IMG/VR virus record: IMGVR_UViG_3300005096_000422
Location: 1 to 37,984 of that record
Source: a virus
Strand: one strand, 5' to 3'
DNA length: 37,984 nucleotides
Shown here: positions 1 through 37,984 of the stretch, piece after piece
Position numbering within the stretch: the first letter of the stretch is position 1
Layout of the letters: each line of letters opens with the position of its first letter
The notes under the pieces: generated by a model
Databases searched by the model: none
Told to the model about the DNA's origin: nothing
The model's input: the letters and a program-made list of their open reading frames with translations, nothing else
Translations under genes and position numbers: made by a program

Positions 1-136
1 CCCAGTTTACGGTGGTCCTGGTAGCGTTATTGACTTCGATTGGCGTGGCGGGGATTCCGGCAGCGAGCCTGGTGGCGATTACGATTATTCTTGCCACTAT
101 TGGATTACCGGCCGAGGCGGTGGGTTTGATCCTGGC
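1..136 (+). pseudogene. dicarboxylate/amino-acid:cation symporter, 5' fragment (split by prophage)
   Basis: The frame beginning at base 3 reads a membrane-protein C-terminal region (QFTVVLVALLTSIGVAGIP, then LVAITIILATIGLPAEAVG). This matches the last core helices of the GltP/DctA (DAACS) family of Na+/H+-coupled dicarboxylate or glutamate symporters of the inner membrane. The gene starts before the window. At 136 it runs into the prophage end; the frame continues for 12 phage-encoded residues and stops at 174..176. The missing C-terminus, starting [14 protein letters not shown], is in the same frame at 37227..37344. Joining the two sides minus one copy of the 6-bp repeat restores [11 protein letters not shown], the usual family sequence, so the transporter was intact before insertion and is probably inactive now. 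Confidence 0.9.
131..136. repeat. target-site duplication, left copy (CCTGGC)
   Basis: CCTGGC lies directly before the first TG of the element and again directly after its last CA (37227..37232). Mu-type transposition makes short target duplications, 5 bp in Mu itself. Here six bases match; one may be chance, or this phage may use 6 bp. Confidence 0.85.
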
Positions 137-177
137 TGAAGCCGCGCGCGATAATTCGCGCCCAAAACTGCGATAAA
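137..177 (+). promoter_or_regulatory. left end, transposase binding sites
   Basis: The first 41 bases contain GATAA at 150..154 (offset 13 to 17 from the end) and ACTGCGATAAA at 167..177 (offset 30 to 40). The right end, read inward, has GATAA at the same offset and ACTGCGATAAA at offset 31 to 41. Their symmetry and position mark them as core sites for the element's own transposase, like L1/R1 and L2/R2 of Mu. The first site also lies in a small inverted repeat, GCGCGA-TAAT-TCGCGC (146..161). No gene lies between here and 237. Confidence 0.75.
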
Positions 178-236
178 CCACTTGTGAATGACATTACAGG
201 ATACGCAACAAAATTGCGCACAGTGAAAGCCGCTCA

Positions 237-1043
237 CTAAAACAGTTTCAGGCTTCCGGTCTCACGCCGACCATTCTCACAGTGGTCATTCCAGATAAGA
301 AGCTCTCGAGCAGCTGTCCCTGAGCCTCCGCCAACGGTGTATCTTATAGCCAGTGATTCCATATGCAGGCCGTCAAACACCTGGCGGATATCTCGATGAT
401 CATTCAGGCTGATAACCATCGAGCCATCGACAGACCGCGCCAGATTGGCCATTAGCTCATATTGGTCTATCCCAAATTCCACCCCATAACCTTCTGTCTG
501 CCAATACGGTGGGTCGAGGTAAAACAGCGTATGTGGCCTATCGTACTTCTTGATAATACTGTCCCATGGCAGGTTCTCAACTACAGCACCATGTAGCCGG
601 AGGTGTGCCTGGCTGAGATCTTCCTCAAGGCGTAGAAGGTTAAGCCTTGGTCCCGATGTGGTAGCAGTACCGAAGCTTTGATTCTCAACCCGCCCACCGA
701 ATGCCAACTTCTGGAGGTAGTAGAAGCGCGCTGCGCGCTGGATATCGGTCAGGGTGGCTGGTACCTTCGCCTGCTCCCATTCATACACTTGGCGAGAGCT
801 GAGAGCCCACTTAAACTGCCGGACAAATTCCTCGAGGTGGTGCTGTACGATTCGGTACAGATTTATCAGTTCGCCATTGATGTCATTGATAACTTCAACA
901 TCGGATGGCGCCTTAGAGAAAAAGATCGCTGCTGCGCCACAGAAGGCTTCGACATAGCAGGTGTGTGCCGGAAACTTCGACTGGATATGGTCTGACAGTC
1001 GGGATTTGCCGCCGATCCACGGGATTATTGGTTGATGTTGCAT
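237..1043 (-). CDS. DNA adenine methylase (Dam/D12 class)
   Basis: A 268-residue protein that should transfer a methyl group from S-adenosylmethionine to N6 of adenine in DNA. Residues 8 to 13 (PWIGGK) form the AdoMet-binding motif with YVEAFCGAA at about 30 to 38 and NDIN near 54. DPPYW at 177 to 181 is the catalytic motif IV of amino-methyltransferases; the order matches the D12/Dam family. An RBS-like GAGG stands about 9 bases before the ATG. It is the last leftward late gene, about 100 bp from the element end. The Mu modification gene mom also sits last in the late region next to an end, so a role in protecting phage DNA or in regulation is likely. Target sequence is unknown; no restriction partner is present. 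Confidence 0.9.
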   Translation of the reverse strand: MQHQPIIPWIGGKSRLSDHIQSKFPAHTCYVEAFCGAAAIFFSKAPSDVEVINDINGELINLYRIVQHHLEEFVRQFKWALSSRQVYEWEQAKVPATLTDIQRAARFYYLQKLAFGGRVENQSFGTATTSGPRLNLLRLEEDLSQAHLRLHGAVVENLPWDSIIKKYDRPHTLFYLDPPYWQTEGYGVEFGIDQYELMANLARSVDGSMVISLNDHRDIRQVFDGLHMESLAIRYTVGGGSGTAARELLIWNDHCENGRRETGSLKLF

Positions 1044-1207
1044 GCGAGCCTCTTTTTACACACTGCAATACTGTTTAACTGTGTGATAGGCTCCCAGCGC
1101 CGCGTCGACGTGGCTGGGGGCCTTGCCTGGCTCACAGTGCGGTGTCACTGTGGGTTTGGGGCCCAGCTGTGTTACAGCACAGCTGGGTCGCCCTCATCTT
1201 TAACGAT
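1044..1207 (-). promoter_or_regulatory. hairpin-rich leader between tail fibre gene and methylase gene
   Basis: This gap holds three consecutive inverted repeats: CCCAGCTGTG/CACAGCTGGG (1162..1171 with 1178..1187, 10 bp, 6-nt loop), CACAGTG/CACTGTG (1133..1139 with 1146..1152) and CCCAGC/GCTGGG (1093..1098 with 1113..1118). None is followed by a T run on the leftward strand, so they are not ordinary intrinsic terminators. They would form a structured 5' leader for the methylase mRNA. A terminator-like, attenuator or translational control role is possible; none is shown. Confidence 0.5.
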
Positions 1208-2236
1208 TTACCTGTTATTAAACTGTTTCCATCGAACCGCAACAAGCATTACGCCTGGTGGTGAAATCCGACTAAGTGCGGTGTTGTCAATAATAAATCC
1301 GCCTTCATGTATTAGTTCAGCGATGTTCTCTCTGCTTTGATTTAGAGCTGTCAGATCGAGCATAAGCCCATCATTCAACGGGTCGAATAAAACGATTGTG
1401 CGGCCTGATAAATCTGATGTTTCGAACGGGTGTGGGCGTTCTGGCATACCTTTATTTTTATACGACATCGTGATTTCCACTTCTGCAACCGGAGTTTCTC
1501 CACGTTCCCAGGCCATGAATAGGTCACGATCCACCTGAGTCATTTTCATCGCATCTCTTATGGAACGAACCGCAGCAATAGATTGCGGTTTCTCACGCTC
1601 GAACCGATATGCACGACCTTTTGCATCAATGCGTTGTGGTGTGATATCAACGCTGCTGTTATAAGCCCACGGCGGGTCTTGAGCCACGGATGTAGCAATA
1701 ATATCGCCGGTTGTATTATCAATCAGTGCATAAACAAACAGAGGAATTGTACCATCACCGAGATCATACGGGGGAGAGGCTTGAACATATGTCGACCGCA
1801 TATAATACGTACCGGCCGATGGATCTGCATTATATACAGCAACAGCTGATGGGGTTACTGTCGCGGGGACGGAAACCCTGCCTGACGAAGACGGTGACAT
1901 TCCAACAAACCAGTTAGTTGTATTATCTCCACCCGTCGGCGTAATCGTAGCAGCTGACGATGCATTTATGGTTATTGACTGATTTGATATAGTGGTTTTC
2001 AGCTCACTTTGACCAATGGCATTAGGCGCGATCTCTGCAGCAGTCATGCTGTTTGGGGCGAAATCACCTGCGCCCCATGGATACCCAGCCAAAGCCGCGT
2101 TTTGTACCCGTGGCGCGCCGACCGCCCCCTCAGCAATCGCAGCAGGATTATCACGCAACGCCGTCATCAATGGCGTATCTATTACACTCTCAGGATCTAT
2201 ATCACCGTCAGGGACATTGGTAAATGGTACAGTCAT
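1208..2236 (-). CDS. putative tail fibre / tail tip protein
   Basis: 342 residues, the last structural gene of the late operon. The N-terminal 80 residues (FTNVPDGDIDPESVIDTPLM, then alanine-rich repeats with NAALAG and NAIGQSELK) look like the trunk-attachment part of phage tail fibres. The middle is rich in small and beta-forming residues. The C-terminal part (from about 245) carries a conserved-looking segment with MTQVDRDLFMAWERGE. Its start overlaps the preceding gene's stop (TAATG), so it is translationally coupled. Position after the hub gene fits a receptor-binding or tip protein. The DNA is more AT-rich than the neighbouring tail genes, as is common for exchangeable receptor modules. 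No enzymatic motif is seen. Confidence 0.6.
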   Translation of the reverse strand: MTVPFTNVPDGDIDPESVIDTPLMTALRDNPAAIAEGAVGAPRVQNAALAGYPWGAGDFAPNSMTAAEIAPNAIGQSELKTTISNQSITINASSAATITPTGGDNTTNWFVGMSPSSSGRVSVPATVTPSAVAVYNADPSAGTYYMRSTYVQASPPYDLGDGTIPLFVYALIDNTTGDIIATSVAQDPPWAYNSSVDITPQRIDAKGRAYRFEREKPQSIAAVRSIRDAMKMTQVDRDLFMAWERGETPVAEVEITMSYKNKGMPERPHPFETSDLSGRTIVLFDPLNDGLMLDLTALNQSRENIAELIHEGGFIIDNTALSRISPPGVMLVAVRWKQFNNR

Positions 2237-2457
2237 TAATCAGCCTCCACTAATGTCATGCGCCGGTTGATTGGGTGATTGCATTGGACGCGATACATTA
2301 CTTCAAACAGTACTTCTGCTTCGCCATCACCCTGTTCCTGCACCTGGGTGAATCCTTTAAAGGCGCCGCAACTCAGGCAGGCTGAGACAGGTCTGACCCG
2401 GAAGAATCGGTCAGGGCACGCAATATGCGCTGTGCTTGGTACAATCAGGTCAATCAT
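2236..2457 (-). CDS. small tail-region protein, unknown
   Basis: About 73 residues from ATG at 2457, which overlaps the hub gene stop as ATGA; a longer start at 2469 is possible but less natural. Its stop overlaps the next start as TAATG. The sequence has three cysteines (ACPD, then SACLSCGAF) and no membrane segment. Its place between hub and fibre suggests a small tail-tip or assembly protein. No family recognised. Confidence 0.6.
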   Translation of the reverse strand: MIDLIVPSTAHIACPDRFFRVRPVSACLSCGAFKGFTQVQEQGDGEAEVLFEVMYRVQCNHPINRRMTLVEAD

Positions 2458-4172
2458 TGAATTACCCATCCATCTGTTCCATCAGTCATTAGTCCACTGG
2501 CGTTGGCAATATGTGCGTACACCGAATCTGTGGGGTAATCCGGTGTACCGGCGGGCGCGATAAAGCCGCGCCTGTTCCCCAGAATCGTCGTTTCCAGCTG
2601 CACCGCAATATGATCGCCTTTATCTTCAACCCGGCGTAGCAGGCAGCGCGTTGTTTTCGGATTGCCGTTTTTATCCACTAACTGACCTACCTGCACCTCA
2701 ACCAGGGCGCCAGGTCCCTCAGTGAAGTCCTTGGGATCGATTCTTCCTGACAGACGCTTCGGCGGGTCCCTGTAACGTGTCAGCTTGCGCCCAGCCAGTG
2801 CTAGAACGGCACCATCATTTGCTTGTGTGAACCAGGATGAATACAGGTTGTCAACGCGACGATCATTGTATTCATTAGGCCCTTCTGCATCGACATCGAT
2901 TTGCAACCGGGACCGGTGAAAATTCTTGGCATCGTCACTATCTTCTGTGGAATTTATCAAGTCATAATTAATCGATATGCGGGTCTTACGCAGCGCATCG
3001 ACACTGATAATACGCGTTGTACCATCCATGAACGTTTCATCTGTCCATTTTGCCAAACTACTGGAGGGTGGCTCACCGGCGATGACTTTGAACTTTACTA
3101 ATTTCTCAATGGCTTGCCACCAGATGGAACCATTAGCAAGAATCGCAAGCTCAGCCAACATCCGGCTACCGGATTCCGGGCGACTACGCGTCGCCGTAAT
3201 GTTGTACGAATTACCAAGCCATGTGGCTTCCTGAAGATTCAGCTGGGCAACGTCAATATAGGTATCCGAAATGCCCGTTTCATTGAGGATATCGTGAATA
3301 ACCTGAGTGATTGGTGTATTAATCCAGGTCCTGTTTTTTTGCACCTGAGCGCCACTACTGTGGCTGTCTGCCTTAGTGCCAAACTGACCACGCGCCAAAC
3401 CGGTTAGCGTATCCCCGGTACGACTGGCCTTTTTTATAATCTCGCTGCCTATACGAAAATAATCATCCCCATCATATTGCGGACCTTCGCCAGCACCCAG
3501 TAAAACGCTAACGTCAGATGCTGTAATACCTGCTGCCAAACTGCCGGTAGATTCCACAGGCAACTGATCACGGTCAGACAATTTCAGTGGATCTTTGAGC
3601 GTAATACGGACACGGCCGGTAGCATCCGGCCCATCGATCTGGTCAATGATATACAACTCATCCTGGAACGCATTCCAGTCCCATGGATTGAGCGCATAGC
3701 CCCGGCGGATACGTGCCCAGCGGCCGCTATAGTTCGGGTTTCTGGCAATTAGCCGGGCCAGAAACGTACTCCCTGCAGGTACTGTTCTTTGTCCGGTATA
3801 CGGATCCTGCTCCACGTCTGACGTGACTTCGTCCTGCAGGATCACAGACACACTGGCACGGCGTGCCAAACCCGCTTCGGGATCGATCTCGGTTGGCGCA
3901 GTGGCTGCGCTGATCAGGTACGGCCGTAGCGTTTCACCAATAGGGATGGGCGCACCGCGATTGATAAAGCGGTAGGTCTTGCTGCCCAGGTTGAAGTTTG
4001 GCGTGTCTTTGCAGGTCCAAAACGTGTTGTAACAGGGTGTGCCGGTTGCCGTACACGGGAGCACACTAAACGTGTTTAGACATCGATCGAGGTCCAGTTC
4101 CAGGATCGTGACCGGCTGCCGGTCAAATGCCGTCCTGGCTGCTGTTCTGACTGGACTCTCGACAATGCTCAT
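2454..4172 (-). CDS. tail hub-like protein (siphovirus tail tip)
   Basis: 572 residues, following tape measure and distal tail genes in the usual siphovirus order. The N-terminal third has many cysteines (DRCLNTF, PCTATGTPC, FWTC) and the middle contains FRIGSEIIKKASRTGDTL-type beta segments with GLARGQFGT. The C-terminal part contains YSSWFTQANDGAVLALAG. This composition and position fit the central hub or tip protein below the tail tube (the gp27-like fold in characterised tails), but no signature motif proves it. Seven bases separate it from the distal tail gene, and it overlaps the next gene by 4 bp. Confidence 0.6.
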   Translation of the reverse strand: MSIVESPVRTAARTAFDRQPVTILELDLDRCLNTFSVLPCTATGTPCYNTFWTCKDTPNFNLGSKTYRFINRGAPIPIGETLRPYLISAATAPTEIDPEAGLARRASVSVILQDEVTSDVEQDPYTGQRTVPAGSTFLARLIARNPNYSGRWARIRRGYALNPWDWNAFQDELYIIDQIDGPDATGRVRITLKDPLKLSDRDQLPVESTGSLAAGITASDVSVLLGAGEGPQYDGDDYFRIGSEIIKKASRTGDTLTGLARGQFGTKADSHSSGAQVQKNRTWINTPITQVIHDILNETGISDTYIDVAQLNLQEATWLGNSYNITATRSRPESGSRMLAELAILANGSIWWQAIEKLVKFKVIAGEPPSSSLAKWTDETFMDGTTRIISVDALRKTRISINYDLINSTEDSDDAKNFHRSRLQIDVDAEGPNEYNDRRVDNLYSSWFTQANDGAVLALAGRKLTRYRDPPKRLSGRIDPKDFTEGPGALVEVQVGQLVDKNGNPKTTRCLLRRVEDKGDHIAVQLETTILGNRRGFIAPAGTPDYPTDSVYAHIANASGLMTDGTDGWVIQ

Positions 4173-4179
4173 CGATCGC

Positions 4180-5040
4180 TCACAGTAGTATCTTGCCGCC
4201 AGACTCCAGCAGCAGATAGCCGCCAGACTCCAGTAGCAGCGCGGCGGCTGTTACAACAGGAACAAACTGCAGGCTGGAGTCCAGCAGCGCAACACCACTG
4301 ACCTGCAGCTGCAAATCGGCAAACTCACCCCGGCCTATAGGCGCTTTGTAACCACGACTTGACTCTACCAGGAACAATTCATTGGCGTGGTCGACCGGGT
4401 CCCAGACAAACAACCAGGGTTTCGCGCGCAAGTGCTGTGACCATGCCACATTCCAGGTGCTGCGTAGCCAGCTCCATGTCAGGTTGCGGAATCTGAGACG
4501 CTCTTTCCACTCCTCATATTCGACAACACTGCCGAGGGGCTGACCTTTTATGTTGCGGTTAAACTTACCTGCTGGTGCACGGCCCATTGGGTCAAAACCA
4601 GAGCGCAGCCGGCGCGGGAATTCCAGCTTGTTGCCTACCGATACAATGGCCAGTGACTCTAATGCCGGACCGGTAGTCCGGACCTGCCAATATTGCGCAG
4701 TTTGGCTGGAAAACGTTACCAGGAACGGGAGATCATTAGCGGGAGAAATGGTAGCAGCCAGGTTGTCATCTGCCACAAAGTTATCACTCGAATAACGGAC
4801 TTCCATCGTGGCGCCCTGAGTGCCTATATCGTGGCCGTACACAGCTAAATAGTCTGCTGATTTCGGGCTACCGCAGTCAACGGTTACTGTTGCTGGATGA
4901 GCACCTGCTTTCCACCAGGTGTAAGGGCGCCAGTCATTGATATTTTGTACTGCATACTGACTGCCCGCATTAGTGCTGGATGCTACTGGTAACGCATCAG
5001 CAAAGCGGTTATCGAAAAGCGCCAATGGCAAGCCCGTCAT
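4180..5040 (-). CDS. distal tail protein with discoidin-like N-terminal domain
   Basis: 286 residues. Residues about 25 to 130 (INDWRPYTWWKAGAHPATVT, DCGSPKSADYLAVYGHDIG, YWQVRT) resemble an F5/8 type C (discoidin) beta-sandwich, a carbohydrate-binding fold often found in tail tips. The second half (about 150 to 260) contains RNLTWSWLRSTW and LFVWDPVDHANELFLVES, which fits the belt/beta-barrel of distal tail proteins. The extreme C-terminus is an odd near-perfect repeat, LLLESGGYLLLESGG, encoded by a direct DNA repeat at about 4195..4245. It overlaps the tape-measure stop as ATGA. Function is by position and composition. Confidence 0.6.
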   Translation of the reverse strand: MTGLPLALFDNRFADALPVASSTNAGSQYAVQNINDWRPYTWWKAGAHPATVTVDCGSPKSADYLAVYGHDIGTQGATMEVRYSSDNFVADDNLAATISPANDLPFLVTFSSQTAQYWQVRTTGPALESLAIVSVGNKLEFPRRLRSGFDPMGRAPAGKFNRNIKGQPLGSVVEYEEWKERLRFRNLTWSWLRSTWNVAWSQHLRAKPWLFVWDPVDHANELFLVESSRGYKAPIGRGEFADLQLQVSGVALLDSSLQFVPVVTAAALLLESGGYLLLESGGKILL

Positions 5041-7217
5041 GCGGAAACCTTCACTGTTACGCCGTCGCCAATGGCTTCGTTGATTTCAGGGATAATCTGA
5101 TCGCGCACCATATTGGTCGTGATCAGGCGGTCTGAGTCAAGAACAATGAATACGGTACGCTCTGGGGCCTGCTGTCTTTGATCCGGACCAGCTATAGCGT
5201 CATTTGTTACCGGGTTGTTGGTGCCCGGATCCGCCTGAAAAACGGGTGAGGCCTCTGGGCCACCACCACCGGCAATACCTGATGCTTGCACCAGTCCAGT
5301 GGCTGCGATCAGTGCGATACTGGCGGCACCCCATGCACCAATAGCTGCAGCCATTGGTGGTCCGGCTATAGGGCCAAGCTCAGCCATGGCGCGTATCTGC
5401 GCAACTTTTGTGTTCACAATCGTTTGCGCGATCGCAAGCCCTTTCTGTACAACCAGCGCCAGCAACGCAGCTGTCTTTGACTTTGTCGCCAATACGTTCA
5501 GTAGCGCCACGGTATTAGTGAATGTGGCTTGCCGCATTGACCGCACGCTGGCCTCAACGCCTCTTTGGCGCTTCAGATCTTTAGTATCGAGCTTCGCCTT
5601 TTGATTGGTGTACCAGGTGTCCAGTGCCGCACGCCGTTCGTTATACGCCTGGTAGGACTGCGCGTTTGTATCCAATGCTTCCTCGAGCAAAAACTGCTTT
5701 TCGAGGAAGTCATTTTGTAACAGTTCCCGCTCGCTGAGCATCGAATCATCAAGGGCGATCAGTTTTTCACTGAGCGCCTCGCGCAGTTTGCGTAGATCCT
5801 CTTCAGCATTGCCCAGGATGAAACTGCCGCCTTCGGAACCCGGTGCATTGGCTGCCGCAGCTGCAAGCTCTGCGCGCGATGCCTCCATTTCCTCACGGAT
5901 ACGGGTGAAGAAGTTGCGGATACGTGATTCAGCACTCTCACCGCCTCCAGCATCATCACCCAGCAGGATATCAGCCAATGGCTTCACATCGCGTTGAATG
6001 GTGCCAGACATCAACTCGGTACGTTTCTGGAGTGCATCAAGTTTTTCACGCGCCGCTTCGTTGCCTGATGTAAGCCACTCGAAAAATCCAACCTGGTCTT
6101 GTGAGTAGGCTTTCCACCATTCTGCTGTGGTGCGCATCTCATCACCAGCAGCTGTCAGGCCTGCAACAACAATCAGGCCTTTTCTACCGCCAAGTAGCGC
6201 ACCGACGATGCCGATTTCCTGTGCCCATTGCGGCAGGCGCTGATATTCAGCCCACAAATCCGAGCCTATGCGTGAGATATTGTCAATGGGTCCATCGACA
6301 ACATCCACAAATTTTGCTGTGCCAATAGCCATTGTCTCAATGGCATTGATAATCGTGTCAGACCAGCGTTTTGCGGCGGCTTCGTTGTTCTTCAGCGCGT
6401 TGCCCAGGTCATCATCGATAACGTTGGCAGCGGCCTTGAAGAAATCAAACAGCCCGGCGTCCATGATCTGATTGCGTACCAGAAACCACTTGTCCGACAG
6501 CATGGACATGGTGCCGCCCCAAGTACGCGCAAGCTTATCTGTCGCACCTCGGAACTTACTATCGGTATCAGTCCAGGCGGCAACCAGCTGGGCCTTGGTT
6601 TCCTCAGCAGAGATCGTCACGCCTGCCTGAAAGCCAAGCATCGCCAAAATGCCACGCTCCCGGAACAGGTCGGCTGAATTCGCACCGGCAGAGAGCATGC
6701 GTGAGATCTGTTCCGTGGTTAACTGAATGCTAAATCCAGATGTAGCAGCCAGGTCAGCAATCAACGGCATCCACTGTACGATTTCGTCAACACCGCCACG
6801 CAGTATGCCGGACAGCTGCGTGGCAGATGCCATAATCTCTTCATACTCAAACGGCACGCGACTAGCGAACTGCGCCATCTCGGCAAACAGGCGGTTGCCT
6901 TCGTTCACATCGCCGAGCAATACACTAAGCCGTGTTCGGAACTGTTCTGATGTCGACGCCGCATCGATAAACTGGCGCGATACCGCCCCAATTCCAACGC
7001 CTACCAGCGCCGTTTTGAGCGAAAAGATATTGCGGGTCAATTTGGACAGATTACCGTTCACACCAACATAGGCGGCGCTCATGGCCCTGGCTGCTCGCGC
7101 GCCTTTCTTCATGCTCTTCTCAGCGGTGCGGCCGAATTTCTCGACCGTCACAGAGCCATCGTCCTTCACGCGCAGGACAACTGACAGCTCACCACCTTTA
7201 CCGATCCCGATTGCCAT
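5037..7217 (-). CDS. tape measure protein
   Basis: 726 residues, the longest tail gene. It begins with a typical tape-measure N-terminus (LSVVLRVKDDGSVTVEKFGR, then an alanine-rich helix), has helical segments to about residue 300 (ISRMLSAGANSADLFRERG), a coiled-coil stretch about 450 to 590, and a hydrophobic segment about 610 to 665 (ALLALVVQKGLAIAQTIVN and following). In tailed phages this protein sets tail length and passes into the host membrane at DNA entry. At roughly 1.5 angstrom per residue it predicts a tail near 110 nm. The gene follows the frameshifted chaperone pair and overlaps its second frame by 20 bp. Confidence 0.9.
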   Translation of the reverse strand: MAIGIGKGGELSVVLRVKDDGSVTVEKFGRTAEKSMKKGARAARAMSAAYVGVNGNLSKLTRNIFSLKTALVGVGIGAVSRQFIDAASTSEQFRTRLSVLLGDVNEGNRLFAEMAQFASRVPFEYEEIMASATQLSGILRGGVDEIVQWMPLIADLAATSGFSIQLTTEQISRMLSAGANSADLFRERGILAMLGFQAGVTISAEETKAQLVAAWTDTDSKFRGATDKLARTWGGTMSMLSDKWFLVRNQIMDAGLFDFFKAAANVIDDDLGNALKNNEAAAKRWSDTIINAIETMAIGTAKFVDVVDGPIDNISRIGSDLWAEYQRLPQWAQEIGIVGALLGGRKGLIVVAGLTAAGDEMRTTAEWWKAYSQDQVGFFEWLTSGNEAAREKLDALQKRTELMSGTIQRDVKPLADILLGDDAGGGESAESRIRNFFTRIREEMEASRAELAAAAANAPGSEGGSFILGNAEEDLRKLREALSEKLIALDDSMLSERELLQNDFLEKQFLLEEALDTNAQSYQAYNERRAALDTWYTNQKAKLDTKDLKRQRGVEASVRSMRQATFTNTVALLNVLATKSKTAALLALVVQKGLAIAQTIVNTKVAQIRAMAELGPIAGPPMAAAIGAWGAASIALIAATGLVQASGIAGGGGPEASPVFQADPGTNNPVTNDAIAGPDQRQQAPERTVFIVLDSDRLITTNMVRDQIIPEINEAIGDGVTVKVSA

Positions 7218-7536
7218 GCTCGTTATTGCTCAGTTGCTCTTTTTCAGTCTGTGCGACGACAGTGTCGATAATGTCTAGTGCCTGCACCCAATGTGCTGGC
7301 TGTTCCCACCAGGTACCCGGTAATGGCAGGAATCCCTGGTTACGCCATTCCCGCGAACGGAAATAAAACTCGTATTGGTGGCCAAGCCATACCGGGCAAT
7401 CCGTGCCCGGTTCTTCCGGGATATCCGGCACCCATTGTTCAGGCTCAGCCTCGCAACACAGTGCCGGGTAATCATTTACTCGTGGACAGTCTGCGCAGCC
7501 GAAGCCTCCGGCTTTGGCTCTGGCTGCGCGTCGGAG
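7198..7536 (-). CDS. tail assembly chaperone, -1 frame extension (GT-type)
   Basis: This frame is open from the slippery site at 7536..7542 down to a stop at 7198 and adds about 112 residues (LRRAARAKAGGFGCADCP and on, ending NNEHGNRDR) to the first 148 residues of the upstream protein, giving a fusion of about 260 residues. In lambda and many siphoviruses G and GT are made by exactly this kind of -1 shift and load the tape measure for tail tube assembly. A free-standing start (GTG at 7431) exists in the frame but has no convincing RBS, so the fusion is the likely product. The part WLGHQYEFYFRSREWRNQG is aromatic-rich. Confidence 0.75.
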   Translation of the reverse strand, partial: LRRAARAKAGGFGCADCPRVNDYPALCCEAEPEQWVPDIPEEPGTDCPVWLGHQYEFYFRSREWRNQGFLPLPGTWWEQPAHWVQALDIIDTVVAQTEKEQLSNNEHGNRDR

Positions 7537-7979
7537 TTTTTTGCCTGGCCTTCAGATAACGAACCGCGCTTGAGTACTGCCGGGCCAAGCTCCATAACGA
7601 CGCCGAAGTCCACTACCTGCAGGAACTGCGTGCCGGTCATCTCGAGCGACTTGCCGTCCGGATCCAGAACCGGCTTAACAGAAATCAGGCAGTCGCTGAG
7701 CAGTTCCATGTAATCACCCACTGTGCTGGCCAGATCCACTTGCTTACCTTTAAGGAATGGCTCGAGGTGCTCCGGCTTAATCTCACCGCCATTGGCCTCC
7801 GCCTTCGCCTCATTCATGGCCTGGATCAGATCCTGGTCATTCATCACGCTTTGCGTCAGGCGGGCCTGGGCGCGGGCACTCGGGGCGCGAAAGGTGAACA
7901 CCGTCGGGTTATCGCTGTCCTGGTCAGCGCGCAGGACGTACTCGAAAGTTTCATCCGGTAAACGTACGTGCAATGCCAT
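7476..7979 (-). CDS. tail assembly chaperone (G-type)
   Basis: 167 residues from ATG at 7979, which overlaps the tail tube stop (TGATG) and has AGGAG about 8 bases upstream; a start at 7997 is possible but would lie inside the tube gene. The protein (LHVRLPDETFEYVLRADQD, FRAPSARAQARLTQSV) is acidic with a C-terminal PEPKPEAS tail. It lies between tail tube and tape measure, the standard place of lambda G-like chaperones, and carries the frameshift site near its 3' end. Confidence 0.8.
   Translation of the reverse strand: MALHVRLPDETFEYVLRADQDSDNPTVFTFRAPSARAQARLTQSVMNDQDLIQAMNEAKAEANGGEIKPEHLEPFLKGKQVDLASTVGDYMELLSDCLISVKPVLDPDGKSLEMTGTQFLQVVDFGVVMELGPAVLKRGSLSEGQAKNSDAQPEPKPEASAAQTVHE
7493..7542 (-). 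promoter_or_regulatory. programmed -1 ribosomal frameshift signal
   Basis: On the leftward strand the zero frame reads GCA AAA AAC, giving the canonical heptamer A AAA AAC at 7542..7536. Six bases later comes a perfect 8-bp stem, GCGCAGCC (7529..7522) with GGCTGCGC (7500..7493), and a weaker inner stem. Heptamer, 6-nt spacer and stem-loop are the three elements of a bacterial -1 frameshift site, and the -1 frame is open through to 7198. Confidence 0.85.
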
Positions 7980-8932
7980 CAGATAACTCCTGTCCATTTG
8001 ATGGTGTACTGGTCATCACCATTGGTTTCTTTTAACGAATACGTCTTTGGCCGAGTAATACGGCCGGCGCGGTCGGCAGTAGAAAGCTCGCTAATCTCAC
8101 TTGCGAGTGCATTAAACTCCAGCGTTTCGCCCAGGTTGTTGGTAAACGTTGCGATTAACGCAACGCTGGTCGAGTTGGTCAGTGCGGTCCAGTCAGCGAC
8201 ATTAGTGACTGCTTTGGGATCAATCGCCAGCGTTGGGTTACGATCAGCGATTTCGAAGAAATGCGAGCCTGTCTCATAGTTCTCCTGGATATCCACACCG
8301 GTGTCGAGCGTAAAGCTGCCGATGTTGATTGTGCCGCCGCCCTCAGTCACCGTGCACAGCGCTGATGTCATACGGAATATCTCGCCATTGGATGCTGACC
8401 AGGCTGGCAACGCCACTACACCAGGCTCCAAAAATCCAGACTGTATGTTGCCTTTCGCCATCAACACGTTCATGGCTGCCTCGAATGAAAGCGTGTTCAC
8501 CGATCCAAGTAGCTTGTGCAGCAGGCCGTCTTCATAGAAATAGCCACTGGCACCGGTGTTCTGGATAACCGATGACGTACTGGTCGGCGTGTAGATCGCT
8601 GTGCGCGGGGTTGTAGTGCCATTACCCGCCGTGACAACGTTGTGACCAGACGCAATCAACATGGCGTGGATATCGGGTACCAGGTTGCCGCCAACACCGC
8701 CCAGGCCGCGTACGCGAGTGCTGACCTCCAGCGAACTGGCCTGTTTCAGCGTGACTGAGTCACCAGGACCGAAGGTGCCTTTGATGTCGCCCTCACCGGT
8801 GTCCTTATCGGTCGGTGTACTGATGTTCAGATCGCCATTCGGCATAATCAGATCCGAGCCCGGTACCGGCGCGGCATCGATGCCCTTGGTGGTCTCGACC
8901 TTGTACAAAAAAACCTTATTTCGCGTGAGCAT
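7979..8932 (-). CDS. major tail tube protein
   Basis: 317 residues. The N-terminus (NKVFLYKVETTKGIDAAPVP) and the glycine/threonine-rich beta composition are typical of siphovirus tail tube subunits, which stack as hexamers around the DNA channel. The C-terminal third (EISELSTADRAGRITRPKTY) ends in KWTGVI. Its gene precedes the chaperone/tape-measure genes and no sheath gene precedes it, so the tail should be non-contractile. Tail-tube family assignment is from N-terminal sequence and order. Confidence 0.8.
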   Translation of the reverse strand: MLTRNKVFLYKVETTKGIDAAPVPGSDLIMPNGDLNISTPTDKDTGEGDIKGTFGPGDSVTLKQASSLEVSTRVRGLGGVGGNLVPDIHAMLIASGHNVVTAGNGTTTPRTAIYTPTSTSSVIQNTGASGYFYEDGLLHKLLGSVNTLSFEAAMNVLMAKGNIQSGFLEPGVVALPAWSASNGEIFRMTSALCTVTEGGGTINIGSFTLDTGVDIQENYETGSHFFEIADRNPTLAIDPKAVTNVADWTALTNSTSVALIATFTNNLGETLEFNALASEISELSTADRAGRITRPKTYSLKETNGDDQYTIKWTGVI

Positions 8933-8946
8933 GGTGCTCTCCTTAC

Positions 8947-9420
8947 TTAAACAACCGGGTTAGTGTTTTCTGTCGATAAACTCAGCTCGGCACGGTGGCA
9001 AAGCACATTGGCGAACATAACCGGCACGATGGATTCAACCTGAATGCCGGAGGGGCCGAATTCCTGCTCGAGATCCTTATTTGCCAGGCAGGCTCCACCC
9101 AGCGTTGGGTCGGTCCGGAATGCGTCCGCAATCGCTTCTACCAGGTCATCAAATATCAAGCCGGTCTGGTCCGCATCGTCCAGGGCCATGAAGCCACGGA
9201 TCTTCCAGCGCACCACACGGCGGACTTCGCTGTTGTCCAGATCCTCTTCCACCGTAGCTTCGCGGTAGAAGTGCCAGCCATGCAGACGTCCAGACGATGT
9301 GTAAAGCTGTACCAGCTCGCTGTTGGTTTTGGCATAGCGTTCGTAGTCGTACACCTTGTCAACGCCTGCCACGCCCTGCAACTTGGCTTTGATGGCTGCT
9401 CGTAGTGGGGCCAGGCTCAT
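8947..9420 (-). CDS. putative tail terminator protein
   Basis: 157 residues (LAPLRAAIKAKLQGVAGVDK, then FYREATVEEDLDNSEVRRVV and FDDLVEAIADAFRTDP). Mixed alpha/beta composition and position just before the tail tube gene fit the tail terminator (lambda U-like), the ring that ends tail polymerisation and joins the head. The start overlaps the upstream stop by 4 bp. Assigned by gene order and general sequence pattern. Confidence 0.55.
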   Translation of the reverse strand: MSLAPLRAAIKAKLQGVAGVDKVYDYERYAKTNSELVQLYTSSGRLHGWHFYREATVEEDLDNSEVRRVVRWKIRGFMALDDADQTGLIFDDLVEAIADAFRTDPTLGGACLANKDLEQEFGPSGIQVESIVPVMFANVLCHRAELSLSTENTNPVV

Positions 9421-9713
9421 CGACCAGACTCCAGACGCGTAGTAATGCGATCCAGCGCCGCCAGTAACATATTGGTGATCTGCCCAGTCTGCTCGCTGAA
9501 ATTCTTCTCGAACATGTGCGCACCCTCGGTCCCTTTCCGGGATATCTTGCGCGCAACCAGGAAGGCAACCGAACCGGCCTCGGCACGTGGTACGCCCAGC
9601 TTGGCGACTACCCAGTCAGCAATCGGTTCAATGGGTGGCCAGTGCGGCCGTGTGCCCAGTTCTACCGGCAGGCCGTGGGCCATAGGCGTGAACACTTTAC
9701 CTGCCAATGCCAC
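9417..9713 (-). CDS. HK97 gp10-like tail completion protein, C-terminal half
   Basis: 98 residues. VELGTRPHWPPIEPIADWVV is the hallmark C-terminal segment of HK97 gp10/neck proteins, normally preceded in the same chain by an N-terminal helical domain. Here that N-terminal part is in a different frame at 9697..9939. A GTG start at 9713 with 17 bp overlap would allow separate translation. Either the gene has a frameshift, a recoding event joins the two, or it works as two chains. Confidence 0.65.
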   Translation of the reverse strand: MALAGKVFTPMAHGLPVELGTRPHWPPIEPIADWVVAKLGVPRAEAGSVAFLVARKISRKGTEGAHMFEKNFSEQTGQITNMLLAALDRITTRLESGR

Positions 9714-9939
9714 CGGTAAGGGCTGTGCTCATCATCTGGTGCGTGATGCTGCCGCGCAGGCCTGCACTGCCACCGACACCGACCGGCGTGTCGTCTTTGA
9801 TCTCGCGCTCCAGCAGCAGCAGGATCTCTTGCACGCTGGTGGACATTTCCTCGCGGGTGATGTCCGGTGCCTGATTCAGGAACTTGGTATAGGCCAGCGC
9901 GGCGCTGTCGTCCCAGTCGATGGCGGCGACCTGGCTCAT
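9697..9939 (-). CDS. HK97 gp10-like tail completion protein, N-terminal half
   Basis: 80 residues. It contains the family's N-terminal pattern, DDTPVGVGGSAGLRGSITHQ (compare TPVDTGRLRGS-type motifs), then stops at GGIGR just after the point where the other frame continues GKVFTPMAHGLPVELG. Moving forward one base before the stop gives an uninterrupted, family-like protein of about 165 residues. The start overlaps the neck gene stop by 4 bp. Confidence 0.65.
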   Translation of the reverse strand: MSQVAAIDWDDSAALAYTKFLNQAPDITREEMSTSVQEILLLLEREIKDDTPVGVGGSAGLRGSITHQMMSTALTGGIGR

Positions 9940-10613
9940 CGGAAACGCCTCGAGTGTGTCAGCCGGTCGTTGCCCTGGCTGTTGGTCATGTCCAGATCAA
10001 CCACTACACCGGCGGCCACGTTGCGCTTGGGTTCGATGCCCAGTTCATCGTAGTAGCGTTTTCGCAAGGTCTTTGCACGCATTGCAAACTCACGTGCTTT
10101 ACCCTGGTGTTCGACGGTGTCCGCCTGGATCGTTGAGTCGCTGTCGCCGCTGTAGAGGCTGGCGAGCTGGTCGCATAGCACTGCTGCGGCATAGCTGGCA
10201 ACGGCCTCCTGGTCAGGTACAGGGACCGTATCCGTTGTCGCATCGACGACGCGGGCGATGGTGTAGCTGGTGCGAACGGTCTCGCCGGCGTTGATGCTGG
10301 CGGCCAGCTGGATCTGCTGACCACCTGGTGCGTCGTACAATGCCCAGTCTTCAGGTTCCAGGTGTGATGGCGGCACCTGGCCTACTGGATACTCCAGCGC
10401 CTGCAGCACGGAGAAATCCGGTTCCCAGGCGGCGGGCAGGTTCAGCAACTGGCCGCCTGGTGCGGTGATGTCTTCGACTTTTTTGTCTGGTCGATCTTTG
10501 CTGTAACGTGAAACAGCCAGTGCGATCGCACTGTCACGGTCGGCCGTGGCGATCTTGCCGGCGTCGTCGCGCACCAGGTTGTCGGTGAGGGTTTGGAAAT
10601 TCAGTAGGCTCAT
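9936..10613 (-). CDS. putative head-tail adaptor / neck protein
   Basis: 225 residues, between the head genes and tail completion genes. Residues 20 to 45 (KIATADRDSAIALAVSRYSK) and later helices (VASYAAAVLCDQLASLYSG, EFAMRAKTLRKRYYDELG) are mainly helical with a beta-rich middle, as in adaptor proteins that bind under the portal. No signature motif is recognised; the call is from position and helix pattern. It overlaps the previous gene by 4 bp. Confidence 0.5.
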   Translation of the reverse strand: MSLLNFQTLTDNLVRDDAGKIATADRDSAIALAVSRYSKDRPDKKVEDITAPGGQLLNLPAAWEPDFSVLQALEYPVGQVPPSHLEPEDWALYDAPGGQQIQLAASINAGETVRTSYTIARVVDATTDTVPVPDQEAVASYAAAVLCDQLASLYSGDSDSTIQADTVEHQGKAREFAMRAKTLRKRYYDELGIEPKRNVAAGVVVDLDMTNSQGNDRLTHSRRFR

Positions 10614-11242
10614 GGATTATCCCTGGCCTCGCAGTAGACTTCGCCAACTGGATCACCGGATACTGGCCAGAGTCGCCATTGCCGCTTGCCGGTTTGCAGT
10701 TCTCGGGATGGGGCCCCACACAGATCACCTTTCGGTGCTCGCGCCACTTCCTTCTGGACCTCGCCGGTCAGAGACCGTACGGGACGAGACCCAACCCCAC
10801 GATTTGGTGCGACAACCCAGCCAGGTGACACTGTTACGGGTTGCTGCTCTGGTGGTGGTTCGGCAACAGGCTTTGTTACGGACAGTACACATTTAATCTC
10901 GCCAATTGCCCGTCCATCCTGCTTACCGCCTTCACGCCACAATCGCCAACGTCGATCCCCAGTTTTACCTTTACAGTTCTTTGGATTGATACAATCTTCA
11001 CGAGGGCGAGTGTCGTCGTAGCAGGTAGAACCGACTGGCACTGTCATAATTACATTATGTCCATTCTGGCCACCGCGTAGGTACCTTACCTTACGCACGC
11101 CGGCAGCACGCGGTGCAACTGTCCACACCTGATTCTGTGTGACTGGTTTATCAGGTAAGCATAGGGTAATACCCACAATCGCATTTGCAGTATTGGATGA
11201 CATTAATACAACAGCGAGAATGGTGATTATGATAAATCGCAC
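10610..11242 (-). CDS. exported protein with two tandem repeats, unknown (moron candidate)
   Basis: 210 residues from GTG at 11242 with GGAG about 10 bases upstream. Residues 1 to 22 (MRFIIITILAVVLMSSNTANA) form a clear signal peptide, so the mature protein should be periplasmic or secreted. The rest is an internal duplication: repeat 1 at about 39 to 125 and repeat 2 at about 146 to 207 share W-x-VAP, VR-x-L-x-G, P-x-G-x-x-C, TG-x-R-x-WRLW and GE-x-x-C, joined by a proline-rich linker (AEPPPEQQP). Two paired cysteines per repeat suggest disulfides. A signal peptide is out of place among head and neck genes, so this is probably an accessory gene that modifies the cell envelope during infection. 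No family recognised. Confidence 0.65.
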   Translation of the reverse strand: MRFIIITILAVVLMSSNTANAIVGITLCLPDKPVTQNQVWTVAPRAAGVRKVRYLRGGQNGHNVIMTVPVGSTCYDDTRPREDCINPKNCKGKTGDRRWRLWREGGKQDGRAIGEIKCVLSVTKPVAEPPPEQQPVTVSPGWVVAPNRGVGSRPVRSLTGEVQKEVARAPKGDLCGAPSRELQTGKRQWRLWPVSGDPVGEVYCEARDNP

Positions 11243-11299
11243 TCTAATAGCTCCTTTAGGTTGTTGAACTTGACATTGTTTTTATCTCAGGAGAAGTCA

Positions 11300-13219
11300 T
11301 TACACCCAACCAGCACTATTCAAAGTGGCATGCCATACACCATCCACGACGCATTTAATATGCATAAATTCACCTGAAGTTCCGTCGCTGGTCCAGGTGG
11401 CTTTCTGTGCGCCTGCTACAGATATATTTTCTGTTCCGTCACCATTAATGGATATGGTTTGAGCCACAACAGTCTCGAACAAGTACTCCATACCGGTTTT
11501 TGCTGGTGGCAGAGTAAATGCGACAGCGCCCGTTGCGCCTGCATTGTCAAAATGGCCGCCTGTTCGAAAGCCATCGACGACATTATTCGCAGTAAATGAA
11601 TAAGCAAAATCTACGTTTAGCCCATTCTTGTCCCAGTTGTCTCGCAATACCCAATTCTGCTTATCAGCTATTGAAGTGAAATTTGTCTCTATGCCAGAAG
11701 AACTGTTGCCCTCGACAACAATCGGGCCAGTCTGATTTCCGATTGCGTATATAGGACTGAAAGAGCCTGAGACATCACAAATAAAGTGATTGTATTTTAT
11801 ACGCGTCTGCTTGAGCGCGCCTGACGAATAAATTGCTCCGGATGACAAGCCTTTGTGTGTAATCTCATTGCCGTTAACGGTAATGTTTTTCATGCCGTTG
11901 TTGTTATCTGCAAGGCGCACACAGCATATCGATCCAGCAGAACTCTTTAATGTGTTATTCCTTATATTCACATCTGTGACCGTCATTGCTGGCGTATCAT
12001 TCAAAATGTAAACAGGAAATATTATGCCAGTTATAGTGTTGCCTGAGACTGTCACTGAATCGACATTAGAGATTCCACCGTTGTAGATGGAAATGCCTTT
12101 ATCGTTGTAGCCTGGATCAGTACAAAAGATAGTATTGCCAGAAATGCCGATGCTTTTTGAACCTTTTACAACAATTCCTAACTGGTCATTTGTGCGTAAT
12201 GATGCATCATAAAGTCTAATTGTATTTCCTGAGATGACACCGCCTTCGACTTCCTGAAATTGTATATGATCTGGGCTGTTAGTTACGATCAGCCCACAAC
12301 CGTGAATAACATTACCTGATACAGTGATATTTTTGCAGCCTATGTTGAGACCAGCAGTGCTAATTGCTTTTATACCACTCTTTCCCGCTCGTATAATCGT
12401 ATTACCAGCCGCTACCCCATCGACACAATCTAAAAAATAAATAGCTGATTCCCGACAATCAATAACGGTATTACCAGTAGCAGCTGAGCCTATACTGCCT
12501 GGCATGCTAATCATGCATGCACCACCAAATATCCGGTTATTTTTGCATGTATTGCCTACATTTAAGCTACCAGTATTAACGATTAGCATATAGTTCGGTA
12601 GCAGATTATTATTTAAGTTTGAAAGTGTCACTGGTACACGTGCAGTGAGAGTGCAATTACTAACGGAGTTGAGACTGCTGCCTGTAGTAACCTGTAACAC
12701 GTTCATCAATATATTTACATCGTACCCATCGCAGTCAATGATTTCGCACTCGTTACAGTCGAAATAGATACAGCCATAATTGATAATCCCTATACTGGCT
12801 GAGTGTTTCCTGTCAAATTTAAACCCCAGTATTTTTATCCTATCGCAGTTCGTGAACGTGAACGTTCTGTCGGTGACAGTCGACCCCCCAAGAAACGTCG
12901 CACCGTAACCGTAAAAAGTTATATCACTTTTGTTAGCAACACTGACGCCATTAACACCAGTCCACTTATATGACCTGCCGGGAGGAAAATAAAGAACAGC
13001 TGGACCTGTTAATGATGCTATTAGAGCTTCGAGGCTTACGCGATCGTCAGTGCTGCCGTCGCCTTTAAGACCATAATGTGTGACGTCATAACGATTGCCA
13101 GACAGTGAACTAAAATCAATTTTTTTTGTTTCTTTGTTTTGGCTATCGACGATAGGTAAATAATCACCGACCCTCGGTGATACGTATTCAGCCAATAAAG
13201 ATATGGGTGTGTCGGGCAT
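11300..13219 (-). CDS. beta-helix tailspike-like protein (pectate-lyase-type fold)
   Basis: 639 residues. The N-terminus (residues 1 to 45) looks like a virion-attachment domain; VTHYGLKGDGSTDD at about 46 to 59 is the classic entry to a pectate-lyase-like right-handed beta-helix (DVxxYGAxGDGxTDD). From about 90 to 500 there are many short turns with asparagine ladders (ISGNTI, VSGNTITG, VNGNEIT). The last 100 residues form a separate C-terminal domain. Such proteins bind or cleave surface polysaccharides. It follows the SGNH esterase gene and lies between the capsid and neck genes rather than with the tail tip. The DNA is clearly more AT-rich than the flanking head genes, suggesting acquisition by exchange. 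Confidence 0.8.
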   Translation of the reverse strand: MPDTPISLLAEYVSPRVGDYLPIVDSQNKETKKIDFSSLSGNRYDVTHYGLKGDGSTDDRVSLEALIASLTGPAVLYFPPGRSYKWTGVNGVSVANKSDITFYGYGATFLGGSTVTDRTFTFTNCDRIKILGFKFDRKHSASIGIINYGCIYFDCNECEIIDCDGYDVNILMNVLQVTTGSSLNSVSNCTLTARVPVTLSNLNNNLLPNYMLIVNTGSLNVGNTCKNNRIFGGACMISMPGSIGSAATGNTVIDCRESAIYFLDCVDGVAAGNTIIRAGKSGIKAISTAGLNIGCKNITVSGNVIHGCGLIVTNSPDHIQFQEVEGGVISGNTIRLYDASLRTNDQLGIVVKGSKSIGISGNTIFCTDPGYNDKGISIYNGGISNVDSVTVSGNTITGIIFPVYILNDTPAMTVTDVNIRNNTLKSSAGSICCVRLADNNNGMKNITVNGNEITHKGLSSGAIYSSGALKQTRIKYNHFICDVSGSFSPIYAIGNQTGPIVVEGNSSSGIETNFTSIADKQNWVLRDNWDKNGLNVDFAYSFTANNVVDGFRTGGHFDNAGATGAVAFTLPPAKTGMEYLFETVVAQTISINGDGTENISVAGAQKATWTSDGTSGEFMHIKCVVDGVWHATLNSAGWV

Positions 13220-13234
13220 TAATCGATATCGTAG

Positions 13235-14374
13235 TTAGCGCCAGCTATTGCCAATACTAGACATGATGTCATCGTTGCCGGCAGGGCCATCGACAATCCA
13301 GCTGATACCACCGATGTGCGGGTGGACACTATCAGCTCGCAGTGATGTCGGTAATTGGCCGACTGCTACTTCGGCGGTATCCGTTGCATCCCCATTTGTG
13401 CCTAACAGGGTATTTGCATTTACATCGATATACCGGGTGCCGTATTGGGCTAAGGCCCATGAATTGAAATCATCGATATAAGTGAGCGCTACCCCTTTTG
13501 TCGTGGGGAACGTTGTCCAATTAGCCTTATTGTATGTTAGTGACAAAACCCGATAGTCGCCCATCATCTGGTCGGTCATCGCCTTAATATTGGCTTGCAG
13601 CACGGCTTGCGAATTGGTATTGAAATCATTTTGGCCAACCCAGAAAATAGTAGGTTCGCTATGCAGGTCAGGCCGGATATTAAACCGGGACAGTATCTGT
13701 GAGCTTGTCTCACCCCCTTCTGCACCGTCAAATACGTTGGGCAGCGTCCCGATCGTAGTGCGCAAATCCCAATGCACCCCCTGGTCGGGCATAGAATCAC
13801 CCCAAATAACCAACGTTTTGTCCATGTTAAACAGCTGATGATTCGCACTTAGCCCATCGTCATACAATATCCCCGTCATCCCCGCAATGTCGTACATGCC
13901 TGCGAAGTCGTAATCAAGTTGGTACGTGCCAGGGTTGCCGCCGTTATCTGATAGCTGGAAAATATGATTGCCCGTGTTAACGATAGGATATCGTAAGATC
14001 ATATTATTTTTAGTCGTTCTTACAGATAACTGCTGGGACTGGTTACCTGTATCCGGGGTCATCCACTGGCCCGCTGTATTGTCATACATCAGGACATGAA
14101 CCGATGGGTAGGTGAGAGTCTCTGATGCCGCGTAAATAGTTGGCGAACTCAACCTGATAACACACAGCATTTCCATGCCCGCTGTTAGTGGTATATTTTG
14201 CTGCCTGATGTACTGATTACCCGCCCCGTTAAATGTGACTGACGATGTGGTTACTGTCGGTGCATTACCTGCTATCCATGGGCTGAGTGTAAAATTCTCT
14301 GAATTTTGCAGGATATTTACCAGTTTCGTGAGCGGTACTGTGCCCAGTCCACCAGCTGTGGCTACCAGACTCAC
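13235..14374 (-). CDS. SGNH/GDSL-family esterase of the virion
   Basis: 379 residues. An N-terminal beta-rich domain (1 to about 180) precedes an SGNH hydrolase domain with all four blocks: WGDSM (Ser194), GAEGG at 217 to 221, GQND at 247 to 250, and DSVHP near the C-terminus (Asp348, His351). SGNH enzymes of phages typically remove O-acetyl groups from surface polysaccharides. It overlaps the 170-aa gene by 4 bp and is followed after 15 bp by the beta-helix gene, so esterase and spike are co-produced and may act in sequence on the same receptor. No signal peptide is seen, so it is probably a virion component. Confidence 0.85.
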   Translation of the reverse strand: MSLVATAGGLGTVPLTKLVNILQNSENFTLSPWIAGNAPTVTTSSVTFNGAGNQYIRQQNIPLTAGMEMLCVIRLSSPTIYAASETLTYPSVHVLMYDNTAGQWMTPDTGNQSQQLSVRTTKNNMILRYPIVNTGNHIFQLSDNGGNPGTYQLDYDFAGMYDIAGMTGILYDDGLSANHQLFNMDKTLVIWGDSMPDQGVHWDLRTTIGTLPNVFDGAEGGETSSQILSRFNIRPDLHSEPTIFWVGQNDFNTNSQAVLQANIKAMTDQMMGDYRVLSLTYNKANWTTFPTTKGVALTYIDDFNSWALAQYGTRYIDVNANTLLGTNGDATDTAEVAVGQLPTSLRADSVHPHIGGISWIVDGPAGNDDIMSSIGNSWR

Positions 14375-14883
14375 GACACTAGTCTCGGAAGCACTGTGTA
14401 GTTTTTTGACCCAACAGCAGCGACGGCAATTGTTTTTATCGTGACCCCATCTTTCTGCATCGGCACCGGGATTGATTTCGTGGTTACCGTTATAACAAAG
14501 GTATTTCGTGCAAAGACCTTATCGGGCACGCCAATGCTGACGCGCAACGTGTCCAGTATAACCGACAGTGCGACTTCATCATTTGCTGTAGTTGACCATG
14601 CGACCATAACAGCATCACCGTCAACAATATTCTGCAAAATATCGAGAGTGAATCCTTGTGCGGTAAAACCAGACAGAAATTCGGATCCAGCATCACCAGA
14701 ACCAACTGCAGTATTGGCAACCAACGCAGTACTGTCTGTGTTCCCCTGGACAGCTGTGGTTACTCCATTTATCGCTGTGTGCAGTTGTCTGTTCGAAGAT
14801 TCGATGAATTCAAAATCATCCAACAGCGAATTATATCCCGCCATCAGCATATCCATCGTAATCGACACTCGATCCAGTTGCAT
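14371..14883 (-). CDS. head-region protein of unknown function
   Basis: 170 residues with a good RBS (GGTGGAG just before the ATG). The N-terminus is helical and acidic (MDMLMAGYNSLLDDFEFIES), the rest beta-rich (FVITVTTKSIPVPMQKDGV). It stands directly after the capsid gene and before esterase and spike genes. It could be a decoration protein or an anchor for those proteins; nothing in the sequence decides this. Confidence 0.5.
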   Translation of the reverse strand: MQLDRVSITMDMLMAGYNSLLDDFEFIESSNRQLHTAINGVTTAVQGNTDSTALVANTAVGSGDAGSEFLSGFTAQGFTLDILQNIVDGDAVMVAWSTTANDEVALSVILDTLRVSIGVPDKVFARNTFVITVTTKSIPVPMQKDGVTIKTIAVAAVGSKNYTVLPRLVS

Positions 14884-14905
14884 ATCTCCACCTATTCCTG
14901 ACTAT

Positions 14906-14937
14906 CGTGCAGGCACCGAGGTACCAATGCCTGCACG
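14906..14937 (-). terminator. hairpin after the major capsid gene
   Basis: A perfect 10-bp inverted repeat, CGTGCAGGCA with TGCCTGCACG and a 12-nt loop, lies 24 bp beyond the capsid gene stop on the leftward strand. No T run follows, so it is more likely a partial terminator, RNA-stabilising or processing hairpin than a full stop, since essential tail genes lie downstream. Confidence 0.5.
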
Positions 14938-14960
14938 CCGTTCACTTCAGCGCGTTACCG

Positions 14961-17432
14961 CTACGCCACCACACTCTTGTAGAAGGGGCGGAAATCAACC
15001 AGGTCGCCGCCGTAGACGTGGCGGATCTTGTAGGTGATCTGATCGTTGCTGAACAGAGAACCCTGAGTCGGGTTGTCCTGCACGAACAGCTCGGGCTCTT
15101 CCTGGCCGTCCATGAAACCGATCTCGATGCCCGGTATTTCCATCGGGTCAGCGGACAGCACCCAGTCATTGGGGTCAGTCCAATACCACACAGGAATCAC
15201 ATCGAGAGACAAGGTCTGGGTAAAGGTCTTGTCGTTTTCTGTGTTGCGGCGGAACAGGTTGACACCCGCCTCTTCCAGATCGCCCGGAACCAGTAGCGAC
15301 TTCGGCCCGATGCCGATGCGATCGCCACTGCCCAGCTCGGTCTGCTGCAACATCGCCAGGCGGCCGGCGGCCAGTGAAGTAGCGCTCAGCGCTGCAGTGC
15401 CCAGGTTATTATGGCCGGCGGCAAACAGCGCGACGGTGTCGTAGATAATCGGATTGGTGCGTAATAAGTCCAGCACAAACTTGGCTAGTGTGCGTTTGGC
15501 GGCGCGGCTGAGGCTGATCGGGATACGGCGTATGAAACCGACGTCATCGTTTTTGATCGCCTCGATCGACAGCGTCTCCTTACCACCACGTTTGGATGGC
15601 TTATAGGTAGCTTCCTCATCAGTTGGCGACGTCAACGCCGTGTATGGACCGTTCTCCGCCACGGCCGGCAAATCACCGTAACCGCCCCAACGCGGACGAT
15701 GCTGGGTACGGAAATCGCTCAGCGGCACTACGTTGGAGACAGGGCGCCACACATCGTACTGACCGGTTTCAGCATAGTCGGCCAGCATTACACGGTGGAT
15801 GGTGTCACCCAGGATCTGGTCAAGACCGGTGGTGCCGAGCGCTTCGCGGAATCCGGTTGCCTCACGCAATCGCGCCTGGTTACAGTCACGGAGATGACCG
15901 GTAACACGGGTGTCGCCCGTGATCTCGACGTAGCATTCCTTGAATGAGATCACATCGCGGTTGCCGGGATCGAAGAACGCCTCCAGCATTTTTGAGACCT
16001 GCTCACTGCGATCTTCGCCCATGCTGATATGGACCTGCCCACCCAGGCCGCTGACACTACCCGACTCGGTGAATGTGGCCAGGTAATCACGCTCATCCTT
16101 GATGGCAGTGGTGACCTGCGCTTCAGTGAACCGATCTATACCATCGAACTGCTTGCGCAGTTTGGTGCACGCCGCTTCCGGAAGACCACATTCCGCGATG
16201 CTGACACGCATGTTGGCGCGCGCTTCGACCATGCGCAGGGATTCGTCCAGTTGTTCCCGGCTCACGCCCTGGGCAGCAGCACCGGATTGTGCCGCCGCCG
16301 CTTCGGTGGCTTTTGGCTCAGGGAGGGTTATAGGTTTCAGCGCCTCACGGTAGGCCGTCTCCAGCGCTTCGTCATTGTCGACATCGAGCCCGTCGGGCAG
16401 GGTGCCTTTATTGGCGGCCTTGACGGCCTCGATCATACGGTCACGGAGTTTCATGTCTGCAAGTTCCTCGTGGTTCAGCGCTTCGATAAGATTGATGATT
16501 TGCCCGCCGGCGCCAGGCTCAATGATGAGATCAACAGAATTGACCTTGGTGATTTTGCGGGCCGTTCGCCGACCCTTCGCGACTTTCGCCGTGCCATTGG
16601 CGTCTATCGAGAATCCAAACAGATCCTGTGCCATGTTGCGTTGCCAGGCTTCCAACAGTTTGGCTGGTACATCATCGGCAGTTGACAGCAGCTCCAGCAC
16701 GCCTTCCAGCCTGCCCTGGTCAGTGCCACGGCCCTCGATAAACTCTGGCTTGGTAATGCGGCCGATCAGATTGCGGAAACTTTTACCCTTACCGGCCAGG
16801 TGTTCGTCATCGGACTTGACGAATACACGGGCGCCATTGAACAACGGCACGGCTTCGCGCAGGACCGCATCGGGGTAATAGTTCTTGTTGCCCGACAGAC
16901 CGGCATTGATGATCAGCACCCGCCATGTCAGGCCCTGGTCATCCTGCGACTCGATGAACACCTGCTGCGCCTCACGCATGACCACGTCGGTGTGATCGAG
17001 CACAACCTCTTTCGGCGTGCCCAGCTGCACCTGGTTGTTGTCATCGATGGTGTAGGGGTAGGCATAGCTGCGGCCGTCACGGCCGATAACGATGCGGTCC
17101 GGGTAAATCGCCTGGACATCGATGTAGACGCGATCCGGGCCACCGCCACCGATGCTTTCGCGTACCGCACGGACAACCAGCGCGGATCTGGCGCTCAGAT
17201 CACTGGCTGCCGCTTCGCGCAGTTTGGCGGGGATAAGTGACAGCAGGCTGTCGAACGAGACATCCAGCGCCTTGGCAAAGCCGCGCAACCGTTCATCCGG
17301 TGGGCGCATAATGTCACCAGCGAGGATACCCTGCAGGGTGCTCTCGGAAATGCCGCCGGCTTTCGCCAGGGCGGCCACGTTGAGCTTCTTGTCGCGCATC
17401 AGGCTGCGCAGGCGATCACCAAGTTTCGACAT
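14961..17432 (-). CDS. fusion of XRE-type HTH, prohead protease and major capsid protein
   Basis: 823 residues in one open frame. Residues 1 to about 70 are an XRE/Cro-like helix-turn-helix (LNVAALAKAGGISESTLQGI, then DERLRGFAKALDVSFDSLLS). About 150 to 310 resembles a phage prohead protease (NKNYYPDAVLREAVPLFNG, with His in DEHLAG and Ser in KSFRNLIGRI as the likely catalytic pair). A helical, charged linker follows (about 330 to 420), perhaps scaffold-like. From about 490 to the end is a major capsid protein (QARLREATGFREALGTTGLD, YKPSKRGGKETLSIEAIKND, ending YKSVVA) like Mu gpT-type head proteins. Protease-capsid fusions are known; the HTH domain at the front is unusual. Only CCC separates its ATG from the previous stop, so translation is probably coupled. 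Confidence 0.8.
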   Translation of the reverse strand: MSKLGDRLRSLMRDKKLNVAALAKAGGISESTLQGILAGDIMRPPDERLRGFAKALDVSFDSLLSLIPAKLREAAASDLSARSALVVRAVRESIGGGGPDRVYIDVQAIYPDRIVIGRDGRSYAYPYTIDDNNQVQLGTPKEVVLDHTDVVMREAQQVFIESQDDQGLTWRVLIINAGLSGNKNYYPDAVLREAVPLFNGARVFVKSDDEHLAGKGKSFRNLIGRITKPEFIEGRGTDQGRLEGVLELLSTADDVPAKLLEAWQRNMAQDLFGFSIDANGTAKVAKGRRTARKITKVNSVDLIIEPGAGGQIINLIEALNHEELADMKLRDRMIEAVKAANKGTLPDGLDVDNDEALETAYREALKPITLPEPKATEAAAAQSGAAAQGVSREQLDESLRMVEARANMRVSIAECGLPEAACTKLRKQFDGIDRFTEAQVTTAIKDERDYLATFTESGSVSGLGGQVHISMGEDRSEQVSKMLEAFFDPGNRDVISFKECYVEITGDTRVTGHLRDCNQARLREATGFREALGTTGLDQILGDTIHRVMLADYAETGQYDVWRPVSNVVPLSDFRTQHRPRWGGYGDLPAVAENGPYTALTSPTDEEATYKPSKRGGKETLSIEAIKNDDVGFIRRIPISLSRAAKRTLAKFVLDLLRTNPIIYDTVALFAAGHNNLGTAALSATSLAAGRLAMLQQTELGSGDRIGIGPKSLLVPGDLEEAGVNLFRRNTENDKTFTQTLSLDVIPVWYWTDPNDWVLSADPMEIPGIEIGFMDGQEEPELFVQDNPTQGSLFSNDQITYKIRHVYGGDLVDFRPFYKSVVA

Positions 17433-17435
17433 GGG

Positions 17436-17657
17436 CTATTCGCTGGACAGCTTTTCGCCGGCGGTGGTAACCACAACAACGTGGGTGCCGTAGTCTTTGA
17501 ATGACATAATGTCTTTGACCGGTACTGCCTTTTTGATCAGCACAGGCACACCTTTTTCGTCTGTAACGGGTTTACCGTTTTTCATCTCCGGGACCATCCG
17601 ATACACGGCCTTGGCGGCCTGTGCGGTAGTCATGGCTTTGGCAGTTTCGTCGGGCAT
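17436..17657 (-). CDS. small protein before the capsid gene, unknown
   Basis: 73 residues with a good RBS (GGAGAG, about 8 bases upstream). It is charged, with a central KNGKPVTDEKGVPVLIKKAV stretch and the end HVVVVTTAGEKL. It is the first gene after the candidate late promoter at 17739..17757 and is probably co-transcribed and translationally coupled with the protease-capsid gene. No family recognised. Confidence 0.55.
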   Translation of the reverse strand: MPDETAKAMTTAQAAKAVYRMVPEMKNGKPVTDEKGVPVLIKKAVPVKDIMSFKDYGTHVVVVTTAGEKLSSE

Positions 17658-17738
17658 TTGACTCTCCGTTTTCGATTAAACATTTCGCGCTCTACTCAGC
17701 AACAGGTGTGACCATAAAGGGACGCACTTCATTGGGCT

Positions 17739-17757
17739 ATTAAAGGGCTTTAGTATT
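17739..17757. promoter_or_regulatory. conserved dyad motif, copy A (candidate late activator site)
   Basis: ATTAAAGGGCTTTAGTATT lies in the 114-bp gap between the head morphogenesis gene and the 73-aa/capsid genes. It differs from the copy at 25005..25023 at a single base, the dyad centre. Read leftward, CTTTAT follows the dyad after 20 bases, where a -10 box would stand if an activator bound near -40. Position matches the PI late promoter of Mu. Confidence 0.6.
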
Positions 17758-17771
17758 TAGATAAAGGTGTG

Positions 17772-18686
17772 TCAGCGTCGACCGATGTCACGCAACGGCA
17801 CTGCGCTCTGCAAGCCGCGACGGAATGCACTGGCATTCAATTCATCGTTTGTGAACGGCTTGCGTTGAGGATTGGCCACGTTCCAGTGCTCCATGAGCGG
17901 CAGCGATTCACAGCCGCAGTTGATGGTCTCGCGCAGTGGGCCAGCCGGGTCACGCGGATGCATGAGCTTTACGCCGCCAATGATGAACGGCTCATCGATC
18001 GGCTGAATCTGCCCATCGGCCGCATCGTGCGAGACACGCGAGTGCAACTTGCCACTGCGCCGCCACTGTTTTTTCAGTCCGGGCAGTAACGGCTTTGCCT
18101 GTTTCATGCGTTGCTGGGTAGCTATGGAAAATGCGCGCCCGAGATTATCGCGAGTGACCGTTATAGCGCGCGAACGACCGCCTTTGGAAATTAGACCCTC
18201 AATTTTATTGATGGCATCGCCGGTGGTCTGAGCACCGATCGCCACCAGGCCCAGCTCTGTGTTGATCTTGTTGGCCAGCTGCACGCCGACATCCGCCATG
18301 CGATCGGTCATAAACGCCCGCATGGCTTCCAGCTGGCGTGTATCGATTTGCGGCAACACACCGGCAATGCTGAGACCGCCGGCAGCCAGGGGCTGATCCA
18401 CCAGGTCGAGGCCAGCCTGCCACATCGCCCGTGCGCTGACATCCAGATTAGCGGCTGCCTGAGTGCTCATGTCCTGCATGGCCTGGCGAATGGATTGTTG
18501 CAGCTGTGGTAACAGAAACACCTGAAATTCGGACGGGGTGCCAGCCAGAATACCGGCAATGCGCGCCTGCGCGGTTTTCAGCAGGCGCAAGACCTCTTCG
18601 CGTGTGTCAATCTGAATGCGTGTGCGCCGGCGCAGTACCTGGGTACGCGCCTTGCTGGCGGCGCGGTCGCGTTCCTTTTTTGTCAC
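17772..18686 (-). CDS. head morphogenesis protein (Mu gpF / SPP1 gp7 family)
   Basis: 304 residues from GTG at 18686. The N-terminal half is helical. The C-terminal part has the family signature: SRVSHDAADGQIQPIDEPF, GGVKLMHPRDPAGP, then ETINCGCESLPL (normally NCRC). In Mu and SPP1 such minor head proteins are injected or sit at the portal and are needed for infectious heads. It follows portal and terminase genes as usual. 12 bp separate it from the portal gene. Confidence 0.85.
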   Translation of the reverse strand: MTKKERDRAASKARTQVLRRRTRIQIDTREEVLRLLKTAQARIAGILAGTPSEFQVFLLPQLQQSIRQAMQDMSTQAAANLDVSARAMWQAGLDLVDQPLAAGGLSIAGVLPQIDTRQLEAMRAFMTDRMADVGVQLANKINTELGLVAIGAQTTGDAINKIEGLISKGGRSRAITVTRDNLGRAFSIATQQRMKQAKPLLPGLKKQWRRSGKLHSRVSHDAADGQIQPIDEPFIIGGVKLMHPRDPAGPLRETINCGCESLPLMEHWNVANPQRKPFTNDELNASAFRRGLQSAVPLRDIGRR

Positions 18687-18698
18687 GGATCAGTTCAC

Positions 18699-20180
18699 TT
18701 ACGCAGCGGCATTAACTTTCTTGCCGGGGGAACTCGGATCGGAGGTTGTAAAGGCATCCTTTTCAGCTTCGGCAGCGGCTTCTTCCAGTGCTGTTTCCAG
18801 CTCGGTTGCCGTATCGAACTCCACGCCCAAACGCGCCGATACCTTTTCTATAATCTGCAGCGCACGCTCACGTGACAGGAGACCGTTGGTAATCAGCATG
18901 GCGGCTGCCGTTGTAACCTGCATGAGCGCTGTGGCGTAGTCGCTGATGTCATCGTCAACCATGTCCGGCCACTGCACGTCGAACTGATAGATATCATCGA
19001 ACAGATCCGGTTCGCCATCGTTGTTGGCCAGTGCCTCCTGGCGGATGACGTATTTCCCGATTTCGGCCAGGATATACCCCAGATAGGTCTGGCGCATTTT
19101 GAAGATCTTGAACGTCGGCCCAGACATTTCACTGGCCGTTGCACGGTTCACATCACCGCCACCGCCATACCAATGTTCCGGCAGGGTCGCACCACCCATC
19201 ACGTGGTTGCGGAACAGCCTGGCGTTTTCGCTGGAATCGCCAGCCTGCAGGTCGGGGGTGACCGCTTCCCATTTCTCTGCATCGTTATGCACGCGGACAC
19301 TGTTGGGGCTGGGTGGACGGATTTGCTTGGCCCGCTCTGTGATTTCGTCCGGTGTCGCACCGGTGAGAGTGATATCCCACATGAAGGCGCGCATAAACTG
19401 GGCACGATCAATCTCGCCAAACAGAAACTGGTCAAACGCATCCAGCCAGTCGATTTGCGCCAGCAGGTCAGAACGGCCACGGCTACCATTAGATAGATCA
19501 TTTACTGTGAAGTAGAAAGCCTCACCGTCGGTAAACGTCTCGCGGATCTGGCGTGTGCGCTCCGTGAACAAGGCCTGCTCATCACCATTAATAATGACAC
19601 GATAGCGCCGCGCCACGCCTTTGCCATTTTTGGTTGTGATCACACCGATCGGTTGCTCGGCGTTATCCGGGTCCATGACCACGGTGGCAATGTTGGACGG
19701 GTCCAGATAACCGAGCCGCACATGGCCATTCATCTCATTCACAAAGGTTGGCCAGCATTGTTCGCCATACAGTGACAGCTCACGGGCTTTCTTGACCAGC
19801 TTCAGGTCCATCTGGTTGATGGGATCTTTCCAGAACCTGTCCAGTAGATCCTGAATGGATTCGTCAGGTGCGACCAGGCGAACACCTTCGGCCAGTAAAA
19901 AAGCCAGCGGCAGTTCGATGATGCGGTTGGCCAGCAGGTTCGACTCCCACAGGTACACCGAGAGTTTCTGCATGCGCAGTTGTGTCATCGGTGACAGATC
20001 GCGCTTGTTGTTGCTACCGATGCGGCGCCATTGGTTTTCGTCGTCATCCACGGTGACGCCGGCGGCTTCTTTGAATTTCACCTCAGCATCTGCCAGGGAA
20101 TCACCAGCAGGCGATGTGTGTGCCTCCGCACCATCTAACCATTTCCAGAAACGTGTGATCCATGTCATATCCATCATCAT
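18699..20180 (-). CDS. portal protein
   Basis: 493 residues. Features of phage portals: QLRMQKLSVYLWESNLLANR near the N-terminus, GEQCWPTFVNEMNGHVRLGY, TDGEAFYFTVNDLSNGSRGR and a helical clip/wing region, then the acidic C-terminus. It forms the dodecameric DNA gate at one capsid vertex and docks the terminase. The first codons are ATGATGATGGATATG, so the exact start (20180 to 20168) is uncertain; the first overlaps the terminase stop. Gene order terminase, portal, gpF matches Mu gp28, gp29, gp30. Confidence 0.85.
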   Translation of the reverse strand: MMMDMTWITRFWKWLDGAEAHTSPAGDSLADAEVKFKEAAGVTVDDDENQWRRIGSNNKRDLSPMTQLRMQKLSVYLWESNLLANRIIELPLAFLLAEGVRLVAPDESIQDLLDRFWKDPINQMDLKLVKKARELSLYGEQCWPTFVNEMNGHVRLGYLDPSNIATVVMDPDNAEQPIGVITTKNGKGVARRYRVIINGDEQALFTERTRQIRETFTDGEAFYFTVNDLSNGSRGRSDLLAQIDWLDAFDQFLFGEIDRAQFMRAFMWDITLTGATPDEITERAKQIRPPSPNSVRVHNDAEKWEAVTPDLQAGDSSENARLFRNHVMGGATLPEHWYGGGGDVNRATASEMSGPTFKIFKMRQTYLGYILAEIGKYVIRQEALANNDGEPDLFDDIYQFDVQWPDMVDDDISDYATALMQVTTAAAMLITNGLLSRERALQIIEKVSARLGVEFDTATELETALEEAAAEAEKDAFTTSDPSSPGKKVNAAA

Positions 20181-21928
20181 GCTGCCCGTTGTCTGTATTC
20201 CAACCTCACACCCAGTGCGACAGGTGCGCTAAGCGGTTTTATAAAATCTTTACAAGCCACGATCACAGGTTCGTTGCGGCATCCGTAGCGCCTCGGCGGT
20301 GATCGCCGCTTACAACGGCTCTCAGGCGGCCACCGTTTTAACGCACGCGTCCCCTTGAACATCGAAACCCGGCGACGTCCATGTGCAGCCTGCGGGACAT
20401 ACGCATCCTCCGGTGTAGCCTCAATGGTCTCACCGGCAGGCGGTTGTCCTTCGACCTGTGTTGCCATCCAGGCGAGCAGGCCAGCGATGGCACTGTCACC
20501 GTGCCGGTATTCGCCATCGCTGCCTTTGTCGCGGCCATCGTCCATACGTGGTCGGCCTTTATCCAGTACCACCCGCCGGTGGTCCGCGATGACGTCTTCA
20601 CTTTGCGGCACAATGATCGATCGATCTTCGAACGCCGTGCGGTATTTCGGGAAACTGGTGCTGTACCACTGTGGCGTGGCCATGACGCATTCGACCTTGG
20701 TGAGGCCATAACGCTGCAGCGCGGCCTCAGCGTGAGACTGTCCGTTGCCACGCGCATCGAACTTGGAATGGTGGAGCAGTGGCAAGTTGTCCATGATGTA
20801 AAACAGAATCAGCTGTTGCACGTCGAACGGGATGCGCCGCAGTTCGAGCATGAAACCGGTGCGCCAGCTCTCCGGCTTGTCTTGCTGCAACACCCAGATC
20901 ACGGACAGGTCACCATTGCGGCCGAAATCCTGACCGAGCACTGAGCGCTGGTCGGTCGGCAGGGCATCGATGACAGGCTTCAAGTTGTCATTGATCCAGG
21001 ACTGTGCTTCGCTCAGGCGATTGTCATCGAGCACCCATTCCGGGGGCTGGGTATAACGGACAATGGGGATGCCCTCGACGGCACAGCGCTCGATGAGTGT
21101 GCGCGGGATATACACGCCGCTTCCTCGTCGGGGTATACAGTCCAGTTCCTCGTCAGCGGCATCACCATATTGACTGCGGATCGAATCCCGGAATTCAGTC
21201 TCAGCTTCCTCGCTCCATTCCTTGCCCTGCACCAGGCAGATGCGCTGGTAAAACCCTTCGGCGAGCGCTTCATCGAACGTCGTGCGGTGTAGTGAGTAAG
21301 GCCGCTTGCCCGCGCGGATCTCACGGATCAGCTGGTTGAACTCGTTGTCGTCACCGTTATGGGTGGAGACCACATCGACACGGCCACCCCACATCAGGAA
21401 CGCCAGTGAGGCCTTGAGCAGCTCGCCCAGCTCCGGGTGGAATGCCGCTTCATCGATGCGTGCATGGCCCTGGCGGCCACGGAAGTTGTGCGGGTTGGAA
21501 CTCAGCGCCTCGACCTTATGGCCAGAGGCAAATTTGATGCTGTACTTGACGATGTCACGCCGCTCGTTTTCGATGACGGCGTGTTCCAGGCCAACATCGA
21601 TGGCGCCGGCCACCAGGCCGAAGGCGCGTGCAAAAAAGGCTACGTCGCCGATGTACTCGGCTGCCATGGGCAGATTGTAGCCGACATAGAACTGATCCAT
21701 GCCATCCTGCTCAGCCGCCTCCAGTGCACTTTCCGCCGCCATGCCGCCCCACGTCCAGCCAATGCGGCGGGATTTCTCAGCGACGCGCACCTGGGATTTG
21801 TCTTCGTGCCAGCGGATTTGATAGGGCAACAGAATATAGGGGACATCCATATCCTCCATGCCCTGGGCACGCTCTGCCTGGATTTCATCCACCAGGTCCA
21901 GGTATTCTTTTTTCTGGTCGTTATCCAT
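20177..21928 (-). CDS. large terminase subunit (Mu gp28-like)
   Basis: 583 residues from ATG at 21928, which overlaps the small-subunit stop (ATGGATAA); a longer frame starting at 21988 would lie inside that gene. Domains: ATPase with a deviant Walker A (AEKSRRIGWTWGG), Walker B (HARIDEAAFH) and STHNGDDNEF coupling motif, then an RNase H-like nuclease with GQDFGRNGDLSVIWV and later HGDSAIAGLLAW. It cuts and pumps phage DNA into proheads. The last 50 or so residues are arginine-rich (RWPPESRCKRRSPPRR and on) and look unlike a normal end; a one-base shift in the TTAAAACGG run would end the protein after KTVAA. The extension overlaps the portal start. Confidence 0.9.
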   Translation of the reverse strand: MDNDQKKEYLDLVDEIQAERAQGMEDMDVPYILLPYQIRWHEDKSQVRVAEKSRRIGWTWGGMAAESALEAAEQDGMDQFYVGYNLPMAAEYIGDVAFFARAFGLVAGAIDVGLEHAVIENERRDIVKYSIKFASGHKVEALSSNPHNFRGRQGHARIDEAAFHPELGELLKASLAFLMWGGRVDVVSTHNGDDNEFNQLIREIRAGKRPYSLHRTTFDEALAEGFYQRICLVQGKEWSEEAETEFRDSIRSQYGDAADEELDCIPRRGSGVYIPRTLIERCAVEGIPIVRYTQPPEWVLDDNRLSEAQSWINDNLKPVIDALPTDQRSVLGQDFGRNGDLSVIWVLQQDKPESWRTGFMLELRRIPFDVQQLILFYIMDNLPLLHHSKFDARGNGQSHAEAALQRYGLTKVECVMATPQWYSTSFPKYRTAFEDRSIIVPQSEDVIADHRRVVLDKGRPRMDDGRDKGSDGEYRHGDSAIAGLLAWMATQVEGQPPAGETIEATPEDAYVPQAAHGRRRVSMFKGTRALKRWPPESRCKRRSPPRRYGCRNEPVIVACKDFIKPLSAPVALGVRLEYRQRAA

Positions 21929-22478
21929 CGACCCTGATGCCGAGGATCTCGGCGCGGATCTGCGAAGCCACACCGGCACTGAGGCCACCCTTGCCGGCCA
22001 GCGCCGCCACCTTCTCGGCCGCTGCGGCAGTCTTGCGCTCCAGTTCCTCGCGCACCTCGTTACGCCATTCCTTGACCTTGACGGATGCGCGTGTCAGTCG
22101 TGCCACCATAAGACCGATTTTGTTCAGTGCCGCCGGATCGGGTTCGTCTCCCAGCTCCATGAGTATTTCGAACGTCTGGGTCTGCACCAGGCGGATCAAC
22201 GCTTCATTCATGTCGCCCTGGTCATCGTCGGAGCCTGCCGACAGCGCTTTTGCCTGCTCGGTTGCGACGCGCATTTTCTCCAGGCGATCTTCGAACTTTT
22301 TGCCGTGGCGCCATAATGCCGTGCGGCTGATGCGCAGTTCTATACCTGCCTCTGCTATCTGATCGTTCAGCCAATCAAGGAGGACGTCATAATTCTGAAA
22401 ACCCGCCTGTACCAGACGGGCGTTCAGCCGTTCTCTGATATTGTCAGGGAGTTGCAACATGCTGGATCGGCGCGGCAT
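21921..22478 (-). CDS. small terminase subunit (Mu gp27-like, DUF3486)
   Basis: 185 residues from ATG at 22478 (MPRRSSMLQLPDNIRERLNA), which overlaps the preceding stop as TAATG; a TTG start at 22496 is less likely. The N-terminus with LPDNIRERL, GFQNYDVLLDWLNDQ and SRTALWRHGKKFEDRL is typical of the DUF3486 family, which supplies DNA recognition for packaging in Mu-like phages. A long helical region with alanine-rich C-terminus follows. The large subunit starts inside its stop. Confidence 0.85.
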   Translation of the reverse strand: MPRRSSMLQLPDNIRERLNARLVQAGFQNYDVLLDWLNDQIAEAGIELRISRTALWRHGKKFEDRLEKMRVATEQAKALSAGSDDDQGDMNEALIRLVQTQTFEILMELGDEPDPAALNKIGLMVARLTRASVKVKEWRNEVREELERKTAAAAEKVAALAGKGGLSAGVASQIRAEILGIRVDG

Positions 22479-22654
22479 TAGGCCCAAACCAACCAAGCGG
22501 CAGCGCCAAATAACACTGTGAAAAAAGCTGAACTAGGCGCAGGCGAGCTACCAAAAAATATGTCATCAAAGACACTCAACGCCATCCGAAGTGAACCGAT
22601 GCCTAAAAAAACAGCAAAGATTTGTCGAAGAACCATTATCCAGCAATCGAGCAT
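22478..22654 (-). CDS. 58-residue membrane protein, unknown
   Basis: A short gene that joins its neighbours exactly: ATG overlaps the previous stop (TAATG) and its TAA overlaps the next ATG (TAATG). It begins MLDCWIMVLRQIFAVFLGIG and ends FFTVLFGAAAWLVWA, so it probably has two membrane segments split by a short loop with FGSSPAPSS. The perfect coupling argues that it is real. A lysis-related or accessory role is possible. Confidence 0.6.
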   Translation of the reverse strand: MLDCWIMVLRQIFAVFLGIGSLRMALSVFDDIFFGSSPAPSSAFFTVLFGAAAWLVWA

Positions 22655-22833
22655 TAGAAAAGCCCTCTGGTGGCACGCTCACCGGTGTAATGGATGGCAT
22701 AGACAACCACCATGGCCAGCACAATAACCAGGAGCGGTGGCCAGGTGGTTATGACAAACAGCAACACACCGGCGCCAACCGCAGCCAACGCCGTGAGCAG
22801 GTAAAAACACGCCTCGCTGATCCAGTAACGCAT
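22654..22833 (-). CDS. 59-residue membrane protein, unknown (holin-like size)
   Basis: Starts with ATG overlapping the previous gene's TGA (TGATG) and ends at TAA 22654..22656 shared with the next start. MRYWISEACFYLLTALAAVG and LLVIVLAMVVVYAIHYTG give two hydrophobic helices with a charged tail (GERATRGLF). Small two-helix proteins near lysis genes can be holins or accessory holins, but a larger holin-family protein is present at 23511..24122. Confidence 0.6.
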   Translation of the reverse strand: MRYWISEACFYLLTALAAVGAGVLLFVITTWPPLLVIVLAMVVVYAIHYTGERATRGLF

Positions 22834-23141
22834 CAGTATGTAACCGGCCGCGCAATACCTCGACTTTCGGCTCGTGGGTTCTCAATAAAATCAACGCCCG
22901 CCGGCAGCAGACGTGCTTCCCAGTGCGATCCGGCTTCCTTGATATCAAGAAACTTCTTGTCGCAGAGGTACTGTAATGCCCGACGGATTTCATGCTGTGT
23001 GGCACGAAGATCAGCATCGCTCAGGATCTCGAACAGCAGGCCTTCGCCAACGGGATAGGGGCGTCCGGCATCGAGCACTTTAAGAATGCGATAGCGGATC
23101 ATTTTTGTCCGCGCTTGCTCCAGGTGTATTTGATCATTCAT
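22833..23141 (-). CDS. winged-helix protein (Mu gp26-position)
   Basis: 102 residues: RYRILKVLDAGRPYPVGEGL, then helices (DADLRATQHEIRRALQYLCD), KKFLDIKEAG and WEARLLPAGVDFIE. This is a winged-helix DNA-binding pattern. Mu-like phages carry a similar small protein directly before the small terminase, where Mu has gp26; the role is unknown, perhaps in packaging or regulation. It overlaps the gene after it as TGATG and abuts the gene before it. Confidence 0.6.
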   Translation of the reverse strand: MNDQIHLEQARTKMIRYRILKVLDAGRPYPVGEGLLFEILSDADLRATQHEIRRALQYLCDKKFLDIKEAGSHWEARLLPAGVDFIENPRAESRGIARPVTY

Positions 23142-23503
23142 TATCCAGCGTCTCCATTTTTGGGCATGTTGTCGAGCGCGCGTTGTACATTTAACGTCAG
23201 GGTTTGCAGTGCATGCGCATGTCCATCCACTTTGGCCTCGATGATGGCGCTGTAACGAATGTGATCTTCTCTGCGCACGTACTCCCTGGGCAACTCGGCC
23301 TTCAGTTCAAGAAAGGATTTTTCAACCCGGTCAATTTTTGCCGATTCTCTCTCGAGCGATTTTCCAAGCCCGTCAAGCCGTGCCGTGAGTGCGCCCTGCA
23401 GGCGATTCACGAGCCACCCGACGACTGCCCAGGTACTGCCCAAGACAAATAAAAATGCCGGAATTAAGATTGCGGCAGCCCTGATAATTTCGTCAGTCGT
23501 CAT
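23141..23503 (-). CDS. membrane-anchored coiled-coil protein (Mu gp25-like, DUF2730)
   Basis: 120 residues from ATG at 23503, just after the holin gene stop; a start at 23542 would lie inside that gene. One N-terminal membrane segment (AAAILIPAFLFVLGSTWAVV) is followed by a coiled coil (RLDGLGKSLERESAKIDRVE) and a helical tail. This matches DUF2730 proteins found before the gp26/gp27 genes in Mu-like phages. Function is unknown; it may take part in lysis or membrane contact. Confidence 0.65.
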   Translation of the reverse strand: MTTDEIIRAAAILIPAFLFVLGSTWAVVGWLVNRLQGALTARLDGLGKSLERESAKIDRVEKSFLELKAELPREYVRREDHIRYSAIIEAKVDGHAHALQTLTLNVQRALDNMPKNGDAG

Positions 23504-23510
23504 TAATGTC

Positions 23511-24122
23511 TCAATCGCGTAAGTTGATCGGTTTCGTGGCAAAACGTTGTGCGATCATGGTCAGAAGTCCTGGCGCAGGTTGCTGTCCGGCGGCGATCTG
23601 CTTGTCTTGCGAGCGCTTGGCGATCGAGACGCCCAGAATCGACAGGGCCACACCCCATAACACCATCAACGGGCCGAGCAAGCCGGCCAGAGCCGAGATA
23701 ACAACGCTGGCCGAGGTCGGCTCTTCCACCACCACATAGCCGACGATGATCATCAGCCCGATCATCTGCACCGACCAGGTGAAAGCGGCGGCATAGCCAT
23801 ACGTCGGCCGCCAGCGTCGCACATAGGGGTCTAAACTCGCCGCCTCGGCACGTATGGTCTGGTTGATTTCAGACAGGCGCGCCGTCTCGGCCTCGATCTG
23901 CATGCGCTGGAGTTCCGCCGCATGCGTTAACTCCAGTTCACGAATGCGCGTCAGTACCGCCGGATCGGCCTGCAACACGCTAGCCACCGCAGCTGGGTTG
24001 TTGTCCACACCCATAGCGTTGGCCACCATGGCACCTACAGCGCCACCCGCTGGTCCACCCAAAAGACTGCCAATCAGAGGTGCCACTTTTGCCACGCTCT
24101 GCCCAATCGCTGACCAGTTCAT
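23511..24122 (-). CDS. holin-family protein (three membrane segments)
   Basis: 203 residues from ATG at 24122, overlapping the previous stop as ATGA; the frame is open further upstream but that part is another gene's shadow. The N-terminus is glycine-rich (GSLLGGPAGGAVGAMVANAM), followed by a helical AELQRMQIEAETARLSEINQ stretch, an RRWRP motif and membrane segments (TWSVQMIGLMIIVGYVVV; VVISALAGLLGPLMVLWGVA). This matches the 3-TM holin family known from gene-transfer-agent and Mu-like phage lysis cassettes. It lies just after the endolysin genes. Confidence 0.75.
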   Translation of the reverse strand: MNWSAIGQSVAKVAPLIGSLLGGPAGGAVGAMVANAMGVDNNPAAVASVLQADPAVLTRIRELELTHAAELQRMQIEAETARLSEINQTIRAEAASLDPYVRRWRPTYGYAAAFTWSVQMIGLMIIVGYVVVEEPTSASVVISALAGLLGPLMVLWGVALSILGVSIAKRSQDKQIAAGQQPAPGLLTMIAQRFATKPINLRD

Positions 24123-24226
24123 GGTGTTGCTCCTGGCACCACCAGCCGGCCAATCAATACGGCCAGTACCAGGATGATGCCGATGGCCGCCATAAATCCG
24201 GTAACGGCACACTTAGGTAGGTACAT
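24119..24226 (-). CDS. 35-residue single-pass membrane peptide
   Basis: A tiny gene, start ATG at 24226 inside the 3' end of the previous gene, stop overlapping the holin start (ATGA). MYLPKCAVTGFMAAIGIILV continues into a second half, LAVLIGRLVVPGATP, giving one membrane helix. The exact coupling to the holin suggests a lysis-cassette component, but no spanin features such as a lipobox are clear. Confidence 0.5.
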   Translation of the reverse strand: MYLPKCAVTGFMAAIGIILVLAVLIGRLVVPGATP

Positions 24227-24389
24227 GCAACAACTCCTGCAGTTCGGTGAGCTTGTGGTTGGCGGCGGCCAGCCGCATGGCGCGTTCGGTGAGTCGATCG
24301 CAAAGGACGTGCACCAGCTCGCTGCCATCGGCATGTGACGAGCAGTGGTCGACCAGTTGCGAATCGGTCATGTGCTCTAACCTGTCCAT
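24213..24389 (-). CDS. 58-residue lysis-region protein
   Basis: ATG at 24389 overlaps the endolysin stop (TAATG). The protein (MDRLEHMTDSQLVDHCSSHA, later RAMRLAAANHKLTELQELLH) is helical with a possible short coiled coil, without a signal peptide or membrane segment. It may be a lysis regulator or unrelated small protein. A longer frame to 24446 lies inside the endolysin gene. Confidence 0.5.
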   Translation of the reverse strand: MDRLEHMTDSQLVDHCSSHADGSELVHVLCDRLTERAMRLAAANHKLTELQELLHVPT

Positions 24390-24970
24390 TAATCCGGCGT
24401 TGTCCGTTCGATATGCAGCAACAGCCGGAATAATCGGTTGTTCCACCCACGCAAAAATTTACTGAGTTTGCTGTTTGCCAGGGTGATGTTGCGGTAGTAC
24501 TCGGCGCGGTAGCCGAGATAGTCGACGATGAAATCAGGATTCTGCGACATCGCCCGCTGCGCAGCACCAAGCGTCTTCGGACCGATTTTTCCATCCATTT
24601 TCACGTTCAGTGCTTCTTGCAGGATTTTCACCGCACGACTGATACCGGCATTCACGGCCATGTCGAACACTGCAATATTGAGCCGGCCTGGCAGATCATC
24701 TGCACGGACACCAACCCAGAAGTGATTCCAGTACAGCGAGGCGGCATCGCCGGGTGTCAGCGCACGGATGTCGTCGGCATCAACGTCGCCATCACCATCG
24801 ATATCGCCCAGCTTGCCCTGCGATAAAAGGAAGCGCAGCGATATGCCGTACTTGGTCGTACCACCTGGATCATCAGGGTCATCGGACAGCAAGCCCTCAG
24901 CCTGGAAAATCCAGTTCAGGGCATTTGCGACGTTATCTGGGTAAGCGGAAAGATCAGGCATCCTGTTCAT
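24389..24970 (-). CDS. endolysin, GH108 family muramidase
   Basis: 193 residues. The GH108 signature is at 23 to 43: AEGLLSDDPDDPGGTTKYGI, with Glu25 as the likely catalytic acid. VGVRADDLPGRLNIAVFDMA and AVNAGISRAVKILQEALN follow in family order, and DGKIGPKTLGA is a peptidoglycan-binding style motif. It should hydrolyse the glycan backbone of peptidoglycan for lysis. At 55 to 70 there is an EF-hand/dockerin-like insert, GDIDGDGDVDADDIRAL, which may bind calcium. There is no N-terminal signal, so release should depend on the holin. It is the first late gene; no clear RBS precedes the ATG. Confidence 0.9.
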   Translation of the reverse strand: MNRMPDLSAYPDNVANALNWIFQAEGLLSDDPDDPGGTTKYGISLRFLLSQGKLGDIDGDGDVDADDIRALTPGDAASLYWNHFWVGVRADDLPGRLNIAVFDMAVNAGISRAVKILQEALNVKMDGKIGPKTLGAAQRAMSQNPDFIVDYLGYRAEYYRNITLANSKLSKFLRGWNNRLFRLLLHIERTTPD

Positions 24971-25004
24971 GGAGACAGGATGTGGGAGTGGGTCGGTGGG
25001 GGAT

Positions 25005-25023
25005 ATTAAAGTGCTTTAGTATT
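25005..25023. promoter_or_regulatory. conserved dyad motif, copy B (candidate late activator site)
   Basis: ATTAAAGTGCTTTAGTATT lies 35 bp upstream of the endolysin ATG, the head of the leftward late operon. It differs from copy A at one base. No good -35 box is near, and the -10 region is poor, as expected for an activator-dependent promoter. The position corresponds to the Plys late promoter of Mu. The rest of 24971..25160 shows nothing recognisable. Confidence 0.6.
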
Positions 25024-25160
25024 GACCGGCATCTTGTGTTGCGATGAGAAAAACATCATAACCAAGCAGTGAGAATATCAGCTGCAATAAGCACCTTCTT
25101 TGCAGTCGTCTTGATTGTTGATTATGTGCGATTTATTTTTGAATAAACTTGAAAAATGGC

Positions 25161-25189
25161 TTGACTGTAATTAAATAATAGGCTAGACT
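25161..25189 (+). promoter_or_regulatory. sigma70-type promoter for the 65-aa gene
   Basis: TTGACT at 25161..25166 and TAGACT at 25184..25189 are separated by exactly 17 bp in an AT-rich stretch. A start near 25196 would give a short leader with GGAGA (25226..25230) before the ATG at 25237. Confidence 0.7.
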
Positions 25190-25236
25190 ATATTCAAGAG
25201 TTAAGAAAGACCGAAACTTAATACCGGAGAGAGAAA

Positions 25237-25434
25237 ATGAGCATAACTGAAAATGACATCAACGAGATCCGCGAAATCAAAGCAAGTATTAAATCAGCAG
25301 AAAAAAGCCTTGATCGTTTTATGGATTGTGATTTGTCAGATACAACAGCAAGAAAAGAGATGCGTGACATTCTGGCATCAATTACCGAAATGGAAGTGAA
25401 GCTGTCCAATAAATTAGCATCTTTAGAAAAATGA
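25237..25434 (+). CDS. small coiled-coil protein, unknown
   Basis: 65 residues with a strong RBS and its own promoter. It is charged and helical throughout (SITENDINEIREIKASIKSA, then SITEMEVKLSNKLASLEK), likely a coiled coil. It overlaps the next gene as ATGA, making a two-gene operon facing the lysogeny genes. Its DNA is more AT-rich than the surroundings. It may be a regulator partner or a late-acquired accessory gene. Confidence 0.65.
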   Translation: MSITENDINEIREIKASIKSAEKSLDRFMDCDLSDTTARKEMRDILASITEMEVKLSNKLASLEK

Positions 25435-25625
25435 GTCACGGTGGCAAAAGAAAGGGGGCTGGAAGGCCCCCGATTGACCCACGGATGGTTAAGGTTCCGG
25501 TAGGGTGGAAGTTACCCCAATGGCTGGTTGAGTGGATCAGAGAGCAAGACAAACCGGCCTCGCATTTGGTGGAAGAAGCACTGTGTAAATGTCACAAGTT
25601 AAAACCACCGAGAAATCGGCATTAA
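25431..25625 (+). CDS. small DNA-binding-like protein (AT-hook-like N-terminus)
   Basis: 64 residues. The start has an AT-hook-like GGKRKGAGRPP, followed by KVPVGWKLPQWLVEWIREQ and SHLVEEALCK, which resembles short ribbon-helix-helix proteins of phages and plasmids. It ends with a basic tail. Its stop overlaps the convergent lipoprotein stop, and the dyad motif copy C lies on that junction. A transcriptional regulator is the best guess. Confidence 0.6.
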   Translation: MSHGGKRKGAGRPPIDPRMVKVPVGWKLPQWLVEWIREQDKPASHLVEEALCKCHKLKPPRNRH

Positions 25626-25639
25626 AGAGCTTTAGTCTT
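25621..25639. promoter_or_regulatory. conserved dyad motif, copy C
   Basis: ATTAAAGAGCTTTAGTCTT sits exactly where two convergent genes end; it contains both stop codons and encodes the last residues (TKAL) of the lipoprotein. It differs from copies A and B only at the dyad centre and near the 3' end. No gene start lies directly beyond it on either strand, so a pure promoter role is not obvious here. Confidence 0.5.
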
Positions 25640-26209
25640 GCTCGATGTGCGTGGACTACCCCATGCCATGCGGTAGAAAGCGCGGAATGCCGGCCTGGCC
25701 ATAGTTAACAGGTCTCCAGAAAATATACCCTCAGCATAGCCGTGCATCATATCTACACGCGCGACAACATGGTTACCATCAACCAGACGATCAATAATTT
25801 CTCGGGTGACGAAGTACTCCCGTGAAGACCAGTTTGTTGGACCAGCATAGCTACCTGCAGTCGTAGTCCGGATCTCCGTGACACTATCGATTGCGTGGAG
25901 CGAGATTACCCTGCCATCGACATTAAACTTCAATGACTGACCATCAATGATGTTATAGGCACCTTTTACCGTCGCAACCATGACAGCAGTTCCATCGTCC
26001 ATCGTAGACCGCCAACGCAGACTCAACTTGACATCTCCTTCTGTCCAGGCGGGTTCCATATAAAGTTCACGCGCACCATCAAATTCAGACCTTTCTTCAG
26101 TGATATAACCCGGCGCACCAGGCAGAGATGCCAGCTGATCTACTGTTGCACAAGCACCTACCAGTAACGCAATCAGGCATGCAGTGAAAACCGTTTTGAT
26201 GTAGCTCAT
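25622..26209 (-). CDS. lipoprotein, unknown, probably lysogeny-expressed
   Basis: 195 residues from ATG at 26209, with GGGAG about 9 bases upstream; the longer frame to 26272 has no comparable RBS. Residues 1 to 20 (MSYIKTVFTACLIALLVGAC) form a lipoprotein signal with lipobox LVGAC, so Cys20 should be lipidated. The residue after it is Ala, which favours outer-membrane sorting in Gram-negative cells. The mature part is beta-rich with DGTAVMVATVKGAYNIIDG and GRVISLHAIDSVTEIRTTT. It is downstream of the repressor and DUF4177 genes on the same strand, so it is likely expressed in the lysogen; superinfection exclusion or envelope alteration is possible. Confidence 0.7.
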   Translation of the reverse strand: MSYIKTVFTACLIALLVGACATVDQLASLPGAPGYITEERSEFDGARELYMEPAWTEGDVKLSLRWRSTMDDGTAVMVATVKGAYNIIDGQSLKFNVDGRVISLHAIDSVTEIRTTTAGSYAGPTNWSSREYFVTREIIDRLVDGNHVVARVDMMHGYAEGIFSGDLLTMARPAFRAFYRMAWGSPRTSSKTKAL

Positions 26210-26272
26210 ATCAATCACTCCCATCTCGTTTTTCTGACGGTGAAATCCAGAATTCCGGTTTTCTCGCTTCAT

Positions 26273-26286
26273 CTAAAAAGATTTAG
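26273..26286. promoter_or_regulatory. dyad, possible degenerate relative of the A-C motif
   Basis: CTAAAAAGATTTAG has the same arm geometry (5-bp arms, 4-bp centre) as CTAAAGCNCTTTAA of copies A to C. It lies 64 bp upstream of the lipoprotein start. Similarity is limited to the arms. Confidence 0.3.
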
Positions 26287-26296
26287 CACCTTATGA

Positions 26297-26572
26297 TCAC
26301 TCAACTGGGCGGCGTAAATATACCGCATGATCTGCGCCTGCTGCTCCAGTTACGTTAACAATCTCCCAACCCTCTTTGGCCAGGCGATTGAGTGTTGCTG
26401 TTTTGTCCACGTCGACTACGCCGCCCTGCATCGGTTCTGTTTTTGATCCCGCAACGGTGCCCGGCAAAAAAACCACACGATATTCCCATTGACCAGCATG
26501 AGATGCGGTCGCGCAGAATATCAGTGCGCTTACTGAAATTACTTTCATAATATTCGTCATCATGTAGTTCAC
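26297..26572 (-). CDS. exported DUF4177-like protein
   Basis: 91 residues from GTG at 26572, or about 88 from ATG at 26563. A signal peptide (MKVISVSALIFCATASHAG) precedes a short domain, QWEYRVVFLPG, then LNRLAKEGWEIVNVTG and HAVYLRRP, the pattern of DUF4177 (WEYkvv ... LnelgkeGWElv). The function of that family is unknown. The start lies one base beyond the repressor stop, so the two genes form an operon and this protein should be made in lysogens. Confidence 0.75.
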   Translation of the reverse strand: MNYMMTNIMKVISVSALIFCATASHAGQWEYRVVFLPGTVAGSKTEPMQGGVVDVDKTATLNRLAKEGWEIVNVTGAAGADHAVYLRRPVE

Positions 26573-26573
26573 T

Positions 26574-27080
26574 CTACTTTCGATTGTTATCTTTCTTAGT
26601 GCTGTCTAGCCAAAAATCCGGGTGACGAGCACTTTCCAGTATGTTGAGTAGAAGATTAATTTCATCGTCTGACATTGCTGTTTTAACCACAAGATCCCTG
26701 ACAGGACCAAATTGAACAGGATCTGGCTGTGGTGACCTGCGCTCAGCAAGTCGCATCACACGATCTGTAAACTCACTGATTATTGCCACGCGATCATGGA
26801 ACTTTTCGGGGTGCCGGCGACTCACGCGGTAGCCAGACAGCTCTTCTTCAATACCATCAGATTCTGCCTCAGAACCCAACAGCACATAATCCAGCGAAGT
26901 ATCGTTGCGTAATGCGACGTCTACGCATTCCGCGTATGGAATTGAGTCTCGCGCACGCCACGAACTGAGTGTAGTGCGTGCCACTGAAAGCGCTTCCGCC
27001 AATTCAGTATCGTTTTTCACTTCAAGTATTTGCGCGAGGCGCCCCAAGACCTCATCCACCTTCGGCGGTGTTTTTCTCAT
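26574..27080 (-). CDS. CI-like prophage repressor
   Basis: 168 residues. Residues 10 to 70 form a helix-turn-helix of the phage CI repressor type (VLGRLAQILEVKNDTELAEA, SVARTTLSSWRARDSIPYAE, then SLDYVLLG). There is no LexA-like peptidase domain with Ser-Lys pair, so induction by RecA cleavage is unlikely, as for Mu c. The C-terminal part is helical and charged. The gene diverges from the early operon over a region with two identical operator-like sites, and it heads the leftward operon with two envelope proteins. Confidence 0.8.
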   Translation of the reverse strand: MRKTPPKVDEVLGRLAQILEVKNDTELAEALSVARTTLSSWRARDSIPYAECVDVALRNDTSLDYVLLGSEAESDGIEEELSGYRVSRRHPEKFHDRVAIISEFTDRVMRLAERRSPQPDPVQFGPVRDLVVKTAMSDDEINLLLNILESARHPDFWLDSTKKDNNRK

Positions 27081-27094
27081 TTTGCGTCGCCTTG

Positions 27095-27152
27095 TTGATA
27101 TTTACTCATTATGCGTCTATATTATGCATATTGCAGTACGCATTATGCATAT
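27095..27152. promoter_or_regulatory. divergent control region with operators and early promoter
   Basis: Rightward promoter: TTGATA (27095..27100), 17 bp, TATATT (27118..27123). Two identical ATTATGCATAT sites lie at 27121..27131 and 27142..27152, 21 bp apart (two helix turns), and a third partial copy, ATTATGCGTCT, at 27108..27118. The first sites overlap the -10 box, so a bound repressor would block early transcription. A weaker leftward promoter (CTGCAA, 17 bp, CATAAT on the minus strand, 27136..27108) could serve the repressor. Confidence 0.7.
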
Positions 27153-27173
27153 ATGGAGCATCGAGTATAGACC

Positions 27174-27413
27174 ATGACAGGCCAGGAAAAAACGCATAAC
27201 GAGTCGTTTACCCCAGGTGACCATCTCTATCAGGAAGTCAGGGCCGGCTTCGTACGGCAAGGCACCAGCTTCTCACACTGGTGCAAGGACAGCGGGGTCG
27301 CCCGCCAGAATGCCGCGTCAGCACTGCTGGGTGGATGGCGCGGACCAAAGGCCAGGGCATTTGTTAAGAAAATCATGGAGGCCTCCGGGCACAACCCGAG
27401 GAGTACAGCCTAG
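27174..27413 (+). CDS. Ner/Cro-like small DNA-binding protein
   Basis: 79 residues, first gene of the early operon. FVRQGTSFSHWCKDSGVARQ, then NAASALLGGWRGPKARAFVK, fits a short helix-turn-helix as in Ner-type regulators, which turn down early transcription in Mu-like phages. No strong RBS is near the ATG. Its stop overlaps the next start (TAGTG). Assignment by position, size and HTH-like pattern. Confidence 0.6.
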   Translation: MTGQEKTHNESFTPGDHLYQEVRAGFVRQGTSFSHWCKDSGVARQNAASALLGGWRGPKARAFVKKIMEASGHNPRSTA

Positions 27414-27727
27414 TGGCCCAACCCACCAAATACCGCAGCCAGTCACAGCAACGCATTCTTCAGGTGCTCATGACACTGGCAGGCAACGAATTCAATGGCG
27501 TGCTGCCCGGTGCACTGGCACAAGCCGTAAACACCACAGCCAGCAACATCACCCGCGATTTGGCCAACCTCTGTCTGGCCGGTCTGGCTGAGGAAATTCC
27601 TGACACAGGCCGCTGGCGACTCGGACCCAAAGTGGTGCAACTCGCCCTTGCACACCTTCGCCACATGGACGACGTCGAGCGTCGCCATGAGGAAGTTAAA
27701 CACCGCTACTCACGCATACCGACATAG
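27413..27727 (+). CDS. winged-helix regulator (IclR/MarR-like fold)
   Basis: 104 residues from GTG at 27413. QQRILQVLMTLAGNEFNGVL, AQAVNTTASNITRDLANLCL, then EEIPDTGRWRLGPKVVQLAL is a winged helix resembling IclR-type DNA-binding domains, without a ligand domain. The C-terminal helix is charged. Genes of this kind follow ner in BcepMu-like phages (from general knowledge). It may act as a second early regulator. Confidence 0.65.
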   Translation: MAQPTKYRSQSQQRILQVLMTLAGNEFNGVLPGALAQAVNTTASNITRDLANLCLAGLAEEIPDTGRWRLGPKVVQLALAHLRHMDDVERRHEEVKHRYSRIPT

Positions 27728-27736
27728 GAGCGCCCG

Positions 27737-28648
27737 ATGCCGCGCAAGAAGAAAACGGAAGCCCTGACCACTCCACCTGCACTCGATACTGAGGCGCTCG
27801 ACAAAAACCGAACCATGACGTCCGAAGAGACGCAGAGGCTGGTTGAGATCGACACGACCTATGGCGATGGCTTGCCCTATGACGCCAGCCGGATCATCAA
27901 CGAGGCTCGCTTTTATCTACAACAATCGGCTGAAACCATGCTCGAGGCCGGGCGTCGGCTAATCCTCCTGAAAGAGCACGAAGTACACGGACAATTTGAA
28001 AAGGCGCTCGACCAGATTGGTATAGCACCGCGGGCAGCACGAAAAATGATGCAGGCCGCCTATAAGTTCTCCGGGCCAAATCGGCCAACGTTGGCCGATT
28101 TGGGTACCTCGAAGCTTTTGGAGCTGGTGACAGAAGACGACGAGGATCTCGATGCGCTGGCGGACGGCGGTACATTGGCAGGGCACACATTGGATGAAAT
28201 CGACCGCATGTCTGTCCGTGAACTCCAGAAAGCATTGCGCGCGGAACGCGAAAATCGTCAACAGGATCAGGAAACCCACGAGCAGCTATTATCCAATAAA
28301 AACAAAAAGGTAGACGAACTCCACAAGAGACTTCACCAGAAGAAGAAACACACACCAGACTGGCCGGAGCGCTGCAACGAACTGAACATCGAGGCAACCA
28401 CCGCAGCAGCGATGGGACTGGAAGCCTGCGACCAGCTCGAGGCCCTACGCGATGCGATCCTGAACGAGGATTTTGGTGAGGACGAGTCCGAGGGGGCGCT
28501 GGAGATGATGGCGGTGGTGTACTACGACGCAGCCAGCCAGCTGACCGGCAAGGTGGCAGAACTGATGGATGCCTGCGAGGAGGTCTTTGGGGGCTACAAA
28601 CACAAGGCCCGACCGGCGCTCCACGTCCACATGGACAAATCTGAGTAG
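27737..28648 (+). CDS. DUF3102-family protein
   Basis: 303 residues with AGGAG 8 bases upstream. The core (about 55 to 140: RIINEARFYLQQSAETMLEA, GRRLILLKEHEVHGQFEKAL, PRAARKMMQAA, TLADLGTSKLLELV) is the DUF3102 pattern, common before transposase genes of transposable phages. Then come a coiled coil (LQKALRAERENRQQDQETHE) and an acidic C-terminal domain. It probably binds DNA or acts with the transposase, but its role is unknown. The coding sequence contains a perfect 28-bp palindrome at 28076..28103. Confidence 0.75.
   Translation: MPRKKKTEALTTPPALDTEALDKNRTMTSEETQRLVEIDTTYGDGLPYDASRIINEARFYLQQSAETMLEAGRRLILLKEHEVHGQFEKALDQIGIAPRAARKMMQAAYKFSGPNRPTLADLGTSKLLELVTEDDEDLDALADGGTLAGHTLDEIDRMSVRELQKALRAERENRQQDQETHEQLLSNKNKKVDELHKRLHQKKKHTPDWPERCNELNIEATTAAAMGLEACDQLEALRDAILNEDFGEDESEGALEMMAVVYYDAASQLTGKVAELMDACEEVFGGYKHKARPALHVHMDKSE
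28076..28103. repeat. perfect 28-bp palindrome within the DUF3102 gene
   Basis: The two arms are CCAAATCGGCCAAC and GTTGGCCGATTTGG with no spacer and no mismatch. It encodes part of the conserved NRPTLADLG segment. It could be a protein-binding site, a hairpin in mRNA or a by-product of codon use. Confidence 0.8.
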
Positions 28649-28656
28649 GGGGCTGC

Positions 28657-30435
28657 ATGGCTCGGCAAAACATACTGCCGCTGGCTGTCCAGGATCATCT
28701 GCGCACTCTGGCTCAGTCGCTGGATGCCGCCAGCTACTGTGGTCGTGGCCAGCTGGTTGACCAGTTTGCAGCGCACTATGACTGGTCACGTGCCAAGGTC
28801 TATCGGGAGTTGCGGAAGGTTGGCTGGTCAAGTGGTCGCAAACCCCGATCTGATCTGGGGTCAACCACACAATGTCTTGAGGCGCTCACCGAACTGAGTG
28901 CAGTGCAACGCATCGGCGTGCGCAAGAATGGCAAGATCACGATGCAGACCCCCAACGCCCGCAGCTTGCTGTCGGTCAACGGTCGCAGTTTCTCGGTCAC
29001 CAATGCCCGGCTCAATGCACTGCTGAAGGCGCGACAGATGGATGTGGCCACGCAGAAACAAGATCGCGCCTGCCAGCCGCTGCGCTCACTGCACCCGAAT
29101 CACGTGCACCTGGTCGATCCATCGTTGTGCCTGATCTACTACGACCCGGCCGGCAAGCAACATGTGATCCGCGATGACCAGTACTACAAAAACAAGCCGG
29201 ACAATATCGCCAAGATCGAGAAGTGGAAGGTGTGGCGCTATGTGCTGGTTGACCATTACAGCAGTGTGGTGATCGTCCGGTATTACCGAGCCAAGGGCGA
29301 GACGCAGGCCAACCTGTATGACTTCCTGCTGTATGCCTGGCAACAGGTGCCAGAGCGTGTGTTCCACGGCGTACCGAAGATTCTGTACTGGGACAAGGGC
29401 AGCGCGAACACCTCACACGCAATCAAAAACGCCTTGCAGGCACTGCAAGTGACGCCGTTGGAGCACACCGCTGGCAACCCACGTGCCAAAGGTGCGGTGG
29501 AGCAGGCCAACAACCTGGTCGAGAAGCTGTTCGAAAGCCGGTTGCGCTTTGAGCCTGTGGCCAGCGTGGATGAGCTGAACACGGCAGTTATCGCCTGGAC
29601 CAATGCGTACAACAGCGACACGATTCCGCACTACGATGCACGGCTCAAACGGCGCTACATGGCGGAACCCAAAGCACGTTATGCACTCTGGCAGATCATC
29701 CGACAGGAGAATCTGCGCCTGTTGCCCGATGAGTCAGTGTGCCGCTATCTGCTCAGCGCCAAACCCGAAGTACGCAAGGTGCGTGCGGATCTCACCGTGT
29801 CGATTCGACACCCCATGTCAAAGCAGCGCGAACACTATGACGTAGCCGACCTGCCCAATGTGTACCCCAATGCGGAAGTAATGGTATCGCCACTGATATA
29901 TGGGGAATGCCAGGTGGTGGTCAGTATTGAGGATTACAAAGGTGAGGAAGTGTCGCGCGTGGTGAGTCGCATTGAGCGTGATGCATTCTCCGGGTTCCGA
30001 ATGGACGCAGCGGTTATTGGCGACGAATGGAAATCGCAACCCGACACAACCGTTGAACGTGCCGGCAAAGCGGCCGACCACGCAGCCTATCCGGATCTGG
30101 ATGTAGACGATGCGGCCAAGGCCCGTGACAAGGGTGTGACGCCATTCGGTGGTGAACTGGATGCGCACTCGCACCTGCAGCATGTGGAGCAACCCGGCTA
30201 TATGCGCCGGCCAGGCAGTGAGATGAGTGTGCCTGACCGCGTCAATGTCACCGAACAACCGATGACGGTGACCGAGGCGTGCAAGCGCCTGGTGGCTGAT
30301 ATCGGTAAGCGCGAGGGCATCAACTATCACCAACTGGTGCGCAGTCTGTATCCCGAGGGCGTGCCTGAATCTGAATACCCGGCGCTGGTGCGTCGGATTA
30401 CGCACCCGGCGCCGACGATGGTCAGTGCTGGTTAA
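28657..30435 (+). CDS. DDE transposase (MuA/BcepMu TnpA type)
   Basis: 592 residues. An N-terminal helix-turn-helix region (about 25 to 60, CGRGQLVDQFAAHYDWSRAK) precedes an RNase H-like integrase core with D154 (HVHLVDPS), the DHYSS strand at 199 to 203, D246 (LYWDKGSAN) and E282 (AKGAVEQAN), i.e. a D,D(35)E triad. A C-terminal region to 592 includes beta-barrel-like VSIRHPMSKQREHYDVADL and a proline-poor helical end. It should cut and join the ends at 137 and 37226 for integration and replicative transposition. The next gene is its AAA+ partner, as MuB is for MuA. Confidence 0.92.
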   Translation: MARQNILPLAVQDHLRTLAQSLDAASYCGRGQLVDQFAAHYDWSRAKVYRELRKVGWSSGRKPRSDLGSTTQCLEALTELSAVQRIGVRKNGKITMQTPNARSLLSVNGRSFSVTNARLNALLKARQMDVATQKQDRACQPLRSLHPNHVHLVDPSLCLIYYDPAGKQHVIRDDQYYKNKPDNIAKIEKWKVWRYVLVDHYSSVVIVRYYRAKGETQANLYDFLLYAWQQVPERVFHGVPKILYWDKGSANTSHAIKNALQALQVTPLEHTAGNPRAKGAVEQANNLVEKLFESRLRFEPVASVDELNTAVIAWTNAYNSDTIPHYDARLKRRYMAEPKARYALWQIIRQENLRLLPDESVCRYLLSAKPEVRKVRADLTVSIRHPMSKQREHYDVADLPNVYPNAEVMVSPLIYGECQVVVSIEDYKGEEVSRVVSRIERDAFSGFRMDAAVIGDEWKSQPDTTVERAGKAADHAAYPDLDVDDAAKARDKGVTPFGGELDAHSHLQHVEQPGYMRRPGSEMSVPDRVNVTEQPMTVTEACKRLVADIGKREGINYHQLVRSLYPEGVPESEYPALVRRITHPAPTMVSAG

Positions 30436-30470
30436 CCAACCTGATAGAGGACGTCAATGGAGCATCAATT

Positions 30471-31724
30471 ATGGCACTTAAAAAATATGCTGAAGGTTAC
30501 AGAAAATATCGTATGAAGCCGCCTACTCCGCTCAATTTGAAACGCCTGCTGAGTAAGTTGAGCCTGACTCAGTCTGACCTGGGCAGAAATCTGACAATGT
30601 GGACGGGCAAGTCACCAAGCGCAGCTGTCCTATCCTTGATGTTTAACAAAAATATCTGGCCGGCGCGAACACCGGAGAAAGAGATCAAACAACAAATCGT
30701 GCGATTTCTTAAAGCTTCTGGCGCAACAAAACGTGAAATTGAAACGGCGTTTGATATTGATAAAGAACCGGAACGACCTGTGCAGGGGGGACCTCGACAT
30801 GATCTACCTGCACGGATCGTCCGGCGCATTCCGATTGAAGAGGAATTTCAACTACCGGAGACAGAAATGTTATCACAATCTGCGAAGAAGCACTTCAAAC
30901 TGTTTAAAGACCCGTTCGCTGACGATGTGCAGTCAGCGGATGATGTGTATCTGTCGAGCGACCAGCGGTATATCCGTGAATCAATGTATCAGACGGCGAA
31001 ACATGGTGGATTCATCGCAATAGTGGGTGAGTCGGGAGCCGGTAAGACCACGTTGAGACGCGACCTGATAGATCGTGTTTTTCGCGAAAACGCGCCGATC
31101 AGCATAATCCAGCCGCGCATTATCGACAAAGGCAAGCTGACCGCAGGCGCGATCTGCGATGCCATTATCAACGATGTTTCACACGAAAGACCGAAGCAGT
31201 CTCTGGAGTCAAAGGCTCGACAAATCGAACGGTTACTGACCGGTTCCAGCCGTGCGGGCAATGTGCATGTGCTGATCATTGAGGAAGCGCATGACCTGTC
31301 GATTCAGACGCTCAAATATTTGAAGCGATTCTGGGAACTGGAAGATGGTTTCCGCAAGCTGCTGGCAATCATCCTGGTGGGTCAGCCTGAGCTGAAAAAC
31401 AAGCTCGATGAACGCCAGAATTGGGAGGCGCGCGAGGTGATCCGGCGTTGCGAAATCGCTGAACTGCGGCCACTCAATGGCAACCTGGAAGAGTACCTGG
31501 AACTCAAGATGAAGCGCGTCGGAAAATCACTTAACGATGTTTTTGAACCGGACGCTTTCGATGCTATCCGCGAGCGCCTGCTGATCCGTCGTCGCAGCGG
31601 ATCAGCAGGCGGTGAGAGCATGATGTACCCGCTGGTTGTCAACAACGCGATCACCAAGGCCATGAACCTGGTTGCAGAAATTGGTGCTGAACGTGTGAGC
31701 GCTGAAATCATACAGGAGGTGTGA
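30471..31724 (+). CDS. transposition ATPase (MuB / ExeA-like AAA+)
   Basis: 417 residues. The N-terminal 100 residues hold a helix-turn-helix-like part (LSLTQSDLGRNLTMWTGKSP) as in MuB. FKLFKDPFADDV introduces the AAA+ domain, with Walker A GESGAGKTT at 186 to 194 and Walker B VLIIEEAHDL at 267 to 276, then the sensor segment ILVGQPELKNKLDE. It should bind DNA with ATP, choose target DNA, and activate the transposase. RBS GGAG about 8 bases before the ATG. It is followed 1 bp later by the next gene. Confidence 0.9.
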   Translation: MALKKYAEGYRKYRMKPPTPLNLKRLLSKLSLTQSDLGRNLTMWTGKSPSAAVLSLMFNKNIWPARTPEKEIKQQIVRFLKASGATKREIETAFDIDKEPERPVQGGPRHDLPARIVRRIPIEEEFQLPETEMLSQSAKKHFKLFKDPFADDVQSADDVYLSSDQRYIRESMYQTAKHGGFIAIVGESGAGKTTLRRDLIDRVFRENAPISIIQPRIIDKGKLTAGAICDAIINDVSHERPKQSLESKARQIERLLTGSSRAGNVHVLIIEEAHDLSIQTLKYLKRFWELEDGFRKLLAIILVGQPELKNKLDERQNWEAREVIRRCEIAELRPLNGNLEEYLELKMKRVGKSLNDVFEPDAFDAIRERLLIRRRSGSAGGESMMYPLVVNNAITKAMNLVAEIGAERVSAEIIQEV

Positions 31725-31725
31725 G

Positions 31726-32151
31726 ATGCCGTTGCCCTATATTACGAGTAGCTGGGTAGAGAATGATGTTTCCTATTTTTACTATGGCCCGATCAAAGGC
31801 GTTAAATCGCTGCCTGATGTGTGCATGTACCCGGATGCTCATCTTGATTATTGGTCAGATGTGTATGTCAGCATGGAGCTGTTCGATAAAAATATAAATC
31901 TGCTGACTTTCCTTCAGTACCCACGTGAAATACTCGAATCGCTGGAGCTTGTCGAGCTGCATCGTATGGAGCCGCTGTTGCCACGACAGGAAGCTGTGGG
32001 TCGGCGTCTGTTGATGGAAGAAATTCAGTTACTGGACAAATCATGCGAATCTTCTCTCGACAAAATCGGCGGCGTGATGCTTCGTGACAAGACGTTTTTC
32101 GAACCGATGAAACACCATGCACATCGGCAGTCGAAGAGGACGCACGTATGA
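31726..32151 (+). CDS. early accessory protein, unknown
   Basis: 141 residues with a strong RBS (AGGAGGTG). Aromatic-rich start (SSWVENDVSYFYYGPIKGVK) and then a helical second half (LLPRQEAVGRRLLMEEIQLL) with a histidine-rich end (KHHAHRQ). No family, signal peptide or membrane segment recognised. Its place between the ATPase and a membrane protein suggests an accessory role, possibly anti-host. Confidence 0.55.
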   Translation: MPLPYITSSWVENDVSYFYYGPIKGVKSLPDVCMYPDAHLDYWSDVYVSMELFDKNINLLTFLQYPREILESLELVELHRMEPLLPRQEAVGRRLLMEEIQLLDKSCESSLDKIGGVMLRDKTFFEPMKHHAHRQSKRTHV

Positions 32152-32600
32152 GGCCAGCATTGACACTTTCAGGCTTCGTCAGTTTTTCCCTCGGCTGTGT
32201 AGCGGGTATTTTTTTTGTCGCGACAATGCTGTTTATAAGACACGCCGACATGCAATTTCTGCATGCTGATTGGGTATTACCAGCAGCAATCGCATTTATA
32301 TTCGGTGGCACCGTTGGTGCTTTCACGATGGTACTGCCAGTGCTATTAGCGACCGATGATGACCGGTACCGACCAGCAATAGGCAATAACCTGGAACTGC
32401 TTATCGAAACCAGCGAGCGCATGGCAAATGAGCTGAGCACCTTCGCCGATGCTGGCGATGAAGCCGGATCTGATATGAGTGACGTGCACTTTTTGATCGA
32501 AAAGTATGAATCACTCAAATGTAAACTATTTATCTCCGGTGAAATACCACGAGTTCGGCGTAGCCATGGCTCTGTGGAAAGCAACTGGGTAATGAAATGA
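32148..32600 (+). CDS. early membrane protein, unknown
   Basis: 150 residues, ATG overlapping the previous stop (ATGA). Two membrane segments: SFSLGCVAGIFFVATMLFI and VLPAAIAFIFGGTVGAFTMV, then a soluble helical C-terminal half of about 90 residues (LELLIETSERMANELSTFAD). It may sit in the inner membrane with the tail in the cytoplasm. No known family; superinfection exclusion or host modulation is possible. Confidence 0.6.
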   Translation: MRPALTLSGFVSFSLGCVAGIFFVATMLFIRHADMQFLHADWVLPAAIAFIFGGTVGAFTMVLPVLLATDDDRYRPAIGNNLELLIETSERMANELSTFADAGDEAGSDMSDVHFLIEKYESLKCKLFISGEIPRVRRSHGSVESNWVMK

Positions 32601-33151
32601 AAATGACCTGCCCAGCCTGCGGTGCCTGCGGCAGCATCGAGTTTTTCCTGATGGACGCAGCGGCGCGTGAATCGGTACGTGCGGCATTCTCACTCCCGGC
32701 TCCGTTGGGCAGGCAAGTGATGACCTACATCGGGTTGTTCAGACCAGGTCGCCGCTCGCTCACCTGGGACCGCGTCGAGAAACTACTGTCCGAGCTGCTC
32801 ATGTCCATCCAGGAGGCTAAGGTTGTACGCAATGGCGTTACGCACCCTGCGCCACTCGACTATTGGAAAGAGGCCCTCGACCAGGTGTTAATGAATCGGG
32901 CCAGACTGACGCTGCCGATGAAGTCACACGGCTACCTGTTCGAGATTATTGCCGGCATATCGACGAAGGCCGGCGCGGTGAAAGAGCAGCGCGTCGAGAG
33001 CCGCCGGCGCGGTGGTGAGGGTCAACGGTCAGGTGCGGGTAAGCCGGTAGCCGCCATCGACATGGCCAAGCAGGGAAAAGCCTATACGGCAGGTGCGGCA
33101 TCGCTGCGGAAAGCCATCCACAAGTCTGACGACGGAGTGAATGATGACTGA
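32597..33151 (+). CDS. Zn-ribbon protein of the transposable-phage early region
   Basis: 184 residues. The start CPACGACG supplies a CxxCxxC metal-binding motif. The middle (AFSLPAPLGRQVMTYIGLF, RPGRRSLTWDRVEKLLSELL, then LPMKSHGYLFEIIAG) is a pattern I associate with early proteins of transposable phages, sometimes called DnaT-like or replication-associated, without known function. The C-terminus is basic and Gly/Ser-rich (ESRRRGGEGQRSGAGKP). It overlaps both neighbours. Confidence 0.65.
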   Translation: MKMTCPACGACGSIEFFLMDAAARESVRAAFSLPAPLGRQVMTYIGLFRPGRRSLTWDRVEKLLSELLMSIQEAKVVRNGVTHPAPLDYWKEALDQVLMNRARLTLPMKSHGYLFEIIAGISTKAGAVKEQRVESRRRGGEGQRSGAGKPVAAIDMAKQGKAYTAGAASLRKAIHKSDDGVNDD

Positions 33152-33866
33152 GATCACCGAAGCACAACGGATGCCGCCAGCAACACTGCGTTTACTGGAA
33201 ATACTCCGCCATCACCCAGGCAAGCCCAGGGCCATTGGCTCACTCGACCTGTATGAGCAATGGTCTGGCGAAAAAGTGCCACGTGATCCGGAAACCAACA
33301 AGCCAGCTGTCGATGTACAAACGTTGACGCGTGCCATGCGCAACATTATTGATGACCTGCGCAACCTGTACCGCATCCCGGTGATGAGCAGCACGGCGCA
33401 TGGCTACTGGATTATCACCAGTCAGGATGAACTGAGTGATGTTGTACATGAATTCCAGAGCCGAGGACTGAAAAGTCTGCAGACGGCGGCACGATTGAAA
33501 CAGACCTCGCTGGTCGACTCCATCCAGCAGTTAGCGATGGATTTGCAAAACGATGACAGCCCCATACGGAAACACGTTGATTCGCGCAAGCGAAGACAAG
33601 ACCGTGCGAATTCCAGCACAGATCTGGGCGAGCTGACACTCAGTCCAGAGGCACGCATGGCGGTCATCACCAGCCACCTGCAGGAAATGCTCGGCAGCCC
33701 GCAGGAATACGCCGATCAGATCCGTTCACTACAACGTCAGTTCGGGCCACGATTGCTGCCGGAGTCGGTAATGACCGAGATCTCCCGACAGGCCGGCATC
33801 GCCCGCCATGACATCAGCAAAGCTGTCGACGCGATCGGCCGAATGGAACGGATGGTGGGTGGATGA
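33141..33866 (+). CDS. early protein with helical N-terminal domain, unknown
   Basis: 241 residues, start at one of two adjacent ATGs within the previous gene's end. The N-terminal 95 residues (LRLLEILRHHPGKPRAIGSL, VDVQTLTRAMRNIIDDLRNL, STAHGYWIITSQDEL) resemble a winged-helix domain. The rest is helical and charged with a region QQLAMDLQNDDSPIRKHV. It could bind DNA; no family recognised. Confidence 0.55.
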   Translation: MMTEITEAQRMPPATLRLLEILRHHPGKPRAIGSLDLYEQWSGEKVPRDPETNKPAVDVQTLTRAMRNIIDDLRNLYRIPVMSSTAHGYWIITSQDELSDVVHEFQSRGLKSLQTAARLKQTSLVDSIQQLAMDLQNDDSPIRKHVDSRKRRQDRANSSTDLGELTLSPEARMAVITSHLQEMLGSPQEYADQIRSLQRQFGPRLLPESVMTEISRQAGIARHDISKAVDAIGRMERMVGG

Positions 33867-34051
33867 GTATGGGAAGACTCTATATACGACGTGAGCACCA
33901 CGTCTCACCATCATCCGCATGCCGGGCTACCCGTACTGAGCGCCCGTGTATGACCTGCAAAAAACCATTCATGTCAGACGGCAATCACAATCGGTTGTGC
34001 TCTCACTGTAGAACAAATTCCGGGCCGACGGAATTGAAGGTGCATCTGTGA
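33863..34051 (+). CDS. small zinc-finger-like protein
   Basis: 62 residues, starting at 33863 or at the second ATG, 33869. The C-terminal half has CMTCKKPF, then LCSHCR, two CxxC pairs 19 residues apart, a likely single zinc site. Such mini zinc fingers are frequent in phage early regions. Overlaps both neighbours by 4 bp. Confidence 0.65.
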   Translation: MSMGRLYIRREHHVSPSSACRATRTERPCMTCKKPFMSDGNHNRLCSHCRTNSGPTELKVHL

Positions 34052-34656
34052 ACAACGCAGCCAAAGATTATTTTGACAGCCAGTTTTCGGGTCCGGACTC
34101 AAAACAAGGAGCAGGCGAAGTGACTTCCTACAACGGCACACCTGACATCATGACTATTTCAGGAACATTTTTTGAGTTTCTCAAACCCAAGCCGGAGCAA
34201 ATTCGTATTGAGGATATTGCTCACGCACTTTCATTCACGTGTCGGTTTTCTGGGCATATTTCAGAGTTTTATTCAGTGGCAGAGCACTGCGTTCGGGTTT
34301 CTCTAATCTGTGATCCCAATGATTATCTGTGGGGCCTTTTGCATGATGCATCCGAAGCATATTTAACGGATATACCGAGTCCAATAAAACGCCATCTGCC
34401 GCGCTACAGAAAAATGGAAAAGACCGTTCAGACTACCATTATACAGCGCTTCGATCTTCCGGAAGCCGAACCTGAAAGCGTTCGAAAAGCCGACAAGATT
34501 ATGTTAGCCACTGAAGCTCGTGATTTGTGCGCTCCGGGTTGGGAATACTGGGGCCTCCCATATCCACCACTGCCTACAAAAATACGTCCCTGGTCACCAC
34601 AGCGTGCAAAAGATAGGTTTCTGGAAGTGTTTGCGGGTCTCGGTAGTAAGGCATGA
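34048..34656 (+). CDS. HD-domain nucleotide phosphohydrolase (YfbR-like)
   Basis: 202 residues from GTG at 34048 with GAAGG about 8 bases upstream. HD-domain residues: His80 (YSVAEHCVRVS), His99-Asp100 (LLHDASEAYLTDIP) and a late Asp in RKADKIMLATEARD. The segment TISGTFFEFLKPKPEQIRIE and CRFSGH match the YfbR-like 5'-nucleotidase/dNTP hydrolase family. It would remove phosphate from deoxynucleotides, altering the pool during replication or countering a host defence that uses nucleotides. Substrate cannot be told. Confidence 0.8.
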   Translation: MNNAAKDYFDSQFSGPDSKQGAGEVTSYNGTPDIMTISGTFFEFLKPKPEQIRIEDIAHALSFTCRFSGHISEFYSVAEHCVRVSLICDPNDYLWGLLHDASEAYLTDIPSPIKRHLPRYRKMEKTVQTTIIQRFDLPEAEPESVRKADKIMLATEARDLCAPGWEYWGLPYPPLPTKIRPWSPQRAKDRFLEVFAGLGSKA

Positions 34657-34666
34657 GCACATACCT

Positions 34667-34972
34667 ATGAGACTGACGCGATACCTGATCGTTAATAAAC
34701 CGAAGGGCTGGAGTCAAAAACCCAGCCTCAGGGTGACGACAAAGGAACCTAAACTCGGCCCAAGAGAGCGCACAATTAGCGTAACGCTCGACCTCCCCGA
34801 TTCCCTATGGGATGAACCGCAGCTTGAGGCGACGATCACTGTCCCGGAAGGCAAGGTTTCAGCGCCAGTAATTGATGCAGAAGTGATTGACAACATCCAG
34901 GAGGTTATCAGCCAAAAACTTGGTGTGAGCCTGGAGATCGCTGTTGTTGAGAAGGTTGACGGGCATGATTAA
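34667..34972 (+). CDS. small early protein, unknown
   Basis: 101 residues from ATG at 34667, shortly after the HD gene stop; a longer frame upstream lies inside that gene. TISVTLDLPDSLWDEPQLEA and TITVPEGKVSAPVIDAEVID suggest a beta-rich fold followed by a helix (NIQEVISQKLGVSLEIAVVE). No family recognised. Overlaps the next gene by 8 bp. Confidence 0.55.
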   Translation: MRLTRYLIVNKPKGWSQKPSLRVTTKEPKLGPRERTISVTLDLPDSLWDEPQLEATITVPEGKVSAPVIDAEVIDNIQEVISQKLGVSLEIAVVEKVDGHD

Positions 34973-35135
34973 ATCCACCGACGAATGCCTACAGATGATC
35001 GATGACATCGAGGAAAGGGGAGAGAACCTGACTGAATGGGAGCAGGGATTTACCGAAAGTGTAAGTGGTCGGGAAAAGCTGACATACCCTGTACGCGAAA
35101 TCATTGATCGGATTCATAGGGAGCGAGTGAAGTGA
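34965..35135 (+). CDS. small early protein, unknown
   Basis: 56 residues from ATG at 34965 (MIKSTDECLQMIDDIEERGE, then LTEWEQGFTESVSGREKLTY), helical and acidic. Short proteins of this pattern (initial coil, WEQ-F-S) are common in phage early regions, without known role. Its stop overlaps the GTG start of the next gene. Confidence 0.55.
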   Translation: MIKSTDECLQMIDDIEERGENLTEWEQGFTESVSGREKLTYPVREIIDRIHRERVK

Positions 35136-36091
35136 GCGACAAATCAGGGATCGAGTGGACACAGGCCACCTGGAACCCGGTCACCGGTTGCACCAAGGTC
35201 AGCCAGGGCTGCAAGCACTGCTACGCCGAACGCATGTGGACACGTCTCTCAGCACCGAACATGCCCTATGAGGGCAGAGCGTTTACCGATGTCCAGTGTC
35301 ACCCTGACCGTCTCGGCCAGCCGCTGCGCTGGAAGAAGCCGCGCCGGATATTTGTGAACAGTATGTCAGACCTATTCCATGAGGATGTGCCAGATGAGTT
35401 TATTAAGCGCGTTTTCACGATAATGGCTGATGCGGATCAGCACATATTCCAGATACTCACCAAGCGCCCAGAGCGAATGTGTGGGCCCATCATGGAATCC
35501 ATCTACGAACGGCTGAATACACAGCTACGTGCTGGCCGTATAAGTAGAACTGTATGGCCACTGCCCAACGTCCACCTTGGCGTGTCGGTCGAGGATCAGG
35601 CCACCGCAGACGAGCGCATACCACTGTTGCTGAACACCCCGGCGGCTGTTAGGTGGATCAGTGCAGAGCCGTTGTTAGGTTGTTTGCAATTAGATTACTT
35701 ATTAAAACAATTTTCCGGAGAACACAGAAACGCACTTACCGGTAAAACACATGGATTTTACACTGACTATGAAGGCTCAAGCCTGGACTGGCTAGTAGTC
35801 GGCGGCGAGTCTGGCCCCAAGGCGCGGCCTATGCACCCGGACTGGGTACGGGCGATCAGGGATCAGTGTCAGGCGGCCGGGGTGCCGTTCTTCTTCAAGC
35901 AGTGGGGTGAATGGAGACAGCGACAAGCCGGTGATGGTAACGATCAACCAAGGATACGGCTCACAGACACAGGCCAAAACGGACAAGACCTTGCAGCTAC
36001 TGGTGATAACCATGTGTGGATGCAGCGCATCGGCAAGAAAGCCGCCGGCCGCAAACTCGATGGCCACGAGTGGAGTGAGTACCCAGCATGA
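35132..36091 (+). CDS. DUF5131 / phage Gp37-Gp68 family protein
   Basis: 319 residues from GTG at 35132. The N-terminus has GIEWTQATWNPVTGCTKVSQ and GCKHCYAERM, a C-x6-C-x2-C cluster that could bind iron-sulphur or zinc, as in radical-SAM-like proteins. FVNSMSDLFHEDVPDEFIKR, FQILTKRPERM, LGVSVEDQATADERIPLLL, WISAEPLLG and VVGGESGPKARPMHPDWVRA complete the family pattern. The biochemical role of this phage family is not established. It overlaps the following Cys-rich gene by 4 bp. Confidence 0.85.
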   Translation: MSDKSGIEWTQATWNPVTGCTKVSQGCKHCYAERMWTRLSAPNMPYEGRAFTDVQCHPDRLGQPLRWKKPRRIFVNSMSDLFHEDVPDEFIKRVFTIMADADQHIFQILTKRPERMCGPIMESIYERLNTQLRAGRISRTVWPLPNVHLGVSVEDQATADERIPLLLNTPAAVRWISAEPLLGCLQLDYLLKQFSGEHRNALTGKTHGFYTDYEGSSLDWLVVGGESGPKARPMHPDWVRAIRDQCQAAGVPFFFKQWGEWRQRQAGDGNDQPRIRLTDTGQNGQDLAATGDNHVWMQRIGKKAAGRKLDGHEWSEYPA

Positions 36092-36285
36092 TAAGCGCAA
36101 CATCTCCTGACCGCTTTATTTGTGAACCACGATATGACAACAAGGCAATAAAACCTTGGCTGTTGTGGTTTGAAAATTGTATCTACTGCAAGGCATGTGA
36201 TTTAAGACTTTGCCCGCGATCGCGCAACAGTGCTGCTCGCTTCATCAGAAATCATCTGCGCTGTGGGCTGGAATGCACAGCATGA
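36088..36285 (+). CDS. small cysteine-rich protein
   Basis: 65 residues with seven cysteines, including CIYCKACDLRLC near the middle and CGLEC at the end, a likely metal-binding cluster. It starts in the stop of the DUF5131 gene and ends in the start of gemA, so co-translation with a Cys-cluster protein is notable. No family recognised. Confidence 0.55.
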   Translation: MISATSPDRFICEPRYDNKAIKPWLLWFENCIYCKACDLRLCPRSRNSAARFIRNHLRCGLECTA

Positions 36286-36752
36286 GAAACATGAGCGATC
36301 CCAGAAAAACCGACCTGGCCAAAATCCATATCGCCCGCAAGGATCTCCACCTGGATGAGGAGACCTACCGCTGTGTCATTCGAGAGATCGGCAAGGTGGC
36401 TTCCGGCAGTTCGAAAGACCTTACACCAACCGGCAGAGCACGTGTGCTGGCCCATTTCCGGTCGAAAGGGTGGAAGCCGAGGCGCGCAAAAAGAACGCCT
36501 CGGAAATCGCAGGGTATGGCGTCTGCCGGCCAGATCAAAAAAATAAAGGATCTCTGGATATCTCTTGCTGATGCGGGCGTAGTGAGAGCACCAGGTGAGG
36601 ATGGGCTGCGCGCTTGGCTGACGTCAGCAACTCGCAAGATGCATCCCGCGCATACCGGCTATCACGCAGTTGAATTTCTACCTGACGGAGTCGCAATAAA
36701 TGTTATCGAGCAACTCAAGAAATGGGCATCGCGTTGTAAGGTTCGGCTATGA
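36282..36752 (+). CDS. gemA: GemA (Mu gp16-like, DUF1018)
   Basis: 156 residues from ATG at 36282 (or 153 from 36291). KIHIARKDLHLDEETYRCVI, REIGKVASGSSKDLTPTGRA and VLAHFRSKGWKP are the DUF1018 signature; QGMASAGQIKKIKDLWISLA and HAVEFLPDGVAINVIEQLKK close the domain. In Mu gemA lies just upstream of mor and affects host DNA supercoiling and gene expression; the order is the same here. Overlaps mor by 4 bp. Confidence 0.85.
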   Translation: MRNMSDPRKTDLAKIHIARKDLHLDEETYRCVIREIGKVASGSSKDLTPTGRARVLAHFRSKGWKPRRAKRTPRKSQGMASAGQIKKIKDLWISLADAGVVRAPGEDGLRAWLTSATRKMHPAHTGYHAVEFLPDGVAINVIEQLKKWASRCKVRL

Positions 36753-37102
36753 ATGACCAATACCGCAGTCGAGGGCCTGAGCTGCTGATAGACCTGGTGG
36801 ACAAGACAGCCAAGGTCTTGGAACAGGAAGCCGGGTTATCGCCTGAGACGGCCCGTATGTGCGCCGAGGCTGTCGGCCACCAGATGCGGCAGGAATGGGG
36901 TGGTCAACAGGTCTACTTCCCAAAAGGGGCTGCCGTCGATATCTCTGCTCGGGACCGTCAGTTATATGACGAGTTCGATGGCCAAAATCACGTTGCCCTC
37001 GCCCGGAAATACAACCTGTCCGTCCAGTGGGTTTACCAGCGTGTCAAAGCTGTTCAGGCTGCTGAGGCGTCCCGCCGCCAGGTCGATTTGTTCACCGACT
37101 GA
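36749..37102 (+). CDS. mor: Mor-family transcription activator
   Basis: 117 residues, last early gene. The N-terminal dimerisation part (LLIDLVDKTAKVLEQEAGLS) leads to GGQQVYFPKGAAVDISARDR and a C-terminal helix-turn-helix (DEFDGQNHVALARKYNLSVQ, then WVYQRVKAVQ), all typical of Mor/C proteins. Mu Mor activates the middle promoter and C the late ones by binding a dyad near -43 and contacting RNA polymerase. Only one such gene is present, so it may drive the late genes directly. Confidence 0.9.
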   Translation: MNDQYRSRGPELLIDLVDKTAKVLEQEAGLSPETARMCAEAVGHQMRQEWGGQQVYFPKGAAVDISARDRQLYDEFDGQNHVALARKYNLSVQWVYQRVKAVQAAEASRRQVDLFTD

Positions 37103-37184
37103 GGCCTCTCCCTAGTTTTCACATTTCGCAAGTGTTTTTTATTTTTGGTTCCGTATAGTTCCGTTTTGTTTTAACTTGTCCCTA

Positions 37185-37226
37185 TTTATCGCAGTATTCT
37201 TCGTCTAGTTATCTCATGGGGTTTCA
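37185..37226 (-). promoter_or_regulatory. right end, transposase binding sites
   Basis: TTTATCGCAGT at 37185..37195 and TTATC at 37209..37213 mirror the left-end sites; the second lies at the same distance from the end as its left partner. The element ends CA at 37225..37226. The gap from mor (37103) to here is non-coding and holds two GTTCCGT copies (37148 and 37158 region) and CATTTCGCAAGTG near 37124, similar inward-reading to CACTTGTGAATG at the left (about 179..190); these may be a third pair of sites. Confidence 0.75.
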
Positions 37227-37232
37227 CCTGGC
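37227..37232. repeat. target-site duplication, right copy (CCTGGC)
   Basis: Same six bases as 131..136, directly after the CA end. It restores the symporter reading frame (CTG GCG GTG GAT). Confidence 0.85.
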
Positions 37233-37344
37233 GGTGGATCGTATTCTGGATATGTTCCGGACGTCGGTGAATGTGTTCAGTGATTCGTGCGGGGCGGTGA
37301 TTATTGCGCGGACTGAGGGGGAGGAGGGGGTTTTGCGGGGGTGA
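37227..37344 (+). pseudogene. dicarboxylate/amino-acid:cation symporter, 3' fragment
   Basis: The frame reads [20 protein letters not shown] then [18 protein letters not shown] and stops at 37342..37344. VDRILDMxRTxVNV with a polar substrate-site helix is the hallmark C-terminus of the GltP/DctA family. It joins the fragment at 1..136 and has been cut off by the prophage; no start signal for separate translation is evident. Confidence 0.9.
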
Positions 37345-37353
37345 TGTTTTTCG

Positions 37354-37610
37354 TCGGGGGTGGGTGTGCCTTTTTTCAGGCGGCGATTTGCCCATAGAAT
37401 CCCTTCGGGCTTCATTACGGACGGGTACCCTACCCTTCGGGTCAAGGCACCCGCTGCGCGGGTTCCCTGCGCTTCTCGACATTTTGCGCGCTCGCTAAAC
37501 TCGCCGCCCACGCTGACGCGTGAACGGCTCAGACAACGCTCGCTCAATCGCAAAATGTCTGCGATGCTCGGCTGCATCGATGCCTGAAAAAAAGGCACAC
37601 CCACCCCCGA
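37354..37610. repeat. long palindromic intergenic element (MITE-like)
   Basis: Arms of about 28 bp, TCGGGGGTGGGTGTGCCTTT and on to CAGGC at 37354..37381, and the reverse complement at 37582..37610 with one extra A in the A run. Inside is a second inverted pair, GACATTTTGCG (37478..37488) and CGCAAAATGTC (37549..37559), and GC-rich small hairpins (CCGCTGCGCGG). It follows the symporter stop and precedes the fabI stop; it could be a mobile repeat or serve as a two-way terminator. No coding capacity is credible. Confidence 0.65.
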
Positions 37611-37650
37611 CTCGCTCTGTGCCAGGTACGACCCGGATTAACCCACCTTT

Positions 37651-37680
37651 CGTCATTCCGGCGAATGCCAGAATCCAGGG
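37651..37680. repeat. REP-like sequence
   Basis: CGTCATTCCGGCGAATGCCA followed by GAATCCAGGG resembles the widespread short intergenic repeat of proteobacteria with a central CCGGC...GCC dyad. It is a single copy within this window, so its repetitive nature rests on resemblance alone. Confidence 0.5.
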
Positions 37681-37732
37681 ATGTCAGATTGCGCCTGCAT
37701 GACAAACCGACGCTTCTCCCCCCGCTCAGGTT

Positions 37733-37984
37733 TCAGTCTTCGAGGGGCGGCATACCCGTGGTGTTATAACCGGCATCGACGTAGGTGATTTCACCGGTGA
37801 TACCCGATGCCAGGTCGGAACAAAGGAAAGCAGCAACGTTGCCGACTTCATCAATGGTGACATTCTTGCGCAGGGGAGCAGCGCGTTCCATCAGGCTCAG
37901 CATCTTGCGGAAGTTGGTGATGCCTGCTGCGGCCAGCGTCTTGATCGGACCGGCCGAGATACCGTTAACGCGGATGCCGTCCGG
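37733..37984 (-). CDS. fabI: enoyl-[acyl-carrier-protein] reductase (FabI), C-terminal part
   Basis: The minus strand reads [60 protein letters not shown], and ends [11 protein letters not shown]. This is the C-terminus of the NADH-dependent enoyl-ACP reductase that completes each cycle of fatty-acid elongation. [11 protein letters not shown] and AAFLCSDL are diagnostic for FabI rather than other short-chain reductases. The 5' part lies beyond the window. The gene converges on the split symporter. Confidence 0.92.

Follow-up and report, generated by a model that had tools for sequence, protein, structure and literature searches.

Why would a phage place a repressor-type domain at the front of its capsid protein? 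The question is raised by one open reading frame of 823 residues in the window (here, the whole analysed stretch of 37,984 nucleotides of viral DNA). The window represents a Mu-like transposable phage, with a terminase, portal, tape measure, endolysin, CI-type repressor, transposase, transposition protein B and a Mor/C-type late activator. The initial annotation had described the frame as an XRE-type helix-turn-helix (HTH) in residues 1-70 followed by a protease and a capsid domain; the frame exists with exactly these parts and limits, and is read from the minus strand. Its features, and the gene that precedes it, are:

14961..17432, minus strand: ORF of the 823-residue polyprotein, in the order HTH, small beta domain, protease, scaffold helices and HK97-fold major capsid domain (ORF, Pfam, PHROG, model and fold matches)
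17223..17432, minus strand: XRE/Cro-C1-type HTH domain, residues 1-70 (HTH_26, predicted structure, fold match and dN/dS)
17211..17222, minus strand: LREA, residues 71-74, predicted self-cleavage site LRE73/A74 that would free the HTH (motif enrichment and conservation)
16983..17201, minus strand: helix plus small beta domain, residues 78-150, segment 79-143 in the model (alignment, the L018 sequence and model)
16482..16964, minus strand: assemblin/prohead-type serine protease domain, residues 157-317, segment 169-315 in the model (conservation and viral-model matches)
16800-16802, minus strand: likely catalytic His211 (conserved)
16608-16610, minus strand: likely catalytic Ser275 (conserved)
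15843..16481, minus strand: helical scaffold/delta-like region with many xEA motifs, residues 318-530, helices at 321-526 in the model (motif counts, model and NCBIfam scaffold-protease-MCP fusion models)
15840..15869, minus strand: LREATGFREA, residues 522-531, predicted final cuts, after which the mature capsid protein would start at about A531 (motifs at E524 and E530; encapsulin matches)
14964..15842, minus strand: HK97-fold major capsid domain, residues 531-823 (Phage_capsid_4; encapsulin and phage capsid matches)
17436..17657, minus strand: 73-residue gene just upstream of the polyprotein and in the same frame, with TAG CCC (17433-17438) between it and the HTH ATG

Phage_capsid_4 matches residues 529-820 (Pfam, E 1.2e-44, 154 bits against a cut-off of 27), and PHROG 29592 spans residues 86-823 (E 2e-218), with the HTH outside the match. 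The NCBIfam models for prohead protease/major capsid protein fusions match residues 329-820 and 400-820 below their curated cut-offs (NF045540, 182 bits against 525; NF045541, 136 against 475); the polyprotein appears related to these families, yet falls outside them by NCBI's rule. A full-chain AlphaFold model built with 103 relatives (pLDDT 85.9) gives the order HTH, helix and beta domain, protease, scaffold-like helices and capsid. Its capsid part matches encapsulins and phage capsids with Z 12-15 in fold comparison, and among viral structure models the chain matches capsid maturation proteases. H211 and S275 are invariant in 13 relatives and nearly so in 104, and are likely to form the catalytic pair of the head protease. 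One-chain fusions of protease, scaffold and HK97-fold capsid are known (NF045540, NF045541; the Rhodobacter RcOceanus type; PHROG 29592, 4523 and 133), and the capsid part is clearly homologous to theirs. Unlike the window polyprotein, however, these fusions have no HTH described in them, and that of the Microcystis phage Mae-JY22, which is 47.6% identical to it, carries a short leader in place of the HTH.

Is the HTH really part of the protein? Pfam finds HTH_26 at residues 7-68 (E 4.7e-10, 40 bits against a cut-off of 22), with HTH_31 (32 bits against 27) and HTH_3 (30.4 against 23) matching as well. AlphaFold folds the region as an ordinary five-helix XRE bundle with helices within residues 2-64 (pLDDT 87.7), not as the non-DNA-binding helical bundle that had been raised as an alternative. 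In fold comparison the model superimposes on CapH (7t5u) with Z 11.1 and an rmsd of 1.4 over 66 residues, other close folds being 434 Cro (Z 10.2) and the 434 repressor-DNA complex (Z 9.7). The XRE fold does not always bind DNA, though. It also occurs in non-regulatory enzymes that are not head proteins, namely cyanase and HppE/HEPD (6xgt, Z 10.5; 6b9r; 1zz7), and therefore the fold alone is no proof of DNA binding.

Within the HTH stretch start codons occur only at residues 1, 12, 19, 42 and 49, and none follows until about residue 110. Because of this gap, the conserved region 86-150 can be reached only by ribosomes that begin within or ahead of the HTH, and among these starts ATG1 alone yields the complete domain. 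Against contig L016, whose polyprotein is 90% identical and carries the same HTH fusion, dN/dS is 0.13 for the HTH frame, about 2 for the other two frames and 0.10 for the small beta domain. These values support translation of the HTH from ATG1 under purifying selection. Translation beginning downstream of the HTH, which had been named as one result that would refute the fusion, is ruled out by the start-codon gap together with the in-frame selection, and an assembly artefact by the fusions in L016, L006 and L018. The HTH ATG has no Shine-Dalgarno sequence before it, which makes translational coupling to the 73-residue gene likely. The TAG CCC ATG junction, identical in L016, would be passed either by reinitiation or by amber read-through.

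How would such a domain be separated from the capsid protein? In T4, phiKZ and SPN3US the prohead proteases recognise x-x-E motifs and cleave behind the Glu (PMC5694885). A hydrophobic-x-E-A motif was first spotted by eye in the polyprotein and then tested against shuffles. In 103 relatives it is found 6.7 times as often as expected in the N-terminal part, 10.1 times in the protease, 7.3 times in the scaffold and 0.98 times in the capsid domain, these being non-independent counts since homologous positions repeat across relatives. Ten distant relatives alone have 65 motifs before the capsid domain (10.9 expected) and 4 inside it (3.8 expected). Ahead of the capsid domain, EA exceeds expectation more than any other dipeptide, and within that domain it is not enriched; Met, Phe and Leu are preferred at P3 and Arg at P2. 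The window polyprotein has 12 sites before residue 545, where 1.2 are expected and none of 5000 shuffles reaches this number, and one after it; residues 1-70 have none, and the portal, terminase and tape measure of the same phage have 2-3.

This is the distribution of a T4-type substrate, with hydrophobic-x-E motifs in the scaffold and propeptides and chance frequency in the capsid core. As in gp21-type head maturation of T4, the predicted cuts follow Glu, and sites are many in scaffold and protease and not above chance in the capsid domain; differently from it, all parts belong to one chain and Ala is preferred after the predicted cut. R72 and A74 are nearly invariant in 13 relatives, and a cut at LRE73/A74 is predicted to free an intact 73-residue HTH, so that the release by self-cleavage proposed in the initial annotation gains a candidate site. 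At the other end, the encapsulin alignments begin near residue 533, and a cut at FRE530/A531 would yield the mature capsid protein.

A search for other capsid polyproteins with an N-terminal HTH, advised with the annotation, found them in L016, L006 and L018. In the last two the HTH (60% and 58% identical to that of the window) is joined straight to the protease, without the beta domain. The HTH thus recurs in two further capsid-polyprotein lineages, while the majority of about 180 relatives lack it, most having only a leader of about 15-25 residues with the same LREA at its end. A widespread capsid-HTH fusion is ruled out by these few lineages, and the HTH-bearing form is a genuine variant, though not a common one. 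A further module of this polyprotein is the small beta domain ahead of the protease, which is doubled in L011 (5986-8577) and missing in L006, L012 and L018. In L006 a long hairpin also lies upstream of the capsid cassette (5600-5635, GCGAGAT..CCGATCC/GGATCGG..ATCTCGC).

The domain extends beyond capsid polyproteins, which the window taken alone could not reveal. Profile scans of IMG/VR yielded 19 contigs with the HTH, the profile being seeded from that of the window, so that other XRE domains, if present on head proteins, may have escaped it. In 18 of the 19 it shares one reading frame with a head protease or scaffold. The partners are Phage_capsid_4 polyproteins (L006, L016, L018), Mu-like_Pro of the Mu gpI type (PF10123; L021, L022, L188, L244, L250), the HK97-type Peptidase_S78 (PF04586; L192, L194, L196), XkdF (PF14550, S78_2; L193), a PHROG 976 protease (L189) and less classified head proteins (L186, L190, L248), and the neighbouring genes encode portal, head-morphogenesis and major head proteins. 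In the remaining contig (L195, 2101-2376) a stand-alone small HTH gene lies directly 5' of a coiled-coil scaffold gene and a capsid gene, possibly the ancestral unfused form of the module.

The placement of the HTH varies, either ahead of the protease or between protease and scaffold. Mu gpZ and lambda Nu3 are scaffolds translated from internal starts. In L187/L188, L189, L194 and L186 an internal Shine-Dalgarno sequence and ATG stand right before the HTH, which therefore would begin a gpZ/Nu3-like scaffold there. The likeness to the Mu gpI protease/gpZ scaffold pair, read from gpI-like homologues, lies in these HTHs on gpI-like proteins, some of them at the internal scaffold start; the window protease belongs to a different type and shares its chain with the capsid protein. 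Identity between HTHs is as high across architectures (window and L244, 63%; L189 and L244, 63%) as within one (window and L006, 60%), which favours exchange of the module. Among phage scaffold and protease genes, the HTH is a recurring element.

Where did the module come from? With the same profile, a control scan of 754 bacterial genomes returned nothing but ordinary XRE regulators; these scored 36-46 bits, whereas L244 (itself outside the model) scored 104. This argues against a chromosomal origin. By tblastn, four HTH queries found generic or unannotated matches in phages, mostly repressors, and none in plasmids, ruling out that the HTH is common in isolated phages or plasmids. Nine of the 19 module contigs (L006, L192, L194, L195, L196, L244, L245, L248, L250; several with acidic proteins) come from metagenomes 3300023197, 3300023214 and 3300023283, whereas no more than 2 of 80 capsid relatives do (Fisher p 2e-6); the module may be spreading in, or be favoured by, one habitat or host group. 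A search of an open-access library turned up no account of head proteases, scaffolds or capsid proteins that carry an XRE-type HTH.

What does the domain do? The initial annotation had suggested that it binds phage DNA in the prohead or autoregulates late genes, and its putative DNA face speaks against both. The contacts of the 434 repressor, at the positions which we take to be those touching DNA, were mapped onto the HTHs by hand rather than computed on a complex. The mean charge of this face is -0.07 in 15 head HTHs and +2.68 in 41 chromosomal XRE regulators from the same search (p 2e-6, which overstates the case since the sequences are related). Some head HTHs look acidic overall, like the proteins of salt-loving hosts, and a salty habitat would also account for this, but the HTH of the window has a net charge of +3 and yet a DNA face of 0. 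At position 30, where the recognition helix begins, 10 of the 15 head HTHs, that of the window among them, have Glu, whereas the regulators mostly have Arg or Lys. CapH, 434 Cro and repressor and P22 c2 share the fold (Z 9.5-11), but they are regulators, whereas the window HTH has Glu at the position of 434 Gln28 and a DNA face with a charge of 0, without the basic surface of a DNA-binding XRE regulator. Phage CI/LexA-type repressors likewise join an XRE HTH to a self-cleaving serine protease; there the protease is S24, whereas the window has a capsid protease, a head cassette and a non-basic DNA face. Sequence-specific DNA binding by the HTH is, on these residues, less likely. Freed HTHs, hundreds per head, might still bind packaged DNA without sequence preference, or be ejected with it. 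The fold is closest to DNA-binding repressors, the lack of a cleavage motif in residues 1-70 means that the domain could survive intact in the head, and one copy per capsid subunit would be present if the fusion is its only source; the uncharged face and the Glu that opens the recognition helix nevertheless make this reading unlikely.

Autoregulation is known for the P22 scaffold, and its transcriptional version can be imagined here, with unassembled polyprotein repressing the late operon through the HTH until assembly and cleavage relieve it. A candidate site and two other regulators of the phage bear on this idea:

17738-17755, 25004-25021 and 25620-25637, minus orientation: 18-bp palindrome TACTAAAGNNCTTTAATA, repeated upstream of the capsid and lysis genes
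26574-27080: CI-type repressor
36749-37102: Mor/C-type late activator

The palindrome has 5 matches against 0.07 expected (both strands counted, 3 places), and one copy lies 323 bp upstream of the polyprotein gene; it is the only repeated palindrome near late genes and is conserved in L016. However, look-alikes occur upstream of the capsid gene in L024, L026, L027 and L142, all without HTH, so the element does not accompany the protein as an operator should and is more likely a family-wide late-promoter element, possibly where the Mor/C-type late activator binds, or a late promoter. This weakens its candidacy as an HTH operator; a sigma-70 promoter scan gave no match. Given also that the phage already has a CI-type repressor and a late activator, that the DNA face is uncharged and that the module sits on many different head genes, which is unexpected of an operator-specific regulator, assembly-sensing repression seems distinctly improbable. 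Could the HTH instead be a captured gene, fused in frame and tolerated because it is cut off? Its absence from most relatives and its variable position would fit such a neutral passenger, but a dN/dS of 0.13 across its 70 codons, in line with the remainder of the protein, its occurrence in at least five protease architectures at several positions and residues conserved specifically in the subfamily (G39, I41, R43, P44, P45) leave this account with little chance. Even less probable is that the HTH engages a factor of the host or of a competitor, be it as a decoy for CapH/ImmR-type HTH-protease regulators or by contact with a host chaperone or the portal; CapH (7t5u), which as a regulator acts together with a protease, is the best match among solved structures by sequence and nearly the best by fold, but 32% identity is ordinary for XRE domains.

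The reading that we prefer, with a probability close to even, is that the HTH is a portable XRE-fold module at the scaffold tip, which acts by protein contact and is cut off at maturation. From what was computed (the fold, the fusion, selection in the HTH frame, the recurrence among unrelated head proteins and the motif pattern) we infer the following course. The HTH would form the extreme N-terminal tip of the scaffold-protease-capsid polyprotein and, with no second capsid gene found, one copy per capsid subunit would enter the procapsid, pointing into the lumen alongside the scaffold region. There it would most likely work through protein-protein contact rather than operator binding, and probable self-association may help to nucleate or size the procapsid. 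Once activated, the protease would cut after Glu in hydrophobic-x-E-A motifs, shredding scaffold and protease and freeing the HTH whole as a 73-residue piece. Against protein contact, a portable DNA-binding domain could spread in the same manner; moreover, the window HTH has an overall net charge of +3 and retains R43-P44 of the loop that touches the DNA backbone in the 434 repressor, and most relatives assemble without an HTH.

A bolder proposal, to which only a slim chance can be given, is that tailed phages have in common a mobile repressor-fold domain which is incorporated stoichiometrically into procapsids through scaffold or capsid polyproteins, is cut off intact and may stay with the DNA and enter the next host. 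If a repressor-fold domain were indeed kept in the head with the DNA, the repressor-like molecules in a virion would number in the hundreds.

Of all the parts of phage heads, scaffolds are the least conserved and the least well understood. A repressor-fold domain that moves among unrelated scaffold and protease genes would give these genes a building block in common that can be recognised, which is rare, and would illustrate how a regulator fold was probably taken up for virus assembly. The motif map supplies candidate cleavage points for a system in which scaffold, protease and capsid are made as one chain.

Follow-up and report, generated by a model that had tools for sequence, protein, structure and literature searches.

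Near-identical palindromes at putative Mor-dependent late promoters of a B3-type transposable phage, with a third copy at a cassette end

To our knowledge, detailed understanding of late gene control in transposable phages comes mainly from phage Mu. In the 37,984-nt IMG/VR virus contig analysed here (the window), three near-identical 16-bp palindromes raise the question of whether they are control sites, which genes they would serve, and which protein would read them. The three copies are as follows.

17739..17754, minus strand: copy A, ACTAAAGCCCTTTAAT on the minus strand; putative Mor operator for the I-type late promoter of the protease/capsid genes
25005..25020, minus strand: copy B, ACTAAAGCACTTTAAT; putative Mor operator of the lysis late promoter
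25621..25636, strand unassigned: copy C, ACTAAAGCTCTTTAAT on the minus strand; core as in A and B, overlapping two convergent gene ends

The first-pass annotation had regarded the three dyads as too similar to be explained by chance, and our scans confirm this. In the whole window, ATTAAAGNGCTTTAGT has perfect plus-strand matches at 17739, 25005 and 25621, and these are still the only places when up to 3 mismatches are allowed (6 matches counting the other strand); the scan of 100 shuffles gives a mean of 0.52 and a largest value of 4. The core TAAAGNNCTTTA has 3 copies, against a mean of 0.01 and a maximum of 1 in 200 shuffles. The identity of the copies at 17 of 19 positions also holds by eye, and the arms of A and B are symmetric at 6 of 7 pairs. 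That is, the three 16-bp dyads are genuine and beyond chance. The "weaker relative" proposed at 26273..26286 falls below the threshold of our operator-plus-hexamer scan, by which no further operator-promoter site in the window reaches the score. Across four MAG genomes with relatives, of 3.9, 5.5, 3.1 and 4.3 Mb, the 10-base core is found 2, 0, 4 and 0 times, respectively.

Since 0.01 core copies are expected by chance, it is extremely improbable that the copies are chance AT-rich palindromes. The same holds for the ends of a mobile element: B and C are indeed direct repeats 616 bp apart that flank a two-gene cassette, but copy A lies well away from it, and the dyads of relatives (below) lie at gene starts.

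The surroundings of A and B point to promoters. The features concerned are all on the minus strand.

17772..18686, minus strand: head morphogenesis gene (Mu F-like), ending just before copy A; phrog_2468 at 1.9e-29
17711..17716, minus strand: TATGGT, the putative I-type -10 hexamer, which begins 23 nt past dyad A
17436..17657, minus strand: gene that comes first after copy A, encoding a 73-aa protein with 63% identity to its counterpart in L061
14961..17432, minus strand: protease-capsid fusion (Phage_capsid_4 and head maturation protease families), presumably transcribed from the copy A promoter
24977..24982, minus strand: CATCCT, the putative lysis-promoter -10 hexamer, which begins 23 nt past dyad B
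24389..24970, minus strand: endolysin (Glyco_hydro_108 + PG_binding_3 in family searches), first gene after copy B

On the minus strand, A and B each have an NANNNT -10 hexamer at one spacing, 23 nt past the dyad, and the dyad centre lies at about -42.5 relative to the predicted start point. By eye, neither site has a -35-like hexamer at the usual distance, and the -10 hexamers themselves (CATCCT, TATGGT) are poor. The endolysin ATG is 6 nt further on from CATCCT, and GGAGAG upstream of the 73-aa gene is, by eye, a possible Shine-Dalgarno sequence. The layout of the window is that of a B3-type transposable phage; the head morphogenesis gene scores 26.3 bits against Pfam Phage_Mu_F, slightly below the cut-off of 29.6. 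Neither the minus-strand working direction nor the fixed-distance -10 had been described in the first-pass annotation.

We have also considered whether the dyads are intrinsic terminators or RNA hairpins that several gene boundaries have in common. The dyads of L065, L067 and RcapMu are strong hairpins followed by T-rich stretches, and a terminator-like hairpin adjoins copy C. At A and B, the stable hairpin with U-tract of an intrinsic terminator is lacking: their RNA does not fold (minimum energy -0.2 kcal/mol with z +0.87 for A, -1.3 kcal/mol with z +0.73 for B), and a terminator role is unsupported for these two. Fixed hexamer spacing and covariation with Mor (below) would likewise be unexpected for terminators, and this reading is very improbable. 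On these grounds, we reject the chance, terminator and mobile-end readings.

Conservation in relatives bears on the promoter reading. An exact motif scan of IMG/VR returned 57 stretches and is by itself uninformative; the only one with broad DNA similarity to the window is L006, which is from the same contig as L061. Around copy A, the L061 DNA is 82% identical to the window, and copy A is unchanged within a 26-base invariant stretch; its -10 hexamer is kept within the invariant block CCTTTATGGTCACACCTGTTG. At the late promoters of other relatives, a different dyad, particular to each phage, is present in 2, 3 or 4 copies. A motif search in related phages, as had been proposed earlier, finds equivalent dyads before corresponding kinds of genes, including GH108 lysozyme and Mu I-type protease genes (in L072, endolysin and protease). 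The "lys" label is positional, as the first gene in L065 encodes an SNase homologue and those in L064, L081 and L080 are unassigned by family search. In ten other records (nine phage types), the own dyad occurs twice per contig, each time with a -10; the exceptions are L138, whose contig has three copies, and L135, with an extra copy inside a coding gene (38195), which we have set aside as chance. In L065 the last T of the hexamer is missing at both sites. In L131 (terminase identity 68%), the dyads are TTTAAATCACTTTAAT and TTTAAATCAGTTTAAA, each followed by its hexamer at 23. Matrix scans served to pick or confirm the sites of L072, L131, KP12 and PhiKM, and a hexamer-requiring scan those of L114, so all these sites are not independent of the dyad-hexamer rule.

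In the strict pair test, dyad pairs were detected without the hexamer, which was scored afterwards. Of 108 listed loci, 74 offered sufficient sequence on the sides of the terminase gene; 6 of them (L066, L074, L144, L145, L133 and L160) were removed by hand as duplicates of listed loci, on the basis of equal match figures, leaving 68 loci, or 63 clusters at 90% terminase identity. Any dyad pair is present in 21 loci, and in 10 of these 21 the hexamer is at 23–25, which means that 10 of 68 loci pass (9 of 63 clusters, L064 and L081 being one type with 96% terminase identity) and 58 fail. The 19 other spacing triplets give 0–2 loci each, and each of 20 shuffle rounds gives 0. Actually, 7 of the 10 passing loci come from the set on which the 23–25 spacing was first read; among the 47 loci fetched after that readout, 3 pass (L135, L136 and L137), against 0–1 at other triplets.

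Isolate phages show both the rule and its limits. B3 and Fc02 resemble the window in that mor is the last gene of an early operon running against the late genes, and in having repeated dyads, which precede the lysis, protease and tape-measure genes with the hexamer at 23 (24 at the Fc02 protease site). They differ in having a third promoter and in the dyad itself, which is TTTCG-N6-CGAAA in B3 and of the TTTCG type with TTCCAAA in Fc02. With up to 2 mismatches, the B3 pattern has 13 near-matches on the Fc02 plus strand, from which we selected the three sites; a scan of both strands for TTTCGNNNNTTCCAAA with up to 1 mismatch gives these three alone. They fit the three late clusters of the published RNA-seq, which are reported as sequential, not simultaneous (PMC9936078). 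Komp_PAO1_1 (Pseudomonas), KP12 (Klebsiella) and PhiKM (Escherichia), whose Mor proteins are 44%, 46% and 46% identical to that of the window, share with it TTTAA-type dyads and the hexamer at 23. Komp_PAO1_1 has four sites, found without the matrix, KP12 four weaker ones, and PhiKM three in the 22-kb piece examined, compared with two promoters in the window; the dyads of KP12 and PhiKM are less perfect. When ten named phages were put through the pair test, the lysis and protease position pair was found only in B3 and YPCBV-1 and not in Mu, D3112, RcapMu, martha, MuM16, PhiKM or Mae-JY22, and KP12 gave a weak pair at another place. RcapMu does carry a repeated dyad at the lysis/protease places, with hexamers starting at 26 and 25.

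Which protein reads the dyads? The window encodes one candidate of the Mor/C activator family, at the end of the early operon.

36749..37102, plus strand: Mor/C-family activator; PF08765 at 114.7 bits against a curated cut-off of 24.9; phrog_532 at 1.5e-35

It is the only PF08765 match in the window. Its phmmer matches are to the chains of Mu C (PDB 9l0x and 9vw8, both annotated as late transcription activator C) and of Mor (1rr7, annotated as middle operon regulator), and a search of IMG/VR with the protein gave no relative. In the 12 phages for which we have both dyad and Mor gene in hand, identity of the Mor HTH correlates with identity of the dyad half-site (Spearman 0.55), and the correlation persists given the terminase (partial 0.58; 0 of 5000 permutations), whereas terminase identity itself shows no correlation with the dyad (-0.02). 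That is, the dyad sequence follows the Mor DNA-binding domain, not the terminase. This result argues against another reader, although the window also encodes a CI-like repressor, an HTH domain in the protease-capsid protein and the 64-aa cassette protein, any of which might bind such operators. The dyad replaces the -35 as in Mu, and the contigs with the closest homologues of the 64-aa protein lack a window-type dyad in the pieces compared, so we consider a non-Mor regulator improbable.

The Mor site of the Mu middle promoter Pm is a symmetric element of 16 bp, with its centre at -43.5, and stands in for the -35 (PMC4390567). On that description, A and B are alike in having a 16-bp symmetric element instead of a -35, a recognisable -10 at fixed spacing and a Mor/C-family protein; they differ in sitting at late promoters, in near-identical copies, with one Mor/C gene found. 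In position they correspond to the Mu lys and I promoters, B preceding the endolysin gene and A the 73-aa and protease-capsid genes; these two Mu promoters have a 10-bp match in common (PMC4461284). In Mu, four promoters (lys, I, P and mom) depend on C within a Mor-then-C cascade, whereas in the window we have found neither P- or mom-type promoters nor a separate C gene. In Mu itself, the pair test reveals no comparable dyad pair, and no convincing site came from scans of its lys, I and middle regions.

Overall, A and B are very probably Mor-read operators of the protease/capsid and lysis late promoters, acting on the minus strand; this confidence applies to A and B and not to copy C. The first-pass annotation had proposed them as late activator operators at the Mu lys and I positions with Mor as candidate, and comparison strongly supports it for these two, through the fixed -10 spacing, the missing -35, the dyads of relatives, the covariation with the Mor HTH and the agreement with Fc02 RNA-seq. 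From what can be read directly in the DNA, namely the dyads, their spacing, the missing -35, the conservation and the Mor gene, we infer Mor binding at A and B, activation and the start points. Bound to each 16-bp dyad, with its centre ~42.5 bp upstream of the start point where a -35 element would normally act, the Mor/C protein would bring the host RNA polymerase to a -10 that is weak by itself. Copy B would launch a lysis and packaging transcript, with the endolysin AUG at or beside the predicted +1, and copy A a protease, capsid and tail transcript.

On the other hand, copy C breaks the promoter rule. It lies among the following features.

25161..25189, plus strand: predicted sigma-70-like cassette promoter, TTGACT-17-TAGACT
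25237..25434, plus strand: 65-aa cassette gene, between B and C; no family match
25431..25625, plus strand: 64-aa cassette protein; 77–78% identical homologues in two contigs
25622..26272, minus strand: 216-aa gene; phrog_7678 (unknown function), lipoprotein-like by eye (LLVGAC)

Copy C had been called intergenic, which is wrong, as it holds the stop codon of the 64-aa gene (plus strand) and, on the minus strand, the 3' end of the 216-aa coding sequence with its stop. No NANNNT hexamer starts 22–26 nt from it in either direction, so the fixed-spacing -10 of a Mor/C-type operator-promoter is missing, and the doubt expressed earlier that this copy fits was justified. The two contigs with 64-aa homologues have no other match to 31 tested window genes in the pieces compared; by eye, a stretch very similar to the cassette promoter precedes the homologues in L230 and L231. 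For the 216-aa protein, neither the IMG/VR pattern scan nor a search among phages gave relatives, and no isolate phage DNA matches window positions 24300–27200.

Copy C would then be an operator core without a promoter, placed where a foreign two-gene cassette ends, beside the lysis promoter. We lean slightly towards its having been left or brought in by the insertion of the cassette. A somewhat less probable reading is that copy C works as a solo operator, at which bound Mor blocks or silences the convergent cassette and 216-aa transcripts, or which titrates Mor, late in infection. Its core is kept amid flanks unlike those of A and B, which suggests selection, and the shuffle scan rules out chance for this copy too; yet it may be a recent junction relic, and in the contigs of the ten other records the sole other copy without a -10 sits inside a coding gene.

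Based on the above analyses, the rule is a self-matching 16-bp dyad with the start of a -10 at 23–25 nt beyond it, seen at lysis and protease genes and in some cases at tail genes. By this rule, late promoters should be readable from sequence in a subset of transposable phages, including B3, Fc02 and Komp_PAO1_1, and the dyad sets offer a natural data set for the recognition code of the Mor family. Our literature searches, which covered mainly openly available papers, found no recognisable description of such paired dyads, and we do not claim that they are absent from print. A wider generalisation is tentative and, taken as a whole, rather unlikely: across a broad range of transposable phages, one Mor may act directly on 2 to 4 near-identical palindromic promoters that account for all late transcription, the Mor–DNA code being readable and the mRNAs of the first late genes (lysins, proteases, baseplate) often being leaderless with the AUG as their first bases, and here an extra promoterless operator may let Mor silence a foreign cassette during lytic growth.

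The rule also predicts leaderless late mRNAs, since an ATG lies 6–7 nt past the -10 at 10 of the 29 tabulated sites, B included and A not; the 29 contain near relatives (window A with L061, and L064 with L081). It further suggests a correction of a gene start in B3. At the lysis sites of L136, L072 and L080, an in-frame start codon overlapping the hexamer is also present.

We have found all three dyads claimed by the first-pass annotation, copies A (17739), B (25005) and C (25621), and no other site in the window comes within 3 mismatches. Their core, TAAAGNNCTTTA, occurs 3 times against 0.01 expected in the window, whose record, an IMG/VR virus contig, has no host. The late genes are on the minus strand in the order endolysin, terminase, portal, F-like gene and protease-capsid fusion, the transposase and ATPase genes are on the plus strand, and the annotated layout of Pseudomonas phage B3 is the same. 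As the late genes are on the minus strand in a B3-like layout, the dyads are best read on that strand, as ACTAAAGCNCTTTAAT.

24389..24970, minus strand: endolysin (GH108), first of the late genes
14961..17432, minus strand: protease-capsid fusion, last of the late-gene stretch described
36749..37102, plus strand: Mor/C-family gene, downstream of the transposase and ATPase genes, the only one found in the window

In a relative whose terminase is 94% identical to the window's (L061), the DNA around copy A is 82% identical, and copy A is kept unchanged within a 26-base invariant stretch. A second block invariant between the two, CCTTTATGGTCACACCTGTTG, lies downstream of copy A and contains TATGGT, which begins 23 nt past the dyad; CATCCT stands at the equivalent place (23 nt) past copy B. 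No close relatives spanning copies B and C were found.

Other relatives carry different, repeated 16-mers, such as GCGGAACTGGTTCCGC twice in L064, GGTGACACCTGTCACC twice in L080 and CCTCAAGNNCTTGAGG twice in L087; the scan that found them made no use of the hexamer, and its listing also includes chance-like pairs from GC-rich loci. When dyads upstream of gene starts are aligned, NANNNT, the candidate -10, begins 23, 24 or 25 nt past the dyad, with the T missing at two L065 sites. A dyad pair flanks the terminase in 21 of the 68 loci tested. The hexamer at 23–25 nt, equally spaced in both copies, is present in 10 of the 68, which represent nine of 63 terminase clusters and of which 7 belonged to the set used to read off the spacing. 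Each of 19 other spacing triplets gave 0 to 2 loci over the same 68, and 20 rounds of shuffled sequence gave none. Among 47 later loci, 3 pass at 23–25 nt versus 0–1 for other spacings. The remaining 58 of the 68 fail this strict test, although weaker sites exist in some of them (L072, L131, KP12). In L131 (terminase 68% identical), two TTTAA-type dyads both show spacing 23; the second, ~7.5 kb past the terminase gene and upstream of a 78-codon frame, is taken as the probable I position because L135 and L136 offer a parallel.

In Mu, Mor binds a symmetric element of 16 bp, centred at -43.5, which substitutes for the -35 (PMC4390567). With the hexamer set as -12 to -7, the dyad centre falls at -42.5 for spacing 23 (the window, L072, L131, L135, L136) and up to -44.5 for spacing 25. 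In addition, across 12 phages the identity of the Mor HTH region correlates with dyad half-site identity (Spearman 0.55, 0/5000 permutations); the partial correlation controlling for terminase identity is 0.58 (0/5000), or 0.59 (p 0.0004) with L081 and L114 left out; terminase identity by itself is no predictor of the dyad (-0.02, p 0.50). For example, L067 and L137 share both CCGGAA...TTCCGG and the Mor stretch TTRW[IV]R[RK]ICN. From the fixed hexamer spacing, the pairs in relatives and this covariation, we conclude that copies A and B, earlier proposed as late operators, are most probably Mor-dependent late promoters, and we infer that Mor binds and activates them.

Some of these promoters may give leaderless transcripts. 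Counting an ATG if it opens at least 60 codons, we found it 7 nt past the hexamer at 8 of 29 tabulated sites and 6 nt past at 2, with at most 2 sites at any other distance. Copy B is among them, at the endolysin start, where no clear Shine-Dalgarno sequence is visible by eye; copy A would not be leaderless by this reading. Of 12 isolate sites checked later (B3 3, Fc02 2, Komp 4, KP12 3), four have the ATG at 6–7 nt (B3 protease 19887, Fc02 protease 20152, Komp 17480, KP12 30083), one has an ATG at 8 nt and one a GTG at 6 nt. The protease start annotated in B3 (19857) is placed ahead of the predicted late -10; a better fit is the ATG at 19887.

The copy number varies. The contigs of ten further records, some fragmentary and two from one phage type, were found to contain two copies apiece of the phage's own dyad, both followed by a -10; the exceptions are L135, where one more copy lies within a coding gene, and L138, where there are three copies, every one with a -10. 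The L138 contig (G029) has its Mor-type dyads at 12075, 19203 and 33085, on both strands, and its mor gene opposes the terminase; it possibly contains two Mu-like phages. Komp_PAO1_1 has four sites, though its own sites were part of the scoring matrix; weaker sites number four in KP12 and three in the PhiKM piece. YPCBV-1 has a pair upstream of the membrane/holin region and of the peptidase. B3 has three dyads, upstream of holin, protease and tape measure, as has the B3-like Fc02, whose three dyads are related (11815, 20152 and 25682; spacings 23, 24 and 23). Strand-specific RNA-seq of Fc02 describes three sequentially transcribed late clusters on the strand of the dyads (PMC9936078, section 3.2), cluster 1 opening with holin-endolysin and packaging genes and cluster 2 holding mainly virion structural genes; as that text gives clusters rather than base-level starts, the agreement is by number and gene content. 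The dyad/-10 rule is not universal: among ten named phages tested, only B3 and YPCBV-1 yielded a pair at the lysis and protease positions, and Mu and D3112 yielded none. RcapMu has CCGGACCTGTGTCCGG upstream of both endolysin and protease, at hexamer spacings of 26 and 25. In RcapMu, L065 and L067 the dyad doubles as a strong hairpin, perhaps combining terminator and operator; copies A and B are not hairpins.

L271 (RcapMu) 13945..13969 and 22366..22389: terminator-like hairpins extending late dyads
L065 3046..3077: the same
L067 1562..1587: the same

Copy C overlaps the 3' ends of two convergent genes, and the first-pass doubt about it was justified: no NANNNT starts 22–26 nt away in either direction, its minus-strand matrix score is 13.2, where A reaches 23.9 and B 25.2, and its flanks are unlike theirs. 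Copy C could conceivably act as a lone operator with a silencing function, though we consider this somewhat doubtful. Two plus-strand genes occupy the B–C interval, and the second encodes a 64-aa protein with 77–78% homologues in two contigs (L230, L231), in whose examined pieces no match was seen to the 30 further window genes tested. A very similar promoter precedes these homologues, and homology ends ~10 bp short of copy C.

Window 25155..25625; L230 4490..5190; L231 1345..1885: small cassette with TTGAC-GTAATTA-like promoter, differing first gene and conserved 64-aa protein

Since the homologues are in contigs whose examined pieces show no other such match and homology ends near copy C, this copy would mark the edge of a foreign cassette, and a relic of the junction or an imported operator is the reading we prefer. 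The cassette's occurrence in contigs otherwise unlike the window phage resembles that of a mobile moron.

Residues 7–68 of the protease-capsid protein form an HTH domain of the Cro/C1 type (HTH_26, 40 bits); as residues 1–197 are 90% identical in L061, the fusion looks real. Near the contig end there is a perfect 24-bp inverted repeat (arms 37353..37376 and 37588..37611, 211 nt apart). Within the endolysin, the aspartate-rich stretch GDIDGDGDVDADD presumably resembles a calcium-binding loop.
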